Positions 1 to 64,000 of a stretch of DNA of 64,000 nt are shown here, piece by piece. The translations under genes were made by a program, and so were the position numbers. Source of the stretch: Blastococcus saxobsidens. GTDB taxonomy: Bacteria > Actinomycetota > Actinomycetes > Mycobacteriales > Geodermatophilaceae. Positions within the stretch are counted from its first letter, which is position 1, and each line of letters opens with the position of its first letter. The notes beneath the pieces are model-generated. The model had not been told where the DNA came from. It was given only the letters and a program-made list of their open reading frames with translations, and searched no databases. The stretch spans positions 1-64,000 of the forward strand of contig NZ_POQT01000016.1 in the NCBI RefSeq assembly GCF_002938435.1. The letters run 5' to 3'.

Positions 1-1233
1 GCCGAGGGCGGGGCGGTCGCCGTCGCGGTGGCCGCGCTGGCGGGGTTCGCGTTGCAGGGCCCCTACGCGGCGGGCGCCGGGCTCGGCTCGCTCGCCGATC
101 CCGCGCTGATCGCGGCCACGGCCGGCTCCGGCGCCGGCTGGGCCGCCCTCGCGCGGGCCGTGCTCGCAGTCGCCCTCCTGCTCGTCCTGCGCCGGTCCTG
201 GCGGCGGACCACGCCGCCGGGCCGGCCCGTTCTCGCAGCCGCGGCAGCGGTGGCCGGTGCGCTCGTCGTCGCCACCGCCGCCACCGGGCACCCGGTCGCC
301 GGTCCGTGGCCCGGGCTGGCCGTGGCCGTGGCCGTCGTGCACGCGGCAGCGATGTGCGTGTGGCTCGGTGGTCTGGTCGGGCTGCTGGTCGCGGTCCTGC
401 GGCCGGGCACCTCCGCGGCGGACGTGTCCACCGCGCTGCCGGCCTGGTCCCGGCTGGCGTTCGCGGCCGTCGTCGCCCTGGTCGTGTCCGGGGTCGTCCA
501 GTCGGTGCGCGAGGTGGGCTCGCCGGCCGCGCTGGCGCAGACCGGCTACGGGCAGCTGCTCGTGGCCAAGCTGCTGCTGGTGGTCCTGGTCCTGGCGGCT
601 GCCGGCGTCTCCCGGGTGTGGGTCCAGCAGCGGCTGGGCGTCCGCCGGCCCCGCCGGCGCCGGACGGTCACCGCGCACGCCTTCTCCGCCACGGCCCCCG
701 GCGAGCGGACGGAGCCGGCAGCCGAGTCGCTCGCGGCCGCGGCCGAGCGGGACCGGGCGCAGGCGGCCAACGCCGCCGAGCACCTGCCCTCGCTGCGCCG
801 CTCGGTGCTGGTCGAGGTGGTGCTGGCAGCGGTGGTCCTCGCCCTCTCCGCGGTGCTGGTCGGCACGCCGCCCGCCCGGTCGGCCGTGGCCCAGCCGGTG
901 GACGCCGTGCTGCCGCTGCAGGGCGCCGCGGGCGCGTCGGCGGGCAGCGTGCAGGTCTCGGTCGACCCCGCGCGCCCGGGGGAGAACGCCCTGCACGTCT
1001 ACCTCTTCGACGACGCCGGCCGGCTCGCCCAGCCGGCCGAGATCCGGGTGACCCTCACCGAGCGCAGCCAGGAGATCGGTCCGCTCGACGTCGCCCTCCA
1101 GCCGGCCGGGCCCGGCCACTTCGTCGGCGACGGCATGACGATCCCGGGCGCCGGCACGTGGGCGCTGACCGTCAGCGTCCGCCTCGACGAGTTCACCGCC
1201 CTCAGCGCGACCACCGACTTCCCGGTGCGCTGA
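1..1233 (+). CDS. CopD-family copper resistance membrane protein, 3' part
   Basis: Open from base 1, so the gene begins upstream of the window; 410 codons are visible. The visible part is a multi-pass membrane protein: at least six hydrophobic segments up to about residue 205, a charged Arg/Ala-rich stretch (about 215-260), one more membrane segment (about 270-290), then a beta-rich extracytoplasmic tail of about 115 residues. This arrangement is that of actinobacterial CopD or CopC-CopD fusions, thought to move or handle copper across the membrane; the tail resembles YtkA-like domains. It heads a run with YcnI, SCO1 and a membrane protein, a copper-delivery context. The family call is firm in general; whether a CopC domain precedes it cannot be seen. 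Confidence 0.75.
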   Translation, partial: AEGGAVAVAVAALAGFALQGPYAAGAGLGSLADPALIAATAGSGAGWAALARAVLAVALLLVLRRSWRRTTPPGRPVLAAAAAVAGALVVATAATGHPVAGPWPGLAVAVAVVHAAAMCVWLGGLVGLLVAVLRPGTSAADVSTALPAWSRLAFAAVVALVVSGVVQSVREVGSPAALAQTGYGQLLVAKLLLVVLVLAAAGVSRVWVQQRLGVRRPRRRRTVTAHAFSATAPGERTEPAAESLAAAAERDRAQAANAAEHLPSLRRSVLVEVVLAAVVLALSAVLVGTPPARSAVAQPVDAVLPLQGAAGASAGSVQVSVDPARPGENALHVYLFDDAGRLAQPAEIRVTLTERSQEIGPLDVALQPAGPGHFVGDGMTIPGAGTWALTVSVRLDEFTALSATTDFPVR

Positions 1234-1275
1234 CCGCCAGCTGTGCACCACCCCCGTCCCCCGAACAGGAGTTCC

Positions 1276-2007
1276 GTGTCCCTGCCCCGCCCGCTCGCCC
1301 GACCCGCCGTCCTGCTGCTGGCCGTCCTGACCGCACTGGCCGCATCGGTGGCGGCTGCGACGTCGGCCGCCGCCCACGTCACCGTGTCCTCGGCCGACGC
1401 CGCTCCCGGCGGGTACGGGAAGCTGACCTTCCGCGTGCCCAACGAGAGCGACACCGCCAGCACCGTGGCGCTGCGGATCCAGATCCCCGAGGCCTCGGCG
1501 ATGGGGTCGCTGCGGGCCCAGCCGGTGCCCGGCTGGACCGTGTCACTGACCACCGCCGACCTCGCCGAGCCCGGCGAGGTGCACGGCCGGGAGATCACCT
1601 CCTACGTGTCGGTCGTCGAGTACCGCGCGGTCGACGGCGGCGGGATCGCGCCCGGCCAGTTCCAGGAGTTCGCCCTGTCCGGCGGCCCCATCCCCGAGGT
1701 CGAGGAGCTGAGCTTCCCGGCGGTGCAGAGCTACAGCGACGGCAGCGAGTCGGCGTGGATCGAGCCCACCGTGGCCGGCCAGGAGGAGCCCGAGCGCCCC
1801 GCGCCCGTGCTGTCGCTGACCTCGGAGGGGTCCGGCACCGCCACGGACACCGCGGCGAGCGGCCCGGCCGCCACCGGGCACGACGCCGGCGGTCACACCG
1901 ACGACCCGGGCGCCCCGGCGCTGTTCGTCGCCATCCTCGCGCTGCTCACCGCGCTCGCCGGTGTCGTCCTCGGCGTGCGCGCCCACCGACGTACCGTGTC
2001 CTCGTGA
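1276..2007 (+). CDS. YcnI-family (DUF1775) copper-associated exported protein
   Basis: Encodes about 243 residues: an N-terminal signal peptide (Leu/Ala-rich, ending ...SAAAHV), a DUF1775 beta-sandwich, a Thr/Ala/Gly-rich linker and one C-terminal membrane helix (LFVAILALLTALAGVVLG) as a cell-surface anchor. The mature protein starts with the family's metal-binding His right after cleavage (AHVTVSS). YcnI proteins bind Cu(II) at the cell surface. I chose the GTG at 1276 because AGGAG sits 4 bases before it; an in-frame ATG at 1243 would leave no ribosome-binding site. The stop overlaps the next start by 4 bases, so translation with SCO1 is probably coupled. Confidence 0.85.
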   Translation: MSLPRPLARPAVLLLAVLTALAASVAAATSAAAHVTVSSADAAPGGYGKLTFRVPNESDTASTVALRIQIPEASAMGSLRAQPVPGWTVSLTTADLAEPGEVHGREITSYVSVVEYRAVDGGGIAPGQFQEFALSGGPIPEVEELSFPAVQSYSDGSESAWIEPTVAGQEEPERPAPVLSLTSEGSGTATDTAASGPAATGHDAGGHTDDPGAPALFVAILALLTALAGVVLGVRAHRRTVSS

Positions 2008-2672
2008 GTTCCGCCGCCCGCCGTCGTCCCCGCCGGTCGCTGCCGGCGCTGCTCCTCACCGCCGGGCTGCTCGCCGCCGGGTGCGGGACCTCGGCGGAGG
2101 GCGCCACCGACGGTCACGACCACACGGCCGGCGCGCCGGCGGTGGTCGAGGGCCCCGAGGACCGGTACGCCGGCATCGACCTCCCCGAGTCCTACCGCAA
2201 GCCGACCTTCACGCTCACCGACACCACCGGTGCGCCGTACGACTTCCGCGCCGAGACGGCCGGCCGGCCGACGCTGCTCTTCTTCGGCTACACCAACTGC
2301 CCTGACATCTGCCCGAGCACCATGGCCGACGTGGCAGTGGCGCTGCGCAAGCTGGACCGGTCGCTGGTCGAGCAGATGCAGGTCGTGTTCGTCTCCACCG
2401 ACCCGGCCACCGACACCCCCGAGGTGCTGGGGGAGTACCTGGGCCGGTTCGACGCCGACCTGGCCACGTCCTTCGTCGGTCTGACCGGCGACCAGGGCGC
2501 GATCGAGCAGGCGCAGCTGTCCGCCGGCGTCGTGATGGCCGAGGACGAGGGGCGGCTGCACTCCACGCTGCTGCTGCTGTACGGCACCGACGACGAGGCG
2601 CACGTCGCGTTCGACGCGGGAAACACCGCCGACGACATCGTCGAGGACCTGCGGCTGGTGACCGGCGCGTGA
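2004..2672 (+). CDS. SCO1/SenC-family copper chaperone lipoprotein
   Basis: About 222 residues. Signal peptide with a lipobox (LLAAGCG) followed by a thioredoxin-fold SCO domain. The copper-binding pair is visible as NCPDICPS (CxxxC) and the third ligand as the His in GRLHSTLL. SCO1 proteins deliver copper to the CuA centre of cytochrome c oxidase or act as thiol reductases on the outer face of the membrane; the ctaG and ctaD genes lie at the far end of this window. GTG at 2004 overlaps the upstream stop (GTGA), and the stop overlaps the next GTG at 2669, so the gene is embedded in a coupled operon. Confidence 0.92.
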   Translation: MSSAARRRPRRSLPALLLTAGLLAAGCGTSAEGATDGHDHTAGAPAVVEGPEDRYAGIDLPESYRKPTFTLTDTTGAPYDFRAETAGRPTLLFFGYTNCPDICPSTMADVAVALRKLDRSLVEQMQVVFVSTDPATDTPEVLGEYLGRFDADLATSFVGLTGDQGAIEQAQLSAGVVMAEDEGRLHSTLLLLYGTDDEAHVAFDAGNTADDIVEDLRLVTGA

Positions 2673-3745
2673 ACCGGACAGCGGGCCGGCTGCTGACCGT
2701 CCTGGCCGGTGTGCTGGCGCTGCTCGGCCTGGCGGGACCGGCGTCCGCGCACGTCGGGGGAGAGGCCGCCGGCAGCGACTTCGATGGCCGGGTGACGTCG
2801 GTGAGCCCGGCACTGCCCGGGGTCTCCGTCCGGATCCTGCAGTTCGGCGACGAGCTGGAGCTGGTGAACGAGTCGGACGCCGAGGTGCTGGTGCCCGGGT
2901 ATTCCGGCGAGCCCTACCTGCGCATCGGGCCCGACGGCGTGTGGCGCAACTCCCAGAGCCCGGCCACCTACATCAACCTCGACCGCTACGGCCGGACGTC
3001 GCTGCCCGAGCACGCCGATGCCCTTGCCGAGCCGGAGTGGCAGCAGGTCTCCACCGAGCCGGCGTACGTGTGGCACGACCACCGCACGCACTGGATGAGC
3101 GAGCACGTGCTGCCGCCGCAGGTCGCCGCCGACCCGACCCGCGCGCACGTCGTCTCGGAGTGGACCGTCCCGTTGCGCCAGGGCAGCACCGACGCCGAGG
3201 TCGCCGGGGTGCTCACCTGGTCCCCGCCGCCGTCGCCGTGGGTGGTGTGGCCGGTGGTGGCCGCGCTCCTGCTGACCGCCGTCGCCGCGGGCCTCGTCGC
3301 GCGCACGCCGCGGCTGCTGGCCGCCAGCATGGCCGTGGGGGCCGTCGCGGCCCTGTGGCACGCGGTGGCGACCCCCGAGCCGTCGGTGAGCGCCGGATCG
3401 CACGTGGGGGCCGTCGTGTCCGCCCTCATGCCCGCCGGCGCCGCCCTGCTGTGCGCGGTGCTCGGGGTGCGGGCGGCCTACCGCGGCCGGGGCGCCATGA
3501 CCGGGCTGCTGGCGGTCGTGACCGGCTGGCTGCTGCTGGTGCAGGGACTGCCCGACGTCGACGTCCTCTGGACGGCCACCATCGCCTCGGCCGGCCCGCA
3601 GCTGCTCGCGCGGATCGCCGTCACGCTGCTGGTCACCCTGGGCACCGGCCTGGTGCTGGGCGGCATCGCCGCCGCGCGCCGGTTCCGCGAGGCCGACGCG
3701 CCGGCCGCGGGGGCCGGTGCCGGACGGGCCCTGCCCGTCTCCTGA
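2669..3745 (+). CDS. Conserved exported/membrane protein of copper operon, function unknown
   Basis: 358 residues. Signal peptide ending ASAHV, an extracytoplasmic domain of about 170 residues containing several His and Trp residues (for example YVWHDHRTHWMSEH), then about five membrane helices between residue 190 and 345. I do not recognise a named domain. The His-rich stretch and the tight coupling to SCO1 (4-base overlap) suggest a role in copper or oxidase maturation, but that is inference. It is the last gene of the operon; the next gene is convergent, 22 bases away. Confidence 0.8.
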   Translation: MNRTAGRLLTVLAGVLALLGLAGPASAHVGGEAAGSDFDGRVTSVSPALPGVSVRILQFGDELELVNESDAEVLVPGYSGEPYLRIGPDGVWRNSQSPATYINLDRYGRTSLPEHADALAEPEWQQVSTEPAYVWHDHRTHWMSEHVLPPQVAADPTRAHVVSEWTVPLRQGSTDAEVAGVLTWSPPPSPWVVWPVVAALLLTAVAAGLVARTPRLLAASMAVGAVAALWHAVATPEPSVSAGSHVGAVVSALMPAGAALLCAVLGVRAAYRGRGAMTGLLAVVTGWLLLVQGLPDVDVLWTATIASAGPQLLARIAVTLLVTLGTGLVLGGIAAARRFREADAPAAGAGAGRALPVS

Positions 3746-3766
3746 CACCGGCCCCGCGGCCTCGGC

Positions 3767-4588
3767 TCAGCTGATGTCGGCGACGATGTTCGGGGCGTTC
3801 CGGCCGAACATCGAATTGGCCCGCTGCAGGTCGCCGTCGAAGTCGACCTCGACCGCGGCGTACTGCGAGATGTCCACCGGGAGCACGCGCATCCCCCGCT
3901 CGGCGATCGCCGTCTCGATGCCGCGCTCGAAGTAGTCCTCGTGGGAGCACCCCTCGAGATACTCGATGAGCGTCGCCTTGTCGGCCGAGGAGATGTAGTT
4001 GATGCCGACCGCCTCGCCGAGCCCGCCGCGGACGATCTTCGACAGCTCGCGGATGCAGCCGTCGCCGTCGAGGGTGTACTTGACCTCCTCCTCGGCGACC
4101 GTGCTCGTGTCGACGCAGACGAAGCTCTGGTCCGCGGCGATGTAGGGCTGGGCGACCTCGAGCACCGCCGGGTCGAAGACGACGTCGCCGTTGAGCCACA
4201 GCACGCCGCCCTCGCGGGTGGTGCGCAGCCCGCGCAGCAGGCTCTTGGACGTGTTGGTCACGGCGAAGTCGGGGTTGTACGTGAACAGCAGGTCGGGGGC
4301 GGCCTTCATGATCCGCTTGCTGCGGTAGCCCACGACCGCGGTCACCGACACGTCGGCGCCCAGGACCGAGCGCAGCCCGTCGAGCTGGCGCTGCAGGATG
4401 CTGTGGCCGTCGTCGAGCCGGGTCAGCGGCTTGGGGTCCTTGCGGCCCAGCCGGGTGCCCATCCCGGCGGCCAGGATGACGACCTGGACCGACTGGATGT
4501 GCTGTCGTCGGCTCGCCGTGCGGGCCGGCAGGGGGGATCCACCCCGACGGACGGGGTTGAGGACGTGGTCACCGGTCCGCACGGACAT
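3767..4588 (-). CDS. Nucleotidyltransferase (sugar/polyol-phosphate cytidylyl- or uridylyltransferase type)
   Basis: About 273 residues with the NTP-transferase N-terminal signature VVILAAGMGTRLG...KPL (residues about 36-55) and the metal-site WLNGDVVF; the fold is the MobA/LicC-like GT-A family. It should activate a phosphorylated alcohol or sugar with CTP or another NTP. It is the last gene of a four-gene operon with a polyol-phosphate transferase directly upstream (start overlaps that gene's stop by about 20 bases), so a CDP-polyol product is the natural guess. Start is ambiguous: AAGGAG is followed at once by ATGATG and then a GTG at 4582; the second ATG is used here. Substrate is not readable from sequence. 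Confidence 0.8.
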   Translation of the reverse strand: MSVRTGDHVLNPVRRGGSPLPARTASRRQHIQSVQVVILAAGMGTRLGRKDPKPLTRLDDGHSILQRQLDGLRSVLGADVSVTAVVGYRSKRIMKAAPDLLFTYNPDFAVTNTSKSLLRGLRTTREGGVLWLNGDVVFDPAVLEVAQPYIAADQSFVCVDTSTVAEEEVKYTLDGDGCIRELSKIVRGGLGEAVGINYISSADKATLIEYLEGCSHEDYFERGIETAIAERGMRVLPVDISQYAAVEVDFDGDLQRANSMFGRNAPNIVADIS

Positions 4589-5702
4589 CATCTCCTTCAG
4601 TGGTCGTGCTCGTGGAGGCCCCGGACGCGGCTGCGGTCGGGATGATCAGGTCGAGGACGCGCTCGGTGGCGTGACCGTCCTCGAGGTGGCAGAACGTCTC
4701 CTGGAACCGGGCGTAGGGCTGCACGTACTCCGACCGGATCCGCTCGACGTCGGAGATGGCGGAGACCAGCTCCCGGCTGTCGCGGACCAGCGGGCCGGGC
4801 GCGACGTCCTCCAGGTCGAAGTAGAACCCGCGCAGCTCGTCGCGGTAGCTCTCCAGGTCGTAGGTGTAGAAGACCAGCGGACGCCCGGTGATCGCGAAGT
4901 CGAACATCGTCGACGAGTAGTCGGTCACCATCAGGTCCGCGGCGAGGTACAGGTCCCGGATGTCCGGGTGGCTGCACACGTCGCGGACGGCGGAGCCGTC
5001 GACGATCTCCAGCCGGTCCATGACCATGTTGTGCAGCCGCAGGAGGAGGACGTGGTCCTCGCCCAGGCGGGCCGAGAAGTCCTCGAGGTCGATCGCGAAC
5101 TCGAAGTCCTTGTCCCCGGCACCAGCGAACACCAGGTCGTCCCGCCAGGTCGGGGTGTAGAGCACCGCCGTCTGCTCCGGTCCGATGCCCAGGTCGGCGC
5201 GCACCTGGGCCCGCAGCTCGTCCCGCCGGGGGCTGGACAGCAGGTCGTTGCGCGGCAGACCGGTCTCGTGGACGGGCCCGGTGTAGCCGAAGGCCTTGCG
5301 CAGCCGCTCGGTGGTGATCGAGTTCGGCGAGAGCAGCAGGTCCCACCGGGCGATGTCCTGGTCGAGGTAGGCCAGCCGGCCCTCCGGCGCCCACAGCACG
5401 TCGTAGTGGATGCGCTTGAGCATCGTGCCGTGCCAGGTCTGCAGGTAGGTCGTCCCCGGCCGCTTCTCCCAGTCCAGCGGGATGTGGTCGTTGCTGATGA
5501 CCAGGTCGGCGGCCTCGAGCGCGGTGATGCACTCGGGGGAGCCGAAGGGCACCGTCGTCACGTCCGGGGGGAAGGTGGCCTGGGTGTGCGGGGCCGCCAG
5601 CCAGGTGTGCTCGGCGTCGACGCCCCGCTCGAGCAGCGCCTCGTAGAGGGCGCGCGGGCTGTCGGAGAAGTGGCCGCGGAAGGCGACGTAGACGATCTTC
5701 AC
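4569..5702 (-). CDS. CDP-glycerol:polyol-phosphate transferase family (teichoic-acid type)
   Basis: 377 residues, matching the Glyphos_transf family (TagB/TagF/TarL-type). Two family blocks are visible: LQTWHGTMLKRIHYD near residue 95-110 and VTDYSSTMFDFAITGRPLVF near residue 270-290; both hold the catalytic His/Asp and substrate-binding residues of TagF-like enzymes. Such enzymes move polyol phosphate from a CDP carrier to a growing wall polymer at the inner membrane face. No membrane helix is seen; members bind by amphipathic helices. The GTG start overlaps the HAD gene's stop by 4 bases. The polyol could be glycerol, ribitol or, given the neighbouring mannitol-dehydrogenase homologue, mannitol or arabitol; this is inference. 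Confidence 0.88.
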   Translation of the reverse strand: MKIVYVAFRGHFSDSPRALYEALLERGVDAEHTWLAAPHTQATFPPDVTTVPFGSPECITALEAADLVISNDHIPLDWEKRPGTTYLQTWHGTMLKRIHYDVLWAPEGRLAYLDQDIARWDLLLSPNSITTERLRKAFGYTGPVHETGLPRNDLLSSPRRDELRAQVRADLGIGPEQTAVLYTPTWRDDLVFAGAGDKDFEFAIDLEDFSARLGEDHVLLLRLHNMVMDRLEIVDGSAVRDVCSHPDIRDLYLAADLMVTDYSSTMFDFAITGRPLVFYTYDLESYRDELRGFYFDLEDVAPGPLVRDSRELVSAISDVERIRSEYVQPYARFQETFCHLEDGHATERVLDLIIPTAAASGASTSTTTEGDDVRADR

Positions 5703-6532
5703 CGGGCAGCTCCGCTCAGGGCCTCGCCGGCGCCGGGACGACCGGCAACGGTTGGCAGGACGAGGTCGGCCAGCTCCTGCCAGGACTCGACGACGGCCAG
5801 CGCACCGGCCGCCAGCAGGGCCTCCGCCCGCGCCGCCCGCTCCTCGGGGAGCACGAACAGCAGGTTGCCGATGGTCGGGCAGCCCGCGACCACGGCCGAC
5901 CGCACGCCGGCGACCGCGTCCTCGACGGCCAGCCCCTGCTCCGGCTCGATGCCGAGGTCGGCGCAGGCGTGCCGGTAGACCGCCGGGTCCGGCTTGCTCG
6001 TCGGCGTGGGGAGCGAGTCCTCCGCGCTGTAGCGCCGCACCGGCGGGATCAGCTCGTCCAGGCCGGTCGCGGTGAAGCAGGCGGCCAGCCGCGACAGCGC
6101 GCTGGAGCTCACCCCGGCCAGCTCGAGGGAGCCGGCCAGCGTGGTCAGCGCCGCGAGGGTGGGCGCGTGCGGGCGCAGCGTCGCCCCCAGGTGGGCGGTG
6201 ACCGCCCGGCGCTCCTCGACCACCCACGGCTCGACGTCGACGTCGGGAACGCCGGCCGCGGCGGCCAGGGAGAGGGCCGTGGACCGGAAGTTCATCCCGG
6301 TGGCGGCCGCGCGGAGCTCGTCGGCGGTGTACCGGCGGTCGACGCCGATGGAGGCGAGGAAGGCGTTGGTCACCTCGGCGGAGGCGTCGAACGCCGGCTC
6401 CTCGGAGGGGAAGAGGTTGCCGTCGGCGTCGCAGAGCAGGTACTGCACCCGCTCGATGAGCGTCGGCGGAACGGTCGGCACCGGGTGGGCTCCCTTCGGG
6501 GTCGGGCTGTCTGGGGTGGGACGGGCGCTCAC
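5699..6532 (-). CDS. HAD-superfamily hydrolase (sugar/polyol phosphatase type)
   Basis: 277 residues with the beta-phosphoglucomutase-like HAD pattern: motif I CDADGN (nucleophile Asp35, acid Asp37), motif III Lys in TSKPDPAVY and motif IV EDAVAGV. The cap is helical (residues about 45-130). Most relatives dephosphorylate small sugar or polyol phosphates. Its position between a mannitol-dehydrogenase homologue and a polyol-phosphate transferase, with 4-base overlaps on both sides, suggests it acts on the same metabolite; in some bacteria HAD and mannitol-phosphate dehydrogenase domains are fused in one enzyme. The first 20 residues are Pro-rich and not part of the domain, so an internal start is possible. 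Confidence 0.82.
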   Translation of the reverse strand: MSARPTPDSPTPKGAHPVPTVPPTLIERVQYLLCDADGNLFPSEEPAFDASAEVTNAFLASIGVDRRYTADELRAAATGMNFRSTALSLAAAAGVPDVDVEPWVVEERRAVTAHLGATLRPHAPTLAALTTLAGSLELAGVSSSALSRLAACFTATGLDELIPPVRRYSAEDSLPTPTSKPDPAVYRHACADLGIEPEQGLAVEDAVAGVRSAVVAGCPTIGNLLFVLPEERAARAEALLAAGALAVVESWQELADLVLPTVAGRPGAGEALSGAAR

Positions 6533-8133
6533 CGACGCAGCGCCGCGGGAGCGGGGGTCCGTGCGGCGACGGTGGCGCGGACCCCGTCGCGGTCCAGCGC
6601 CTCCACCGCCTCGTGCAGCTCGGCGGCGAACCCCGGGACGGAGCCGAGGTCACCGAAGACCGACGTCTCGCCCAGCAGCGGCCGGGGATCGTTGCCTCCC
6701 GCACGGGCGAGGGTGCGCAGCCGGTCGGCGAGCACGTCCTCCAGCGGCAGGCGGCGTCCGGCCTCGTCGGTGCCGCGCAGGTACCGGACCCAGCCGGCGA
6801 CGGCGAGGGTGAGCAGTGCGTGCGGCCGCTCCTCCTCGAGCGCCTGGCGCAGCGAGGGCAGCAGGTGGTGCGGCAGCTTGGTGGACCCGCGCCGGCACAG
6901 GCGGGGCAGCCCGTCGGCGATCGCCGGGTTGGCGAACCGCTGGAGCAGGTTCTGCTTGTAGTCGGCGAGGTCGAAGCCGTCCGGCGGGGGCAGCAGCGGC
7001 GTGACCTCGACGTCCATGAGCCGCGCCACGTACCCGGCGAAGACCGGGTCGGCCATGACCTCGTCCAGGCTGCTGAGCCCGGCGAGCGAGCCGAGGTAGC
7101 CCAGGGCGCAGTGGCTGGCGTTGAGCAGCCGTGTCTTCATCAGCTCGTAGTGGCCGACGTCGTGCACGAAGCGCACGCCCACCGCGTCCAGCGGCGGCCG
7201 GCCGTGGGAGAACGAGTCCTCGATGACCCACTGGGAGAACGGTTCGGTGATGACCGGCCAGCGGTCGTCGACGCCGTACCGGCGCGCGACCGCCTCGCGC
7301 TCCTCCGGCGTCGTGTGCGGGGTGATGCGGTCGACCATGCTGCTCGGGAAGGCGACGCGGTCGGCGATCCAGCGCGCGAGCACCTCGTCCCGCAGCCGGG
7401 CGAAGCCGACGACCGCGGCGCGGGCGGCGTCGCCGTTGCGGTGCATGTTGTCGCAGGAGACGACGGAGAACGGCGGCAGCCCGGCGCGGCGGCGGCGGTC
7501 GAGCGCCTCGACGATGAATCCGAAGACGGTGCGGGGGCTGCCCGGCTCTCGGACGTCCCACCGGATGTCGGGGTCGTCGGCGTCGAAGAGGCCGGTGGAG
7601 CCCAGCCGGTAGCCGCTGTCGGTGATGGTCAGCGACACCATCCGCGTGCGCTGGTCGCTGAGCAGGTCGAGCACGGTGGCGGGGTCGTCGGGGGCGAAGT
7701 GGTAGTCGACCATGACGCCGACGACCCGGGCGCGCTCGCCGTCGGGGCTGCGCTCCACCACCGTGTAGAGGTGGTCCTGGGGGGTCAGTGCGTTCCTCAT
7801 GGCGGGGCTGTGCAGCCCCACGCCCACGACGCCCCAGCCGGTGCTGATGCCGCGCTCGGCGACCTCGTCGAAGTACAGCAGCTGGTGGGCGCGGTGGAAG
7901 CCCCCGACGCTGAAGTGCACGACCGCCGGGGTCAGGGCCGAGCGGTCGTAGGTCGGCACGCTGAGCTGATGGCCGTGCAGGGAGAGGGTGGCGTCGTTCA
8001 GCGGATGGATGTCGGCGGCGCCGGCGACGTTCGCGCCCAGGGAGGGCAGCGGGCTGGTCGGCTCGGTGTCGGCCGGAAGAACGGCTGCGGTGGCGCCGGT
8101 CGAGGCTGGGGCAGGCAGGAAGGCCTGTGACAT
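6529..8133 (-). CDS. Mannitol dehydrogenase family (long-chain polyol dehydrogenase)
   Basis: 534 residues, about 40 longer than usual at the N-terminus. Nucleotide-binding N-terminal domain with VGGFHRAHQ (about 76-84) and the family's catalytic triad K-x4-N-x2-H visible as Lys333, Asn338 and His341 (KTRLLNASH). It should interconvert a ketose (fructose or a phosphorylated/oxidised relative) and a polyol with NAD(P). First gene of the minus-strand operon; ATG at 8133 follows AAGGAGG at good spacing. As the operon continues with a phosphatase, a polyol-phosphate transferase and a nucleotidyltransferase, biosynthesis of a polyol for a wall polymer is more likely than mannitol catabolism (no transporter or kinase is nearby). 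Confidence 0.85.
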   Translation of the reverse strand: MSQAFLPAPASTGATAAVLPADTEPTSPLPSLGANVAGAADIHPLNDATLSLHGHQLSVPTYDRSALTPAVVHFSVGGFHRAHQLLYFDEVAERGISTGWGVVGVGLHSPAMRNALTPQDHLYTVVERSPDGERARVVGVMVDYHFAPDDPATVLDLLSDQRTRMVSLTITDSGYRLGSTGLFDADDPDIRWDVREPGSPRTVFGFIVEALDRRRRAGLPPFSVVSCDNMHRNGDAARAAVVGFARLRDEVLARWIADRVAFPSSMVDRITPHTTPEEREAVARRYGVDDRWPVITEPFSQWVIEDSFSHGRPPLDAVGVRFVHDVGHYELMKTRLLNASHCALGYLGSLAGLSSLDEVMADPVFAGYVARLMDVEVTPLLPPPDGFDLADYKQNLLQRFANPAIADGLPRLCRRGSTKLPHHLLPSLRQALEEERPHALLTLAVAGWVRYLRGTDEAGRRLPLEDVLADRLRTLARAGGNDPRPLLGETSVFGDLGSVPGFAAELHEAVEALDRDGVRATVAARTPAPAALRR

Positions 8134-8548
8134 CGCATCCCTCCTTCTCTGTTCTGGACACGGCGCATCGAGCCCCACCCGTTCCGGGGTGCGGAGAGAT
8201 GAGCAGTACACGGGTGAGCTCGGGTGCCGCGCAATACGGTCCGGCGCAGTGACGCACAAGCGTGATGCGGCGGGCCGGCGCGGATGTTTCACGCCGGAGA
8301 AGACTGCTGCCCCGGGCGGTCCGCACGCAAACCTCGGACGGGTGGCAGCGGGGGTGCGCTCGGTCACTGCCGCCTGACCTGCGAAAGCACATCGGTGTCA
8401 GTTGCGTGTGCGACTCGTGGGACGTGTGAGGCGGTTCACGGCGGCGTGTCGCGAGAGACGCGCCGTACACGGGGTCACGAACGGGTCACGGAATGTTTCG
8501 ATGGCACCGGCCCGGATCGGGTCACCCGGACGTGAGACGGACAGGTGC
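8134..8548. promoter_or_regulatory. Divergent intergenic region between polyol operon and M23 gene
   Basis: 415 bases without a supported gene. It must hold the promoters of the leftward mannitol-dehydrogenase operon and the rightward M23 gene. The only defined signals I see are the leftward ribosome-binding site next to 8133 and a pair of GTCACG direct repeats at 8474-8490. No riboswitch fold was convincing. Confidence 0.5.
8474..8490 (+). promoter_or_regulatory. GTCACG direct repeat, 11-bp spacing (MtrA-like box candidate)
   Basis: GTCACG at 8474-8479 and again at 8485-8490, 59 bases before the M23 start. The paralogous M23 gene at 57319 has ATCACG repeated with the same 11-bp spacing upstream. 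MtrA of mycobacteria and corynebacteria binds GTCAC/GTAAC-type direct repeats in front of cell-wall hydrolase genes, so an MtrA-like operator is plausible; not proven here. Confidence 0.4.
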
Positions 8549-9331
8549 ATGGACGCGAGGAACGGCGAGCCCCGCACGGAGCTGCTCGGTGCGGTCGGCT
8601 CTCCCTCCGGACGGGCCGCCGCTCGGCAGGCGCGCCGCGCGGCACCGGTGGCCGCCCGCCGGCGCCCGGCCCTCCTGCTCGCCGCCCTGCTGACCGGCGG
8701 TGTGGCGGCCGCGGGGCTCGGTCTGCCGGGCGCCCCGGCGGCGTCGGCCGACGCGACCTCGGTCGCCGACGCGCAGGCGATGCTGCTCACTGCGGACGAG
8801 GGCGTCGAGATGCTGCCGCAGGCCTCGATCACCGTGGCCGAGGCGGAGGAGCGACTGCGCGAGGTGGCCGCCTCCCGGGCCGAGCGCGACGAGCGCGAGG
8901 CGGCCGCGGCGGCCGCTGCGGCGGAGGCCGCCCGGCCCAAGGCGGTGCTGCCGGTCGCCGGCGCGCGCCTCACGAGCGGCTACGGCGGGCGCTGGGGCAC
9001 CTTCCACTACGGCATCGATCTCGCCGCGCCGATGCGCACCCCGGAGTACGCGGCCATGGACGGCGTCGTCCTCCGGGCCGGCTCGGCCAGCGGGTTCGGC
9101 CTGGCCGTCTACATCCTGCACGAGAACGGGGATGTGACCGTCTACGGCCACATGGACAAGATCCTTGTGAAGCCGGGGCAGTACGTGGAGGCGGGGGAGA
9201 CCATCGCGCTCGTGGGCAACCGCGGTCAGTCGACCGGCCCGCACCTGCACTTCGAGGTGCACCAGGGCGGCCTGGACGGCAAGAGGATCGACCCCATCCC
9301 GTGGCTGGCCGCCCGCGGCGTCCGGATCTGA
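8549..9331 (+). CDS. M23-family peptidoglycan endopeptidase (secreted/anchored)
   Basis: 260 residues. After an Arg-rich start comes a membrane/signal segment (LLLAALLTGGVAAAGLGLPG, about residues 33-52), a short Ala/Glu/Arg helix that is probably coiled coil (about 95-130), then a complete M23 domain with both zinc motifs, HYGID (HxxxD) and HLHFEVH (HxH). Such enzymes cut peptide cross-bridges in the wall. The catalytic domain is closely similar to that of the gene at 57319 (shared LTSGYG/FG...RWGT, GIDLAAPMRTPE, GNRGQSTGPHLHFEVH). ATG 8549 was chosen because both paralogues share CAGGTGCATG at this point; longer upstream starts have no ribosome-binding site. Confidence 0.88.
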   Translation: MDARNGEPRTELLGAVGSPSGRAAARQARRAAPVAARRRPALLLAALLTGGVAAAGLGLPGAPAASADATSVADAQAMLLTADEGVEMLPQASITVAEAEERLREVAASRAERDEREAAAAAAAAEAARPKAVLPVAGARLTSGYGGRWGTFHYGIDLAAPMRTPEYAAMDGVVLRAGSASGFGLAVYILHENGDVTVYGHMDKILVKPGQYVEAGETIALVGNRGQSTGPHLHFEVHQGGLDGKRIDPIPWLAARGVRI

Positions 9332-10769
9332 GGCGGTCGCCGGACGCGGGACGGGGCCGGGCCGGGCACTCCGCCCGGGTGCCGCCACGCCCCGGCCCCC
9401 CTGCGTCGGCCGTGCCGACCGGGCCTGTATTGTTCTCCCCGGCTCGAACGCACCAGATCGAGTCGGCTTCGGGGCTGTGGCGCAGCTGGTAGCGCACCAC
9501 ACTGGCAGTGTGGGGGTCAGGGGTTCGAGTCCCCTCAGCTCCACCCCGATGACCAGGCCGTTCTCCTTCTGGAGGACGGCCTGAGTCGTCTCTGGTTGCA
9601 GTTCTGGTTGCAGTTTGCCCACCCTTACCTGGCAGCAGCAGGGCGCTCATCCGGTCGGCGGCCTCTCTGGCGAGGGCCGGCATCACGTGGCTGTAGATGT
9701 CCATCGTGGTGCGCATCTGGCTGTGGCCGAGCAGCTCCATGACCACCCGCGGGTGGACGTTCTCGCTCAGCAGGAGCGTCGCGGCGGTGTGTCGTCCGTC
9801 GTGCAGCCGCACGTGCCGGACGCCGGCGGTCTGGAGCAGCCGGGTCCAGTCGTCGTAGTCGGTCTTCTTGTCGATCGGCCGGCCGTTGGGCTGGGCGAAG
9901 ACCAGGTCCTCGTCGTGCCACTCGGACCCGGCCAGCATCCGCTCGCCGAGTTGGGCGGCCTTGTGCTCTCTGAGTGCGTCAAGCAGGGGTAGCGGCAGCG
10001 CCAGCGTGCGCTGGCTGCGGCGGGTCTTGGGTTCCTCGTAGATGAGCCCGCCGCCGCGGACCCGGTGGATGCTGCGCCGCACGGTGAGGGTGCCGGCTAG
10101 CGGGTCGATGTCCTTCCACTGCAGCGCCAGGGCCTCGGACTGCCGCAGGCCGAGGGCGAGGGCGACGGTCCAGCGGGCGGAGTTGCGCGCGTGCGCAGCC
10201 GCCTGCAAGACGGCGCGGGCCTCGCCGAGGTCGAGGGCGGTGGCGATGTCGCTCTGCTTCTGTGCGGGTGGGTCGACGAGGCTGGCCACGTTGCGGGGAA
10301 CGTGCCCGCGCTGGACGGCGATGGTGAGCGCCCGGGACAGGATGCGGTGGTGGCGCAGCACGGTGGCGGGGGAGTAGCCGGCATCGAGGAGCGCGGTGTA
10401 GAGCTGGTCGAGGTGCTCGGGGCGCAGCCGGTCGAGGCGGTGCCGTCCGAGTCCGGGGACCAGGTGCTTGCGGACGGCGGACTCGTAACTCTCCAGGGTC
10501 CGCTGGCGCACGCGGCGCGGGGCGATGGTGGTGAGCCAGTGCTCGAGCCACTCGGCGACCGTCGGGGTCGATGTCTCGGTGATCGTTCCGGCGTCCCGCG
10601 AGCGCTCCAGGTCGCGGACCTTGGCGACCACGACGCCGCGGCTCTTGCTGCTGACGTGCCGGCGGTCGGGCTTGCCGGTGAGCGTGAAGCCGACGGAGAC
10701 GTAGCCGTGCCAGCGTCCGTCGGCGCCCTTGTAGATCGTCGACTCGCCGTTCGAGGCGCGTCCCGCCAT
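8970..10769 (-). CDS. Tyrosine integrase (reading frame extended through attL)
   Basis: Phage/ICE-type integrase with an N-terminal arm-binding domain, SAM-like core-binding domain (about 70-150) and catalytic domain. Catalytic residues seen: Arg in ALGLRQSEAL, HDGRHTAA (HxxR), LGHSQMRTT and nucleophile Tyr359 in DIYSHV. ATG at 10769 has AGGGG upstream. The conserved protein ends near residue 385; after that the frame passes through the arm repeats, the att core and the tRNA (antisense), and stops only at 8970, deep within the opposing M23 gene (599 codons). In an excised circle the same frame would cross the core and stop at the position now at 22954, giving about 425 residues. The extra C-terminus is therefore a product of integration. 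Confidence 0.9.
   Translation of the reverse strand: MAGRASNGESTIYKGADGRWHGYVSVGFTLTGKPDRRHVSSKSRGVVVAKVRDLERSRDAGTITETSTPTVAEWLEHWLTTIAPRRVRQRTLESYESAVRKHLVPGLGRHRLDRLRPEHLDQLYTALLDAGYSPATVLRHHRILSRALTIAVQRGHVPRNVASLVDPPAQKQSDIATALDLGEARAVLQAAAHARNSARWTVALALGLRQSEALALQWKDIDPLAGTLTVRRSIHRVRGGGLIYEEPKTRRSQRTLALPLPLLDALREHKAAQLGERMLAGSEWHDEDLVFAQPNGRPIDKKTDYDDWTRLLQTAGVRHVRLHDGRHTAATLLLSENVHPRVVMELLGHSQMRTTMDIYSHVMPALAREAADRMSALLLPGKGGQTATRTATRDDSGRPPEGERPGHRGGAEGTRTPDPHTASVVRYQLRHSPEADSIWCVRAGENNTGPVGTADAGGPGRGGTRAECPARPRPASGDRLRSGRRGRPATGWGRSSCRPGRPGAPRSAGAGRSTDRGCPRARWSPPPPRTAPASQGSCPCGRRRSHPRSRAGCRRPGRTRWPSRPGGRRRPWPRTPGCASARRDRCRSGRCPSARRSRS
9471..9543 (+). tRNA. tRNA-Ala (anticodon GGC)
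   Basis: Folds as a complete cloverleaf: acceptor GGGGCTG with CAGCTCC (one G-T pair), D-stem GCGC/GCGC, anticodon stem CCACA/TGTGG with loop CTGGCAG giving anticodon GGC, and T-arm AGGGG/CCCCT with TTCGAGT loop. Discriminator is A; no CCA is encoded. It is the attachment site of the island to its right: bases from 9502 on are within the 54-bp repeat, so the 3' half present here is supplied by the element. Confidence 0.96.
9502..9555 (+). repeat. attL core (54-bp direct repeat in tRNA-Ala 3' half)
   Basis: 54 bases, starting in the anticodon loop of tRNA-Ala and ending 12 bases past the tRNA, are repeated exactly at 22964-23017. The flanks beyond also resemble each other but with mismatches. 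This is the left junction of an integrated element. Confidence 0.93.
9591..9615 (+). repeat. Arm-type integrase site candidates (left)
   Basis: TCTGGTTGCAGTT occurs twice in tandem with a 12-base period (9591-9603 and 9603-9615). Matching GGTTGCAGTT / TGTTGCAGTT copies with nearly the same spacing lie near the other end at 22838-22860. Same-orientation repeats flanking the core on both sides are the pattern of tyrosine-integrase arm sites. Confidence 0.6.
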
Positions 10770-10842
10770 CGGTCACCCCTGGGTCGTGGGCTGGAGTGTC
10801 AGTCTCGCCGAGCGATCCGACACCGGCGGAGCGGTTGTGGAC

Positions 10843-11142
10843 TCACGCCGCATCGGGCGGTGTCGGGCCCAGTTCGAGGAGTCCGCGCTGGTCCGTGGTG
10901 GTCTGGGCTCGGCGCAGCGCACGAGGAGCGGTGCGGGGAGCTTCCAGGCCGCGAACGTAACGTTCGAGCTCCCTGCGGGAGAGGCGACAGCTCCGGCCGA
11001 TGTGGACGGGGTGCAGGTCGCCGGCTTTCATCAGCGCGTAGACCGTCGTGCGCCCGAGGCGGAGCACCGTGGCCGCCTCCTCGGGTGTGAACAACAGCGG
11101 GTCGCCGGAGACCGACTCCCTAGGTTGCTCCGCGTCGCCCAT
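10843..11142 (-). CDS. Excisionase-like MerR/HTH_17 DNA-binding protein
   Basis: 99 residues. Residues 17-68 form the helix-turn-helix typical of HTH_17/AlpA excisionases: FTPEEAATVLRLGRTTVYAL, then a basic wing VHIGRSCRLSRRELERYV. AGGAGG stands 5 bases before the ATG at 11142. It is 73 bases upstream of the integrase on the same strand, the usual xis-int order, so directionality control of the integrase is its likely job. A plain transcriptional regulator is the alternative. Confidence 0.85.
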   Translation of the reverse strand: MGDAEQPRESVSGDPLLFTPEEAATVLRLGRTTVYALMKAGDLHPVHIGRSCRLSRRELERYVRGLEAPRTAPRALRRAQTTTDQRGLLELGPTPPDAA

Positions 11143-11482
11143 CTCGCCCTCCTCGTCGCGTGGCCTCGTGCGCCGGCGTCCGGCGCCGCACGCCCACCTG
11201 GAGAAGGCGCCATTCCCGGCCAGTTGATGACAGTGCCCGGCGAGGTTCCTGTTTTTCTCCAGTCCTGGCTGTCCGACTTCCTGATCACCTCGGGCCGACG
11301 TCCGTCGAGCTGCTCGGTCTCCTGGCCTGCTCCGGCGCGTCTCCGGTTTTCCTCCCGTACGTCGAGCGGTTCGGGCGGTGTCATGCGGTCGCAGCGCAGG
11401 CATCGAGGGTCCCGCTCGACGAGGTCCGCACGGTCCTCGCTGGCGTGCTGGGCGTAGATCGCGGGCGCGGGGCACCGGGCGC
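11143..11482. other. Intergenic stretch in island, no gene seen
   Basis: 340 bases between the HTH gene and the DUF433 relic. Reading frames exist but none has a start signal or recognisable protein. It should contain the leftward promoter of the HTH/integrase pair. Confidence 0.4.
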
Positions 11483-11719
11483 ATGAGTTCCGACCACCTG
11501 GCGTTGATCACTACTGATCGGGCCGTGCTGAGCGGTCAGGCGGTGATCGCTGGCACCCGCGTGCCGGTCAGCGTGGTGCTCTAGTGCCTTACCGCAGGGA
11601 TGAGTGCCGAAGAGATCGTTGCGGAGCTTCCGACTCTGACCTCGGAAGGCGTGCAGGCGGTCGCCGCCTACGGGGCGTTGCTGGCCCGTGAGCAACTGGT
11701 GCCGCGACCGCCTGAGTGA
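11483..11719 (+). pseudogene. DUF433-family antitoxin-like gene interrupted by one amber codon
   Basis: Reads LITTDRAVLSGQAVIAGTRV...SVVL, then TAG, then without frame change CLTAGMSAEEIVAELPTLTS...AYGALLAREQL, which is a full-length DUF433 protein (78 residues) with a single in-frame TAG at 11582-11584. DUF433 proteins are short winged-helix/antitoxin-like proteins usually paired with a PIN-like DUF5615 toxin. No such partner follows; the next 150 bases are degraded. Most likely a dead gene; readthrough is possible but unsupported. Confidence 0.75.
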
Positions 11720-12287
11720 GGGTCCAACCGCACGTCCTCGGCAGGGTCGCCGAAGCGTGCGGCGCCACGTCACCCCGTCAGCGGCCCTCCGCACCGTCGA
11801 CCCGATCAGCTACGTACCCGTGTCCTCGCCCGCGCGCTCTCCGCGGCCATCTCGACTTTCGAACCGGACAAGATCACGAGCCGACACACCTTATGCATCC
11901 AGGAGTGCGCAATCCGTTGTGACGAGTAGCCGACGACGGGGTGACATAAGTGCGGTCAGCCGCCCTAACGGCATGCCGCGCGGGCGACAGCGGCGCACGC
12001 AACCTCTCGCACAGGATCGGTGCGCCTCTCGGCGGGGCGTGCTGCGCGGCCACAGGGCCCTGCCGTCCAGCAGGGCCGGGATTCACGTGGCCAGCGAGGG
12101 CCAGTGGCGCGCCGGTTGGGGTGACGTCGGGCCGGTCGGGTCGTCACCGCCCCCGCCACCTACGTCACCCCCCCGCCGACCTCCCGCTTCACGACAACTC
12201 TCCCAACGTCACCGTCGACGCCGGTGCCCTACAGGAGCAATAAGGGAGCTCCGCCTCCCGGCACTTAGGGGAGGTGCCTGCGGGCAC
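11720..12287. other. Gene-poor stretch of island, decayed
   Basis: 568 bases without a supported gene. Several overlapping frames are open only because of high GC. A frame near 11805-11931 ends in a Cys-containing sequence (TLCIQECAIRCDE) that may be the tail of a lost small gene, but I cannot identify it. The right end has C-rich runs and a 16-bp direct repeat. Confidence 0.4.
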
Positions 12288-12298
12288 TCAGGGGAGGT
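12260..12298 (+). repeat. Two 16-bp direct repeats
   Basis: GGCACTTAGGGGAGGT (12260-12275) and GGCACTCAGGGGAGGT (12283-12298), 15 of 16 identical, 23-base period. The second copy runs into the stop end of the following minus-strand gene. Function unknown. Confidence 0.6.
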
Positions 12299-12776
12299 CA
12301 GGTGCGCCGCTCCAGCGCGCCCGCCGCCGGTAAGACCGCAGCACCGGGTCCAGTGCCCGGCCGAGGGCGGGCATGTCCCGGTCGTAGACGCGGCCGTCAT
12401 CCAGTTGACCGGCGAGCTCGCCGAGCAACCGCGGCCAGTCCCGGCGGGTCGGCTCGAGGGGTACACGAATCTCGACCCGCCGCTCGACCACCTGCACTGC
12501 CGTCCGACCGGAGTTCGCGGCGCGGCTCTGCTCCCAGGCTCGATGCCGGCAGGCGGCCGAGCACCACTTCGGGATGGGGCCGCGGCTGCGCGGGGTGATC
12601 GGTCCGCCGCACCATCCGCAGATCGTCGCGGCGGTGCGTCGTTCAGACCCGTCCGCCGCTGGGGCGCCCCGGTCCGGACGGGGGCGTTCCACCGAGGCGT
12701 GCTGGCGTTGTTGGCGGTGTTGTTGCTCGCGCGCCCGCCGTCGAGCCCGGTACTCGGGGGTGCCGCTGGTTCCCAT
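12288..12776 (-). CDS. Small zinc-ribbon-like protein of actinobacterial mobile elements
   Basis: 162 residues, strongly basic. The middle holds a four-Cys cluster, CGWCGGPITPRSRGP then KWCSAACRHRAWEQ, which looks like a treble-clef/zinc ribbon, followed by AVQVVERRVEIRVPLEP and a helical tail. I recall proteins of this kind as frequent passengers in actinobacterial elements, with no known role. The N-terminus is Arg/Gln-rich and may bind nucleic acid. ATG 12776 is taken as start; an upstream GTG at 12818 is possible. No operon partner. Confidence 0.65.
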   Translation of the reverse strand: MGTSGTPEYRARRRAREQQHRQQRQHASVERPRPDRGAPAADGSERRTAATICGWCGGPITPRSRGPIPKWCSAACRHRAWEQSRAANSGRTAVQVVERRVEIRVPLEPTRRDWPRLLGELAGQLDDGRVYDRDMPALGRALDPVLRSYRRRARWSGAPDLP

Positions 12777-13164
12777 GGCCTGAAGTCTGCTGGCAGTTCT
12801 CCTGTAACCCGTCACCACGAGTCTTCGACCCGGAAGACGTGTGATGCCTTGTGATCTTGGCGTCTCCAGTGTGTGCTCGGCCCCGGGGCGGTTGCTCCCT
12901 GTACGCGGGTGGCAAGCGATCCTTGGTTGGAGGGCCGGCTCAGGCCTCGAGCCTCCTGGCGTCCCGGAAGGCGGCCTGGGCAGACCCCTCGACTCGTCTC
13001 GTCAGCCGCGGCGGCGGGCTGGTCCCGGTTGTGCGTCGAGACGGGAGCGCCTGGCACCATCGAACTTCAAGCGCACGGGTTGCATAGGCGGCCTCTTAGC
13101 AAGGACCTGTCGCCGGGTGGCTCGCCTGGCGACAGTGTGCCCCGTGCTCGGAGAGGCTGAAAAG
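12777..13164. other. Intergenic stretch in island, no gene seen
   Basis: 388 bases between divergent genes at 12776 (minus) and 13165 (plus). It should hold both promoters. A plus frame is open through it but reads as low-quality coding and has no ribosome-binding site before 13150. Confidence 0.4.
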
Positions 13165-13686
13165 GTGCCGGATTTCGCCACGATCACCAGCTTGATCGGC
13201 GCCCTCGGCTTGGGCTCCGTGCTAGGCCAGTGGATCAATTCGGCCAGGGACCGGCGGTCAAGCCGCGCAAACGCGCTTCTCGCCCTGGGTCGAGTTGAGA
13301 CTGCTCGGTGGGCGCCTGTCCCTGCAGGAGGAATCAGTTTCCAAGATGCGGCTCGCGCACTTATGACCGCAGCGCTACTGGCACGCATCCCGAACGCCGC
13401 GGTCCGGGAGTATCTGACGCTGGCTCAGGCCGCCGCGTGGCTCAGCGCGACGTCCTGGGAGGAAGACCCCGACCAAGAAATTGGAGGCGGCGCGATCGAC
13501 AGCGAGTTCTCCCAGATCGTCCGCGATGCTGCCCATCACCTCGCGGGGATCATATGGGCGCCTGCACCTCTGCGTCGGCTTACCCTTTCGCGACGGCTGC
13601 GGGAGCTTCAGAGCCGAGCCGAAGCACTGACGCGCCTAGAAACCAGCGAAGCGCTGAAGCGATCTCGCTCCTACGGAGTTGCCTGA
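13165..13686 (+). CDS. Hypothetical island protein with N-terminal membrane helix
   Basis: 173 residues, not recognised. The N-terminus ATITSLIGALGLGSVLGQWI is one hydrophobic helix followed by a basic RDRRSSR stop-transfer, so the rest (about 140 residues, mostly helical) should face the cytoplasm. Similar small proteins with a short membrane anchor occur in actinobacterial integrated elements. GTG 13165 is chosen because GGAGAGG precedes it by 8 bases; the reading frame extends further upstream without a plausible start. Codon use is less GC-extreme than in flanking chromosomal genes. Confidence 0.6.
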   Translation: MPDFATITSLIGALGLGSVLGQWINSARDRRSSRANALLALGRVETARWAPVPAGGISFQDAARALMTAALLARIPNAAVREYLTLAQAAAWLSATSWEEDPDQEIGGGAIDSEFSQIVRDAAHHLAGIIWAPAPLRRLTLSRRLRELQSRAEALTRLETSEALKRSRSYGVA

Positions 13687-13908
13687 TTGTTGGATCCATG
13701 CGCATCAGGCGTGGCAGTGCTCAACAGGTTGCCGCCGGCCTGCAGCAGCGACTTCGTTCGGGAAACTCATCGGGCGGTGAACCAGCCGCTGGCTGCGGCG
13801 TGATCGATGCCGCTAAGTGGGCTGCCCCGGGGACAAGAGCGCCGACGCGCCTCACAGGGCGGCCTCACAGACAGCGCCGATGCGAAAGCTCAGCGGCTCA
13901 GTGAGGCG

Positions 13909-14529
13909 TCATGTTAGCCGCCGACGCCGCAGACTCCAGGCGAGGCCGAGCAGAAGGAACAGGGCGACGACTGTTGAGGCGGTGCCACCAAGCGATACCC
14001 AAAAGAAGAAGGGAGACCTTCTGTCAAGGTTCCAGAGGACCCACTCACCGACTGCGTTAGCTCCCAAAATCAGCGAGGTGTACATGCCTATAACGGCGAT
14101 ATACCCGAGATCAGCCTTCCCCTTCCACGCTGCCGAGGATTCAAGCAAGGATTCCCAGACGAGAGGCAGGTTCGCGAAGTAATCCCCTTCCGACTTTGGC
14201 CAGCCCCCAAGACTGTCGGCGAAGGCGTTCTCGCGCGCCCGAAGGTACTGTGCAGCGCGGAGCATTCGAGACACCTCGCTCAACCACACAGCAAGGGCGC
14301 AGAGCAAGATGAGAGGGACGGCCGTGCACATGACGAACGCCACGGCGAGTCGGTATTCCTCGGAGTTGTCTCGGGCGCCTGTTATGACCCCGGCGACGAC
14401 AATGCCCGCGACCGCAAGGCTCCATTGCATGATCGTCTGCTGGTTATTTCTTGCCTCCGCCGACTTAGCGCGGATCGCCTTATACTCCTCGACAAGGAGA
14501 CTTCGTCGGATTTCCGGGTCGGCATTCAC
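13909..14529 (-). CDS. Four-helix membrane protein, unknown function
   Basis: 206 residues: a charged N-terminal helix (LLVEEYKAIRAKSAEARNNQ), two membrane helices (SLAVAGIVVAGVITG; VAFVMCTAVPLILLCALAVW), a cytosolic region of about 80 residues, then two more helices near the C-terminus. The N-terminal helix-plus-2TM shape is reminiscent of SLATT-type effector proteins of conflict systems, but I cannot confirm the family. GTG 14529 is the most probable start. It is divergent from the glycosyltransferase at 14672. Moderate GC of the gene marks it as acquired. Confidence 0.6.
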   Translation of the reverse strand: MNADPEIRRSLLVEEYKAIRAKSAEARNNQQTIMQWSLAVAGIVVAGVITGARDNSEEYRLAVAFVMCTAVPLILLCALAVWLSEVSRMLRAAQYLRARENAFADSLGGWPKSEGDYFANLPLVWESLLESSAAWKGKADLGYIAVIGMYTSLILGANAVGEWVLWNLDRRSPFFFWVSLGGTASTVVALFLLLGLAWSLRRRRLT

Positions 14530-14671
14530 CGCCACAGCCTGAGGCGCCACAGCATCGGACTCTCCAGCCCCGGCCAGCAAGAGGGTGATGTCGACATGGA
14601 GTGGCTGCTCAGGCTCCGTCCGTGCAGGTCGCGGCAAGCCCCAGGGCACTTGCGCAGGATACGGTGAATCC

Positions 14672-15481
14672 GTGCCCAACGCCCACGCCAGCAGGGGGAG
14701 GCCCGAGGTGCTCGAGGCGCAAGGCGCTCCCTGTAAGTGCCGTGTCGCAGTCCTGGTTCCCGCCCGCAACGAGGCGGCGACCATCCAGGACGTGGTCAGG
14801 CGCGCAACTCTGGCTTTGCGTGGGATGGGGCTGGGCCCGAAGGATGCCGTCATCTTCGTCATCGCCGACCGTTGCGATGACGGGACACCGGAGCTCGCAG
14901 CAGCCGCCGGTGCAGTCGTGGTTCAAACACCTCCCCGGGAAGCGGGGCTTGGCAACGCATATAGACGTGGCGTCACCGCCGCCTTGGATTGGGGCGCTGA
15001 GTTCATAGTTCATATCGACGGGGACGGGCAATACTGCGCCGACGATATCGGCAGATTGCTTCGGACGGTGCTTGCAGGTCGCGCAGACATCGTCATCGGT
15101 GACCGACTTGGCGATCGCCCGGACTGGATGCCGCCATCTAGGTTCTTTGCCAATAAGGTCGCGTCACGGATAGTGCTAGCGGGGCTGAAGTGCGCCCGAG
15201 TGGACGCACAGTCGGGTTTTCGAGTTTTCACGGCAGACGTGGCGGCAAATTGCCATGTCAGAGGCTCGTATACCTATACCCATGAGCAACTGCTCGCCGC
15301 CGTGGGTAAAGGGTACAGGGTCAAGTCAATACCAGTCAGCTTCCTGGTGCGCTCACATGGACAGAGCCGACTTGCCTCATCGATCCTCAAGTACTCCGTA
15401 CTGACGGCCTCCACGATCGTCAGAGTGAGGCTCGCAAGACTATTCATGGTGTCTCGTCGATTCGTCGACCAGCTGTGCTGA
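14672..15481 (+). CDS. Family 2 glycosyltransferase (dolichol-phosphate mannosyltransferase-like)
   Basis: 269 residues. GT-A fold with VLVPARNEAATIQDVV at the N-terminus, a metal-binding HIDGDGQY (DxD), and VDAQSGFRVF, a block typical of polyprenyl-phosphate glycosyltransferases. No C-terminal membrane helices, so it should be a cytosolic or peripheral enzyme putting a hexose on a lipid or polymer. GTG at 14672 sits exactly 7 bases after a TACGGT -10-like hexamer (14660-14665), which suggests a leaderless transcript and supports the start. The gene is noticeably lower in GC than the chromosome. Role in the island (surface modification, for example phage exclusion) is speculation. Confidence 0.82.
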   Translation: MPNAHASRGRPEVLEAQGAPCKCRVAVLVPARNEAATIQDVVRRATLALRGMGLGPKDAVIFVIADRCDDGTPELAAAAGAVVVQTPPREAGLGNAYRRGVTAALDWGAEFIVHIDGDGQYCADDIGRLLRTVLAGRADIVIGDRLGDRPDWMPPSRFFANKVASRIVLAGLKCARVDAQSGFRVFTADVAANCHVRGSYTYTHEQLLAAVGKGYRVKSIPVSFLVRSHGQSRLASSILKYSVLTASTIVRVRLARLFMVSRRFVDQLC

Positions 15482-15483
15482 CG

Positions 15484-15669
15484 TCAAGCCCAGTCGCCCA
15501 TCCTCCTGCGGCGTCCCCCAACGCGGACCCAGTCGGGCTGAGGGGGTGGTTGCGGGCGGTAGAACATCGCGCCTGCATCGAGGCTAGCGAACGCCCCACG
15601 TCCATAGTGGCCGCTGGGGGTAGTTAAAATCGACTTATTCTCGAGCCGGTAGCGCGTCAGCTTGGCCAT
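15484..15669 (-). CDS. Possible small protein, unknown
   Basis: 61 residues beginning MAKLTRYRLENKSILTT and ending in an Arg-rich tail. The amino-acid composition is more natural than that of random high-GC frames, but there is no ribosome-binding site I trust and no recognised family. It could be the 5' end of a broken gene. Convergent with the glycosyltransferase, 2 bases apart. Confidence 0.3.
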   Translation of the reverse strand: MAKLTRYRLENKSILTTPSGHYGRGAFASLDAGAMFYRPQPPPQPDWVRVGGRRRRMGDWA

Positions 15670-15927
15670 TCGTCACAACGAGTCCCGACACCGTGGATGC
15701 AAGACGTGTGTCCTTCTTGATCTTGCAAGTCTCCGGTGCTTCCGGGCGGGTTCGAGGTCGCTGTCTCGGCAGCCAGCGCGTCGTCGGTTCTCGGATGCGC
15801 GAGCTCGGGGCCGGGCTCGCGCATCCGCCGGAGACCGGCCGCGCCGTGTGCGCACAAGGGATCCGTCGCGGTGGCAAGTCGCTGCCCACCAATCCCGCGT
15901 GGCCTTGGAGCCCAGATGCCAGGAAGG

Positions 15928-16749
15928 TCAGCGCCTCTGCAGAAGGGCAGCGACGCAGGCGATGATCGCCGTGGCGTCCTGGCGGGTATAGCGGAAGTTG
16001 GCGGTGACGGTGTCGTCATGGTGGGCGCCGCTGGCGAGCGAGAACAGCGTCGTACGTAGCGCTGCAAACCTTTGGTCCAGGTCACGTTGCCGGGGGGCGC
16101 CCTGGGGGTCGTACGTAGAGGTTGGGTCGAGTTGGTCGTACAGATCGAGGGCCAGTCGCGCGTCCCGCACCGCGTCCTCGGCGCGCCCGTCGGTCTGCGC
16201 CCGCATCGCCGATTGAAGCCGACGACCGGCCCGCGCACGCAGGCTGTCGGGATCGCCAAGGGGCAGCGGAACCAGCAGCGGCACGCTGACCAAGGCGCCG
16301 AGCCGCTCGGCGTGGACGGCCCAGATCGGACCGGGAACGCGGACCCAGTCCTGGGCGTCTCCGGCCGGGTAGTCCAGCGGTGGCGCATTAGCGAGAGTCA
16401 CGTTGAGATCGACGAGCAGTTCCAGGTCACTTCCCTGGCGCGCCGTTTCGATGCCGGCCAACTGCGCGTCGCTGATCGTGGTGGTCAGGAGTACCGAGCG
16501 CGGATAGGCGGCCGTGCCGCTGATTGGAAGCTGCTGCGCAGCATGCAGCACCCCCACCCAGCTCATCGTGCTCTGCAACCGCAGTGCGCCGGAGATAAAC
16601 GCGACCGATCCAGGCGGCAGCCCGACCGGGGTCGCCTTGTAACGGAGCGCGAGTCGGTGGCCGCCAAAGCCCGCTTCGGCTGCGATCTCGTCAAAGGCAA
16701 GCCGAAGTTCCGCACCCGGGCCTAGATAGATGCTTGTCACGCCGATCAT
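15928..16749 (-). CDS. Hypothetical protein next to the NTPase gene
   Basis: 273 residues, no membrane segment, no family I can name. N-terminal half is beta-rich (about 1-160); the middle WVRVPGPIWAVHAERLGALV and LLVPLPLGD are followed by a helical region (about 185-250, RAGRRLQSAMRAQTDGRAED) with a TPR/HEPN-like look. ATG 16749 has no clear ribosome-binding site. It is divergent from the big NTPase gene (174 bases apart), so the two could share a control region and work together; nothing in the sequence proves it. Confidence 0.7.
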   Translation of the reverse strand: MIGVTSIYLGPGAELRLAFDEIAAEAGFGGHRLALRYKATPVGLPPGSVAFISGALRLQSTMSWVGVLHAAQQLPISGTAAYPRSVLLTTTISDAQLAGIETARQGSDLELLVDLNVTLANAPPLDYPAGDAQDWVRVPGPIWAVHAERLGALVSVPLLVPLPLGDPDSLRARAGRRLQSAMRAQTDGRAEDAVRDARLALDLYDQLDPTSTYDPQGAPRQRDLDQRFAALRTTLFSLASGAHHDDTVTANFRYTRQDATAIIACVAALLQRR

Positions 16750-16910
16750 CGTCCCGAATTCCGAGGCCCCGTGGTGGATGGGTCACGCGGCAGCGAAGTG
16801 GGAGAAAGGACGACGACCGTCGGGCCTGGCTGAACGCCGGCCGTGCGCTCGACCGGCGGCACGGGGTCCGCGGCGGCAGCGGACGGCTACGTGGGCTGGT
16901 CTCTTCGGGT

Positions 16911-16916
16911 TAGCGT
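16911..16916 (+). promoter_or_regulatory. -10 element of leaderless NTPase gene (candidate)
   Basis: TAGCGT whose last base is 7 bases before the GTG at 16923, the geometry of leaderless actinobacterial promoters. No Shine-Dalgarno sequence is present in front of this GTG. No good -35 is visible. Confidence 0.45.
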
Positions 16917-16922
16917 CGGCGT

Positions 16923-19900
16923 GTGGGAAGGGGGTCACAGTCGCGGAAGCTGACGCGGCAGCGGAGGGTGCCCACGGAGCCGCCGCAGGAGCTATGGGTG
17001 TCGCGACGGGCGGGTGCGCGGAACGTCGCCGGGGTCAGGTACCAGTTGCGGTTGACGGCGGCGCTTCTCGTCCGGGCGGCGCAAGGAGTGTTCCCGGCAA
17101 CTGCGCTAACCCCGGAGGGGCTGGAGGACGTCGACACGGTCCCCACGCCGGGCGCCGAGAGGCGGTACGTGCAGGCGAAGGAACAGGCGTCGGCGGACGC
17201 GTTCCTGGGTCTGGGAGACCTGGCCGACTTCCTAGCTCATGTCGCGCCGATGCTCCGGGATGATCCTGACGCCACGGGGTGCCTGGTAACAAACGGCGGG
17301 TTCGGTGGCGGCCTTGCGGCCACGGGGTGGGAGCAGTGCCTGGAGCCGGCGCCGAATGTAGTGGCGAACATCGCCGCGGTAGTGGATGGGGTGGGCGAGG
17401 CCGAGGTGGGGTCGCTGCTGCGTCGAGTTCGCTTGGTCAAGGACGCAGCCGACCTCACGGGAGCGGCGATGGATCTCGCTGATCTTCGCGACATCGATCC
17501 TGCGGTAGCGCAACTTGCGCTCGACCGGTGCCTGATGGTGGCGGCGGACGCGTCCGCAGAGCAAGCCAGCCGGCCAGCGGGGCGGCCGGTAACGCTCGCG
17601 CTGGGCGAGCTGGATGTGGCCGTAGACGCTGCCATGCGGGCAGTCGCGACGGCCGCGGTGCCGATGGACCGGCTGCGTCGTGTCGTCGCACCGTTGACGT
17701 TCCGGGTGGAGTCTGCGCTGCCGGTGGAGGATTTCCTCAGCGGCGTCGACGTACGGCCTGAGCACATCGCGGCCGGGCTCGACGTGGCGCGGCGAGACGA
17801 GTTGGACGCGATCGCGAACGGGCTGGCAAGCGATCGTCTGGCGCTGATCGTGGGACCTAGCGGGACTGGGAAGTCGGCGCTGCTGTGGCGGGCCGCGGCC
17901 GAGCATGCGCAGCGGATGCGTGTCTGGCGAGTGCACGCAATTGCGGAGGCGAACGTGGACATGGTGGTCGCGGCGATCGAGCAGCAGCGTCCCTCAGAGT
18001 CGTATCCGCTCCTGGTCTGTGTGGACGACATCGGCAGGGCCAGCCGTGCGGGGTGGCGTCGGGCCGGGGAGGCGTTGCTCGAGATGTCAGGGGTCTACAT
18101 CGTGGGAGCGGCGCGCGAGGAGGACTTCGCCGTCGCGGACGCGCTGCGGCGAGCGGTGATCGTGCGCCCGACCCTGACGCGGCAGGCCGCAAAGGAAATC
18201 GGGCGGCTCCTGCGGGAGCGCGGGGTCCGTCCGGTGATGGCAGTCGATGAGGCATGGGGCCAGGCGCGCGGTCTGTTGATGGAGTTCCTGCATCTGGTGG
18301 TGGCGGGGCGTCGGCTGTCGACAGTGCTGGCGGAGCAGGCGGCCGGGCTTGAAGATCCTGCGCGGGCGACGGAGCTGGCGGTGGCGCGCTATGTGACGGC
18401 GGCGCATAGCGTCGGCCTGGATGTGGATCCCGGCACGCTCCTGCGGCGGGGCGGCGGCCCGGATCTCGCGGCAGCGCTGAGCCGGCTGAACCGGGAGCAT
18501 CTGATCGTCGAATCAAAAGCCGGCACCTGGTCGGGACTGCACGAGCTGCGGTCGGCGAAGCTGCGCGCACTGCTGCACGAACGCCCCCCGCCGCGCATCG
18601 CGGACACTCTCGCAGCAGTCGTGGAGGACGCTCCGGCTGCAGCTGTCGCGGCCCGACTGCCAGTCATCGTCAGAGAAGCAGGCGACTCTATGACGATCGC
18701 GGACGCCGTGACACGGCGGGTCGCCTCGGCGGGCACGGATTCGGCACAGTGGCTGGAAGCGGCGCGGTTGGCCGATGTGGCCGAGCATGCACGCGCGTGC
18801 GTGCGCGTCGCCCGGACGCTGCCGCTGTCGATGAATCTTGGCCAATGGCTGATGCTCGCAGTTGGAGCGCGGTTCGCTGGGGTTGACCTGTCGGTTCTGC
18901 CCGAGACATTCCACCAGCAGGCGGCCGCACTGCCCGCCCCCGACCCCGCTTTGTTCAGGCGAGCGGCCGCCGCAGTCGACGAGGACGAATGGCTGCGGCG
19001 GATCACTGCGGCCACGCCTGTAGACGGTGCCCGCCTGCTGGAGGCGTTAGAGACCGGCGTGGCCTGGACGACCACCGCCTCGGCGCGCCTCGCGGGCGCG
19101 GCCCCGTCCGGGGACGTACGGGTAGCCGCGCGATGGATCGCTAGCGCGCATCGCGCATGCGCAGACGACGCTGCTCGAGCTGCGCTGCTCACAGCGCTGC
19201 CGCCGCCAGCCGCCCGGCTCGACGCCCTACGGGACGAATGGCCGCTGCTCATCGACGCCGAACTCGACCACGCGAACGGGACCGCGCGGACCAGGTTCAT
19301 CCACCCCATCGACGGGGCCCAGTCGCCGGAGGCGCGCGCCGCCGAGCTCGCGTCGACGGTGCTCGACCTGCTGCCGGAAGCACACGTGGCAGAGGTGACC
19401 GTGGCGCGCTACGACGGCGCCGACCTGCCGATTCTCGGCCGGACCGGGCCACACAAGGCAATACCGCGCGAGAACATGCCGCCGCAGGTCGTGACCCGAT
19501 GGAACCGCGGGTTCAACGACTGGGTGGAGCGCGAGCTCTCCTCCACGTCGCTGACCGCGCGGCTGCGGCAGCAGGCCGCGGCCGTCACGCTGGCCCGCGA
19601 CGTAGTGCTGACAATGGTCGAACGCCTGGTGCGGCCGGGCGACGCCGACCGGAAAAGCTTGAGGCGATGGGAGCAACGTCGTCAGCAGCTGCAGCGCGAC
19701 GCCGCTGCGCTCGGTGCCATGCCGGCGACCGAACCGGTCCTCCTCGCGCCTCTCGGCTCGCCGCCCAGCAAGCGCGGAGACGACGCCGCACAAGCATTGG
19801 ATACGGCGGCCTCGGCTGCGCAGCAGTTCGCAGAAGCCGCCGCGGACCCCGACGCGGCCGCGAGTCGTCAACGGATGCGGCTCGTCGGCTCGCAGTTACG

Positions 19901-20810
19901 AGACGCCGGTGAGCACTTCCGCGCCGCGACCGCTACCGGGGCTGCGCGGCTGGCGGGAGAGCCGGATCCGCTCGACCCGACCCTTACCGCCGTCCTCGGC
20001 GACGCTGCGACCGTTCTGATCGGGTTCGCCGACGGCGCCACGATCGACCCTCCGCCGGAGCGGCTGACGGCGGCCGCCCTTCGGGACGTGGCAGCCGCCA
20101 TTCGCGACCGGCAGCTGCGCGACGAGCGAGAGCTGCTCCGCCAGGCGCTCGCCGAAGTCCCCGGCGCCTCCGTCGACGCCGCTCGCCCCGTCAGGTCCGG
20201 CGCGAAGCCGAGCATGGTCGCGGAGCCCCGCCGGTGGCTGCTGCCGGTTGCGCCGGCGGCTCATGCCGCCGCCGTCGAAGCGCTACTGCGGCTGGTGCGA
20301 GCTGCGCCAAGCGCGCACCCTCTCGCATTCCGCGTCATCGCCGCCCCCGCGGAGGCGGGCGTCCTGTACAGCTACACCGCGACCGTGATCGGAGCCCGCG
20401 ACCCCTTCCCGGTCATCGACATCGACGAGCTGCACGAGCTCGCACAACAAGCCGGGCTGCCCGTGCGACCCGGCCGGTTCGTCGCGGAGACCGCCGAGAT
20501 TATCGGGGCACTCGGGCGCGCATCGCGGGCGGCGGTGGCCGCGGCTCTGCTCTCCGGGACGCGGCAGGAGCCCGAGCTCAGGCAGCAAGCCAGTGATGAG
20601 CTCCAGCGGGCCCAAGGACTGCTCAGAACCATCGACATTCCCGACGTCGCCGACCCGCTGCGACGCATCGCCGACGCCGTGGCGGCCGAGACCACCGACG
20701 TCAGCCCCGGCACCCTTGCGCTCGAGATCGACGACATGCACACGCACGGCACGGTCGGCCCTTGCGTAACGACGCTCGAGGTGGCCGTCCAGGCCGCCGC
20801 CACCGCTTGA
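16923..20810 (+). CDS. Nuclease-STAND-like NTPase, probable anti-phage protein
   Basis: 1295 residues, no membrane helix. N-terminus (about 30-200) resembles the Cap4/DUF4297-type restriction-like nuclease: VRYQLRLTAALLVRA, acidic EGLEDVDT (Glu65, Glu68, Asp69, Asp71) and YVQAK (Gln84, Lys86), an E/D...QxK active-site pattern. Then a P-loop NTPase: Walker A GPSGTGKS (311-318, Lys317) and Walker B LLVCVDDIG (Asp368/Asp369), with winged-helix-like region to about 560. The last 700 residues are alpha-helical and unrecognised, as expected for a sensor array. This nuclease-NTPase-sensor order is that of Avs/STAND defence proteins, which detect a phage protein, oligomerise and degrade DNA. Homology is judged by eye; Avs subtype cannot be assigned and it may be a new branch. 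Confidence 0.72.
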   Translation: MGRGSQSRKLTRQRRVPTEPPQELWVSRRAGARNVAGVRYQLRLTAALLVRAAQGVFPATALTPEGLEDVDTVPTPGAERRYVQAKEQASADAFLGLGDLADFLAHVAPMLRDDPDATGCLVTNGGFGGGLAATGWEQCLEPAPNVVANIAAVVDGVGEAEVGSLLRRVRLVKDAADLTGAAMDLADLRDIDPAVAQLALDRCLMVAADASAEQASRPAGRPVTLALGELDVAVDAAMRAVATAAVPMDRLRRVVAPLTFRVESALPVEDFLSGVDVRPEHIAAGLDVARRDELDAIANGLASDRLALIVGPSGTGKSALLWRAAAEHAQRMRVWRVHAIAEANVDMVVAAIEQQRPSESYPLLVCVDDIGRASRAGWRRAGEALLEMSGVYIVGAAREEDFAVADALRRAVIVRPTLTRQAAKEIGRLLRERGVRPVMAVDEAWGQARGLLMEFLHLVVAGRRLSTVLAEQAAGLEDPARATELAVARYVTAAHSVGLDVDPGTLLRRGGGPDLAAALSRLNREHLIVESKAGTWSGLHELRSAKLRALLHERPPPRIADTLAAVVEDAPAAAVAARLPVIVREAGDSMTIADAVTRRVASAGTDSAQWLEAARLADVAEHARACVRVARTLPLSMNLGQWLMLAVGARFAGVDLSVLPETFHQQAAALPAPDPALFRRAAAAVDEDEWLRRITAATPVDGARLLEALETGVAWTTTASARLAGAAPSGDVRVAARWIASAHRACADDAARAALLTALPPPAARLDALRDEWPLLIDAELDHANGTARTRFIHPIDGAQSPEARAAELASTVLDLLPEAHVAEVTVARYDGADLPILGRTGPHKAIPRENMPPQVVTRWNRGFNDWVERELSSTSLTARLRQQAAAVTLARDVVLTMVERLVRPGDADRKSLRRWEQRRQQLQRDAAALGAMPATEPVLLAPLGSPPSKRGDDAAQALDTAASAAQQFAEAAADPDAAASRQRMRLVGSQLRDAGEHFRAATATGAARLAGEPDPLDPTLTAVLGDAATVLIGFADGATIDPPPERLTAAALRDVAAAIRDRQLRDERELLRQALAEVPGASVDAARPVRSGAKPSMVAEPRRWLLPVAPAAHAAAVEALLRLVRAAPSAHPLAFRVIAAPAEAGVLYSYTATVIGARDPFPVIDIDELHELAQQAGLPVRPGRFVAETAEIIGALGRASRAAVAAALLSGTRQEPELRQQASDELQRAQGLLRTIDIPDVADPLRRIADAVAAETTDVSPGTLALEIDDMHTHGTVGPCVTTLEVAVQAAATA

Positions 20811-20966
20811 TCCGACCAAGCTGTCGGCCGAGAGGCCGTCGAAGCATGGCGCGCAGGTCTGGACATCCAAGCGACTAAAGCTATGCCGCAACCTGGCCGT
20901 ATAGACGACTGGACCACCGGACGGCACGTGTCCGGGCCCGCCATGCAGTGAAAGCGGCCGGGCCGA

Positions 20967-21713
20967 CTACTTCAGAGTCGTGTCAAGGGACCAGGAGAAG
21001 GCTAGCTCGCCAGGCGCGGTGGGTCGTCGCCCGACGGTTTCACTGAACTGGATGTCCTCGCTGGCTACTTCGGGCGGCATCAAGGCCGCAACCAGCGCGA
21101 GGGCCCCACCAGGGGGCCAGGTGATGTTGGGAGGCATGGTTATGCCGACCCAACCTTCTTCGAGGGAGCCGTCGGTCTCGAAGACGAGATCGACCGTGAT
21201 CGTTGCCGTGCCGACTGCGTCGTGCGCCGCGACGAAATCCTGCCGAATCTCCTGCCCGTTGACTGCGCGGGCCTTCTGAAGGAGCTCGGGTGCCATGCGC
21301 CGGAGGGATCTGATCAGCTCCTCCGGCGTGATCGTCTGGAGCTTCTCGTAGTCGTCGGCGGTCGGAGTGAGTAGTCCGTCGTCCTGGAGGCCGGCGAAGT
21401 AGTTGTAGACATCCTTGCGATCCCCGTCGGCGTGGTATTCGCCGTATGCCACGAGCCAACAGGTATCGAAGTCGGGGTCCCACAGGGTCGCGCCGCGCGG
21501 GCGGCCAACGTGAAGGCTGCGGAAGGCGCCGCGCGGTCTGAGCGCCTGGATCGGTTCGCCGCCGTCGGGGGCCTGAGCACGACGATCAACGAAAGCGCGG
21601 ACCACCATATGGCGGTCCGCGAAGTCGCGAGCGTCCCGGTCTGCATACAGCTCCGGCAGGCTTAGATCATCTTGCAGGCAGCGCAGAGTGACCCTGAGAT
21701 GCGGGGAGGGCAC
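20967..21713 (-). CDS. Hypothetical island protein
   Basis: 248 residues, soluble, not recognised. Mixed alpha/beta composition; Trp-containing WDPDFDTCWLVAYGEYHADG in the middle and a Pro-rich IRIP-like segment ITMPPNITWPPGG late. GTG 21713 starts 5 bases after the stop of the 66-residue gene upstream, so it is probably translated by coupling from it; no separate ribosome-binding site has room. Convergent with the NTPase gene. Could be an accessory or an independent cargo gene. Confidence 0.65.
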   Translation of the reverse strand: MPSPHLRVTLRCLQDDLSLPELYADRDARDFADRHMVVRAFVDRRAQAPDGGEPIQALRPRGAFRSLHVGRPRGATLWDPDFDTCWLVAYGEYHADGDRKDVYNYFAGLQDDGLLTPTADDYEKLQTITPEELIRSLRRMAPELLQKARAVNGQEIRQDFVAAHDAVGTATITVDLVFETDGSLEEGWVGITMPPNITWPPGGALALVAALMPPEVASEDIQFSETVGRRPTAPGELAFSWSLDTTLK

Positions 21714-21718
21714 TCCTG

Positions 21719-21919
21719 TCAGACGGCGAAGCGAGCGGCAGCTCGCTCAGCGCGCTGACGGCGTTCGCGCTTCTGACGTTCGACGATCTGGGCGGGGGAG
21801 GAGTTGCGAGCTTCCTCGATGCGAGCTGCAAGCTCGGCAGGCGACATCTGGCGGACCTCATCGACGAGTCGGGCGGCAGGAGCGCCATGGTCTGGCTGGA
21901 TGCGCTGGAGCGTTGCCAT
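21719..21919 (-). CDS. Small charged helical protein
   Basis: 66 residues, predicted almost wholly helical and highly charged: MSPAELAARIEEARNSSPAQ then a basic KRERRQRAERAAARF tail. AGGAAGG lies 6 bases before ATG 21919, a strong signal. First gene of a two-gene unit with the 248-residue protein. The size and charge pattern would fit an antitoxin-like or DNA-binding partner, but I do not recognise it. Confidence 0.6.
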   Translation of the reverse strand: MATLQRIQPDHGAPAARLVDEVRQMSPAELAARIEEARNSSPAQIVERQKRERRQRAERAAARFAV

Positions 21920-22079
21920 GCTGTTCCTTCCTGTCGTCGCCCTTTGCGGGGGCGGCGAGGACCCCACGCTCCTTTACAACGGCGCGTGGGTCAAGTTCTT
22001 CCTAGCGTAGACGGCAACCTCACCCTAAGGGGGGACGCGGCTCCAGGCAGATCGGAAGCTCGGATGCGAGGGATAGTGC

Positions 22080-22156
22080 TGACATCCCAGTTAGGCTTCC
22101 CGCGCCCGTTGGGCCGGCGGTTGCGAAGCAACGCGGGAAGCCTAACTGGGATGTCA
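22080..22156. repeat. Perfect 25-bp inverted repeat, 27-base loop
   Basis: Arms 22080-22104 and 22132-22156 are exact reverse complements, TGACATCCCAG... to ...CTGGGATGTCA. The loop itself contains TTGC-GAA-GCAA. No T-run follows on either strand, so it is not an ordinary terminator. Function unknown. Confidence 0.9.
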
Positions 22157-22182
22157 GGGGCATGGCGAGAAGCTCGCGCGCG

Positions 22183-22241
22183 CCGTTCGCTAGACTCCGG
22201 CGACTGTAAGGAGAGGCAACGATCCGGAGTCTAGCGAACGG
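22183..22241. repeat. Perfect 18-bp inverted repeat, 23-base loop
   Basis: Arms 22183-22200 and 22224-22241 (CCGTTCGCTAGACTCCGG and its exact reverse complement). It lies 26 bases after the 25-bp inverted repeat. The loop has TAAGGAGAGG, a ribosome-binding-site-like sequence that would be exposed in a hairpin. Function unknown. Confidence 0.88.
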
Positions 22242-22397
22242 GTCAAGCGATACGGCGTTTATGCAGGTCAGCACGGCGTTTCGCGTCACAGCTGGTAAGG
22301 GCCGTCTCGTCGATCGACGTCCGCCATTGAATCTTCCGCCCGCCGGCCACGAGACCGGAAGGGCCCGGATCGACCAAGTGATGCAGACCCGCGAGAG

Positions 22398-22697
22398 TCA
22401 GGCGGCCATCGGGTGATGGTGGCAGCGTCCACCGGTGTTGGCCCGGGCCCCGCAAGGCGCACCGGCCTTTGTTCGGCCGCCGCTCTCCCCGCAACGAGCT
22501 GGTGACGCAAGGACCGGGCGAGCGAAGGGCAGGACGACCGCGTCGTGGTCCGGGATCGGCGAAACCGCGGGATGGGCTGTGGTGGTGACGGTCGGCACCA
22601 CGGGAGGGCGATGGCCGGCACGCCGGCGCAGAGTCGCCGCGGCGGTGAGGCCAGCGGTGAAGGCAGCGAGCGCGGTGACGGCCTGGCTGATCCGCAT
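22398..22697 (-). CDS. Small membrane-anchored Cys/His-cluster protein (hypothetical)
   Basis: 99 residues from ATG 22697 (a GTG at 22733 would add 12). One N-terminal membrane helix AVTALAAFTAGLTAAATL with a basic stop, a Pro/Val linker, and a C-terminal Cys/His cluster RCGESGGRTKAGAPCG...GGRCHHHP. The cluster resembles short zinc-binding motifs (C-x-TKAGxPC...GRCxxH) found in phage and mobile-element proteins. No strong ribosome-binding site, so the start is uncertain. Last gene before attR. Confidence 0.5.
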   Translation of the reverse strand: MRISQAVTALAAFTAGLTAAATLRRRAGHRPPVVPTVTTTAHPAVSPIPDHDAVVLPFARPVLASPARCGESGGRTKAGAPCGARANTGGRCHHHPMAA

Positions 22698-22837
22698 GCC
22701 TGGTTCATCGGCAGTCCGGGGGTCCTCCCGCACTCCCTGAGTTCAGGGGTCCGAGGTCGGCCCGACGCGGGACTGGCCTGGGAAGCGTGGGCGTCCTCAT
22801 AGGTGTCCTACTGAGGCTGCCTAAAGAACTGGATTTA

Positions 22838-22860
22838 TGGTTGCAGTTGCTGTTGCAGTT
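22838..22860 (+). repeat. Arm-type integrase site candidates (right)
   Basis: TGGTTGCAGTT (22838-22848) followed by TGTTGCAGTT (22851-22860). Same orientation and nearly the same period as the pair at 9591-9615 next to attL. Confidence 0.55.
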
Positions 22861-22963
22861 AACGGTGTTCGCGGTTGTACGTGCACGTTCGCGGCTGTTC
22901 AAAGCAGCAGGTGAAGTGGCTTACGGGACCGTAGCGAACCGCTACGAACCTGATCAACTCGGC

Positions 22964-23017
22964 CTGGCAGTGTGGGGGTCAGGGGTTCGAGTCCCCTCAG
23001 CTCCACCCCGATGACCA
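22964..23017 (+). repeat. attR core (54-bp direct repeat, 3' fragment of tRNA-Ala)
   Basis: Exact copy of 9502-9555. It carries the last 42 bases of tRNA-Ala without the 5' half and is the original chromosomal 3' end displaced by insertion of the island. Confidence 0.93.
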
Positions 23018-23206
23018 TGCCGTTCTCCTTCCGGGGAGCGGCCTGAGTCGTCTCTGGTGCCAGCGTGGTTGCCACCTGCGCCAGCAGGGTGCCCCTGTCC
23101 GTCGTGCTGCGCATCTGTGCGTGGGCGAGCACCCCCATGACGACTCCCGGGTGCGTCCAGCCGGGCAACAGCAGAGGCGCATGAGTGTGCCGGCCCCTCG
23201 CGGCGT
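23018..23206 (-). pseudogene. Decayed C-terminus of a second, related tyrosine integrase
   Basis: On the minus strand this DNA reads RGRHTHAPLLLPGWTHPGVV and MGVLAHAQMRST, which align with DGRHTAATLLLSENVHPRVV and MELLGHSQMRTT of the island integrase; nearer the core, in another frame, it reads TRDDSGRSPEGERHGHRGGA, matching TRDDSGRPPEGERPGHRGGA. The catalytic Tyr segment is missing, there is at least one frameshift, and nothing of the N-terminal 300 residues remains. It lies outside the attR core, so it belongs to an older element at the same tRNA. Confidence 0.78.
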
Positions 23207-23230
23207 CGGACCGTGGCGACGCCGGCCGGT

Positions 23231-25294
23231 TCAGCTCGGTCCGCGCTCAGCGCGGACGGCGAGCAGGGCCATGTCGTCGTCGAGGGCGAGGGTGAAGCGC
23301 TGCACGGCGTCGCGCACGGTCGCGACCAGCTGTGCGGCACTGCTCCCGGCTCCGCCCGCCGCGTCGAGCAGCCGCTGGTCCCCGAACTGCTCGGGGCCCC
23401 GCCGGCTCTCGGTGATGCCGTCGGTGTAGAGCAGCAGCGTCTCACCGGGCGCGAGCAGGTGCCGGGTGCCGTGCAGGTCGACGGCGTCCATGAGGCCGAG
23501 GGCGGTGCCGAAACGGCCGATGAGCTCCGTGCTGCCGTCGGCTCGGACCACGACCGGTTGCGCGTGGCCGGCCAGCACGAGGTCCACCGCGACCCCGCCC
23601 CGCCCGTCGGGTCCCTCCCGGCTCAGCATCGCCGCAGCCAGCGTGCAGAACTGCTGCGGGTCGGCCGCCTCCAGCATGACGTCGTTGAGCAGCTCGATCG
23701 CCTGCACGAGCGGACGCCCCTCCCGCACCAGCGTGCGGAGCACGTCGCGGACCAGGCCGGTGCGGGCTGCGGCCCGGGCGCCCTTCCCACACACGTCGCC
23801 GATGGTGAGCAGCCACCGATCCGAGCCGACGGCGACCACGTCGTAGAAGTCGCCGCCCACGTCGGCTCCGGTGCTCGCGGGCAGGTACTCCGCAGCGAAG
23901 TCGACGCCCGGGACGCGCGGCAGCGCGCGGGGCAGCAGGGCCGCCTGCAGCATCTGCGAGACCTGCACGTGCTCCTCGACACTCCGGGCGTTCTGGACCG
24001 CGAGGGCGGCGCGACGGGCGATGTCCTCGATCAGGAGGAGGTCCTCGGGCGTGTGCGCGCGGCCCGCGGGTCGGCCGACGAGCAGCACCCCGACCGAGGT
24101 CCCGCGGGCCTGCAGCCCGATCGCGACACCGTCGGTCGGGTCGGAGAACCACGAGGGGGCAGCGGCCCGGTGAGCGGCCGCGAGCAGTGCGCTCAGCTCG
24201 GGTGGAGGACCGGGTACGCCGTCGGGGTCGAGCACCGTGGTCAGCTCGGGCAGGCGGTCCTCGTCGGCGTGGGTCAGCCCGGCCAGGCGCAGCCGACGTA
24301 CCGGACCCGGGAGGAGGACCGCGCACCACTCGCCGAGACGGGGCACCACGAGCTGGGGCACGAGCGCGGCCGTGAGGTCGAGATCCAGGGACTGGCCGAG
24401 CAGCTCGCTCGCCTCGGCCAGGTAGCTCATCCACGCCCGTCGGCGCTGGTCCACTTCGCGCAGCCAGTGCGCTTCGGCCGTGAGGGCGATCCGGTCGGCG
24501 ATCAGTTCGGTCAGCTCACGGGCGTGCGGGCTGTCCTCGGCCTCGCGGAGGACGAGCCGGATGCTGCCGCGCAGTCCGGTCGTGGTCGGCAGCGGCACGG
24601 TGAGCACGTGCCCGGGACCGGTGTCGTCGGACGCGCCGGCGCGCGCGAGGTCGCGGACCCCCGAACCGTCGCCGGGGTCGACCTCGACGACGATCGCGGT
24701 GGCGTCGACCAGGTCGAACAGCCGGGTGGTCAGCTCCTGGACCAGCTCGACCGGTGACAGCCGGCGCGCCAGGGACGCCGGCACGTGCACCAGCCAGCGG
24801 GTCTGCTCGGCCGTGGACCAGGCGCGCTCGGGGGCGGGTGCGGACGCCGCCGGCTGCTCCTCACCGGCCACCGGGCGACGGGCCATGGTGAACCAGACGG
24901 TGTGCCGGCCGTCGGCGGTGTGCCGGGTGCCCCACGTCGTGGACAGCCGGGCCACCAGGGCCAGCCCGCGACCGTGGGTGGCCGCCCGCCCGTAGCGCTG
25001 TCGCGGCTCGGCCAGGTGCAGCTCCAGCGCGCCCGGTCCCTGGTCGGTGACGGACACCGTCACCTCGTCCGCGCCGGCTGCGACGGCGAGGTCGAACGTG
25101 GTGCCGGCGTGGATCACGGCGTTCTCCGACAGCTCGCTGGCCAGCAGCACGACGTCGTCGACGAATTCCGACCCGCCTCCGGCAGCGCCGGCGTCCGCCA
25201 CTTCGGCCAGGGCGTCGTGGATCATCATGCGCACACGTCTGATCGATCGGATGTCGGGCGGGAACCGCATCCGCCGCTCGAGCTGAACGGGCAC
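23231..25294 (-). CDS. HATPase-GAF-SpoIIE phosphatase (partner-switching regulator)
   Basis: 687 residues. Residues about 15-140 are an RsbW/SpoIIAB-like ATPase (LASELSENAVIHA, DQGPG, HGRGLALV); about 290-440 a GAF-like sensor; about 455-685 a SpoIIE/RsbU PP2C phosphatase with GGDFYDV, GDVCGKGARAA and LDDDMALLAV metal-site residues. Such proteins both inhibit and reactivate anti-sigma antagonists in general-stress pathways, here combined in one chain. It is divergent (86 bases) from the HAMP-array kinase, suggesting joint control. Start at GTG 25294 or ATG 25270 is not decided by a clear ribosome-binding site. Confidence 0.88.
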   Translation of the reverse strand: MPVQLERRMRFPPDIRSIRRVRMMIHDALAEVADAGAAGGGSEFVDDVVLLASELSENAVIHAGTTFDLAVAAGADEVTVSVTDQGPGALELHLAEPRQRYGRAATHGRGLALVARLSTTWGTRHTADGRHTVWFTMARRPVAGEEQPAASAPAPERAWSTAEQTRWLVHVPASLARRLSPVELVQELTTRLFDLVDATAIVVEVDPGDGSGVRDLARAGASDDTGPGHVLTVPLPTTTGLRGSIRLVLREAEDSPHARELTELIADRIALTAEAHWLREVDQRRRAWMSYLAEASELLGQSLDLDLTAALVPQLVVPRLGEWCAVLLPGPVRRLRLAGLTHADEDRLPELTTVLDPDGVPGPPPELSALLAAAHRAAAPSWFSDPTDGVAIGLQARGTSVGVLLVGRPAGRAHTPEDLLLIEDIARRAALAVQNARSVEEHVQVSQMLQAALLPRALPRVPGVDFAAEYLPASTGADVGGDFYDVVAVGSDRWLLTIGDVCGKGARAAARTGLVRDVLRTLVREGRPLVQAIELLNDVMLEAADPQQFCTLAAAMLSREGPDGRGGVAVDLVLAGHAQPVVVRADGSTELIGRFGTALGLMDAVDLHGTRHLLAPGETLLLYTDGITESRRGPEQFGDQRLLDAAGGAGSSAAQLVATVRDAVQRFTLALDDDMALLAVRAERGPS

Positions 25295-25380
25295 GCGTGC
25301 AGCATGCCTCAGTGGTCACGGGGAACCGGACCAGACCTGCCGACGCCGGCCGGACTGGACGAAGCAAGGGGGAGGCGGCC

Positions 25381-29834
<4,454 letters not shown>

Positions 29835-29838
<4 letters not shown>

Positions 29839-30386
29839 CCGCGCCGGTCCGGGTCCTGGCGGTCGACGACCGCCGGGAGAACCTGCTGGCTCTGCAGGCG
29901 ATCCTCGAGGGACTGCCCATCGAGGTCGTGGCCGTGACGAGCGGCGAGGAAGCGCTCAAGCGACTGCTGGTCCACGACTACGCGGTCATCCTCCTCGACG
30001 CCCGCATGCCCGGGATGGACGGTTTCGAGACCGCCCGGCACGTCAAGCAGCGGGAGCGGACCCGCCACATCCCGATCCTGTTCCTCACCGCGGCGGACTA
30101 CGACCCCCACCTGGCCTTCCGCAGCTACCAGGCGGGTGCGGTGGACTACATCACCAAGCCCTTCGATCCGTGGGTGTTGCGCTCGAAGGTCGCGGTGTTC
30201 GTCGACCTCCACCTGCTGCACCGCGAACTCGCCGAGCGCGCCGCGGAGCGTGACGCGCTCCGGAAGACCGTGGACCAGGCGATGCAGATCCTCGACGGCG
30301 CCGAGCCTGCGGACGCCGCCACCTCTGCACTCGTGGACCGCCTGCACGGTGTTCTCGGCTCGGTGCGCCGCGACCCGCCCTGGTAG
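29835..30386 (+). CDS. Single-domain response regulator with helical tail
   Basis: 183 residues: receiver domain (about 5-125) with AVDDRRENL, phosphoacceptor Asp in LLDARMPGMDG, Thr in FLTAADY and Lys in YITKPFD; then a charged helical tail (LAERAAERDALRKTVDQAM) with no DNA-binding domain. GTG 29835 overlaps the kinase stop by 4 bases, so it is the cognate partner. The tail may mediate dimerisation or contact with the SpoIIE/ATPase protein encoded on the other side of the kinase; that link is inference. Confidence 0.9.
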
Positions 30387-30567
30387 CCGTTGCCCGAGGA
30401 GGTCCTCCGGCTCGGCCGAGCTCGCGCCGCCACCGCTCGGCGCCCGTCCCGCGTGCCGGGATGAGCGCCGCGGCGACTCACTCCACCAGAGGAGAAGGTC
30501 ACGCCGATCCACAGGTGATCCCGCTAGGCTCGCCCATCGCGACGGCGCCGGATGGTGGAGGCAAGTG

Positions 30568-31251
30568 ATGGTCGAGCCGGTGGAGACGGCACAGCCCGCT
30601 GCCGCGGCTGTCCGTCGGCCGCGCGGACGCGCCAGCGACAGCGCCGCCACCCGCCGGCTGATCGTCGAGGCCGCCGCCGCGCTGTTCAGCGAGCGGGGCT
30701 ACGCGACCGCCTCGCTGAGCGACATCGTCTCCGGCACGGGCATGACCAAGGGCGCGGTCTACTGGCACTTCCCGTCCAAGGAGGAGATCGCCCTCGACAT
30801 CGTCCGCACCATGTACGCCAGCTGGCCGCCCATGCTCGGTGCGGTCATGGCCGCCCACGACGACGCGCTGGACGCGCTCGTGGCCGTCACCTACAAGGCC
30901 GCGGACCAGTTCACCAACGACCTCACGACGCAGGCGGCCAAGCGGCTGCTGGCCGAGCTGCCCCCCGACGCCCTGGCCAAGCTCCCGCAGCCCTACGTCG
31001 GGTGGCAGGGGGCGCTGCAGGCGCTGATCACCCAGGGGCAGCAGCGCGGCCAGATCAACGCCGCGGTCGACCCCGAGGGGACGGCCCAGGCCATCGTGGC
31101 CAGCTTCTTCGGCATGCAGCAGGTCTCCTGGGAGCTGACCGGGCGCCGGGACCTGCTCAACCGGCTGGAGAACTTCTGGAAGCTGGTGCTCCCTCAGCTG
31201 CGCCCGGCCGCCCGCACCGCGCTGGGCACGGACGAGGAGACGTCGGCGTAG
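30568..31251 (+). CDS. TetR-family regulator, gamma-butyrolactone-receptor-like
   Basis: 227 residues. TetR HTH at about 27-75 (IVEAAAALFSERGYATASLS, then TGMTKGAVYWHFPSKEEIA), whose wording matches ArpA/ScbR receptors (KGAxYxHFxSKE). C-terminal ligand domain contains WQGALQALI and a Trp near the end. It is convergent with an AfsA/ScbA-like synthase gene, overlapping 58 bases at the 3' ends. Receptor and synthase side by side is the classic gamma-butyrolactone arrangement, so it probably represses until a butyrolactone binds. No ARE-type operator was found by eye in its upstream 180 bases. Confidence 0.82.
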   Translation: MVEPVETAQPAAAAVRRPRGRASDSAATRRLIVEAAAALFSERGYATASLSDIVSGTGMTKGAVYWHFPSKEEIALDIVRTMYASWPPMLGAVMAAHDDALDALVAVTYKAADQFTNDLTTQAAKRLLAELPPDALAKLPQPYVGWQGALQALITQGQQRGQINAAVDPEGTAQAIVASFFGMQQVSWELTGRRDLLNRLENFWKLVLPQLRPAARTALGTDEETSA

Positions 31252-32141
31252 GACCGCACGGTTCCGCGGGCCACCGCGCCGGCCGGCTGGGCCAGCACGA
31301 CCTCGATACCGCCGTCCGCCACGCGCCGGGTCGCCACCGTGGTGTCGTGCCCGAGTTCGGCGAACCGGTCGAAGCGGAGGTCGAAGCCCCACGGGAAGGC
31401 CTCCTCGCCGAGCAGCGGGCGAGCGGCCCGCAGCGCACCGTCGATGAGCAGCATGCCGGGCAGGTGGTCGACCGCGTGGTCGAAGAACGTGGGATGCCGG
31501 GAGTCGACGGGAAGCAGTGCGGCGGGGTCGGGGGGCTCGGCAGACGTCCGGGGCAGGGGGATGGCCGGGGCGGCAGCCGCCGGAGGCCGCACCCGGGCGT
31601 ACACCTCCGGCGGGAGGCAGCGGTAGGCCGCGCGGGCGGTGGCGATCCGCACCGCTCCGGACCACGCCTCGATGTCCAGCGAGGCCCCGGCCACGGCGCC
31701 GGCACGGCGCCCGGCGTCGATCCGGACCACCAGGACGACGGTGCCGTCCTGGTCCGGGCCGGGGCGGGGACCGGGGTGCAGGTACTCGGCCGAGATGCTC
31801 TCGAACACGAAGTGCGAGCCGAGCGGAACGCCGAGGTGCTCGTGGCTGAGGTAGATGCCGCCCTGGCGCAGCGTCTCGACGAAGAGCAGGGGATCGGGGT
31901 CCCGGTCCGGCTCCGGCTGGAAGAGCGGGTGGCGGCGCGGCCACTGGGCGGCCAGCGCCACCAGGTCGTCGGCGAGCGGCCGGAGGTCGGTGATCAGCAC
32001 CTCGGCCAGGGCCGCCTTGTGCACCAGGCGCCGGTCGACGGTGCGCCAGGTGCTCAGCAGCCCGGCCAGCGCGGCCGCGTCGTCGGCGGACACCAGGCCG
32101 CCCCGCGGGCGGCCAGCGTCCGGTGCGGGCGAGGCCGGCAC
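31194..32141 (-). CDS. AfsA/ScbA-like gamma-butyrolactone biosynthesis protein
   Basis: 315 residues with the two hot-dog AfsA repeats. First repeat: HPLFQPEP, DPLLFVETLRQGG and GVPLGSHFVF; second: DSRHPTFFDHAVDHLPGMLL. These match streptomycete ScbA/AfsA, which condense a beta-ketoacyl chain with dihydroxyacetone phosphate to start butyrolactone signal synthesis. GTG 32141 is preceded by GGAGGTGA. The 3' end overlaps the TetR gene. The later pathway enzymes (reductase, phosphatase) are not in the window, so the signal chemistry is not predictable. Confidence 0.88.
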   Translation of the reverse strand: MPASPAPDAGRPRGGLVSADDAAALAGLLSTWRTVDRRLVHKAALAEVLITDLRPLADDLVALAAQWPRRHPLFQPEPDRDPDPLLFVETLRQGGIYLSHEHLGVPLGSHFVFESISAEYLHPGPRPGPDQDGTVVLVVRIDAGRRAGAVAGASLDIEAWSGAVRIATARAAYRCLPPEVYARVRPPAAAAPAIPLPRTSAEPPDPAALLPVDSRHPTFFDHAVDHLPGMLLIDGALRAARPLLGEEAFPWGFDLRFDRFAELGHDTTVATRRVADGGIEVVLAQPAGAVARGTVRSYADVSSSVPSAVRAAGRS

Positions 32142-32209
32142 GGGTCACCTCCACGTCGAAGCCGCCGCACCGCCGGGGCGACGGGAGGCGTCGCGACCGA
32201 TGGTGCCGG

Positions 32210-32485
32210 TCAGTCCTTCGCGGAGGCGGTGACCACGCCGTGCCGGCGTGCCGTCCGTGCCGCCGTGGGCGCTGCCGCGTACCCGTTGCGCAGCCGGGAG
32301 CGGGCGGCGAGCGCACCGGCGCGGTCCATGGTGATCGAGCGCAGCACGTCGTCGAAGGGCGTCTCCACCACGTAGTGGGTGCCGTCGACGAGGTGCAGCA
32401 CGGTGTCGCCGTGGTGCTCGATGCGCTCGATGTGGTCGGGATCGACGGAGAAGTGCTCACCGTTGCGGCAGGTCACAGCGATCAC
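32210..32485 (-). CDS. FlbD-like small protein
   Basis: 91 residues. The first 50 match the flagellar FlbD family pattern: VIAVTCRNGEHFSVDPDHIE, RIEHHGDTVLHLVDGTHYVV, with the usual initial V/M-I-x-x-x-x-x-N-G. The rest is an Arg/Ala-rich tail. GTG 32485 has AAGGAGG 6 bases before it. There are no flagellar genes in the window; in this context it may be a general small beta-domain protein. It lies 68 bases upstream of the AfsA-like gene on the same strand and could be co-transcribed with it. Confidence 0.7.
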   Translation of the reverse strand: MIAVTCRNGEHFSVDPDHIERIEHHGDTVLHLVDGTHYVVETPFDDVLRSITMDRAGALAARSRLRNGYAAAPTAARTARRHGVVTASAKD

Positions 32486-32622
32486 GGGAGCCCTCCTTTC
32501 TCCCTCGGCGGGGCAGTGGGCCGGCGATGGTGCCGGTCCGGCTCCTCGGTCATCGGCGCGCGGCCGTGCGAGCTGTAGCACCGCGCGCCCTTTCGGGTGA
32601 CGCGGCCGCCCGGCTCCCCGCG

Positions 32623-33927
32623 TCAGAACCCGAAGAGGAGCCCGAGCCCGCCCACGGTGAACAGCACCATGACGACGACCAGGGGGAGCTGGTCGGACGC
32701 GCGGGCGTGCCGTTCGGAGCGCAGCGCCCGCTCGTGCGCGAGCGTCACGCCGGCCACGTGGCCGGCCACCACCCCGCCGACCTGCACGTAGGCGATGGTG
32801 TCCGGGTCGACCGCCCTCAGGTCGACGACGTCGTCGTACGTGCCGAACAGGTCGACGCCGGCAACACCGAAGGGGTTGCTGGCGAGGATCCACGTCGTCT
32901 GGCCGTCGAGCACCAGCAGGCTGAAGTAGTGGGCGATCGTGTAGCCCAGCGCGATCGGGACGACCGTGGCGGCGTAGCGGCGCGGCTGCACCCGGAGCGG
33001 CTGACCCGCCAGACGGCCGGAGAGCCACGTGCCCAGCAGGTACAGCACGGCCACCAGGGCCACCATCGCGACCAGGCCGAGAGTGCCCGACAGGGCGTCG
33101 TTCGCCGCGCCGGGACCGGTCTGCCACCAGGCGGTGCGCGACAGCCCGTCGAACGCCGTGGAACCCAGCAGCACGACGACGACGGCCGCCAGCCCCGGCG
33201 TCTCCGGCGTCGCGGTGGCGGTCGCCAGCGGGTTGCGGAGCACCAGCCGGCCGTCGGCACGCCGCGCCCAGAGGGAGAGGCGGGCGATGAGCGTGGAGTA
33301 GACCTCGAAGCCGTCGCCGCGGGCGAACCAGCCCTCCCCGAACCACAGCGCGAGGCCGGTGTGCACGACCGCCCAGCCGATCAGGAACGCGGCGACGGTG
33401 CCCGGTTCGGCCCGGTCGGGGTAGACGAGCTCGAACCAGAGGAAGACCAGCAGCGACGCGGCCGCGGGCCACAGCCCCAGCGCCGGCAGCCGGGCCGCAC
33501 CCGGGGCCGCGGGAGCCGCTGCCCGCAGAAGGCGGTGCAGCAGCCGCAGCGGGTTCGCCACCCGCCAGACCGGACCGAGCAGGAGGCCGGCCGGCACCAG
33601 GCCGACCCAGAACGTCACGTACAGCGCCCAGGGGGCGAGGTTCCGCGAGGTCTCCCCGGGCCCGGCGAGCGCCGCCGCGGTCACCAGGACGAGCAGCGCC
33701 AGGGCCACCGCCTGCAGTGCCCGGCGGAGGACGGGGCTGTCCACCGTCGCCTGCACCGCGGCCGGCAGCGGTCTGCCCGAGCCCGGCCCGCCGAGCTTCG
33801 GTGTGCGCCAGAACAGCAGGAGCGCCGCGAAGCTGATCAGGATCGCCGCGCCGGCGCCGTAGAGCGCCAGGCCGAGCGGGATCGGCAGGTCGGTCCGTGA
33901 CCCGACCCCGTGGGCGAGCAGGTTCAC
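32623..33927 (-). CDS. Multi-pass membrane protein, unknown
   Basis: 434 residues with about eleven membrane helices. Several helices carry conserved-looking His/Tyr (YTIAHYFSLLVLDG; GGVVAGHVAGVTLAHERAL), which could be metal or haem ligands. I recall related proteins in many actinobacteria without known function. It is the third gene of a minus-strand set with a cupredoxin-like lipoprotein and another large membrane protein. ATG 33927 is taken as start. The role might be in copper/oxygen chemistry, but that rests only on neighbours and His positions. Confidence 0.75.
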   Translation of the reverse strand: MNLLAHGVGSRTDLPIPLGLALYGAGAAILISFAALLLFWRTPKLGGPGSGRPLPAAVQATVDSPVLRRALQAVALALLVLVTAAALAGPGETSRNLAPWALYVTFWVGLVPAGLLLGPVWRVANPLRLLHRLLRAAAPAAPGAARLPALGLWPAAASLLVFLWFELVYPDRAEPGTVAAFLIGWAVVHTGLALWFGEGWFARGDGFEVYSTLIARLSLWARRADGRLVLRNPLATATATPETPGLAAVVVVLLGSTAFDGLSRTAWWQTGPGAANDALSGTLGLVAMVALVAVLYLLGTWLSGRLAGQPLRVQPRRYAATVVPIALGYTIAHYFSLLVLDGQTTWILASNPFGVAGVDLFGTYDDVVDLRAVDPDTIAYVQVGGVVAGHVAGVTLAHERALRSERHARASDQLPLVVVMVLFTVGGLGLLFGF

Positions 33928-33976
33928 GGGGCGGTGCCGCGGGGTGCTCCGCCGTCGCGGAACGCCGCGAGCCCGA

Positions 33977-34408
33977 TCACGAGACCTGCAGCGTCAGCAG
34001 CACCGTCCCGGCGTCGTGCAGCTCCAGCTCGAACACCCCGGGGACGGTGGCGTCGAACCGGACCTCCGCCGGTTGCCCGGGGGGCAGGTCGGCGGTGAGG
34101 TCGTAGCCGTGCAGGTGCAGCTCGTCGGGGGCGTCGCTGGTGACGACCAGGGTGACCGGCTCGCCGAGCGGGACGGGCACCCGGCCGGTGTCCCCGGTGA
34201 CCTGGCCAGCGGCGACCTGCACCTCGATCCGCTGCCCGGCCTCCTCCGCCGGCGCCGCGGGGCTCGCGGTCGCCGCGTCCTCGGCGGGCTGCGAGCGATC
34301 GGCCGGCGTCGAGGCCGCGGTGCTCTCCGCCGCGGGGGCGTCGGTGCCCGCGCAGCCGGCCAGGGCGAGGGGGACCAGGGCGGCCACGAGCAGCCGTCGG
34401 GCGGTCAC
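33977..34408 (-). CDS. Cupredoxin-like lipoprotein
   Basis: 143 residues. Lipoprotein signal with lipobox (LALAGCAG), a Ser/Thr/Pro/Ala-rich linker (about 25-58), and a cupredoxin-like beta-sandwich: VTLVVTSDAPDELHLHGYDL and VPGVFELELHDAGTVLLTLQ. The typical Cys-x-His-x-Met copper loop is absent; only ELHLHG and ELH His residues remain, so copper binding is unsure. GTG 34408 overlaps the upstream membrane-protein stop by 4 bases, indicating coupled translation. Confidence 0.8.
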   Translation of the reverse strand: MTARRLLVAALVPLALAGCAGTDAPAAESTAASTPADRSQPAEDAATASPAAPAEEAGQRIEVQVAAGQVTGDTGRVPVPLGEPVTLVVTSDAPDELHLHGYDLTADLPPGQPAEVRFDATVPGVFELELHDAGTVLLTLQVS

Positions 34409-36237
34409 CGGCCCACCGCGCTGCTGGTGGCCCCCTCGCGCCTGTCCGCTGCCCCGTCGGCGAACGGGTCCGCTGCGCCCGCCCGGCGGGCGTACCGGCC
34501 GACCCCCCACGAGATGGCGGCGATCAGGGCCAGCGTGCAGGCCAGGACCACGAGGTTGGAGATCGTCCACAGGCTGCCCTCGGCGTCCTTGAGCTCGCGC
34601 TGGAGGATGTCGACCTCCGGGATGGCCGAGCGGGTCATCCCGTCCTCGGCCGGGACCTCGTCCTCGCCGATCGCCTCGTCCTGCGGCAGGTAGATCGGCA
34701 CCGCGGTGAGCACGCGGCCGTCGTGGACCCGCAGCAGCGTCTTCCACGTGCCGTGCAGCGGCACCGGCTCGGTGGTCCGGTAGGCGCCCTCGCCGGTCTG
34801 CTCCAGCTGGGTGACGACCAGGCCGTCGCCCTGCCACGAGGTGATCTGGACCCACGCCGGGTCGTCGGCGAAGTCGGCGGGGTCGAGCTGGACGGTGACG
34901 TTCGCGGTGCGCGGGTCGGCCTGCACGTCCTCGATGCCGAAGGTGGCCTCGAGGTCGTCGGGCACGGTCGCCGTCAGCCCGTTCGCGGCAGCGGCGGCCA
35001 GGACGACCAGCGAGCCGACGACGACGGTCCGCGCGATCGCGGGACGGGGCAGCCGACGGCGCAGCCCGGAGGCGAGCAGCGCGCCCAGCAGACCGCCGGC
35101 GACGCCGCCGGCGATGGCCATGAGCGTGCCCTCGACCAGGATGTCGCTGTTCCAGGACAGCGTCTGGGTGAACTGGGTCCAGCCCCACTCGGCGGCGTGC
35201 CCGACCGTGCCGATCAGCACCCCGGCGACCGCACCGAAGACCAGCGGACGGCGGGTGAGCGGCACCGCGAAGGCCAGCAGCTCGATGATGATCGCCGAGC
35301 CCAGGTAGAGCGGGAACGACGGCGTGATCTCGCCGAAGGCCGGGCCGACGATCAGCGCGATGCCCCCGCGGATGACGAGGAAGAAGGCGACCGCGGCGAG
35401 CGCGCCGCCGCGGCCCATGAACAGGCGGGCGGACACGAGCGCGATGCCGGCGGCGGCGGCGATCATCAGCGGCTCGAGCACCAGGCGGAACTGCGGGACG
35501 TCGAAGTCGTACTCGCCCTGGAACACCGACATGCCCAGCAGCAGGCCGCCCATCGCCGAGGCCTGGCGGAGAAAGCGGGCGGTGCGGCCGACCTTCCGGT
35601 CGCCGTCGTCGGTGGAGAGGCCGCCGTGGCCCTCCTGCTCCAGGAGCAGCAGGCCGACGATGGACAGGCCGGCGCCGCCGATGAGCATCAGGTGGGTGGG
35701 GCCCCAGAGGGTGACGTCCTGGCCGAACATCCGGTGCCAGACGTCGTCGAGCGGGAAGCCGAGCAGGGCGTAGAAGCCGGCGGCGGTCAGGATGATGCCG
35801 CCCACCGGGACGTCCCAGCCGCGCAGGAACCGGACCGCCGACGGGCCCGGCTTCTCGTCCAGGGGCATCGAGCAGGCGAGCACGCCGCCGGCGAAGACGC
35901 CGAAGAGGCCGAAGAGGATGAGGAAGTGCGCGGGGTTGGCCAGCGGCCCCTCGTCGCGGCCGACGCCGATGTGCAGCGCGATGTCCCAGAGCATGCCGAG
36001 CAGCGCGGTCAGCAGCGAGACCGTCGTCAGGACGGTCGGCAGCGCCACCCAGGCCGGGACGCCGGTGGCCGACCCGAGCCGGTCGCCGATCCGCGTCAGG
36101 ACCGTCGAGCGCCGGCTGCGGTGCAGGTACACGAGGGCGAGCAGGGCCACGGTGAGCCCGAGGCCGATCGCGGTGGCGAGGAGGACCTCGCCGATGGCGG
36201 CGCCCCCAGCGGGGCGGGTGTCTGCGGCCAGTGGCAT
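34405..36237 (-). CDS. Large membrane protein with extracytoplasmic domain, unknown
   Basis: 610 residues: twelve or so membrane helices in the first 430, a periplasmic-side beta domain (about 440-550, with TANVTVQLDPADFADDPAWV), and a final helix near 575. Charged/His motifs inside the membrane part (MLWDIALHIGVGRDEG, DDVWHRMFGQDVTLWGPTH) look like ligand positions. GAGGGAG precedes ATG 36237; in-frame upstream ATGs have weaker signals. First gene of the set, divergent from a MerR-type regulator 108 bases away, which probably controls it. Confidence 0.75.
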   Translation of the reverse strand: MPLAADTRPAGGAAIGEVLLATAIGLGLTVALLALVYLHRSRRSTVLTRIGDRLGSATGVPAWVALPTVLTTVSLLTALLGMLWDIALHIGVGRDEGPLANPAHFLILFGLFGVFAGGVLACSMPLDEKPGPSAVRFLRGWDVPVGGIILTAAGFYALLGFPLDDVWHRMFGQDVTLWGPTHLMLIGGAGLSIVGLLLLEQEGHGGLSTDDGDRKVGRTARFLRQASAMGGLLLGMSVFQGEYDFDVPQFRLVLEPLMIAAAAGIALVSARLFMGRGGALAAVAFFLVIRGGIALIVGPAFGEITPSFPLYLGSAIIIELLAFAVPLTRRPLVFGAVAGVLIGTVGHAAEWGWTQFTQTLSWNSDILVEGTLMAIAGGVAGGLLGALLASGLRRRLPRPAIARTVVVGSLVVLAAAAANGLTATVPDDLEATFGIEDVQADPRTANVTVQLDPADFADDPAWVQITSWQGDGLVVTQLEQTGEGAYRTTEPVPLHGTWKTLLRVHDGRVLTAVPIYLPQDEAIGEDEVPAEDGMTRSAIPEVDILQRELKDAEGSLWTISNLVVLACTLALIAAISWGVGRYARRAGAADPFADGAADRREGATSSAVGR

Positions 36238-36345
36238 GGCACTCCCTCGGGGCATGGGGCTATGGAACACCCAGCACGGTGACATCGACAACTGATACAT
36301 AGAACGAGCGGCTTACCGTGTGGTGACGACGGGAAGGAGGAGTGG

Positions 36346-37113
36346 GTGAGCGCACCGGAGATGGACCCCCCAGGCGCGACGGCCGATCGGCAGCTGACCG
36401 TCGACGAGCTCGCGGCCCGGGTCGGCGTCACCGTCCGCAACGTGCGCGCCTACTCGGCGCGGGGCCTGCTCCCGCCGCCGCGCATGGTCGGCCGCACCGG
36501 CTACTACGGCCGGCAGCACGTCGCCCGGCTGCTGCTCGTCCGGGAGATGCTGGCCGAGGGCTACTCGCTGGCGATGATCGAGCGGACGCTGGCCAGCGCT
36601 CCGCCCACGGCCAGCTCGGCCACCCTGGCGCTGCACCGTGCGCTGCTGGCGCCGTGGCTGCCGCCCGAGCCGGAGATCACCACCGGGGCGGAGCTGGCCG
36701 CGCGGGCCGGGGTGCCCGAGCAGCCGGAGGTGGTCGACCAGCTGGTCGAGCTCGGCCTGGTGGAGCGGCTCGACGACGGCCGGCTGCGGGTGATCGACCC
36801 GGCCCTGCTCATGGCCGGGCTGCAGGTGGTCGGGCTCGGGGTGCCCCCCGCCGCGCTGATCACCGCGCAGGCGGAGGTCAACGAGCACGTGCGGGCCATC
36901 GCCCGCACCTACGTGCAGATGTTCGTCGACACCGGCTGGCGGGACTTCGTCGAGGCAGGAGCACCGCGCGAGCGGCTCGACGAGATCCTGGCCACGGTCA
37001 CCCGGCTGCAGCCGGTGGCTGCCCAGGCGATGCTCGCGGCGTTCCGCACCGAGATGGCGGGCGAGGTGGAGGCGGCGGTGGAGACCGCGCTCAGTCAGCT
37101 CGAGGAGGAGTAG
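36346..37113 (+). CDS. MerR-family transcriptional regulator
   Basis: 255 residues. MerR HTH at about 17-85: LTVDELAARVGVTVRNVRAY, SARGLLPPP, RTGYYGRQHVARL. The C-terminal part (about 95-255) is long and helical, with no Cys metal site visible, so it resembles the non-metal, larger MerR proteins of actinobacteria. GGAAGGAGGAG precedes GTG 36346. Divergent from the membrane/cupredoxin set; local control of it is likely. The intergenic region has no clear dyad I would name as operator. Confidence 0.85.
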   Translation: MSAPEMDPPGATADRQLTVDELAARVGVTVRNVRAYSARGLLPPPRMVGRTGYYGRQHVARLLLVREMLAEGYSLAMIERTLASAPPTASSATLALHRALLAPWLPPEPEITTGAELAARAGVPEQPEVVDQLVELGLVERLDDGRLRVIDPALLMAGLQVVGLGVPPAALITAQAEVNEHVRAIARTYVQMFVDTGWRDFVEAGAPRERLDEILATVTRLQPVAAQAMLAAFRTEMAGEVEAAVETALSQLEEE

Positions 37114-37309
37114 GCGGGTCGCCGTCCGGCAGCGCCTCCCGCTCCTTGCCCTGGCGGGCGGCCTCCTCGCCGGCCTCCCGCGCGCTGAGCCGCCGGTCCC
37201 GCACCACCGCCCCGGCGACGAGGGCGACGAGGATCGCGGCGGGCACGAAGAAGCCGACGGTCCCGATGAGGCTCAGGCCGTCCATGGCGGCGACGTCGTA
37301 GCCAGGCAT
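37091..37309 (-). CDS. Small single-helix membrane protein
   Basis: 72 residues: one membrane helix (LIGTVGFFVPAAILVALVAG) and a charged cytosolic tail rich in Arg/Glu ending in PPTPPRAD. Starts at 37309 or at a second Met at 37285. Its 3' end overlaps the convergent MerR gene by 23 bases. No family known to me. Confidence 0.55.
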   Translation of the reverse strand: MPGYDVAAMDGLSLIGTVGFFVPAAILVALVAGAVVRDRRLSAREAGEEAARQGKEREALPDGDPPTPPRAD

Positions 37310-37369
37310 CCGTCCATGTGACACCGCCCGATGACACGGTGTCAAACCGACGGACGTGCGCCGGGCGCC

Positions 37370-38305
37370 TCAGTCGCTGTCGCGGCCCTCGCGCCAGTAG
37401 CCCATGAAGGCCACCGACCGCCGGTCCACGCCGACGTCCTGCACGAGGTGCCGGCGCAGCCCCTTGACCACGCCGGCCTCGCCCGCGAGCCAGGCATAGA
37501 CGCCCGAGGAGCCGGGCACGGTGGCGCCGTCGGGCACCTCCCAGAGGATCTCCGAGTCGACGTCGACGTCCGCGAGGTCGGCGGCGGGGGAGGGGGCGAG
37601 CCGGTCCCCGAGGTCGTCCACCGCGGCGACGACCGCGGCGGTGAGCAGCGCGCCACGGCGGGCGGGGGCCACGCCGTCGCCGGCCGACCGCGGCAGCCAG
37701 GTGATCCGGACCCCCCGGGGCGCGGCCACGTTCAGGGCGTCGGCGGCGGTCGGCACCTCGAGCAGGACGCGGGCCTGCGTCCCCTCGGGCAGGCTCTCGA
37801 CGATCGCGCAGACGGCCGGGACGGCGGTCTCGTCCCCCGCCACGAGCAGGCAGGAGGCGTCGGCGGGCGGGTGCCACTCGAACCCGCCCGTGGGGCCGGC
37901 GAAGCGGGCGTTCGGCCCGACGAGCACGACCTCGTCCCCGGCAGCGGCGCTCTCGGCCCATGCCGACGCCGGTCCCGTCGCGCCGTGCAGGACGAAGTCG
38001 ACGTCGACCTCGAGCTGCTCGGGCCGGACCGCGCGGACGGTGTAGGTGCGGATGGGCATCTGCCGCTCCGGCGGGAGTGCCCGCCAGGCGCCGTACCAGT
38101 CGTCGCCCGCCGGGCAGTCGACGATGCCGCGCCCGGCCAGCGGCAACATCACCTTGATCCGCTGGTCCCAGCCGTTGGAGGCGAAGACGTCCAGCTCGGG
38201 GCCGGTGAAGGTGACCCGCAGGAAGCTCGGGCTCAGCCGCTGCACGCGCGCCACCCGCACCGGGAAGGTGCGGTACGCGGGGATCTGCGCGGTCTCGACG
38301 GTCAC
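37370..38305 (-). CDS. Siderophore-interacting protein (ferric-siderophore reductase, SIP family)
   Basis: 311 residues. FAD-binding domain with the RTYTVRAV motif (about 100-107) and a siderophore-interacting NAD(P)H domain (LLVAGDETAVPAV; GVYAWLAGEAGVVKGLRRHL; MGYWREG) typical of ViuB/SIP enzymes. They release iron from imported ferric siderophores in the cytoplasm by reduction. GTG 38305. Divergent from an iron-siderophore binding lipoprotein; an IdeR/DtxR-type box at 38345-38363 lies between, so both should be repressed by iron. Confidence 0.92.
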   Translation of the reverse strand: MTVETAQIPAYRTFPVRVARVQRLSPSFLRVTFTGPELDVFASNGWDQRIKVMLPLAGRGIVDCPAGDDWYGAWRALPPERQMPIRTYTVRAVRPEQLEVDVDFVLHGATGPASAWAESAAAGDEVVLVGPNARFAGPTGGFEWHPPADASCLLVAGDETAVPAVCAIVESLPEGTQARVLLEVPTAADALNVAAPRGVRITWLPRSAGDGVAPARRGALLTAAVVAAVDDLGDRLAPSPAADLADVDVDSEILWEVPDGATVPGSSGVYAWLAGEAGVVKGLRRHLVQDVGVDRRSVAFMGYWREGRDSD

Positions 38306-38344
38306 GGCTGCTCCCGGCTCGGGCAGGTGCAGACCGTCTCTCGA

Positions 38345-38363
38345 CTTAGGCTAGCCTCACCTG
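38345..38363. promoter_or_regulatory. IdeR/DtxR-type iron box
   Basis: CTTAGGCTAGCCTCACCTG, close to the iron-box consensus TTAGGTTAGSCTAACCTAA (palindromic core TTAGGCTAGCCT). Located between the divergent SIP and siderophore-binding genes. Confidence 0.85.
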
Positions 38364-38446
38364 GCTTCCGGCAGTCTTGCACACGACTGCCGCATGCATC
38401 CAGCCCTCCGTGCCACCGATGTGCGCCCACCCTCGAAGGAGAACGG

Positions 38447-39399
38447 ATGACGACGCGCGTCCTGCGGTCGGCCGCTCTGGCCCTCGCCGCCACCCTGTCC
38501 CTGACGGCATGCGGGGGAGCGACGAGCCGGAGGGGTCGGCCCAGACCTCCGCCGCGGCCGACGCGGCGTTCCCCCGCACCGTGGAGCACGCCATGGGGAG
38601 CACCGAGATCCCGGCGGAGCCCGAGCGCGTCGTCGTCCTCGACACCGGTGAGCTCGACTCGGCCCTCGCCCTCGGCGTGACGCCGGTGGGCGCGGTCACC
38701 ACGGACGTCTCCGAGCAGTTCCTCAGCTACCTCGCCGAGGACGCCGAGGGCATCGACGTCGTCGGCACCATCGCCGAGCCCGACCTCGAGGCGATCGCCG
38801 CGCTGCAGCCGGACCTCATCCTGTCGAACTCGGTCCGGCACGAGGACATCTACGACCAGCTGGCGCAGATCGCGCCGACGGTGTTCGCCGCGGACCTCGG
38901 CGACACCTGGAAGGAGAACTTCCTGCTCGACGCCGAGGCGCTCGGCAAGGAGGAGGAGGCCGAGGAGCTGCTCGGCGACTACGAGCAGCAGGCCGCCGAG
39001 CTGGGGGAGGCGATCGGCGACGCCGGGGCGACGACGATCAGCCCGCTGCGCTTCGTCGGTGGCCCCATCCGCGCCTACCAGCCGCAGTCCTTCATCGGCA
39101 CGGTGCTGGCCGACATCGGGCTGGACCTGGTCGAGCTGCCCGGGGGAGAGGGGGCCACCTTCGCCGAGCTCGGCGAGGAGCAGCTCACCCAGGCGAACGG
39201 CGACGTCGTCCTGTACTCGTCCTACGGATCGGCCGACGAGTCCGGCGAGGCCGCCGTGGTCGCCGGCCCGCTGTGGTCGCGACTCCCCGCCGTGCAGAAC
39301 GGGCGCGCCTACGCCGTCGACGACGACGTCTTCTACACCGGGATCGGGCTGCGCGCGGCCACCCTCCAGCTGGAGCAGCTGCGCGACCTGCTGCTCTGA
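38447..39399 (+). CDS. Iron-siderophore ABC binding lipoprotein, frameshifted in lipobox
   Basis: FecB/FhuD-type binding protein of about 317 residues. AAGGAG precedes ATG 38447; the frame encodes a lipoprotein signal MTTRVLRSAALALAATLSL then TACGG and goes out of frame. The mature protein (GSDEPEGSAQTSAAA ... IPAEPERVVVLDTGEL ... LRDLLL) continues in the +1 frame. Restoring one G in the run 38513-38517 (GGGGG to GGGGGG) would give CGGSDEPEG and an intact gene. So it is either a sequencing/assembly error, a real loss, or phase variation. No permease or ATPase gene is adjacent. An in-frame ATG at 38509 would make only a signal-less protein. Confidence 0.85.
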
Positions 39400-39418
39400 G
39401 CCACGGGACGTGCGAGGC

Positions 39419-39444
39419 CCCCTCTCCCGACGGCGGGAGAGGGG
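39419..39444. terminator. Bidirectional hairpin terminator
   Basis: CCCCTCTCCCG-ACGG-CGGGAGAGGGG, an 11-bp perfect stem between the convergent binding-protein and bacterioferritin genes. Confidence 0.8.
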
Positions 39445-39459
39445 TCCTCGTACGTCAGG

Positions 39460-39945
39460 TCAGGCGGGCGTCTCGGTGGAGATCTGCGCGGCCAGGTACT
39501 GCGGCGCACCCACGCGCTCGATCGCGGCCAGCTGGGCCTCGAACCAGTCGGCGTGCTTCTCCTCGTCGAGGACCATCTCCTCGAAGACCGAGGCGGTGCC
39601 GTGGTCGCCCAGCTCGTGGCACTCCTTGGCAGAGGCGTTGAACTGCGCGACGGCGGCCTTCTCGCTGTCGAGGGCGAGCACCAGCATCTCCTCGGCGCTC
39701 TCGCCGACGCGGATGGCGCCCAGGCGCTGCACGTTCGGGTGCCCGTCGAAGAGCAGCACCCGCTGGATCAGGGCGTCGGCGTCTCGCATCTCATCGATGG
39801 AGAGGTCGTAGAAGACCTTGCCGAGCTTCGGCAGCCCCCACGCGTCGAGCATGCGCGCGTTCAGGAAGTAGGTGTTGGTGACGGTGAGCTCGAAGGTCAG
39901 CGCGTCATTGAGTAGTTCGACCACACGGGGGCTAACGGGCTGCAC
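39460..39945 (-). CDS. bfr: Bacterioferritin
   Basis: 161 residues, normal length for Bfr. Four-helix ferritin with haem Met in IDEM and ferroxidase Glu/His: Glu in TFELTVTN, Glu in IDEM, Glu in LDSEKAAV, Glu and His in DEEKHADW. Where other bacterioferritins have His (E. coli His54, DEMKHAD) this one has Asp (DEMRDAD), a change in one di-iron ligand. Stores iron as ferric mineral and uses haem and Bfd for release. GTG 39945 overlaps the bfd end by 14 bases. Iron-dependent activation via the IdeR-type box at 40229 is likely. Confidence 0.92.
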   Translation of the reverse strand: MQPVSPRVVELLNDALTFELTVTNTYFLNARMLDAWGLPKLGKVFYDLSIDEMRDADALIQRVLLFDGHPNVQRLGAIRVGESAEEMLVLALDSEKAAVAQFNASAKECHELGDHGTASVFEEMVLDEEKHADWFEAQLAAIERVGAPQYLAAQISTETPA

Positions 39946-40162
39946 CTGCGACTCCCAGTTCTCGCTCGGCCGGGCGCTCGGTGGTGCGCTCGACGCGGAC
40001 CGGGCAATGCTTGCACACAAGGTCGCGCAGCGAGCTGATGCAGTTGCCGCACGTACGGCCGGCACCCGTCTCGCGCGCCACGTCGGCGACGCATCTCGCC
40101 CCGTTGGCGATGGACTCGAGGATGTCGCGGTCGGTCACCACGTTGCAGTGGCACACGTACAC
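39932..40162 (-). CDS. bfd: Bacterioferritin-associated ferredoxin (Bfd-like)
   Basis: 76 residues with the BFD [2Fe-2S] pattern: CHC near the N-terminus (YVCHCNVV) and CGNC 32 residues later (GRTCGNCIS). Bfd passes electrons to bacterioferritin haem to release stored iron. A Cys-containing tail (CKHCPV) follows the domain. GTG 40162. It is the first gene of the bfd-bfr pair. Confidence 0.9.
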   Translation of the reverse strand: MYVCHCNVVTDRDILESIANGARCVADVARETGAGRTCGNCISSLRDLVCKHCPVRVERTTERPAERELGVAGAAR

Positions 40163-40228
40163 GGTCGCTCGCCTAACGCCGGGGCCGGGGGTCGTGCTGC
40201 CTCGGCCGGTGCCGGAGCAACAGGCGGA

Positions 40229-40246
40229 GGTTAGCCTGGCCTAACC
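40229..40246. promoter_or_regulatory. IdeR/DtxR-type iron box upstream of bfd-bfr
   Basis: GGTTAGCCTGGCCTAACC, an almost perfect 18-bp palindrome of the iron-box type, about 67 bases before the bfd start. In mycobacteria IdeR bound upstream of bacterioferritin activates it. Confidence 0.82.
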
Positions 40247-40309
40247 GTTTGCGCCAGCAGTGCAGGTCAGGGCCGCGCCCGCAGCCTCACGCGGCCCGTG
40301 TCCTCCCGA

Positions 40310-40444
40310 CGGTCACCCCTGATCGGCGCCCGGCTGTTCCTGGAGGACCTCGGGGACACCCGCATCAGCCCGATGGACCCGACGGTGTCGATCATCGAGC
40401 GGGTCGTGAACGAGGTGCGGGCCACGATCGTCCACACCCACTCG
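40310..40444 (+). pseudogene. Fragment of a PIG-L-type deacetylase gene
   Basis: Reads LIGARLFLEDLGDTRISPMD then SIIERVVNEVRATIVHTHS, which matches the middle of LmbE/PIG-L deacetylases up to the THS that normally continues NDxHQDH. It breaks off exactly there; the start, the N-terminal HPDD metal site and the rest are missing. The rest of 40163-40755 holds no intact gene. Confidence 0.55.
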
Positions 40445-40502
40445 CGAAGAGTGCGGTGTCGGGATCGTCGTCGACGACCAGGACGTGCAGAGCACCGTCC
40501 AC
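40445..40502 (-). pseudogene. Fragment of a response-regulator N-terminus
   Basis: From GTG 40502 the minus strand reads VDGALHVLVVDDDPDTALFA, the beginning of a receiver domain, and then loses the family at the point where the PIG-L fragment ends. The two fragments thus face each other at one junction near 40444. Confidence 0.5.
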
Positions 40503-40755
40503 GGATCCGGCTCCCGTCGATCGGGTCCCCCGGTGGAGCCGGGGCGGGGACGGGTGTCCCCGCGGTGGTCGACGGCCGGACGGACCGCAGTCATGAGCCG
40601 GGGTGCCGGCGTCTCACCTCTCCGGGTGGTACCGCACGTCCGGGCGACACCACGGGGGCTCAAGCTGTGCTTTCCCCGTGCCGATCACCCGCTCAGGTGA
40701 CGGAGGACCCCGGTTCCGCTGCGCCGACCAGATCGCATCGTGAGGAGGAGACGCC

Positions 40756-41466
40756 GTGCCGGAACAGTCCGTGCTCGTCGTCGAGGACACCGAGGAGATC
40801 CGCGAGCTCGTGACCACGGTCCTCGAGCGCGCAGGGTTCGCCGTCCGTGCCGTCGGGACCGGTGGCGAGGCGCTCGAGGAGGTGCGGCGCGACCCGCCGG
40901 ACCTCATCGTGCTCGATCTCGGTCTCCCGGACGCCGACGGCACCGAGGTGTGCCGCCAGATCCGCGCGGAGACGGCCTGCTACGTCCTGATGCTCACCGC
41001 CCGCGCGGAGGAGGTCGACCTGCTGATCGGCCTGGCGGTCGGTGCCGACGGCTACATGGCCAAGCCGTTCTCCCCCCGCGAGCTGGCCGCGCGCGTCCAG
41101 GCCATGCTGCGCTTCCCCCGGGTGGCGGCACCGGCAGCGCCCGCCGCCGCGGCGGAGGCCGAGTCGGTTCGCCGGCTGGCCGAGCTCGAGGTGGACGAGG
41201 ACAGCCGTGAGGTCCGGGTGGACGGCGAGGTCGTCGACCTCACCCGCACCGAGTTCGACCTGCTCGCCGCGCTCGCGTCCCGGCCGGGCCGGGTGCTGCA
41301 GCGGGAGACGCTGCTGCGCGAGGTCTGGCAGACCGACTGGGAGGGCAACCTCCGCCTGGTCGAGGCGCACATGTCCAACCTGCGCCGCAAGCTGGTCGCC
41401 GCGGGCCTGAACTCGCCGGAGATCAAGACCGTGCGCGGGGTCGGCTACCGCCTGGTCGCCGCCTGA
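40756..41466 (+). CDS. OmpR/PhoB-type response regulator
   Basis: 236 residues. Receiver domain (1-120) with VVEDTEEI, phosphoacceptor Asp in VLDLGLPDADG, Thr in MLTARA and Lys in MAKPFSP; Ala/Pro linker; winged-helix domain (about 140-235) with TRTEFDLLAALASRPGRVLQ, VEAHMSNLRRKL and TVRGVGYRLV. GAGGAGGAG precedes GTG 40756. No kinase is adjacent; the nearest kinase gene is at 44139. It may serve that kinase or the matrix operon, which begins with a convergent regulator gene. Confidence 0.92.
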   Translation: MPEQSVLVVEDTEEIRELVTTVLERAGFAVRAVGTGGEALEEVRRDPPDLIVLDLGLPDADGTEVCRQIRAETACYVLMLTARAEEVDLLIGLAVGADGYMAKPFSPRELAARVQAMLRFPRVAAPAAPAAAAEAESVRRLAELEVDEDSREVRVDGEVVDLTRTEFDLLAALASRPGRVLQRETLLREVWQTDWEGNLRLVEAHMSNLRRKLVAAGLNSPEIKTVRGVGYRLVAA

Positions 41467-41488
41467 CGGACGACCCCGGAACGACGGT

Positions 41489-41512
41489 GGGCCTCCGCAT
41501 CCGCGGGGGCCC
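41489..41512. terminator. Bidirectional hairpin terminator
   Basis: GGGCCTCCGC-ATCC-GCGGGGGCCC, 10-bp stem with one G-T pair, between the convergent genes ending at 41466 and 41522. Confidence 0.75.
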
Positions 41513-41521
41513 TTCGCCGTG

Positions 41522-42196
41522 TCAGGCGCCGGCCAGCGCCCGCAGTTCCTGGACCCGGTGGTGGGCGACGATGCCGCGGCGGGCGTCGGCGGCGATGGCC
41601 TGGCAGACGGAGGCGACGTCGGGGTGCCCCAGCTGACCGCTCGTGCCGGCCAGCACGTCCGCCGCCGCGACGACGGCCCGGGCGTTGCCGAACCGGGTCG
41701 CGCCCTCGATGGCCCCTAACCGGGCGGGCAGCGCCTGGACGTACATGTCGCGCAGCCGGTCGGCGAGGTCGGCCTCGACGTCTGCGTCGTGCAGGTCGTC
41801 GACCTCGAGAACCGGCGCGGGCCGTCCCTGCACACCGGCCCCCGTGGCGCGGTCGTGCAGGAAGTTCAGCAGGACCTGAGGACCGACGGGCTTGATCAGG
41901 CAGGCCTCGACGCCGGCGGCCGCGCATTCCTCGCGGACCTCGGCGGAGCTGTCCTGGGTGATGACGACGAAGCGGGCGCGGCTTCCGCGGCGGCGCATCC
42001 GGTGGAGCATCGCCGTGCCGCTGCAGTCCGGCATCGCCACGTCGGTGACCACCAGGTCGGGGTCGCTCGAGACGCTCTGCCGGAGGGCCTCGGCGGCGCC
42101 GGCGGCCTCGCGCACCTCCCAGCCCCCGAGGCGGAGGAGGCCGGCGATCTGGGTACGGGCCTCGGTCTCGTCGTCGACGACCAGCGCGGTCAGCAT
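41522..42196 (-). CDS. Response regulator with degenerate Hpt-like C-terminal domain
   Basis: 224 residues. Receiver (1-120): LVVDDETEAR, Asp in VVTDVAMPDCSG, Lys in LIKPVG. C-terminal helical domain (about 145-224) resembles a histidine-phosphotransfer domain, but the position of the phosphorylated His is Asp: ADVLAGTSGQLG where AHxLKGxxxxLG is expected. It cannot relay phosphate in the normal way and may only bind partners. ATG 42196 overlaps the end of the upstream exported-protein gene by 7 bases, placing it as fourth gene of the TasA/SipW operon. Confidence 0.82.
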   Translation of the reverse strand: MLTALVVDDETEARTQIAGLLRLGGWEVREAAGAAEALRQSVSSDPDLVVTDVAMPDCSGTAMLHRMRRRGSRARFVVITQDSSAEVREECAAAGVEACLIKPVGPQVLLNFLHDRATGAGVQGRPAPVLEVDDLHDADVEADLADRLRDMYVQALPARLGAIEGATRFGNARAVVAAADVLAGTSGQLGHPDVASVCQAIAADARRGIVAHHRVQELRALAGA

Positions 42197-42615
42197 TTCG
42201 GGCCCTCGTAGCCGACGGATCGGGCCGTCCAGCCGTAGCTGGTCAGCGTGGTGACGGTGAAGGCCGGCGAGGACGCCAGCGTGGCGGCGTCGAGGGTGAC
42301 GAGCACCTCCTTGGTCGAGGCGCCGACCTTCGCGACGACCGACGACGACCCATCGGAGAGGTGGACGCGCACGTGGTAGCCGGACACCCCACGCGAGCCG
42401 CTGTACTGCCACTCGACGACCACGGTGTCCTCCGCCGGCATGCAGGAGACCAGGAGCGCCTCAACCTGGGTCGGCGGCTGCACCGTCAGGGTGTCGAGGG
42501 TCACCGTGGGCAGTGCGGCGGTGTCGGAGAAGCTGGCGGAGGCGGAGATGCCGCTGCCCACCACCACGGTCACCGCCAGGCCGAGCACGGTGAGGAGGCG
42601 CCGGCTGCTGTTCAT
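42190..42615 (-). CDS. Exported TasA-like/fibronectin-like small protein
   Basis: 141 residues. Signal segment LTVLGLAVTVVVGSGIS followed by SASASFSDTAALPTVTLDTL, which has the F-S/T-D-x start of SipW-processed matrix proteins, then a fibronectin-type sandwich (VVVEWQYSGSRGVSGYHVRV) and two Cys. It overlaps the SipW gene by 4 bases, so it is probably cleaved by that peptidase and placed with TasA at the cell surface. Not a member of a named family I can confirm. Confidence 0.7.
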   Translation of the reverse strand: MNSSRRLLTVLGLAVTVVVGSGISASASFSDTAALPTVTLDTLTVQPPTQVEALLVSCMPAEDTVVVEWQYSGSRGVSGYHVRVHLSDGSSSVVAKVGASTKEVLVTLDAATLASSPAFTVTTLTSYGWTARSVGYEGPKC

Positions 42616-43259
42616 GCCTGGTCCTCCGTCTTCTCGTCGCTGCCGGCCGCGTCGTCCTCGCGAGGACGCCAGATGGTCATGAGCAGCCAGGTGGCCAGCA
42701 GGAACGGTGCTCCGTAGACCAGGAGGTGGCTGAGCCCGGGGGTGCGGAGCAGGGTCACGAGGTGGCCGAGCTCGGGGACCACCATGCGCACCTGGTAGGC
42801 GGTGTCGCCCTCCAGCTGGGCCGTCCAGGGGTCGAGCGCCTCGTTGGCGTCGCCCTTGGTGCGCACCTGCACGCGGCCCTCCGGCGTGTGCTCCACCGAG
42901 ATGACGCGGTGGGTCACGAGGCTGCCGTCGCCGATGGGCATGTGGTAGGCGAGGACCATGCCCTCGGTGACGTCCTCGACGGCGATCGCGGTGACGACGG
43001 TGATGTCACCGGACTCGATGTCCGGAGCCATGCTGTCGGTCAGCATGGTCATGGTGCGGTAGCCGAGTACGTGCGGTCCGACGGCCAGCAGGAGGAACAC
43101 CAGGACGGCGGCTCCCATGACTCCGCGGACCAGCCACGGGGCCGTGCGGCCCAGGATCTGGCGGGCCCGGTCGGCGCGGCGGCCGGCCGTGGAGCGCTCG
43201 TCCCCGGCCGGGGGCAGCGGAGCTGCCCCCGGGCGGCGGACGGGGAGGACGGTGGTCAT
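42612..43259 (-). CDS. sipW: SipW-type signal peptidase I (S26B)
   Basis: 215 residues. N-terminal membrane helix (GVMGAAVLVFLLLAVGPHVL), catalytic Ser in MLTDSMAPDIESGD and His in SLVTHRVISV, the Ser-His arrangement of the ER-like SipW subfamily (no Lys), and a C-terminal membrane helix. SipW peptidases cut a special set of exported fibre proteins. It lies 32 bases behind the TasA-like gene and overlaps the next one by 4 bases. Confidence 0.9.
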   Translation of the reverse strand: MTTVLPVRRPGAAPLPPAGDERSTAGRRADRARQILGRTAPWLVRGVMGAAVLVFLLLAVGPHVLGYRTMTMLTDSMAPDIESGDITVVTAIAVEDVTEGMVLAYHMPIGDGSLVTHRVISVEHTPEGRVQVRTKGDANEALDPWTAQLEGDTAYQVRMVVPELGHLVTLLRTPGLSHLLVYGAPFLLATWLLMTIWRPREDDAAGSDEKTEDQA

Positions 43260-43291
43260 GGGGTTGTCTCCGGGTGGTCGTCAGGCCGCGA

Positions 43292-43894
43292 TCAGCGAGC
43301 GGTGCCGGTGCGCTGGGTGCCGGTGAAGGTGAGCGACAGCGCGGCGGACTTCCCCTGGAAGGTGTTGTCGGCCGTGGTGGGCAGGGAGATCGTGTAGGCC
43401 AGGTGGTCGGTGCCCTGGGCGGCGAGGGCGGCCGAGCCGGCGAGGTCCACGTTGGCCAGCACCGGGCCGGAGCCGAGGAGCTTCTCGCCGCTGGCACAGG
43501 TGTAGGTGTTGCCGGACTGGGTCCAGGCGACGGCGCAGGAGCGGAGGCTCTTCTGCAGGCCGTTGACGGCGTCGGTGGTCAGGACGCTGGAGGCGGTGAC
43601 GCTGGCGCCCATGGTGATGCTGCCGAAGGACAGGTCGCCGTCGTTGGCGAGGGTGACGGCGCGGGTCATGCTGTCGCCGGGGACGAAGCCGGAGACGGTC
43701 AGCGGGAGGGTGCCGACCTGGGTGGCGGTGATGGAGAGCGTGCCGCTGTCGATGGTGGCGTTCACCGGGGTGGTGCTGTCGGTGAAGGTGCCGAAGGTGG
43801 CCAGGCCGGCGACGGCGGCTGCGGCGCCGATGACGCCGAGGGAGCCGATGACCTTGCGGGCGGTGGTGCGGTTCTCGGTGGTCGTGGTGCTCAT
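43292..43894 (-). CDS. TasA/camelysin-like fibre protein
   Basis: 200 residues. Signal sequence VIGSLGVIGAAAAVAGLATF then GTFTDSTTPVNATIDSGTLS, the hallmark start of TasA/CalY proteins, and a beta-rich body (FVPGDSMTRAVTLANDGDLS). TasA forms amyloid-like fibres in Bacillus biofilms after cutting by SipW; the peptidase gene follows here. Two Cys residues in the middle may form a disulphide. ATG 43894. First gene of the operon; its upstream 240 bases separate it from the kinase gene end. Confidence 0.85.
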   Translation of the reverse strand: MSTTTTENRTTARKVIGSLGVIGAAAAVAGLATFGTFTDSTTPVNATIDSGTLSITATQVGTLPLTVSGFVPGDSMTRAVTLANDGDLSFGSITMGASVTASSVLTTDAVNGLQKSLRSCAVAWTQSGNTYTCASGEKLLGSGPVLANVDLAGSAALAAQGTDHLAYTISLPTTADNTFQGKSAALSLTFTGTQRTGTAR

Positions 43895-44138
43895 GTCCGG
43901 TCGCTCCTGTGTCCGTGGGTGGCACCGGCGTCTCCGGTGGCACCTAGGACTGTGGAGGGGTAACCGCAGGTCACCCGCCAGCGATCCGCAAGGAATCCGC
44001 AAGGAATCAAGCCCCTTCCCGCAGCGCGGGTGCCCCGCACCGTGTGCGGGCCTGCTCCCGCGCGGGACACGCCGCGCTCCCGCCCCGTGACCGGGGTGGC
44101 GGTCGCGTTGCGCAGGGGCGGCATCCGGGCGGTCCGGC

Positions 44139-45923
44139 TCAGGACACCGCGGGCAGCGGCAGGGTCATGGTGAAGGTGGTGCCCTCACCCTCGGCACTGA
44201 CGAGGTCCAGCGAGCCGCCGTGGGCGGTGGTGATCGCCTTCGTGATCGTCAGCCCGAGGCCGACGCCCGGCACGGCGTTGCGCCGGGCGGTCGAGGACCG
44301 GAAGAACCGGGTGAAGAGTTCGCCCTGCTCGCCGGCGGGGATGCCCATGCCGGTGTCGGCCACCGACAGCAGCGCGACGGGGACGGCGCCGGGGCGCTCG
44401 GCGTCCACCACGGTGCGGTCCTCGGCCTGCCAGGCCCGGCGCACGGTGAGCCGCACCTGGCCGCCGCCCGGCGTGAACTTGACCGCGTTGGAAACCAGGT
44501 TGTCGCACGCCTGGCCGAGCCGGACGGCGTCGCCGGAGACGACGAGCCCGTCGGCCGGCACGTCCACGACGATGTCCACCCCGGCGTTGGCGGCGGACAC
44601 GCGAGCGGTCTCCTCCGCGGCCCACACCACGGCGGCGAGGTCGACGTCGGCGGGCTGCAGCGTGAACCGGCCGCTCTCCACCTGGGCCGTGAACAGCAGG
44701 TCGCCGACCAGACGGAGCAGTCGCTGGGCGTTGCGCTCCACGGTGGACAGGTACTGACGCTGCTCGTCGGTCAGCGGCTGGTCCTCGTCGTCCATGACCA
44801 GCTCGAGGTAGCCCAGGATCGAGCTGAGCGGCGTCCGCAGCTCGTGGCTGATGAGGCTCACGAACTGGTCCTTCATGCGTTCGGTGGCCCGGGTCTCGGT
44901 CATGTCGGTGCCGACGAAGTTCCAGCCGGCGTGCACCCCGCGGTCGTCCGACCGCGGGGTGACGGCGACGGAGACGGTGCGCTCGGTGCCGTCGGCGGCC
45001 ACGTAGGTCCAGTCACGGACGTCGCTGCCGGACTCGCCCGCGACCTGCACCAGGGCGGCCAGCGGCGTGGGGGCACCGCTGGTCTCGGCGGCGACCGCCA
45101 GTTCCTCGGGCTGGTGGAAGTCGAGGATCGAGCGCTTGCGCACCACGTCGGGCCGCAGCAGCCCGAGCATCCGTTCGGCACCGGGGTTCCAGACCCGGAT
45201 GGTGCCGTCGCGGTCGGTGCCGATGATGGACTGCTGGGTGACCGCGTCGATGACGCTGGTCATGGTCTGGGCGCGCGCGGCCAGGATGCGGGAGGCGGTG
45301 TCGAGCTCGTCGGCCCGGCTGCGGACCTGTTCCAGCAGCGCCGCCTGCTCCCGCTGCAGCCGGGTGATGTCGCCGGCCTGGGCGCGGAGGCGGCGGTGGT
45401 TCTCGTGCACCGCGAGGCTGCCGACCGCGACGACCAGCGGGGCGAGGGCCAGGGCCGCGGGCAGCGGCGCCGCGCCGCCGAAGGTGTCGCCCACCACGGC
45501 CGGGACGAGGAGCACCGCTTGGGCGCCGGCCACCGCGACGGGCACGCCGGCGCGGGTGCGGTGGGTGGCGAGCGCCCACGACGGGCCGGCGAGCAGGAGC
45601 AGCACCGACGCCGACGCCGTGCCGGCGTAGAGGGCGGCGACGCCGGCCAGTTGGGCGATCGGCAGGCCGAGAGCGGCCACGGTCGAGGCCGACCGCCGGG
45701 CGAACCAGGCGCCCGCCGTGGCCGCGAGGGCGGCGGTCAGGCCGGCGTAGGCGAGCGGAGCGTCCACGACCGGGACGACGCCGAGCAGGAGCAGGGCCGC
45801 GCCGGCCGCGAAGCCGACGGTGCTGGGGACCGGCCCGGAGGCGGCGGCCTGCCACGTGCGGTCGTCGGGGAGTCGTCGCCGGATCGGCTCGGTGGCGGGG
45901 CGGTCCAGGACGGCGAGGCTCAC
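44139..45923 (-). CDS. PAS sensor histidine kinase, membrane-bound
   Basis: 594 residues: about six membrane helices (35-190), a coiled-coil region, a PAS domain (about 235-355: QQSIIGTDRDGTIRVWNPGA), HisKA with SLISHELRTPLSSILGYLEL, and HATPase with NLVSNAVKFTPGG, DTGMGI and VGLGLTI. GTG 45923 overlaps the stop of the receiver gene by 4 bases, so the pair is co-expressed. Signal unknown. It is located just upstream of the TasA/SipW operon on the same strand and could control it. Confidence 0.92.
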   Translation of the reverse strand: MSLAVLDRPATEPIRRRLPDDRTWQAAASGPVPSTVGFAAGAALLLLGVVPVVDAPLAYAGLTAALAATAGAWFARRSASTVAALGLPIAQLAGVAALYAGTASASVLLLLAGPSWALATHRTRAGVPVAVAGAQAVLLVPAVVGDTFGGAAPLPAALALAPLVVAVGSLAVHENHRRLRAQAGDITRLQREQAALLEQVRSRADELDTASRILAARAQTMTSVIDAVTQQSIIGTDRDGTIRVWNPGAERMLGLLRPDVVRKRSILDFHQPEELAVAAETSGAPTPLAALVQVAGESGSDVRDWTYVAADGTERTVSVAVTPRSDDRGVHAGWNFVGTDMTETRATERMKDQFVSLISHELRTPLSSILGYLELVMDDEDQPLTDEQRQYLSTVERNAQRLLRLVGDLLFTAQVESGRFTLQPADVDLAAVVWAAEETARVSAANAGVDIVVDVPADGLVVSGDAVRLGQACDNLVSNAVKFTPGGGQVRLTVRRAWQAEDRTVVDAERPGAVPVALLSVADTGMGIPAGEQGELFTRFFRSSTARRNAVPGVGLGLTITKAITTAHGGSLDLVSAEGEGTTFTMTLPLPAVS

Positions 45924-46324
45924 GCCGGCACCCCGACGGTCAGCGCCTTCACCTGGTGCACCAGGCCGGCGACGGTGAACGGCTTGGCCAGGTAGGCGTC
46001 GGCGCCGGCGGACAGCCCGCGGGCGACCTCGTCGAGGGAGGCACCCGCCGACAGCAGGAGGATGCGGATGCCGGCGGTCCCGGGGTGTGCACGCAGTTCG
46101 GCGCAGACCTCCAGCCCGGTCGAACCCGGCATCGACACGTCGAGCACCGCCAGGTCGGGCAACTCGTCGCGAGCGGCGGCCAGCGCGAGCGCGCCGTCCG
46201 GGACGGAGGCGATCACGTCGCATCCGGCCTTGCGCACGGCCAGGCACACCAGAGCGCGGATGTCGTCCTCGTCGTCGGCCACCAGGACCCGGAAGGCACC
46301 GGGGGAGGGCAGGGGCGAGTCCAC
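45920..46324 (-). CDS. Single-domain response regulator
   Basis: 134 residues, receiver only: VLVADDEDDIRALV, phosphoacceptor Asp in AVLDVSMPGSTG, Ser in LLSAGAS and Lys in YLAKPFT. No output domain; acts through a partner. GTG 46324, coupled to the kinase by a 4-base overlap. Confidence 0.9.
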   Translation of the reverse strand: MDSPLPSPGAFRVLVADDEDDIRALVCLAVRKAGCDVIASVPDGALALAAARDELPDLAVLDVSMPGSTGLEVCAELRAHPGTAGIRILLLSAGASLDEVARGLSAGADAYLAKPFTVAGLVHQVKALTVGVPA

Positions 46325-46465
46325 GAGGGGCTCCCGTCGCTCGTGGCGCGACCGCGGGGGCGGTCACGGCCGGCTGGCTTCGTCCCCAGCAGGAACGGCG
46401 CGCCGGGACGGACCCTGCAGCCCGCGTCGGGAGGGCTCACCCGTCGGGGGGAGGCCCCCGGACAG

Positions 46466-46502
46466 CACTGCGCCCCGCCGGGCGGACCGGCGGGGCGCAG
46501 TG
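46466..46502. terminator. Strong hairpin terminator (16-bp perfect stem)
   Basis: CACTGCGCCCCGCCGG-GCGGA-CCGGCGGGGCGCAGTG, just downstream of the DUF3618 gene (minus strand), separating it from the receiver gene at 46324. Confidence 0.85.
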
Positions 46503-46533
46503 GCTGTGCAGCGGGTGTGCAGACCCGCGGATG

Positions 46534-47199
46534 TCAACTGGAGGACTGGCTCTGCACGGTCTCCTTGGACTGCTGGGCCTGGCCCTGCACGTCCTGGGCC
46601 GCGGACTGGCCCTCCTGCTTCACGGTCTCGGCCGCGTCCTGTGCGGTGGCCTTCACCTCTTCCACCGCCTGCTGGGCGGCCGGCTTGAGCTGGTCGCCGA
46701 TCTCCTGGGCGGCCTGCTTGGCCGGCGCGAGCAGCGTGTCCTTGTTCTCCCGCAGGGCCGTCTCGGCCTGCTGGGCGAGCTGCTGCTCCTTCTGCGAAGC
46801 GGGCAGCAGGCTGGACACGAGCCAGCCGACCCCGAAGGCGATCATCCCGGCCGCGAGGGGGTTGCCCTGGGTCTGGCGGATCACCTGGTCGGGCGCCTGC
46901 TGGACGGCGCCCACGGCGTTGTTCGCCGCGGACTGCACGCTGTCGGCCGCGTTGGAGGCGGCACCCTGCACGGAACCGGCCGCGTTGGAGGCCATGCCGT
47001 GCGCCTGGGACGAGGTGCCGTGGGCGGTGCCCATCACCTTGTCCTTGAGGCCACCGATCCGGCCCTTGGCCGCGGTCACCCGCCGGTCCATGACGCGGGA
47101 CGGGTTGACCTTCTCGTTGAGGGCGTCGACGTCGTAGCTGAGCTCGCGCCGCGTGTCCTCGATCTGTCGCCGGATGACGTCCGGGTCACTGCTGGTCAT
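46534..47199 (-). CDS. DUF3618-family membrane-associated protein
   Basis: 221 residues. Starts with the DUF3618 signature DPDVIRRQIEDTRRELSYDV, a long low-complexity Ala/Gln/Ser/Asn helical region with repeats (SNAAGSVQGAASNAADSVQ), one membrane helix (GMIAFGVGWLVSSLLPAS), and a second Ala/Gln-rich amphipathic helix resembling LEA or apolipoprotein-like repeats (KQAAQEIGDQLKPAAQQAVE). Found in actinobacteria together with DUF1469, as here; thought to act in envelope stress. Last gene of the operon, ends at a strong terminator. Confidence 0.85.
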   Translation of the reverse strand: MTSSDPDVIRRQIEDTRRELSYDVDALNEKVNPSRVMDRRVTAAKGRIGGLKDKVMGTAHGTSSQAHGMASNAAGSVQGAASNAADSVQSAANNAVGAVQQAPDQVIRQTQGNPLAAGMIAFGVGWLVSSLLPASQKEQQLAQQAETALRENKDTLLAPAKQAAQEIGDQLKPAAQQAVEEVKATAQDAAETVKQEGQSAAQDVQGQAQQSKETVQSQSSS

Positions 47200-47243
47200 G
47201 TCTATCGGCTCCTGCCGTGTCGAGATAAGTCAGCGGTCGGGGG

Positions 47244-47765
47244 TCAGTGGGGCTTGAGGGCGCCGGGCACCTGCTGCAGCGTGTCGACGGTCCGCTCGGG
47301 CTTCGGGTTCACCTGCTGGAACTTCTTCTTCCCCATCAGGCCGGCGACTGCGCCGACGACGCCCCAGAGGACGGCGACGATCAGGCTGGCCCACCCGGTG
47401 GGGATGGCGCTGGCCAGCGCCCACATCAGGGCGAGGGAGAGGAACAGCGCCACCATGTAGCCGGCGAACCCGGCCAGACCGAACAGCCCGGCGCCCGTGC
47501 CGGCCTTCTTCGCCTCGGCCTTCATCTCGACCTTGGCGAGCTCGAGCTCCTGGCGCATCAGCGTGGACAGGTCCTTGCTGACCTCGCCGATCAGCTGGCC
47601 GACCGAGGTGCCCTCGACGTCGGGCCGGCCGGAGGCGGTCGTCGGCGTGCCCAGGTCACCGCTGTGCTGGCCCTGGGAGTAGTCGGCCGCGTAGTTCTGC
47701 GCAGCCGGCTCGCCGTACTCCTGCGATGTCCCCGCGGCGGTGGCCCCGGTGTACGGAGAGCTCAT
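47244..47765 (-). CDS. DUF1469 / holin-superfamily III (YqjE-like) membrane protein
   Basis: 173 residues. Gln/Tyr/Thr-rich N-terminus, then VGQLIGEVSKDLSTLMRQEL, the DUF1469 start, an amphipathic ELAKVEMKAEAKKA helix, and two membrane helices (AGYMVALFLSLALMWALA; SLIVAVLWGVVGAVAGLMG). Function in cell envelope unknown. Starts 1 base after the stop of the upstream gene and precedes DUF3618: an operon of three. Confidence 0.88.
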   Translation of the reverse strand: MSSPYTGATAAGTSQEYGEPAAQNYAADYSQGQHSGDLGTPTTASGRPDVEGTSVGQLIGEVSKDLSTLMRQELELAKVEMKAEAKKAGTGAGLFGLAGFAGYMVALFLSLALMWALASAIPTGWASLIVAVLWGVVGAVAGLMGKKKFQQVNPKPERTVDTLQQVPGALKPH

Positions 47766-47766
47766 G

Positions 47767-48561
47767 TCAGCCCACCTCACCAGGCCGGCGAGCCGGGTCG
47801 TCCCAGCCCGCGGGCGTGGTCGGCGGGACCATGCTGCCGCTCGGCGGAACCGTGCCGTACGGCGGCGGGGGCAGCGGTGCGCCGGTGCCCGTCGTCGTGC
47901 CGGTGGTGGCGCTCGAGTAGTCGGAGTAGGTGGGGGTCGGGTCCACGTAGTTCGTGGTGCCCCCGTAGGTGCCGGTGGTCCCGTAGGTACCGGTGCCCGT
48001 GGTGCCGGAGTCGTTGTGCGCGGCCTTGACGCCGCTGGTCAGCCGACCGGCGAGCACACCCGCGGCGGCGGCACCGAGCAGGAACAGCCCGGGCTTGCGG
48101 CGGGCGAAGGAACGAACCTCGTCCAGCAGCTGGGCCGGCTCGCGGTTCTGCAGCTTGTCGGCGAAGCCCTCGACCATGCCCGAGGCCTGCTGGAGCAGGT
48201 CGCGAGCGGGGCCAGGAGCACCTTCGCTGGTGCCGTCGGCGAGGCTGCGGAGCTCCTGGGCCAGCGAGGTCAGCCCGGTCGCAGCCTTCTGCTGCTGGCT
48301 GACCGCCTGGTCCTTGAGCTGGGCGCGACCCTGGTCGAGCAGGTCCTTGGCCTGGCGCTGGGTCTCGCCCACCACCTGCTTGGCCTGGTCGCCGGCGGTC
48401 GCAGCCACCTGGCTGCCGGCCTGCGCCGCGGTCTGCCCGACGTTGCGGGCCTCGTCCTTGGCCGTGTCGGCCTTCGTCTGGCCGGACGTGGAACTGGGGG
48501 AGTGGGCGCCCGTGTCGGCGGGAGCCGGCGGGGGGAACGGGGTGTCGATGGAGTGAGTCAT
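47767..48561 (-). CDS. Apolipoprotein-like helical membrane protein
   Basis: 264 residues. Pro/Ala-rich start, a long amphipathic Ala/Gln/Lys helix of LEA-like type (QAAQAGSQVAATAGDQAKQV), one membrane helix (PGLFLLGAAAAGVLAGRLTS), then a Gly/Thr/Tyr/Pro-rich C-terminal tail with GTYGTTGTYGGTT repeats. GAGGAGG before ATG 48561. First gene of the operon with DUF1469 and DUF3618. Likely envelope or desiccation stress function by composition only. Confidence 0.8.
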   Translation of the reverse strand: MTHSIDTPFPPPAPADTGAHSPSSTSGQTKADTAKDEARNVGQTAAQAGSQVAATAGDQAKQVVGETQRQAKDLLDQGRAQLKDQAVSQQQKAATGLTSLAQELRSLADGTSEGAPGPARDLLQQASGMVEGFADKLQNREPAQLLDEVRSFARRKPGLFLLGAAAAGVLAGRLTSGVKAAHNDSGTTGTGTYGTTGTYGGTTNYVDPTPTYSDYSSATTGTTTGTGAPLPPPPYGTVPPSGSMVPPTTPAGWDDPARRPGEVG

Positions 48562-48862
48562 CGGTCCTCCTCGGCATGCATCGTGGTCGGTGGAGGCGCT
48601 ACCCCAGCGGCATCGCGGCACACATCCGACCGGTTCCTGACCTGGCCGGAGAGCCGCTCTGTCAGCGGGCCAGCGCCGCTGTTCTCGGGCGGCAGAGCTG
48701 ACGAAGTCCACCCGGCGCATCCGTGCGGTCCGGGGCGGGATCGGGGGGGGGACAGGGAAGTGCAGCGCCGTGCGCTGCGCCGTCCTTCTGCCGCTCGGCT
48801 AGAGCGCCGTTCCTCGCGGAGGGTCAGGTACCCCGCCAACAGGTGGTGCGAAACCGGAATGA

Positions 48863-49684
48863 TCAGTTCGGCCAGGAAAAGCGCGGCACGCGGCGCTCGG
48901 TGAATGCCCGCACGCCCTCGGCCAGCTCGCCTGCGGCGATGGTCTCCCGGTACCGGGACGCGGCGACCGCCTCGCCGTCGTCACCGAGGGTGAGTGCGGC
49001 GACGACCTCCTTGGTGGCCCGCTGGGTGAGGGCCGAACGGGAGGCCAGCACGTCGGCGAAGCGCCGCACCTCCTCCTCCAGGCCGTCGGCCTCCACCACC
49101 TGGTCGACCAGCCCGGTGCGCAGTGCCGTCGGGGCGTCCAGCAGTTCCCCGCTGTAGAGCAGGTACTTGGTCGTGGCCGGACCGACGAGGTCGAGCAGTG
49201 CCCGGGTGGAGGACGGCGTGTAGACGATGCCGACCTTCGCCGGCGTCACCCCGAACACCGCCGTCGGGTCGGCGAACCGCAGGTCGCAGCAGGTGGCCAG
49301 CTCGACGCCGCCGCCGATGCAGTGCCCCCGCACCATCGCCAGCGTCGGCTTGGGGAAGTCGCGCAGCGCCGCCTGGGCGGCGAGGTTGTGCCGTCGGACG
49401 TCGGCCATCGGGTCGGCCGGGTCGTCACCGCGCAGCAGGTCGGTGATGTCGGCGCCGGCGCAGAAGCTGGGTCCCTCGCCGGTGACGACGAGCACGCGGA
49501 CGGAGGCGTCGGCGGCCAGCGGTGCGAGCACGCCGGGCAGGGCGGCCCACATGCCGACGGTCATCGCGTTGCGCTTCTCCGGGCGGTCGATGGTCAGCGT
49601 GGCCACCTGCCCGTCCCGGGTGACCCGGAGGTTGGTGGCCCCCGTGCAGGGGCCCGACGCGAGCGTGCGAGTGGTGGGGGGCAT
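48863..49684 (-). CDS. Enoyl-CoA hydratase/isomerase family protein
   Basis: 273 residues, crotonase fold: RPEKRNAMT, oxyanion-hole GEGPSFCAGADI and HCIGGGVELATCCDLRFA. Of the two Glu residues used for hydration, the first (GGGVEL) is present but the second, normally in FGxPE, is replaced (FGVTPAKVGIV), so the protein may not be a true hydratase. AAGGA precedes ATG 49684. It stands alone. Confidence 0.85.
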   Translation of the reverse strand: MPPTTRTLASGPCTGATNLRVTRDGQVATLTIDRPEKRNAMTVGMWAALPGVLAPLAADASVRVLVVTGEGPSFCAGADITDLLRGDDPADPMADVRRHNLAAQAALRDFPKPTLAMVRGHCIGGGVELATCCDLRFADPTAVFGVTPAKVGIVYTPSSTRALLDLVGPATTKYLLYSGELLDAPTALRTGLVDQVVEADGLEEEVRRFADVLASRSALTQRATKEVVAALTLGDDGEAVAASRYRETIAAGELAEGVRAFTERRVPRFSWPN

Positions 49685-49697
49685 GGGGGTCCTTCTG

Positions 49698-50615
49698 TCA
49701 GCCGAGGTCGTCCGTGGCGAAGGTGTCGCAGGCACGCGGGTCACCGGTCTCGTACCCGGTCCGGAACCAGAGCTGGCGCTGCTCGGAGGAGCCGTGGGTG
49801 AAGGCGTCCTGATCGACGGTCCCACCGCCCAGGTTCTCCTGGATGAAGTCGTCGCCGATGCGGCCGGCGGCGTCGAGGGCCCGGTTGATGTCGTCCTCGG
49901 TGATCTCGGCGATCAGCGGCTGACCGGAGTCGTCGGGCACGGTCTCGGCGTGGTCGGCCCACGCCCCGGCGTAGCAGTCGGCCTGCAGCTCCAGGCGCAC
50001 CGTGCCGCTGGCCGGACCGGTCTCGCCCGGGGTGACCTGCCGGTTGGTGCCCAGCAGGTTCTGGACGTGGTGGGCGTACTCGTGGGCGATGATGTAGGCG
50101 TTGACGAACAGCCCGCCCTGCGCGCCGAACTGCTGCTCCAGCTGGTCGAAGAAGCTGAGGTCGATGTACACGAGCTGGTCCGCAGGGCAGTAGAACGGGC
50201 CCGACCCGCTGGTCGCACCGCCGCAGCTGGTCTGCACCGAACCGGAGAAGAACACCGTCTGCGTGGGGACGTACCGCTCCCCGAGCGTGCGGCTCCAGAA
50301 GTCCTGGACCGACTCGATGTCGGCCACGACGGCGCACTCGACGGACTCGTTGGCGTCCGCCCCCGTGCGGCAGTTCTGCTCGAGCCGCGCGTTGTCGGTG
50401 GTCTGCCCCTCGCCGAGCCCGGACAGGGTGCCGAGCCCCGGGCCCGCGCCCTCGCCGCCGCCCCCCAGCACCTGGATGAGCACCACCACGACGAGCCCGA
50501 CGAGACCGAGCCCGCCACCGCCGACCGCCACGCCACGGCGGCCCCCGAACCCGCCGCCGCCCCGCACGTCCCGCACGTTGGACGTGTCGAGGCTGCCGCC
50601 CTCGCTGTACCGCAT
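49698..50615 (-). CDS. Neutral zinc metallopeptidase (YpfJ family)
   Basis: 305 residues: Gly-rich cytosolic start, one membrane helix (GLVGLVVVVLIQVLGGG), then an extracytoplasmic metallopeptidase with AHEYAHHVQNLLG (HExxH) and EADCYAGAWA-type third ligand region (LELQADCYAGAWAD). Family known as putative neutral zinc metallopeptidase; substrate unknown. ATG 50615. Upstream neighbour gene is convergently separate. Confidence 0.9.
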   Translation of the reverse strand: MRYSEGGSLDTSNVRDVRGGGGFGGRRGVAVGGGGLGLVGLVVVVLIQVLGGGGEGAGPGLGTLSGLGEGQTTDNARLEQNCRTGADANESVECAVVADIESVQDFWSRTLGERYVPTQTVFFSGSVQTSCGGATSGSGPFYCPADQLVYIDLSFFDQLEQQFGAQGGLFVNAYIIAHEYAHHVQNLLGTNRQVTPGETGPASGTVRLELQADCYAGAWADHAETVPDDSGQPLIAEITEDDINRALDAAGRIGDDFIQENLGGGTVDQDAFTHGSSEQRQLWFRTGYETGDPRACDTFATDDLG

Positions 50616-50711
50616 GCCCGGTGTTCCTCCCGTCGATCAGCCGCCCGAACCGTGCCACCGGTCCCGGGGGGCCGCGACTCGGGTCGTCGAGCCGGGCGGC
50701 CGCCGCCGTCC

Positions 50712-50717
50712 TAGATT
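50712..50717 (+). promoter_or_regulatory. -10 element of leaderless gene (candidate)
   Basis: TAGATT with its last base 7 bases before ATG 50724, leaderless geometry; no Shine-Dalgarno sequence is present. Confidence 0.5.
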
Positions 50718-50723
50718 CGGGGC

Positions 50724-51170
50724 ATGCCGCTGGAGGGTGAGTACGAGCCGAGTCCGCAGCAGTGGGTCCGCGACCAGGTGGAGCGCTACGAGGCCACGGG
50801 CGGCCGGGAGGCCAACACCCTGCGGGACACCGGCCTGCCGGTCGTCATCTTCAGCACCCGCGGCGCGAAGAGCGGGAAGGTGCGCAAGCAGCCGCTGATG
50901 CGGGTCGAGCACGAGGGCGTCTACGCCATGGTCGGCTCCCAGGGCGGTGCGCCGACGGACCCGGCCTGGGTGGCCAACCTGCGCGCCCGTCCCGACCAGG
51001 TCACCGTGCAGGACGGGCCGGAGCCGTGGGACGGCGTCGCCAGGGAGATCTCCGGCGAGGAGCGCGCCCGGTGGTGGGAGCGCGCAGTGGCGGCCTACCC
51101 GCCCTACGCCGAGTACCAGCAGAAGACCGACCGGCGGATCCCGGTCTTCCTCGTCGAGCGGCGCGGCTGA
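50724..51170 (+). CDS. Deazaflavin (F420)-dependent nitroreductase family protein
   Basis: 148 residues of the DDN/Rv3547-like split beta-barrel family: VVIFSTRGAKSGKVRKQPLM, VGSQGGAPTDPAWVANLRAR and a C-terminal RIPVFLVER. Members bind F420 (or FMN) and reduce quinones or nitro compounds. ATG 50724 follows a TAGATT -10 hexamer with no leader. Convergent with the winged-helix gene, 7 bases apart. Confidence 0.9.
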   Translation: MPLEGEYEPSPQQWVRDQVERYEATGGREANTLRDTGLPVVIFSTRGAKSGKVRKQPLMRVEHEGVYAMVGSQGGAPTDPAWVANLRARPDQVTVQDGPEPWDGVAREISGEERARWWERAVAAYPPYAEYQQKTDRRIPVFLVERRG

Positions 51171-51177
51171 CGGCTAG

Positions 51178-52239
51178 CTAGGGCAGCGCCGCGGCCAACG
51201 AGGGGACGGCGGCGGCGAGCCCGTCGTCCCCCGGCTCGAAGAGCTCCGCGACGGCGGTGCGCCGGCGGCCCGTGCCGGTCCACCGCCAGGTGCCCACGAT
51301 CCGTCCGTCCCTGACCACGGTCGGCCGGAAGACGCCGTTGCGCCCCGGCGCGATCCGCTCGGCGAAACGTGGGTCGAGGACCGCGCCGCGGTCGGCGTAA
51401 CCCAGCACGAACTCGTCGAAACCGGGCAGCAGTCGAACGGCCCGGGCCGCGTCGCGGTGGACCCGGAGCAGGTCGGGCAGCCCCGGGTCGAGGAGGTGCT
51501 CGGTGCCGTCCACCTCCAGCCGGGCCAGCCGGTCCCCGGCGGCCGCCACCCCGGTCCGGACGTCGCGCACGGTGCTGCCGGCCCAGCGGACGAGGTCGGC
51601 CACGGTGGCCGGGCCGTGCCCGCGGAAGAAGCGCAGCGCGAGCTCGGCCAGGGCCTCCTCGCCCTGCAGCCGCCGGGGGGCACGCACCCACTCGTCGAGC
51701 AGGACGAACTGCTGCTCGCCGTCGTCGGTGGGCCCGAGGCAGAGCGTCCCCGTCTGGGCCAGGAACCACAGCAGGTGGTAGCCCCGCTGACCGGTGGTGG
51801 AGACGCCCCCGGCGTCGATGGCCGCGAGCAGGCCGGTGCGGGAGAGCCGCCGGCCCCCGGAGAGGACGGCGACCGCGATGTCGCGGGCGCGCTCGGCCTG
51901 CTCCTCGGTGAGCTCCAGTGCGGCCCGGCGCCTCGCCAGACCGGTGAGGGCCCGCGGACCGAGCAGCTCCAGCAGCCACGGGAGGTCCTCGGCGAGCAGC
52001 AGGTGCAGCGTTCCCCGCATCGGCCACGACCGCACGACCGTGCCCCCGTCCAGCGCCGCCAGCACGTCCTCGCGCCGGTGGCCCGCGGCACGCAGGGCCA
52101 CGGAGGTCACCGCGCCGGGGAAGTCCTGCCCCTGCACGGCGGCGAGCCGGCGCACGGCGGCCGCCGGGTCCTCCGCCGGGGGGCCTGCCAGCTGCTGGGC
52201 CACCAGACGCATCAGGGCGAGGTCGCGCAGGCTGGTCAC
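51178..52239 (-). CDS. Winged-helix DNA-binding protein (HTH_42/AlkZ-like)
   Basis: 353 residues of the HTH_42 family: LRDLALMRLVAQQLAG, AVRRLAAVQGQDFPGAVTSV, SWPMRGTLHLLLAEDLPWLL, and C-terminal FRPTVVRDGRIVGTWRW. The Q-D-F near residue 40 corresponds to the QxQ/QxD catalytic motif of AlkX/YcaQ-type DNA glycosylases, so base-repair activity is possible. GTG 52239 is chosen from the family start; the frame is open further upstream. Confidence 0.85.
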   Translation of the reverse strand: MTSLRDLALMRLVAQQLAGPPAEDPAAAVRRLAAVQGQDFPGAVTSVALRAAGHRREDVLAALDGGTVVRSWPMRGTLHLLLAEDLPWLLELLGPRALTGLARRRAALELTEEQAERARDIAVAVLSGGRRLSRTGLLAAIDAGGVSTTGQRGYHLLWFLAQTGTLCLGPTDDGEQQFVLLDEWVRAPRRLQGEEALAELALRFFRGHGPATVADLVRWAGSTVRDVRTGVAAAGDRLARLEVDGTEHLLDPGLPDLLRVHRDAARAVRLLPGFDEFVLGYADRGAVLDPRFAERIAPGRNGVFRPTVVRDGRIVGTWRWTGTGRRRTAVAELFEPGDDGLAAAVPSLAAALP

Positions 52240-52316
52240 GCGCCCACGGTCGCAGGCGGGTACGACGTCGCGGAAGCGACTTCCCGGCGGACGTTCCCGG
52301 TAGCCTCCGGACCGTG

Positions 52317-52439
52317 ATGGGGATGGGTGGAGCCGGAGGACGCGACGCGGAGCGACGGCGCAGGTTGATCGCCTCGCTCGTCGTCCTGGCGATGGTCCTC
52401 GCGGCCGGCGCGACGGTGCTGTCGATCGCTCTGGGCTGA
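52317..52439 (+). CDS. Single-helix small membrane protein (40 aa)
   Basis: MGMGGAGGRDAERRRRLIAS, then LVVLAMVLAAGATVLSIALG and stop: basic head and one membrane helix. A TAGCCT hexamer at 52301-52306 lies 7 bases before GTG 52314 and 10 before ATG 52317, suggesting leaderless expression. Divergent from the winged-helix gene. Composition is convincing but such a short ORF remains a prediction. Confidence 0.5.
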   Translation: MGMGGAGGRDAERRRRLIASLVVLAMVLAAGATVLSIALG

Positions 52440-52551
52440 GGGCTGCGCGGCGCCGGAGATCGACGGTCATGGTCGGCCACGGACTGGTGCCCCACCGGCC
52501 GAGGTCGACGGGCCGTACCTGCCCGAGGCCAGGGCGGGGCGGCCGGGCAAG

Positions 52552-52679
52552 GTCTCGTGCGGGAAGGGCTGCATCCGGTTCCCGTCCCTGACACCGTCGA
52601 CACCGTCGAGCTGGGCGCCCTGCTGCGCGACGCGGTGGCCGCCACGCACGCCGGCGCCGACGCCTTTCCCGCGTCCTGA
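52552..52679 (+). pseudogene. Relic of a DUF1801-family gene (C-terminal end, frameshifted)
   Basis: One frame reads SCGKGCIRFPSL, matching the GKSCLRxKxL block of DUF1801; the next frame continues DTVDTVELGALLRDAVAATH and stops, matching the family's final helix. The N-terminal domain is absent from the preceding 110 bases. A broken gene. Confidence 0.5.
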
Positions 52680-52802
52680 GGTGAGACCGGCGGGTTCCCG
52701 CGGTGACCTAGGTCCCTGGTCTCCGGCGATGCGGTACGGCACCGTATGGGAATCGCCGGGCCGACCGGCCGGCGATCCCCTCGAAAGACGTGAGGACCGT
52801 CC

Positions 52803-53063
52803 ATGACCCTGGCTGTTCCGCCCGGCGCCTCCGGTCCGACGCCGGAGCGTTCCGACGGCTGCCGGCCCGCGGAGGTCACCGACTCCTCGGTCGACCAGGC
52901 CGTGGACCGGTTGCACGTGGAGTACGCCGGTCGGCTGCGTCCGCAGCTGGTCGTCCGTGTCGTGCGGGACTGCCGCAAGGATCTGGGCGGGTCCCCGGTC
53001 GGGGCGCTGCCCGAGCTGGTCGAGCGGCTGGCCCGCTACCGGCTGGACCGGCACATCGCCTGA
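52803..53063 (+). CDS. Three-helix-bundle dimerisation-type small protein
   Basis: 86 residues. After a Pro/Ser/Gly start: VDQAVDRLHVEYAGRLRPQL and VRVVRDCRKDLGGSPVGALP, a pattern frequent in small actinobacterial three-helix proteins, sometimes found fused to other enzymes. Function unknown. GTGAGGA precedes ATG 52803. The ABC-F gene starts 37 bases after it. Confidence 0.75.
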   Translation: MTLAVPPGASGPTPERSDGCRPAEVTDSSVDQAVDRLHVEYAGRLRPQLVVRVVRDCRKDLGGSPVGALPELVERLARYRLDRHIA

Positions 53064-53100
53064 CCGCGAAAGCGGTTGCCGGGCACGGGAGGATGTCGGC

Positions 53101-54720
53101 GTGGGCTACGTCGACGTCAGTGCGGTCCGGCACACCCTCTCCGACGGGCGGCTGCTGCTGGACGACGTGAACTTCCGCGTCGGGGAGGGCGCCCGCGCCG
53201 CGCTGGTGGGTGAGAACGGCGCCGGGAAGACGACGCTGCTGCGGATCATCGCCGGGGACCTGGTCCCGGAGGCGGGTTCGATCGCACGCACGGGCGGGCT
53301 GGGCGTCATGCGGCAGTTCATCGGCTCCGTGAGGGACGGCACCACCGTCCAGCGGCTCCTCGTCGATCTCTCGCCGCCCGCCGTGCGAGCGGCCTGGGAC
53401 GCGCTCGAGGCCAGCGAGCTGACGCTGATGGAGACCGACGACGAGCGCTCGCAGATGGCCTACGCGGACGCGCTGGCCCAGTGGGGCGACGCCGGTGGGT
53501 ACGACGCCGAGGTCACCTGGGACACCGTCACCGTCGCCGCCCTGGGCGTGCCCTACGACCGCTGCAAGTACCGCGAGCTGAACACGCTGTCCGGGGGCGA
53601 GCAGAAGCGGCTGGCCCTGGAGGCGCTGCTGCGCGGCCCCGACGAGGTGCTGCTGCTCGACGAGCCGGACAACTACCTCGACGTCCCCGGCAAGCGGTGG
53701 CTGGAGGACCGGCTGCTCGAGACGCGGAAGACGGTGCTGTTCGTCAGCCACGACCGGGAGCTGCTGGCCCGGGTCGCCGACCGCGTGGTGACCGTCGAGG
53801 GCGGGACGGCCTGGGTCCACGGCGGTGGCTTCGCCAGCTACCACGACGCGCGGGCTGCGCGGCACGAACGCCTGGCGGAGCTCCGCCGGCGGTGGGACGA
53901 GGAGCACCAGCGGCTGGTGGACCTGGTGCGCACCCTGCAGCAGCAGGCGGCGAACTCGCCGGACATGGCCAACCGCTACCACGCCATGCAGACCCGGCTG
54001 GCCAAGTTCGAGGCGGCCGGGCCGCCGCCGGAGCGCCCGCCGGAGCAGAAGGTGGCGATGCGGCTGCGGGGTGGCCGCACCGGGGTGCGGGCCGTCATGG
54101 CCGAGCAGCTGGAGCTGACCGGTCTGATGCAGCCCTTCGACCTGGAGGTCTGGTACGGCGACCGGGTCGGCGTCCTCGGCGCGAACGGTGCCGGCAAGTC
54201 GCACTTCCTCCGGCTGCTGGCCGGGCAGGACGTGGCGCACACCGGCGGTTGCCGGCTCGGCGCGCGCGTCGTCCCCGGTTTCTTCGCCCAGACGCACGCC
54301 CACCCGGAGTGGCAGGACCGGACCCCGGTCGACCTGCTCTGGCACGGTGAGCCGGACCGGCCGGGTGTGGACCGCGGGCGGGCCATGGCCGCGCTGCGCC
54401 GCTACGGGCTGGCCGAGGCCGGCGACCAGGTGTTCCGGTCCCTCTCCGGTGGGCAGCAGGCCCGCTTCCAGATCCTGCTGCTCGAGTTGTCCGGGGCGAC
54501 GCTGCTGCTGCTCGACGAGCCGACGGACAACCTGGACGTGCTGTCGGCCGAGGCGCTGGAGGAGGCGCTGGCCGCGTTCGACGGCACGGTGCTGGCGGTC
54601 ACCCACGACCGCTGGTTCGCCCGCTCCTTCGACCGCTTCCTCGTCTTCGGGTCCGACGGCCGGGTCTACGAGTCGACCGAGCCGGTGTTCGACGAGACCC
54701 GGGTCGCCCGCGCCCGCTGA
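53101..54720 (+). CDS. ABC-F family ATPase (ribosome-protection/translation factor type)
   Basis: 539 residues, two ABC domains without membrane segments. Domain 1: GENGAGKTTLLR, LSGGEQKRLALEALL, LLLDEPDNYLDVPG. Linker of about 80 charged residues (LRRRWDEEHQRLVDLVRTLQ). Domain 2: GANGAGKSHFLRLL (His in place of Thr after the Walker Lys-Ser), LSGGQQARFQILL, LLLLDEPTDNLDVLS. ABC-F proteins act on the ribosome E-site in translation control or antibiotic resistance. GTG 53101 has GGGAGG 8 bases before. Subfamily (EttA, Msr, etc.) cannot be set by eye. Confidence 0.93.
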   Translation: MGYVDVSAVRHTLSDGRLLLDDVNFRVGEGARAALVGENGAGKTTLLRIIAGDLVPEAGSIARTGGLGVMRQFIGSVRDGTTVQRLLVDLSPPAVRAAWDALEASELTLMETDDERSQMAYADALAQWGDAGGYDAEVTWDTVTVAALGVPYDRCKYRELNTLSGGEQKRLALEALLRGPDEVLLLDEPDNYLDVPGKRWLEDRLLETRKTVLFVSHDRELLARVADRVVTVEGGTAWVHGGGFASYHDARAARHERLAELRRRWDEEHQRLVDLVRTLQQQAANSPDMANRYHAMQTRLAKFEAAGPPPERPPEQKVAMRLRGGRTGVRAVMAEQLELTGLMQPFDLEVWYGDRVGVLGANGAGKSHFLRLLAGQDVAHTGGCRLGARVVPGFFAQTHAHPEWQDRTPVDLLWHGEPDRPGVDRGRAMAALRRYGLAEAGDQVFRSLSGGQQARFQILLLELSGATLLLLDEPTDNLDVLSAEALEEALAAFDGTVLAVTHDRWFARSFDRFLVFGSDGRVYESTEPVFDETRVARAR

Positions 54721-54893
54721 GCCGCGCCACCGGCGGTCAGCCGGAGGCGCGGCCCTCGCCGCGGTAGGTGGGGGACGGGCCGGCGGGGTTCGTCGCCCTC
54801 CGCACGCGGCTGGACCCGACGGGTGCTGGGCAACGACCACCTCGACCGCGTGCGGGGCCGGTCGGGGCGGGATGAGCTCCCCGCCCCGGGGTG

Positions 54894-55787
54894 TCAGAGG
54901 TCGACGTCGGGCTCGCCGGTGCCGCCGATGCGGTCCAGCTCCTCGAGCTCCGCGGGGCCGAGGACCCGGGCCGCCGCCTGCAGGTTCTCCTCCAGATGGG
55001 CGACCGACGACGTCCCGGGGATGAGCAGCAGGTTGGGGGAGCGGGCGAGCAGCCAGGCGAGGGCCACCTGCAGCGGCGTCGTCTCCAGCCGGCGGGCCAC
55101 CGTGTTGAGGGCCGCGGACTGCAGCCGGCTGAAGCCACCGAGCGGGAAGAACGGCGTGTACGCGACGCCGTCGCGGGCGAGCGCGTCGATCAGCGGGTCG
55201 TCGGCGCGGTGCACCAGGTTGTAGTGGTTCTGCACGCAGACGACCGGAGCGATGGCTCGGGCCTCGGCGTACATCTGCGGCGTCACGTTGCTGACGCCCA
55301 GGTGCCGGACCAGCCCTTCCTGCCGCAGCGCCGCCAGCGCCTCGAACGGCTCGGCCAGCGAGCGCTCGACCGGCTCGGCGAACCCGGGCATGCGGAGGTT
55401 CACGACGTCGAGCGACTCGACGCCCAGGTGCTCCAGGTTCTCGTGCACCGCGCGGCGCAGATCGTCCGGGTCGAGCGCCTCCGGCCAGCCGCCGTCCTCG
55501 GTCCGGCGGGCCCCGACCTTGGTGACGACGACCAGGCCCTCGGGATAGGGGTGGAGGGCTTCCCGGATCAGCTCGTTCACGACCGTCGGGCCGTAGTAGT
55601 CGCTGGTGTCGATGTGGTCGACCCCGAGCTCGACGGCGCGCCGCAGCACGGCGATCGCGGCGTCCCGGTCGGCGGGCGGGCCCATGACGTGGGGGCCGGC
55701 GAGCTGCATGGCGCCGTAACCGAGCCGGTGCACCTCCCGGTCGCCGAGGCGGTAGCTGCCGGACTTCTCCGCGGTGGTGGTCGTCAT
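54894..55787 (-). CDS. Aldo/keto reductase
   Basis: 297 residues, TIM-barrel AKR: LGYGAMQLAG, catalytic Asp/Tyr in HIDTSDYYGP, Lys in VVTKVGARR, and cofactor block LIPGTSSVAHLEENLQAA. The catalytic His normally in xxLHR/H is Asn (VVNLRMPG), as in some AKR subgroups. NADPH-dependent reduction of an unknown carbonyl. Separate from the alcohol dehydrogenase upstream by 73 bases on the same strand. Confidence 0.9.
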   Translation of the reverse strand: MTTTTAEKSGSYRLGDREVHRLGYGAMQLAGPHVMGPPADRDAAIAVLRRAVELGVDHIDTSDYYGPTVVNELIREALHPYPEGLVVVTKVGARRTEDGGWPEALDPDDLRRAVHENLEHLGVESLDVVNLRMPGFAEPVERSLAEPFEALAALRQEGLVRHLGVSNVTPQMYAEARAIAPVVCVQNHYNLVHRADDPLIDALARDGVAYTPFFPLGGFSRLQSAALNTVARRLETTPLQVALAWLLARSPNLLLIPGTSSVAHLEENLQAAARVLGPAELEELDRIGGTGEPDVDL

Positions 55788-55860
55788 GGTGGCCCCGTAC
55801 CCGTCGGCGGGTGGGCATGTGCGGCGGGGCCGGCGGATTCCACCGGCCCCGCCGGCACGG

Positions 55861-57042
55861 TCAGGGCTGCAGGAGGACCTTGACGGTGCCTTCCTTCTTC
55901 TCGCGGAAGTTGGCGTAGGCCTCGGGCGCCTGCTCCAGCGGCACCCGGTGGGTGGCGAACTCGTCGACGCCCAGCGGGTCCCCGTCGATCAGCAGCGGGA
56001 GGATGTCGGGCACCCAGCGCCAGACGTTGGCCTGCCCCATGCGCAGCTGGATCTGCTTGTCGAACATGCGCATCAGCGGCATCGGGTCGGTCGCGCCCCC
56101 GTAGACGCCGGACAGCGAGATGGTGCCGCCGCGGCGGACCGCCTCGATGGCCGTGTTCAGCGCGGCGAGCCGGTCGACGCCGGCGACCTGCATGACCTTC
56201 TCCATGATCGCGTCGGGGACGATCGCCGTCGCCTTCTGCAGTGCGGAGGCCACCGGCGAGCCGTGCGCCTCCATGCCGACGGCGTCGATGACCGAGTCCG
56301 GTCCGCGTCCGTCGGTGAGGTCGCGCACGCGGGCGACGACCTCGGCCTGGTCGGTGGAGTCGATGACCGTGATGCCGTTGCGCCGCGCGCGGGCCAACCG
56401 CTCGGGGACGACGTCGGAGGCGATGACCTGGCCGGCGCCGAGGTGCTTGGCGATGCGGGTGCACATGTCGCCGATCGGGCCGAGCCCCAGCACCAGCACG
56501 GTGCCGCCGTCGGGGATGCCGGCGTACTGGACCGCCTGCCACGCGGTGGGCAGGACGTCGGAGAGGTAGACGAACCGGTCGTCGAGCGGGGCGTCGGGCA
56601 CCTTGATCGGCAACGTGTTGCCGAACGGGACCCGCAGGTACTCCGCCTGGCCGCCGGGGACCTGGCCGTAGAGCTTCGTGTAGCCGAAGAGGGAGGCGCC
56701 GAAGCCCTGCTCGCGGTTCTGCGTCGTCTCGCACTGCGACTGGAGCCCCTGCGAGCACATCCAGCAGGTGTTGCAGGAGATGTTGAACGGCACGACGACG
56801 CGGTCGCCGGCCTTCACCGCAGTCACGTCCCGGCCGACCTCGCGGACGATCCCCATGGGCTCGTGCCCCATCACGTCACCCACCGACATGAACGGCGCCA
56901 TGACCTCGATCAGGTGCAGGTCGGAGCCGCAGACACCGGTGGAGGTGATCTCGACGATGACGTCCGTGGGGTCCTGGATCACCGGGTCCGGCACCGTGTC
57001 CACCCGGACGTCTGCCCGGCCGTGCCAAGTCACTGCGCGCAT
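55861..57042 (-). CDS. Zinc-dependent alcohol dehydrogenase (formaldehyde-dehydrogenase-like MDR)
   Basis: 393 residues, medium-chain dehydrogenase: catalytic zinc ligands Cys in TGVCGSDLH and His in MGHEPMG; structural zinc CNTCWMCSQGLQSQC; Rossmann VLVLGLGPIGDMCTR. Sequence order resembles glutathione-independent formaldehyde dehydrogenase/FdhA-like threonine-type enzymes with an insertion (QNREQGFGASLFGYTKLYGQ). Oxidises an alcohol or aldehyde adduct with NAD. ATG 57042. Upstream 270 bases are shared with the divergent M23 gene. Confidence 0.9.
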   Translation of the reverse strand: MRAVTWHGRADVRVDTVPDPVIQDPTDVIVEITSTGVCGSDLHLIEVMAPFMSVGDVMGHEPMGIVREVGRDVTAVKAGDRVVVPFNISCNTCWMCSQGLQSQCETTQNREQGFGASLFGYTKLYGQVPGGQAEYLRVPFGNTLPIKVPDAPLDDRFVYLSDVLPTAWQAVQYAGIPDGGTVLVLGLGPIGDMCTRIAKHLGAGQVIASDVVPERLARARRNGITVIDSTDQAEVVARVRDLTDGRGPDSVIDAVGMEAHGSPVASALQKATAIVPDAIMEKVMQVAGVDRLAALNTAIEAVRRGGTISLSGVYGGATDPMPLMRMFDKQIQLRMGQANVWRWVPDILPLLIDGDPLGVDEFATHRVPLEQAPEAYANFREKKEGTVKVLLQP

Positions 57043-57231
57043 GCGAAATCTCCCTCGATCGGACCGCGGAAAAGGGCCTCAGGACCCTTCGTGACCCGGA
57101 TCGCGCGACTCTCAACCATCCACGGCGCGTCAGTCACGCTCTGTTCGAGTTCGTTCACGCTCTGGCTACTTGAAGCTGCCGATCTACGTGACCCGGTTCA
57201 CAGAACCACAGGTTCGTAACCCGTTCCGGAG

Positions 57232-57248
57232 ATCACGAAACCATCACG
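57232..57248 (+). promoter_or_regulatory. ATCACG direct repeat, 11-bp spacing (MtrA-like box candidate)
   Basis: ATCACG at 57232-57237 and 57243-57248, about 70 bases before the M23 start at 57319. Same spacing and near-identical word as the GTCACG pair upstream of the paralogous M23 gene at 8549. Confidence 0.4.
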
Positions 57249-57318
57249 CCGTGTTTACATGGGCCCCGCTCCTCTCCCCGGGAGTCCTGTGCAATGTCCG
57301 CCGACGGAAGTCAGGTGC

Positions 57319-59262
57319 ATGAGTTCGCTCCACCACGACCGCCTCCTCGCAGAGGGCGCGGCGCCGGTCGATCAGGCCACCACGGCGCTCGCCCCTTCTC
57401 GCTCGACGAGCACCTCGTCCAGCGGGAACCGCGGGGAGAAGGCCGAGTCCACGGTCCCGCCGCAGCGCCAGGGGAAGGCGCAGCAGGGTGGGGCCGGCAG
57501 GGCCACCGACTCGACCACTCCCACCACGGCGACCCGGGGCGCCCGGGCGGCCAAGACCGCTGCGCGCGCCACGGGCGGCACGTCCGCCGCCGGTGCGGCA
57601 GGAACCCTCGCCGCCAAGGCGAAGGCGGCTCGGACGGTGACGGCCAAGGCGGCGAACTCCAAGGCCGTGACCGTCACCGCCGCCACGGCGAAGGCCGCCT
57701 CGGCCAAGGCGGCGACGGCCACTGCCGCCGCGACCCGCAAGGCCGCGACCGCGGCTCGTGCGGCTGGGGCGGCCAAGCGCGCTGCCGCGAGGAGCGCCGC
57801 TGCCGAGCCGGTCGCCGGCGAGGTGACCGCGGTGAAGGCCGCCGTCGCCAAGGCCGCGGCTGCCGAGATGCCCGCTGCCACGGCGGCGACCGCGAAGGCG
57901 GCCGTGAAGCCGGCGGCCGCCAAGGCGGCCGCTGCCAAGGCCGCGGCTGTCAAGCCCACCGCAGCCCAGGCGACCGCTGTCAAGCCCGCGACCGACGAGC
58001 CCGCGGCCGTTGCGAAGCCCGCGGCCGTTGCGAAGCCCGCGGCCGCCAAGGCGACCGCTACCAGGTCCGCGGCCGTTGCGAAGCCCGCGGCTGCCGAGCC
58101 CGCTACCAAGTCCGCAGCCGTTGCGAAGCCCGGGGCCGCCAAGGCGGCACGGGCCACGGCGGCGACCGCCACCCCGGCGTCCGACCGGCCCGCCGGCCGT
58201 TCCCGGAGCGGTGGCCGGCACCGCGCCGAGACGCCGCGCTCGGCGCGGATCACCGCAGCGCGGACGGTCGTGGCCCAGGCCGCGACGAAGGCCCCGGCGG
58301 CCCGCCGCCCGACGCCGTACAAGCGCGCCGTCGCACCGGCCGCGCTGGCCGACCTCGCCGCGCTCGTCGAGCAGCCCGTGCCCGCGCCGGCCGAGCCCGT
58401 CGTCGTCGTCAAGGAGGAGGTCCGGTCCGCGCCGGCCACCCCGGTGGTCGTCGAGGCGCCGCCGGCGACCGAGCCGTCCGCGCCCGCCGCCGACCCGACC
58501 CGTGTCGTGGCGGCATTCGCCCGCGGGCGCCGGGGACTGCTGACCCGGCGCGCGGCGATCGCACGCCGTCGGCCCGCCCTCTACCTGGCCGCCGCGCTCC
58601 TGGGTGCCATGAGCATCAGCGGTGCCTCCACGGGAACGCCCACCGCGGTCGCGACCACCACCGTGAGCCACTCGGTCAGCGTCGCCGAGCAGCTGGGGCT
58701 GCAGGCCGAGGCGCCGTCGCGCGAGATCATCGACGCCGACGCCACCGACCGGCTCAGCGAGCTGGTGGCCAGCCGCACCGAGCGCGACGCGGAGCGGATC
58801 GCCGCCGCGGACGCCCAGGCCGAGGCGGACCGCGTCGCCACCGAGGCGGCGGCCGAGGCAGCCCGGCCCAAGGTCGTGCACCCGGTGGACGGTGCACGGC
58901 TCACGAGCGGGTTCGGTGCCCGCTGGGGAACGTTGCACGCCGGGATCGACCTGGCCGCGCCGATGCGCACCCCGGAGCGCGCGGTCATGGACGGCGTCGT
59001 GCTCGAGGCCGGGCCCGCCAGCGGCTTCGGCCTCGCGGTCTACATCCAGCACGACAACGGCGACGTCACCGTCTACGGCCACATGGACGAGGTCCTGGTC
59101 GAGGCCGGCCAGATCGTCCGCGCCGGCGACAGCATCGCCCTGCTGGGCAACCGTGGGCAGTCCACCGGCCCGCACCTGCACTTCGAGGTGCACGTCGGCG
59201 GCCTCAACGGGCAGAAGGTCGACCCGCTGCCCTATCTCCGGGAGCGCGGCGTCCACGTCTGA
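57319..59262 (+). CDS. M23 peptidase with long Lys/Ala/Pro-rich (histone-H1-like) N-terminal region
   Basis: 647 residues. Residues about 50-300 are Ala/Lys/Thr/Pro repeats (AAKAAAAKAAAVKP, VAKPAAVAKPAAAKA) like a histone H1 or HU tail; 300-410 a basic, Pro-rich linker; a membrane helix near 420-440 (LYLAAALLGAMSISGAS) after RRAAIARRRP; a coiled-coil Ala/Glu region (about 480-520); then an M23 domain with HAGID and HLHFEVH. By the positive-inside rule the KA-rich part is cytosolic and the peptidase outside. The catalytic domain is paralogous to 8549-9331. ATG 57319 shares CAGGTGCATG with that gene; an ATG at 57259 is also open. Ends before a strong terminator. Confidence 0.88.
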   Translation: MSSLHHDRLLAEGAAPVDQATTALAPSRSTSTSSSGNRGEKAESTVPPQRQGKAQQGGAGRATDSTTPTTATRGARAAKTAARATGGTSAAGAAGTLAAKAKAARTVTAKAANSKAVTVTAATAKAASAKAATATAAATRKAATAARAAGAAKRAAARSAAAEPVAGEVTAVKAAVAKAAAAEMPAATAATAKAAVKPAAAKAAAAKAAAVKPTAAQATAVKPATDEPAAVAKPAAVAKPAAAKATATRSAAVAKPAAAEPATKSAAVAKPGAAKAARATAATATPASDRPAGRSRSGGRHRAETPRSARITAARTVVAQAATKAPAARRPTPYKRAVAPAALADLAALVEQPVPAPAEPVVVVKEEVRSAPATPVVVEAPPATEPSAPAADPTRVVAAFARGRRGLLTRRAAIARRRPALYLAAALLGAMSISGASTGTPTAVATTTVSHSVSVAEQLGLQAEAPSREIIDADATDRLSELVASRTERDAERIAAADAQAEADRVATEAAAEAARPKVVHPVDGARLTSGFGARWGTLHAGIDLAAPMRTPERAVMDGVVLEAGPASGFGLAVYIQHDNGDVTVYGHMDEVLVEAGQIVRAGDSIALLGNRGQSTGPHLHFEVHVGGLNGQKVDPLPYLRERGVHV

Positions 59263-59282
59263 CCGCCCCCGCACGACCGACG

Positions 59283-59319
59283 CGATGCCCCCTGCCGGCT
59301 GTTCCGGAAGGGGGCATCG
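59283..59319. terminator. Hairpin terminator after M23 gene
   Basis: CGATGCCCCC at 59283-59292 pairs perfectly with GGGGGCATCG at 59310-59319; the stem can extend inward with CCGG/CCGG. Confidence 0.85.
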
Positions 59320-59368
59320 TGCACAGGGGACACTGGAGCGTCGTCCGACACGGGTCGAGGAGAAGTCG

Positions 59369-60286
59369 ATGGGGCACGGCCACGCGCACGGGCCGGCAAC
59401 GGCCGCGGGGCCGCAGCGCCGCAGGCTCGCCGTCGTCCTCGTGCTCACGGTCGGCGTGCTGGTCGCCGAGGTCGTCGGCGCCGTCGTCTCCGGATCGCTG
59501 GCCCTGCTGGCCGACGCCGGCCACATGGCCACCGACGCCGCGGGCATCGCCCTCGCGCTGGGAGCGGTCACGCTCGCGCAGCGGCCGGCCGCGGGACGCC
59601 GCACCTTCGGCTGGCAGCGCGCCGAGATCCTGGCCGCCGTGGCCAACGGACTGCTCCTGCTGGGGGTGGCCGGCTTCGTGCTCGTGCAGGCCGTCCGTCG
59701 GATCGGGGACCCGCCCGAGGTCGACTCGGGTCCGATGCTGGCCATCGCGGCGGTCGGCCTGGTGGTCAACCTGGCCGGGCTCCTGGTGCTGCGCCGGGGG
59801 CAGGGCCAGTCGCTCGCGGTGCGGGGCGCCTACCTGGAGGTGCTCGCCGACGCCCTCGGGTCGGTGGCGGTGATCGTGGCCGCCGTCGTCATCGCGACGA
59901 CCGGGTGGACGCCGGCGGACACCGTCGCGTCGCTGGCCATCGGGGCCCTGGTGCTGCCGCGCGCCTGGCACCTGCTGCGCGAGGCGTTGGACGTGCTGCT
60001 GGAGGCGGCGCCCCGGGGCGTGGACATGGACCGTGTGCGGGCGCACATCCTCGGGGTCGAGGGCGTGCAGGGGGTGCACGACCTGCACGCCTGGACCATC
60101 ACCTCCGGGCTCCCGGTGCTGTCAGCGCACGTGGTCGTGTCGGACGAGGCGCTGGCCGCCGGCCACGGCGGACGGGTGCTCGACGCCCTGTGCTCGTGTC
60201 TGGGGGACCACTTCGACGTCGAGCACTGCACGTTCCAGATCGAGGCCGCGTCGCACGCGGGGCACGAGGCGCCCGTCCACGACTGA
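59369..60286 (+). CDS. CDF-family cation efflux protein (CzcD/ZitB-like)
   Basis: 305 residues: His-rich start MGHGHAHG, six membrane helices with the transport-site motifs LLADAGHMATDAA (helix 2) and LADALGSVAVI (helix 5), and a C-terminal cytosolic domain (GVQGVHDLHAWTITSG). Exports Zn2+/Co2+/Cd2+ against protons. CGAGGAG precedes ATG 59369. Stands before ctaG on the same strand with a 103-base gap. Confidence 0.93.
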   Translation: MGHGHAHGPATAAGPQRRRLAVVLVLTVGVLVAEVVGAVVSGSLALLADAGHMATDAAGIALALGAVTLAQRPAAGRRTFGWQRAEILAAVANGLLLLGVAGFVLVQAVRRIGDPPEVDSGPMLAIAAVGLVVNLAGLLVLRRGQGQSLAVRGAYLEVLADALGSVAVIVAAVVIATTGWTPADTVASLAIGALVLPRAWHLLREALDVLLEAAPRGVDMDRVRAHILGVEGVQGVHDLHAWTITSGLPVLSAHVVVSDEALAAGHGGRVLDALCSCLGDHFDVEHCTFQIEAASHAGHEAPVHD

Positions 60287-60389
60287 ACGAGGCCCCCTGC
60301 TCGGCGTGGGTCCCGGAAGGGTGGCCGCTCCAGCCGGCCGCCGCGGTGGGACAGTGGGAGGGCGGACCGGCCGGTAGGAGGAGATCGCG

Positions 60390-61346
60390 GTGGAGCACGG
60401 GCACCACTCGGGCATGTGGGTCCCCGAGGTCCCGCCGACGGCGGGCCGGCTGTTCCTGCCGCACCTCGACGGCTGGTCGGTCCTCGCCGTCCTCAGCCTG
60501 GTCGGGATCGCCGTGTACGTGGCCGCAGTGGTGCGGCTGCGTCGCTCCGGGGTGTCCTGGCCGTGGTGGCGGACCCTGGCCTGGATCACCGGGTGTGCGT
60601 CGCTGTTCGCGGTCACCGGCACCTGGTTCAACGGCTACAGCATGGTGATCTTCAGCATCCACATGACCCAGCACATGGTGCTGTCGCTGATCACGCCGCT
60701 GCTGCTGCTCCTCGCCGCGCCCATCACCCTCGCGCTGCGCACCCTGCCGCGCGGTCAGGGCGCCGCCGGCACACCGCGCGCGCTGCTCCTGGACCTGCTG
60801 CACAGCCGGTTCGCCCGGTTCGTCGCGCACCCGCTGTTCAGCGTGCCGCTGTTCATCGCGAGCCTCTACGGCGTCTACTTCACGCCGCTGTTCGACGCGC
60901 TCATGGCCAACCCGGTCGGGCACCAGGTCATGCTCGCCCACTTCGTCGTCACCGGGCTGCTGTTCTTCGGCCCGATCGTGGCCCAGGACCCGTGGCCGCG
61001 GACGATGAGCCACCCGGGGCGGATGATCGAGCTGTTCCTGCCGGTGCCGTTCCACGCGTTCTTCGGCGTGGCGATCATGATGTCCGGCTCGCTCGTCGTC
61101 GACAGCTTCGCCGAGCCGCCGGCCGGGTGGGGCGTGGACCCGCTCCGCGACCAGGGCGTGGCCGGCGGCATCGTCTGGGCTTTCGGCGAACTGCCCACCG
61201 TGCTCGTGCTCGCGGTCGTCTTCTTCTCCTGGGCCCGCTCGGACGACCGGCACGCCCGGCGGCTGGACCGGGCCGAGGACCGCTCCGGGGACGCCGAGCT
61301 CGACGCCTACAACGCCCGGCTGAGGCAGCTGGCCGAGCGGGGCTGA
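60390..61346 (+). CDS. ctaG: CtaG-type cytochrome c oxidase assembly membrane protein
   Basis: 318 residues with seven to eight membrane helices and the family's His motifs: SIHMTQHMVLSLITP, PVGHQVMLAHFVVTG, PFHAFFGVAIMMSGS. CtaG_Caa3 proteins help insert copper or assemble the caa3-type oxidase; ctaD follows at 62875 and SCO1 is at the other end of the window. N-terminal MEHGHHSG could bind metal. GTG 60390 follows GTAGGAGGAG. Confidence 0.92.
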   Translation: MEHGHHSGMWVPEVPPTAGRLFLPHLDGWSVLAVLSLVGIAVYVAAVVRLRRSGVSWPWWRTLAWITGCASLFAVTGTWFNGYSMVIFSIHMTQHMVLSLITPLLLLLAAPITLALRTLPRGQGAAGTPRALLLDLLHSRFARFVAHPLFSVPLFIASLYGVYFTPLFDALMANPVGHQVMLAHFVVTGLLFFGPIVAQDPWPRTMSHPGRMIELFLPVPFHAFFGVAIMMSGSLVVDSFAEPPAGWGVDPLRDQGVAGGIVWAFGELPTVLVLAVVFFSWARSDDRHARRLDRAEDRSGDAELDAYNARLRQLAERG

Positions 61347-61440
61347 GCTGAGCCCGGCCCGGGGCGCGAGCGGCCCGCGCCCCCGGAGGGGCCGGGTCGT
61401 CGGCCGATCCAGGAACGTGGTGGCCTGCCACCATGTCGTC

Positions 61441-61950
61441 GTGCCTGTTTCGATGGTGTTCACCTCCGACACGCACGTACCGAAGCGGGCGCGTGACCTG
61501 CCTCATGCGTTGTGGGCCGAGATCGAGGCCGCGGACGTCGTCGTCCACGCCGGGGACTGGGTGGACGTCGCGCTGCTGGACGAGTACGAGCGGCGGTCGC
61601 GGCGGCTCGAGGCGGTGTACGGCAACAACGACCACGGACCGTTGCGGGAGCGGCTGCCCGAGGTGGCCCGGTTCGAGGTGGCGGGGTTGCGGTTCGCCGT
61701 CGTGCACGAGACGGGCGACGCCAAGGGGCGCGAGGCGCGGTGCGCCGCCCGCTTCCCCGATGTCGACGTGCTGGTGTTCGGGCACAGCCACATCCCCTGG
61801 GACACGACCGCGGCCTCCGGTCTGCGGCTGCTGAACCCCGGTTCACCGACGGACCGGCGTCGTCAGCCGCACGGCACCTACGTCACCGCCGTGGCCGACG
61901 ACGGCCGGCTGCGCGACGTGACGTTCCACGCCGTCCCGCCGCGGCGGTGA
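61441..61950 (+). CDS. YfcE/MJ0936-type metallophosphoesterase
   Basis: 169 residues. Calcineurin-like phosphoesterase motifs in order: SDTHVP, HAGDWVD, YGNNDH, VVHETGD and FGHSHIPWD, then LLNPGSPTDRR. Small members cut cyclic nucleotides or other phosphodiesters with Mn2+. Start at GTG 61441 is inferred from the family; GTG 61417 and ATG 61453 are alternatives without clear ribosome sites. Its stop overlaps the next start by 4 bases. Confidence 0.88.
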   Translation: MPVSMVFTSDTHVPKRARDLPHALWAEIEAADVVVHAGDWVDVALLDEYERRSRRLEAVYGNNDHGPLRERLPEVARFEVAGLRFAVVHETGDAKGREARCAARFPDVDVLVFGHSHIPWDTTAASGLRLLNPGSPTDRRRQPHGTYVTAVADDGRLRDVTFHAVPPRR

Positions 61951-62810
61951 GCGCCCCGCCGCTGGACCCGCGCGCCGTCGCCCTGCTCGCCTGCCCGGTC
62001 TGCCGGGCGCCCTTCGAGCTGGATCCCTCCGGGACGGGCGTGCGGTGCGCCGCCGGGCACCGGGTGGACCGCGCTCGGCAGGGGCACCTCACGTTGCTGC
62101 CCCCGGACCGCCGCCCGCCGACGGGCGACTCGGCGGAGATGGTGGCCGACCGGGTGGCCTTCCTCTCGGCCGGTCACTACGACGGCCTGACGGCGGCGCT
62201 GGGCCAGGCCGTCTCCTCGGCGGGGGAGGTGCCGCCCCGCACCGTCCTCGACCTCGGCGGCGGAACCGGCCACCACCTGGCCCGGCTGCTCGACCGGCTC
62301 CCCGGCGCGGTGGGTCTGGTGCTCGACGCCTCCCGCTACGCCGCGCGCCGGGCCGCCCGGGCGCACCCCCGCGCCGCTGCCGTCGTGGCGGACGCCTGGG
62401 CGCGGCTGCCGGTGCTCGACGGCGTCGCCGACCGGGTGCTCGTCGTCTTCGCCCCGCGCAACGGGCCGGAGATCGCCCGGGTGCTGCGACCTGGTGGTCA
62501 CCTGGTGGTGGTGACACCGGCTCCCGACCACCTCGCGGAGATCGTCGGCCCGCTCGGGCTGCTCCGCGTCGACCCGGCGAAGGCAGAGCGGCTGGCCGCC
62601 ACCCTCGAGCCGCACCTGGCGCGCGTCGGCGGGTCCGCGCACCGCTGGACGGCGTCCGTGCAGCGGGAGGACATCGCCACCCTGGTGGGGATGGGGCCGC
62701 ACGCCCGCCACCTCACGCCGGACGGTCTGGCGGCGTCCCTGCGGCATCTCCCGGCGTCCACGCAGCTCACGATCTCGGTCGACGTGACGACGTACGCGCG
62801 CGTCCGGTGA
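61947..62810 (+). CDS. RlmA-like 23S rRNA guanine-N1 methyltransferase
   Basis: 287 residues. N-terminal zinc finger CPVCRAPF...[11 protein letters not shown], then SAM-binding domain with [34 protein letters not shown] and [11 protein letters not shown]. This order is that of RlmA(I)/(II) (TlrB-like) enzymes which methylate G745/G748 of 23S rRNA; RlmA(II) gives tylosin resistance. The Gly motif and CPxC distances fit. GTG 61947 overlaps the phosphoesterase stop by 4 bases. Confidence 0.9.
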
Positions 62811-62861
62811 TCGTTCCGCCACGCCCGCCACGCCCGTCCTGAGCCGACGAGCCACACGGTC

Positions 62862-62867
62862 TAAGCT
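62862..62867 (+). promoter_or_regulatory. -10 element of ctaD (candidate leaderless)
   Basis: TAAGCT 7 bases before GTG 62875; no ribosome-binding site is present between. Confidence 0.45.
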
Positions 62868-62874
62868 GCCAGCC

Positions 62875-64000
62875 GTGACGATTGCACCGGCGCCCATCGT
62901 GAGCCGGCCCAGCCCGGCTCACGTGGTCGAGAAGGGCTCGCGGCTGTCGAACCTGCTGCGGACCACCGACCACAAGACCATCGGTCTGATGTACATGGCC
63001 ACCTCGTTCGCCTACTTCATCCTGGGCGGACTGATGGCCATGCTGATGCGTGGCGAGCTGGGGCGCCCGGGCCTGCAGTTCCTCTCGCCCGAGCAGTACA
63101 ACCAGCTGGTCACCATGCACGGCACGGTCATGCTGCTGATGTTCGCGACGCCGCTGTTCTTCGCGTTCTCGAACCTGATCATGCCGCTGCAGATCGGCTC
63201 GCCCGACGTCGCGTTCCCGCGGCTGAACGCGTTGTCCTTCTGGCTGTTCTTCTTCGGCAGCCTGATCGCCGTCTCGGGCTTCCTCACGCCGGGTGGCGCC
63301 GCCGACTTCGGCTGGTACGCCTACGCGCCGCTGTCCAACGGCGTGCACTCGCCGGGGCCGGGCGCGAGCCTCTGGTTCGCCGGCCTGGCCGTGAGCGGTC
63401 TGGGCACGATCCTCGGCGCGGTCAACTTCATCGCCACGATCGTCTGCCTCCGCGCGCCGGGCATGACGCTGTTCCGGATGCCGATCTTCGTCTGGAACAC
63501 GCTGATCACCAGCGTTCTCGTCCTCTTCGCGTTCCCGATCCTGACCGCCGCGATCTTCGGCATGCTGGCCGACCGCAACCTCGGCGCCCTCATCTACTCG
63601 GATGAGAACGGCGGCCCGATGCTGTGGCAGCACCTGTTCTGGTTCTTCGGGCACCCCGAGGTCTACATCATCGCGCTGCCGTTCTTCGGCATCATCACCG
63701 AGATCATCCCGGTCTTCTCCCGCAAGCCGCTGTTCGGCTACAAGGGCATGGTCTTCGCGACCTGCTCCATCGCCGCGCTGTCGGTGGCCGTGTGGGCGCA
63801 CCACATGTTCGCGACCGGCGCCGTGCTGCTGCCGTTCTTCGCCTTCCTGACGTACCTGATCGCCGTGCCCACCGGCATCAAGTTCTTCAACTGGATCGGC
63901 ACCATGTGGCGCGGGCAGCTCACCTTCGAGACGCCCATGCTGTTCGCGGTCGGCTTCCTGGTGACCTTCCTCCTCGGTGGGCTCACCGGCGTGCTGCTGG
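62875..64000 (+). CDS. ctaD: Cytochrome c oxidase subunit I (partial, 5' part)
   Basis: 375 codons to the window end, no stop. Haem-copper oxidase subunit I: N-terminal [12 protein letters not shown], haem a ligand His in [12 protein letters not shown], CuB His and cross-linked Tyr in [14 protein letters not shown], CuB His pair in WAHHMFATG, and K-channel [11 protein letters not shown]. Type A1 oxidase by the HPEVY motif. Reduces O2 to water with proton pumping in the membrane. GTG 62875 follows TAAGCT, suggesting a leaderless mRNA. Gene continues beyond the window. Confidence 0.96.

Follow-up and report, generated by a model that had tools for sequence, protein, structure and literature searches.

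The 1295-residue protein encoded at 16923..20810 on the + strand (stop codon included) of a 64,000-nucleotide stretch of Blastococcus saxobsidens DNA, hereafter the window, is, most likely, an anti-phage sensor protein that works through a nuclease. We favor this reading because its predicted layout, with an N-terminal nuclease as effector, a central STAND NTPase as switch and a long C-terminal region as sensor, is known from Avs and bNACHT proteins. The gene lies on an island integrated at tRNA-Ala, and we consider it probable that it encodes a single-protein, abortive-infection-type defense switch. It looks like a little-described relative of known defense proteins and not a new kind of system.

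The open reading frame, which starts with GTG and encodes the 1295-residue protein originally predicted here, is genuine and undamaged, and purifying selection acts on it. Shuffling the mononucleotides of positions 16001-22000 200 times gave stop-free runs of at most 544 codons. Goekera deserti has a full-length ortholog with the same start and 88% identity. Against this ortholog, dN/dS is 0.22 overall and 0.135, 0.22 and 0.25 for residues 25-260, 261-560 and 561-1295, respectively. The C-terminus is no less conserved in this comparison than the other parts (89% identity, compared to 87-89%). An AlphaFold2 model limited to residues 18-619, for which the input was just the window protein and the Goekera ortholog, reached a mean pLDDT of 38.8 and a pTM of 0.24, a quality too low for use of the fold.

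More distant relatives came from plasmids. We found 11 plasmid records and used eight, dropping three Agrobacterium records that had the match values of a fourth. Five of the eight belong to Alphaproteobacteria and one each to Actinomycetota, Bacteroidota and Deinococcota, a distribution that does not fit the specifically actinobacterial protein first proposed. Searches of phage records, and of viral contigs with three queries, returned no relatives. Goekera was the sole find in a scan of genome contigs, where the single-protein query consisted of exact peptide patterns that detect close relatives only. In a sample of the phylum, 5 of 396 genomes matched (E<=0.001); the match was full-length only in the window's own genome and covered 68-291 query residues in the others. 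A profile query matched 53 of 394 genomes in a sample of the class. Among the matches listed, only the own genome was full-length; one row from another genome fell in the nuclease part, and all others lay in the P-loop region. Two genomes matched in a sample of 60 related ones, namely the window's own and one with the match statistics of the Goekera locus.

By its sequence, the N-terminus is predicted to be a PD-(D/E)xK nuclease of the Cap4/LmuA/AbpA type, which agrees with the restriction-like nuclease of the original prediction. We place the domain at approximately residues 30-210 (17010..17552, + strand), with outer limits that are an estimate, as the profile matches span only the first ~60-75 residues. 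In an alignment of 10 family members from four phyla, in which the others are 19-88% identical to the window protein, residues E65, D69, Q84 and K86 (17115-17180, + strand) are identical throughout. The proposed motif therefore stands at Glu65, Gln84 and Lys86, but Asp71 falls in a column that varies and the invariant aspartate is Asp69. Compared with solved structures, the family profile matches AbpA (8zue, E=1.2e-4) and LmuA (9ux7, E=2.9e-4), and the closest nucleases by profile are AbpA, LmuA and HamA. One PADLOC LmuA model matches six of the ten members, with a best E of 1e-10, while PF14130 is above its cut-off in one relative, below it in three more and unlisted in the rest. For the window protein alone, PF14130 is absent from the Pfam list (to E 10) and the PADLOC list contains no LmuA model match, so membership in this nuclease family rests on the relatives. 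In AbpA, a change at Q58 or K60, the equivalents of Q84 and K86, is reported to abolish defense against T4 (PMC10732053).

The central domain is assigned to the STAND NTPases by Pfam. nSTAND_NTPase5 (PF25199) covers residues 270-407 (17730..18143, + strand) and scores 38.7 bits against a cut-off of 34, which places the P-loop in the STAND class, as predicted. Of the ten members, the window protein and Goekera score above the cut-off; the other eight are below it, and in three of those another P-loop model scores better. PF25199 has matches in all 14 control genomes, none of them above the cut-off. Six residues (S313, G314, G316, K317, D368 and R398) are invariant in all 10 aligned members. They include parts of Walker A (GPSGTGKS, residues 311-318; 17853-17876) and Walker B (18012-18029) as well as R398 itself (18114-18116), all on the + strand. 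Walker A and Asp368 are thus as originally described, and Asp369 is present but not an invariant column. Neither result named at the outset as refuting the reading, a profile placement of the N-terminus outside the PD-(D/E)xK superfamily or of the P-loop in a non-STAND class, was observed.

Following the NTPase in every member is a GLHxxRS motif (18534-18554, + strand), located in a region of approximately residues 471-560 (18333..18602, + strand). G538, L539, H540, R543, S544 and L547 are invariant in 10 of 10 members. We take the region around this motif to be a putative STAND winged-helix/MHD-like element.

The remaining ~735 residues (561-1295; 18603..20807, + strand) have no match in the Pfam, PADLOC and NCBIfam lists at E up to 10, and a PDB sequence search returned two chance-level rows only (E 4.5-5). 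This bears out the earlier description of a C-terminus of about 700 unrecognized residues. It is also the least conserved part of the protein against the plasmid relatives, with 13-23% identity, compared to 25-39% for residues 261-470 and 18-29% for the nuclease part. Within it, a patch at approximately residues 847-862 (IPREN..WNR) is conserved. The position and divergence of the region suggest that it is a sensor; with the nuclease and the STAND domain recognized by sequence, the protein would have the Avs/STAND-type layout that had been proposed.

No match to an entire nuclease-STAND protein turned up in PADLOC, NCBIfam or solved structures. PADLOC (2023) recognizes the family in part only, through the nuclease, and none of the ten members matches any NCBIfam model (June 2026) at E<=0.001. 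PF25199, which provides the shared NTPase domain, is a domain family only, and none of the titles and abstract openings in our literature search tied nSTAND_NTPase5 to a tested defense system. The Avs1-Avs4 (AVAST) proteins are similar in having an N-terminal nuclease, a central STAND P-loop and a long C-terminal region (PMC12931631). The membership in Avs that had been suggested was not supported: at E<=0.01, the PADLOC Avs models hit none of the ten members, a result with a working control for Avs3a, which gives 1387.9 bits with a congener protein (L060) at the same att site, and with no control for the other Avs types. This Avs3a match has 2159 residues, compared to 1295 in the window protein. 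The hhalign alignment of the two is confined to 26 P-loop columns (probability 17%, E 0.0015), and BLASTP found nothing significant between them (best E 0.84).

Clade 6 bNACHT proteins (bNACHT25, bNACHT32) likewise combine a PD-(D/E)xK nuclease, a STAND-class NTPase and a C-terminal region in a single protein (PMC12169576). The window NTPase differs in being nSTAND_NTPase5, and we rejected the bNACHT label, as NACHT (PF05729) is absent from its Pfam list to E 10. LmuA works with an SMC partner. We also decided against filing the protein as Lamassu, with which it has the nuclease in common; the partner was sought by annotation only, and no SMC protein is named among the annotated neighbors of the plasmid relatives, many of which are "hypothetical". 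Cap4, LmuA and AbpA share the nuclease family (PF14130) and its E-x-x-x-D...Q-x-K pattern, but Cap4 is joined to SAVED and AbpA is described with a helicase partner (PMC10732053), whereas in the window protein the nuclease and a STAND NTPase form one chain. HerA-DUF4297 also couples a DUF4297 nuclease to an ATPase in phage defense (PMC11291478, PMC12198126). Compared by description, that system consists of two proteins with a HerA ATPase and the window system of one protein with a STAND NTPase.

The gene lies within a 13.5-kb integrase island, and the 110-bp direct repeats that bound it start in tRNA-Ala (GGC; 9471..9545, + strand, ARAGORN), the integration target. The left att copy (9502..9611, + strand) covers the 3' part of the tRNA and beyond, and the right copy (22964..23072, + strand) is 90.9% identical to it. 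A tyrosine integrase ORF (8970..10769, - strand; PF00589 1.7e-23, PF14659 2.5e-9) crosses the tRNA gene antisense; we compared the part at 9546-10769 with other islands. Adjoining it is an HTH_17 protein (10843..11511, - strand; PF12728 3.6e-13), excisionase-like by its position, with relatives in nine of ten congener intervals. A conserved accessory protein without a known domain or Pfam match (12288..12818, - strand) also has relatives in nine of the ten, one of just 26 aa, and in Goekera, whose island occupies the same tRNA-Ala site. We searched the flanks of congeners for an empty att site and demonstrated none; an integrase remnant, which overlaps the right att copy and continues after it, confuses the comparison. 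With tRNA target, att repeats and tyrosine integrase all present, the sequence identifies a tRNA-Ala-integrating island as the carrier of the gene, and the island of the original prediction is upheld.

The same site holds defense genes in related strains. A composition rule selected 75 ORFs in the ten congener intervals; it misses real genes, as neither the SIR2 gene nor the STAND gene of Goekera was selected. We scanned 10 of these ORFs from seven intervals, chosen from their first residues, so the four PADLOC matches do not represent a rate. These matches, in four congeners, are to Avs3a, ThsB, DarT and PDC-S19, a candidate defense protein. The other six have no PADLOC match and include two transposases and a thymidylate-synthase-like protein, and two of the ten intervals appear to carry mostly other genes. 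The islands at this site are not solely defensive. A 1280-aa protein of one interval (L059) was considered as a relative and rejected (hhalign 0.5%).

By analogy with related systems, we infer a mechanism in which the protein would act alone. In the resting state, it would be kept inactive by its C-terminal ~735 residues together with the nucleotide-bound STAND module. Sensing of a phage-made (or phage-induced) ligand by the C-terminus would lead to nucleotide exchange in the NTPase and then to oligomerization, bringing the N-terminal Cap4-type nucleases together. The assembled nucleases would cut phage and host DNA, and infection would be stopped.

A variant of this mechanism, in which the trigger alone differs, overlaps with it in probability. 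The protein could respond to a host-state signal (exposed single-stranded DNA, SSB or DNA damage), as AbpAB does, instead of binding a phage protein directly. The proximity of its nuclease to AbpA, LmuA and HamA points in this direction, as do reports that phage SSB or replication damage activates AbpAB (PMC10732053) and that bNACHT25 requires host DnaJ and showed no direct binding of its trigger (PMC12169576). However, AbpA acts with a separate helicase (PMC10732053), and a 735-residue C-terminus after the STAND module is the layout through which Avs proteins are described to recognize phage proteins directly (PMC12931631). We regard the host-state trigger as rather unlikely. It is more doubtful still that the same nuclease switch acts against plasmids or rival mobile elements, or keeps the island or plasmid from being lost. 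The window gene does lie on an integrative island, all eight relatives from the plasmid collection are on plasmids (as they must be), and three of these plasmids are typed conjugative and one mobilizable. Nevertheless, the Avs3a, ThsB and DarT matches at the congeners' site are phage-defense types, and the annotated neighborhoods of the plasmid relatives, in incomplete gene tables, contain no recurring partner gene, antitoxin-like or other.

The combination of a nuclease with a P-loop NTPase would also suit a McrBC-like enzyme, in which an AAA+ motor without a sensor switch serves modification-dependent or self/non-self restriction. AAA_16, AAA_22 and mad8 match the P-loop, all below cut-off or weakly, and one relative is near an MmeI-type restriction gene. 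This explanation is very improbable: nSTAND_NTPase5 is the only NTPase model above cut-off, no McrB-named model appears in the Pfam or NCBIfam lists, and, the MmeI-type gene aside, no methylase is named in the annotated neighborhoods of the plasmid relatives or found in the Pfam lists of the scanned island genes of the window. Least credible is that the gene has decayed or is cryptic and has no function. GC3 is 0.81, compared to 0.92 and 0.96 in two genes outside the island, a consensus scan for sigma-70 types found no promoter-like site, and among the plasmid relatives there is a short one of 632 aa, with an IS21 element ~100 bp away. Against decay stand the full-length open frame, the dN/dS against Goekera and the intact state of every invariant residue.

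If the anti-phage sensor reading is true, the bacterial equivalents of NLR immune receptors would gain a broad unlabeled family. Tentatively, and at somewhat less than even odds, we suggest that this is a separate unnamed nuclease-STAND sensor family present in four or more phyla, that it has an NTPase class of its own and a C-terminus recognizing a phage protein that is conserved and distinct from the ligands known for Avs, and that Avs3, Thoeris, DarT and this protein are exchanged as cassettes through the tRNA-Ala island. The site itself is compact, a single tRNA-Ala in Geodermatophilaceae, of which we take Goekera to be a member. Because unrelated defense genes share an integrase backbone there, it should be useful for finding more of them and for comparing the new STAND protein with Avs3a at the same locus. 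At this site in Goekera, a SIR2/ThsA-like gene adjoins the ortholog. In Marinovum there may be a partner, as the gene that follows has the same orientation and shares 14 bases with the nuclease-STAND gene.

The nuclease-STAND gene (16923-20810, + strand) is an open frame of 1295 codons with a GTG start; when the bases of the 6 kb around it were shuffled 200 times, the longest stop-free run reached 544 codons. Goekera deserti encodes a full-length ortholog with the same start and 88% identity to the window protein. Between the two genes dN/dS is 0.22 overall, with values of 0.135 for residues 25-260, 0.22 for 261-560 and 0.25 for 561-1295. Because of the long frame, the full-length ortholog and the dN/dS values, we conclude that the gene is real and maintained.

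Among 72,556 plasmid records, 11 have a match. We used eight distinct ones, from Caulobacter, Arthrobacter, Sphingopyxis, Ruegeria, Agrobacterium, Marinovum, Hymenobacter and Deinococcus, and left out three more Agrobacterium records whose match values equalled those of the one used. Alignment A5 joins these eight with the window protein and the Goekera ortholog, ten proteins in all; identity of the eight to the window protein is 19-29%. The original prediction was of an actinobacterial protein; the family in fact extends over plasmids of four phyla and is rare in samples of the window genome's own phylum and class.

The annotated starts of the Caulobacter (L009, 5968), Marinovum (L044, 5163) and Arthrobacter (L010, 5362) relatives cut off the conserved nuclease motif, G....G...Q, which is open in the same frame upstream of each. 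The Sphingopyxis relative (L011:5299-8827) is shortened to 632 aa, and an IS21 transposase gene follows after about 100 bases. No recurring partner gene was found in the annotated neighbourhoods of the plasmid relatives, where gene tables are incomplete. In Marinovum (L044:5163-13344), the last 14 bases of the relative are shared with the next gene on the same strand, a hypothetical one with about 1458 codons, which is a possible partner there.

Searched alone, the window protein gives no hit to any nuclease model, so its nuclease assignment rests on the plasmid relatives. The Cap4 nuclease model PF14130 scores above cut-off in the Sphingopyxis protein and below it in those of Ruegeria, Marinovum and Hymenobacter, and is unlisted in the other members. 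In PADLOC, one LmuA model matches six of the ten members (best 1e-10) and HamA models match two. Against solved structures, the first 80 positions of the A5 profile match AbpA (8zue, E=1.2e-4) and LmuA (9ux7, E=2.9e-4). E65, D69, Q84 and K86 are identical in all ten proteins. A nuclease motif had been proposed at Glu65-Asp71 and Gln84-Lys86; its Glu65, Gln84 and Lys86 hold, but the Asp71 column varies and the invariant aspartate is Asp69. According to an excerpt of PMC10732053, the AbpA equivalents of Q84 and K86, Gln58 and Lys60, are required for T4 defence.

The P-loop predicted at residues 311-318 was borne out. Walker A residues S313, G314, G316 and K317, Walker B D368 and also R398 are invariant in A5, and the nSTAND_NTPase5 model PF25199 (cut-off 34) scores 38.7 bits in the window protein and 36.3 in the Goekera ortholog. 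The eight plasmid relatives all fall below cut-off (15-30 bits), and another P-loop model outscores PF25199 in Caulobacter, Ruegeria and Marinovum. Among 60 related genomes, PF25199 exceeds its cut-off in 10, with weak matches everywhere, as is usual for P-loops; none of 14 control genomes has a match above cut-off and all 14 have matches below it. The top match of the A5 profile falls on Walker A, to the phosphate-loop protein 6c2u (2.5e-7), and carries no specific information. Past the NTPase, G538, L539, H540, R543, S544 and L547 are invariant; the GLHxxRS motif among them is a putative STAND winged-helix/MHD-like element.

For residues 561-1295, the Pfam, PADLOC and NCBIfam lists contain no matching model. 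Compared with the plasmid relatives, this C-terminus is the least conserved part, at 13-23% identity (omitting one 10-residue comparison and the empty stretches of the truncated Sphingopyxis protein); residues 261-470 reach 25-39% and the nuclease part 18-29%. Compared with Goekera, it is no less conserved than the other parts (89% versus 87-89%). P818, N861 and P1045 are fixed in all nine A5 rows with the truncated Sphingopyxis protein omitted, and one of these three columns falls inside the patch IPREN..P...WNR. A diverging C-terminus with a few fixed columns would fit a sensor role. The predicted structure of residues 18-619 barely reaches this region and is of too poor quality for use.

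On paper, the window protein has the effector, STAND switch and sensor layout ascribed to Avs in an excerpt of PMC12931631, in line with the layout originally predicted. However, none of the ten family members matches any Avs model in PADLOC, while the PADLOC Avs3a model does detect an Avs3a protein of a congener, a control that applies to that Avs model and not to the others. Nor do any of the ten match a model in NCBIfam, a collection that may lack Avs models. Aligning A5 with the congener Avs3a by hhalign paired no more than 26 columns, at the P-loop (probability 17%, E 0.0015). We therefore rejected Avs membership by profile. Nuclease bNACHTs also share the layout, as far as an excerpt of PMC12169576 describes them, but NACHT is missing from the window protein's Pfam list, and we rejected this identity for that reason. 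At the level of titles and abstract openings, the literature covered, which excludes most subscription journals, holds no description of the nuclease-STAND family. We call the window protein a member of an unnamed nuclease-STAND family, a new family variant of a kind already known.

Most likely, the C-terminus would sense a ligand, upon which the STAND module would exchange nucleotide and oligomerise, activating paired nucleases that would cut phage and host DNA. What the sequence shows of this scheme is its domains and residues; each step of action is carried over from the named families. The main doubt concerns the trigger, which could be either a phage protein in the manner of Avs or, in the manner of AbpAB, a signal of host state.

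The gene lies on an island bounded by att repeats. The left repeat (9502-9611) comprises the 3' part of tRNA-Ala(GGC) (9471-9545) and following bases, and recurs at 22964-23072 with 90.9% identity over 110 bases. Since the tyrosine integrase ORF (8970-10769, - strand) continues antisense through the tRNA gene and att site, the integrase C-terminus could change upon integration or excision. Also between the att copies are an HTH_17 protein (10843-11511, - strand) and a 176-aa accessory protein with no known domain (12288-12818, - strand), which may be part of island mobility or control. The other island genes (13909-16749 and 20967-21713) encode four proteins, one belonging to glycosyltransferase family 2 and three lacking a Pfam match above cut-off; PADLOC gave no match at E<=0.01 for any of them. 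GC is 0.685 inside the island and 0.735-0.743 outside; GC3 is 0.81 in the nuclease-STAND gene, compared with 0.92 and 0.96 for two genes beyond the island. Goekera shares the tRNA, the repeats, the integrase and the STAND gene, and the accessory protein recurs there too, beside integrase and HTH_17.

An integrase C-terminus remnant (23008-23195, - strand; two short pieces, 50% and 68% identity) overlaps the right att copy and continues past it, a hint that another element occupied the site earlier. Weak matches to MADS models, of the HTH_17 protein to mad1 (1.3e-4) and the STAND P-loop to mad8 (0.0014), probably reflect merely shared HTH and P-loop motifs. In Goekera, the gene for a SIR2_2 protein matching a ThsA model (1e-32) shares the strand of the ortholog and lies about 370 bases downstream of it (L002:12252-13892).

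At least 10 of 22 congeners carry a second att copy on the contig that holds the tRNA copy, at a distance of 9.5-26.8 kb; some of these second copies are just 43-80 bases. Eight of the ten intervals contain an integrase with at least 90% identity over at least 403 residues; one has a 63% relative and one fragments only. The HTH_17 and accessory proteins each occur in nine (one accessory match being a 26-residue piece), and the nuclease-STAND gene is absent from all ten. From 75 ORFs picked by composition, we scanned 10, chosen by eye from seven intervals. PADLOC models match four of these, each from a different interval: Avs3a, ThsB, DarT and PDC-S19. The six without a PADLOC match include, by Pfam, two transposases and thymidylate-synthase-like, Nmad2 and DUF4062 proteins. 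The intervals of two congeners (G398 and G416) hold mostly ordinary-looking genes, judged from the first residues of their ORFs. Given this interval content and the choice by eye, defence genes are shown to occur at the site, but their frequency is not.

In one interval (L059), the DarT ADP-ribosyltransferase (10978-11601) accompanies a 1280-aa protein without a Pfam or PADLOC match (5020-8862). In another (L057), the Thoeris ThsB TIR protein (1346-1813) adjoins an Nmad2 protein (746-1342). The Avs3a match (L060:1641-8120, genome G411) is a 2159-aa protein with a PADLOC score of 1387.9 bits and a NACHT match barely above the Pfam cut-off, and the island carrying it belongs with the nuclease-STAND island to one family of integrase islands and uses the same tRNA-Ala att site.
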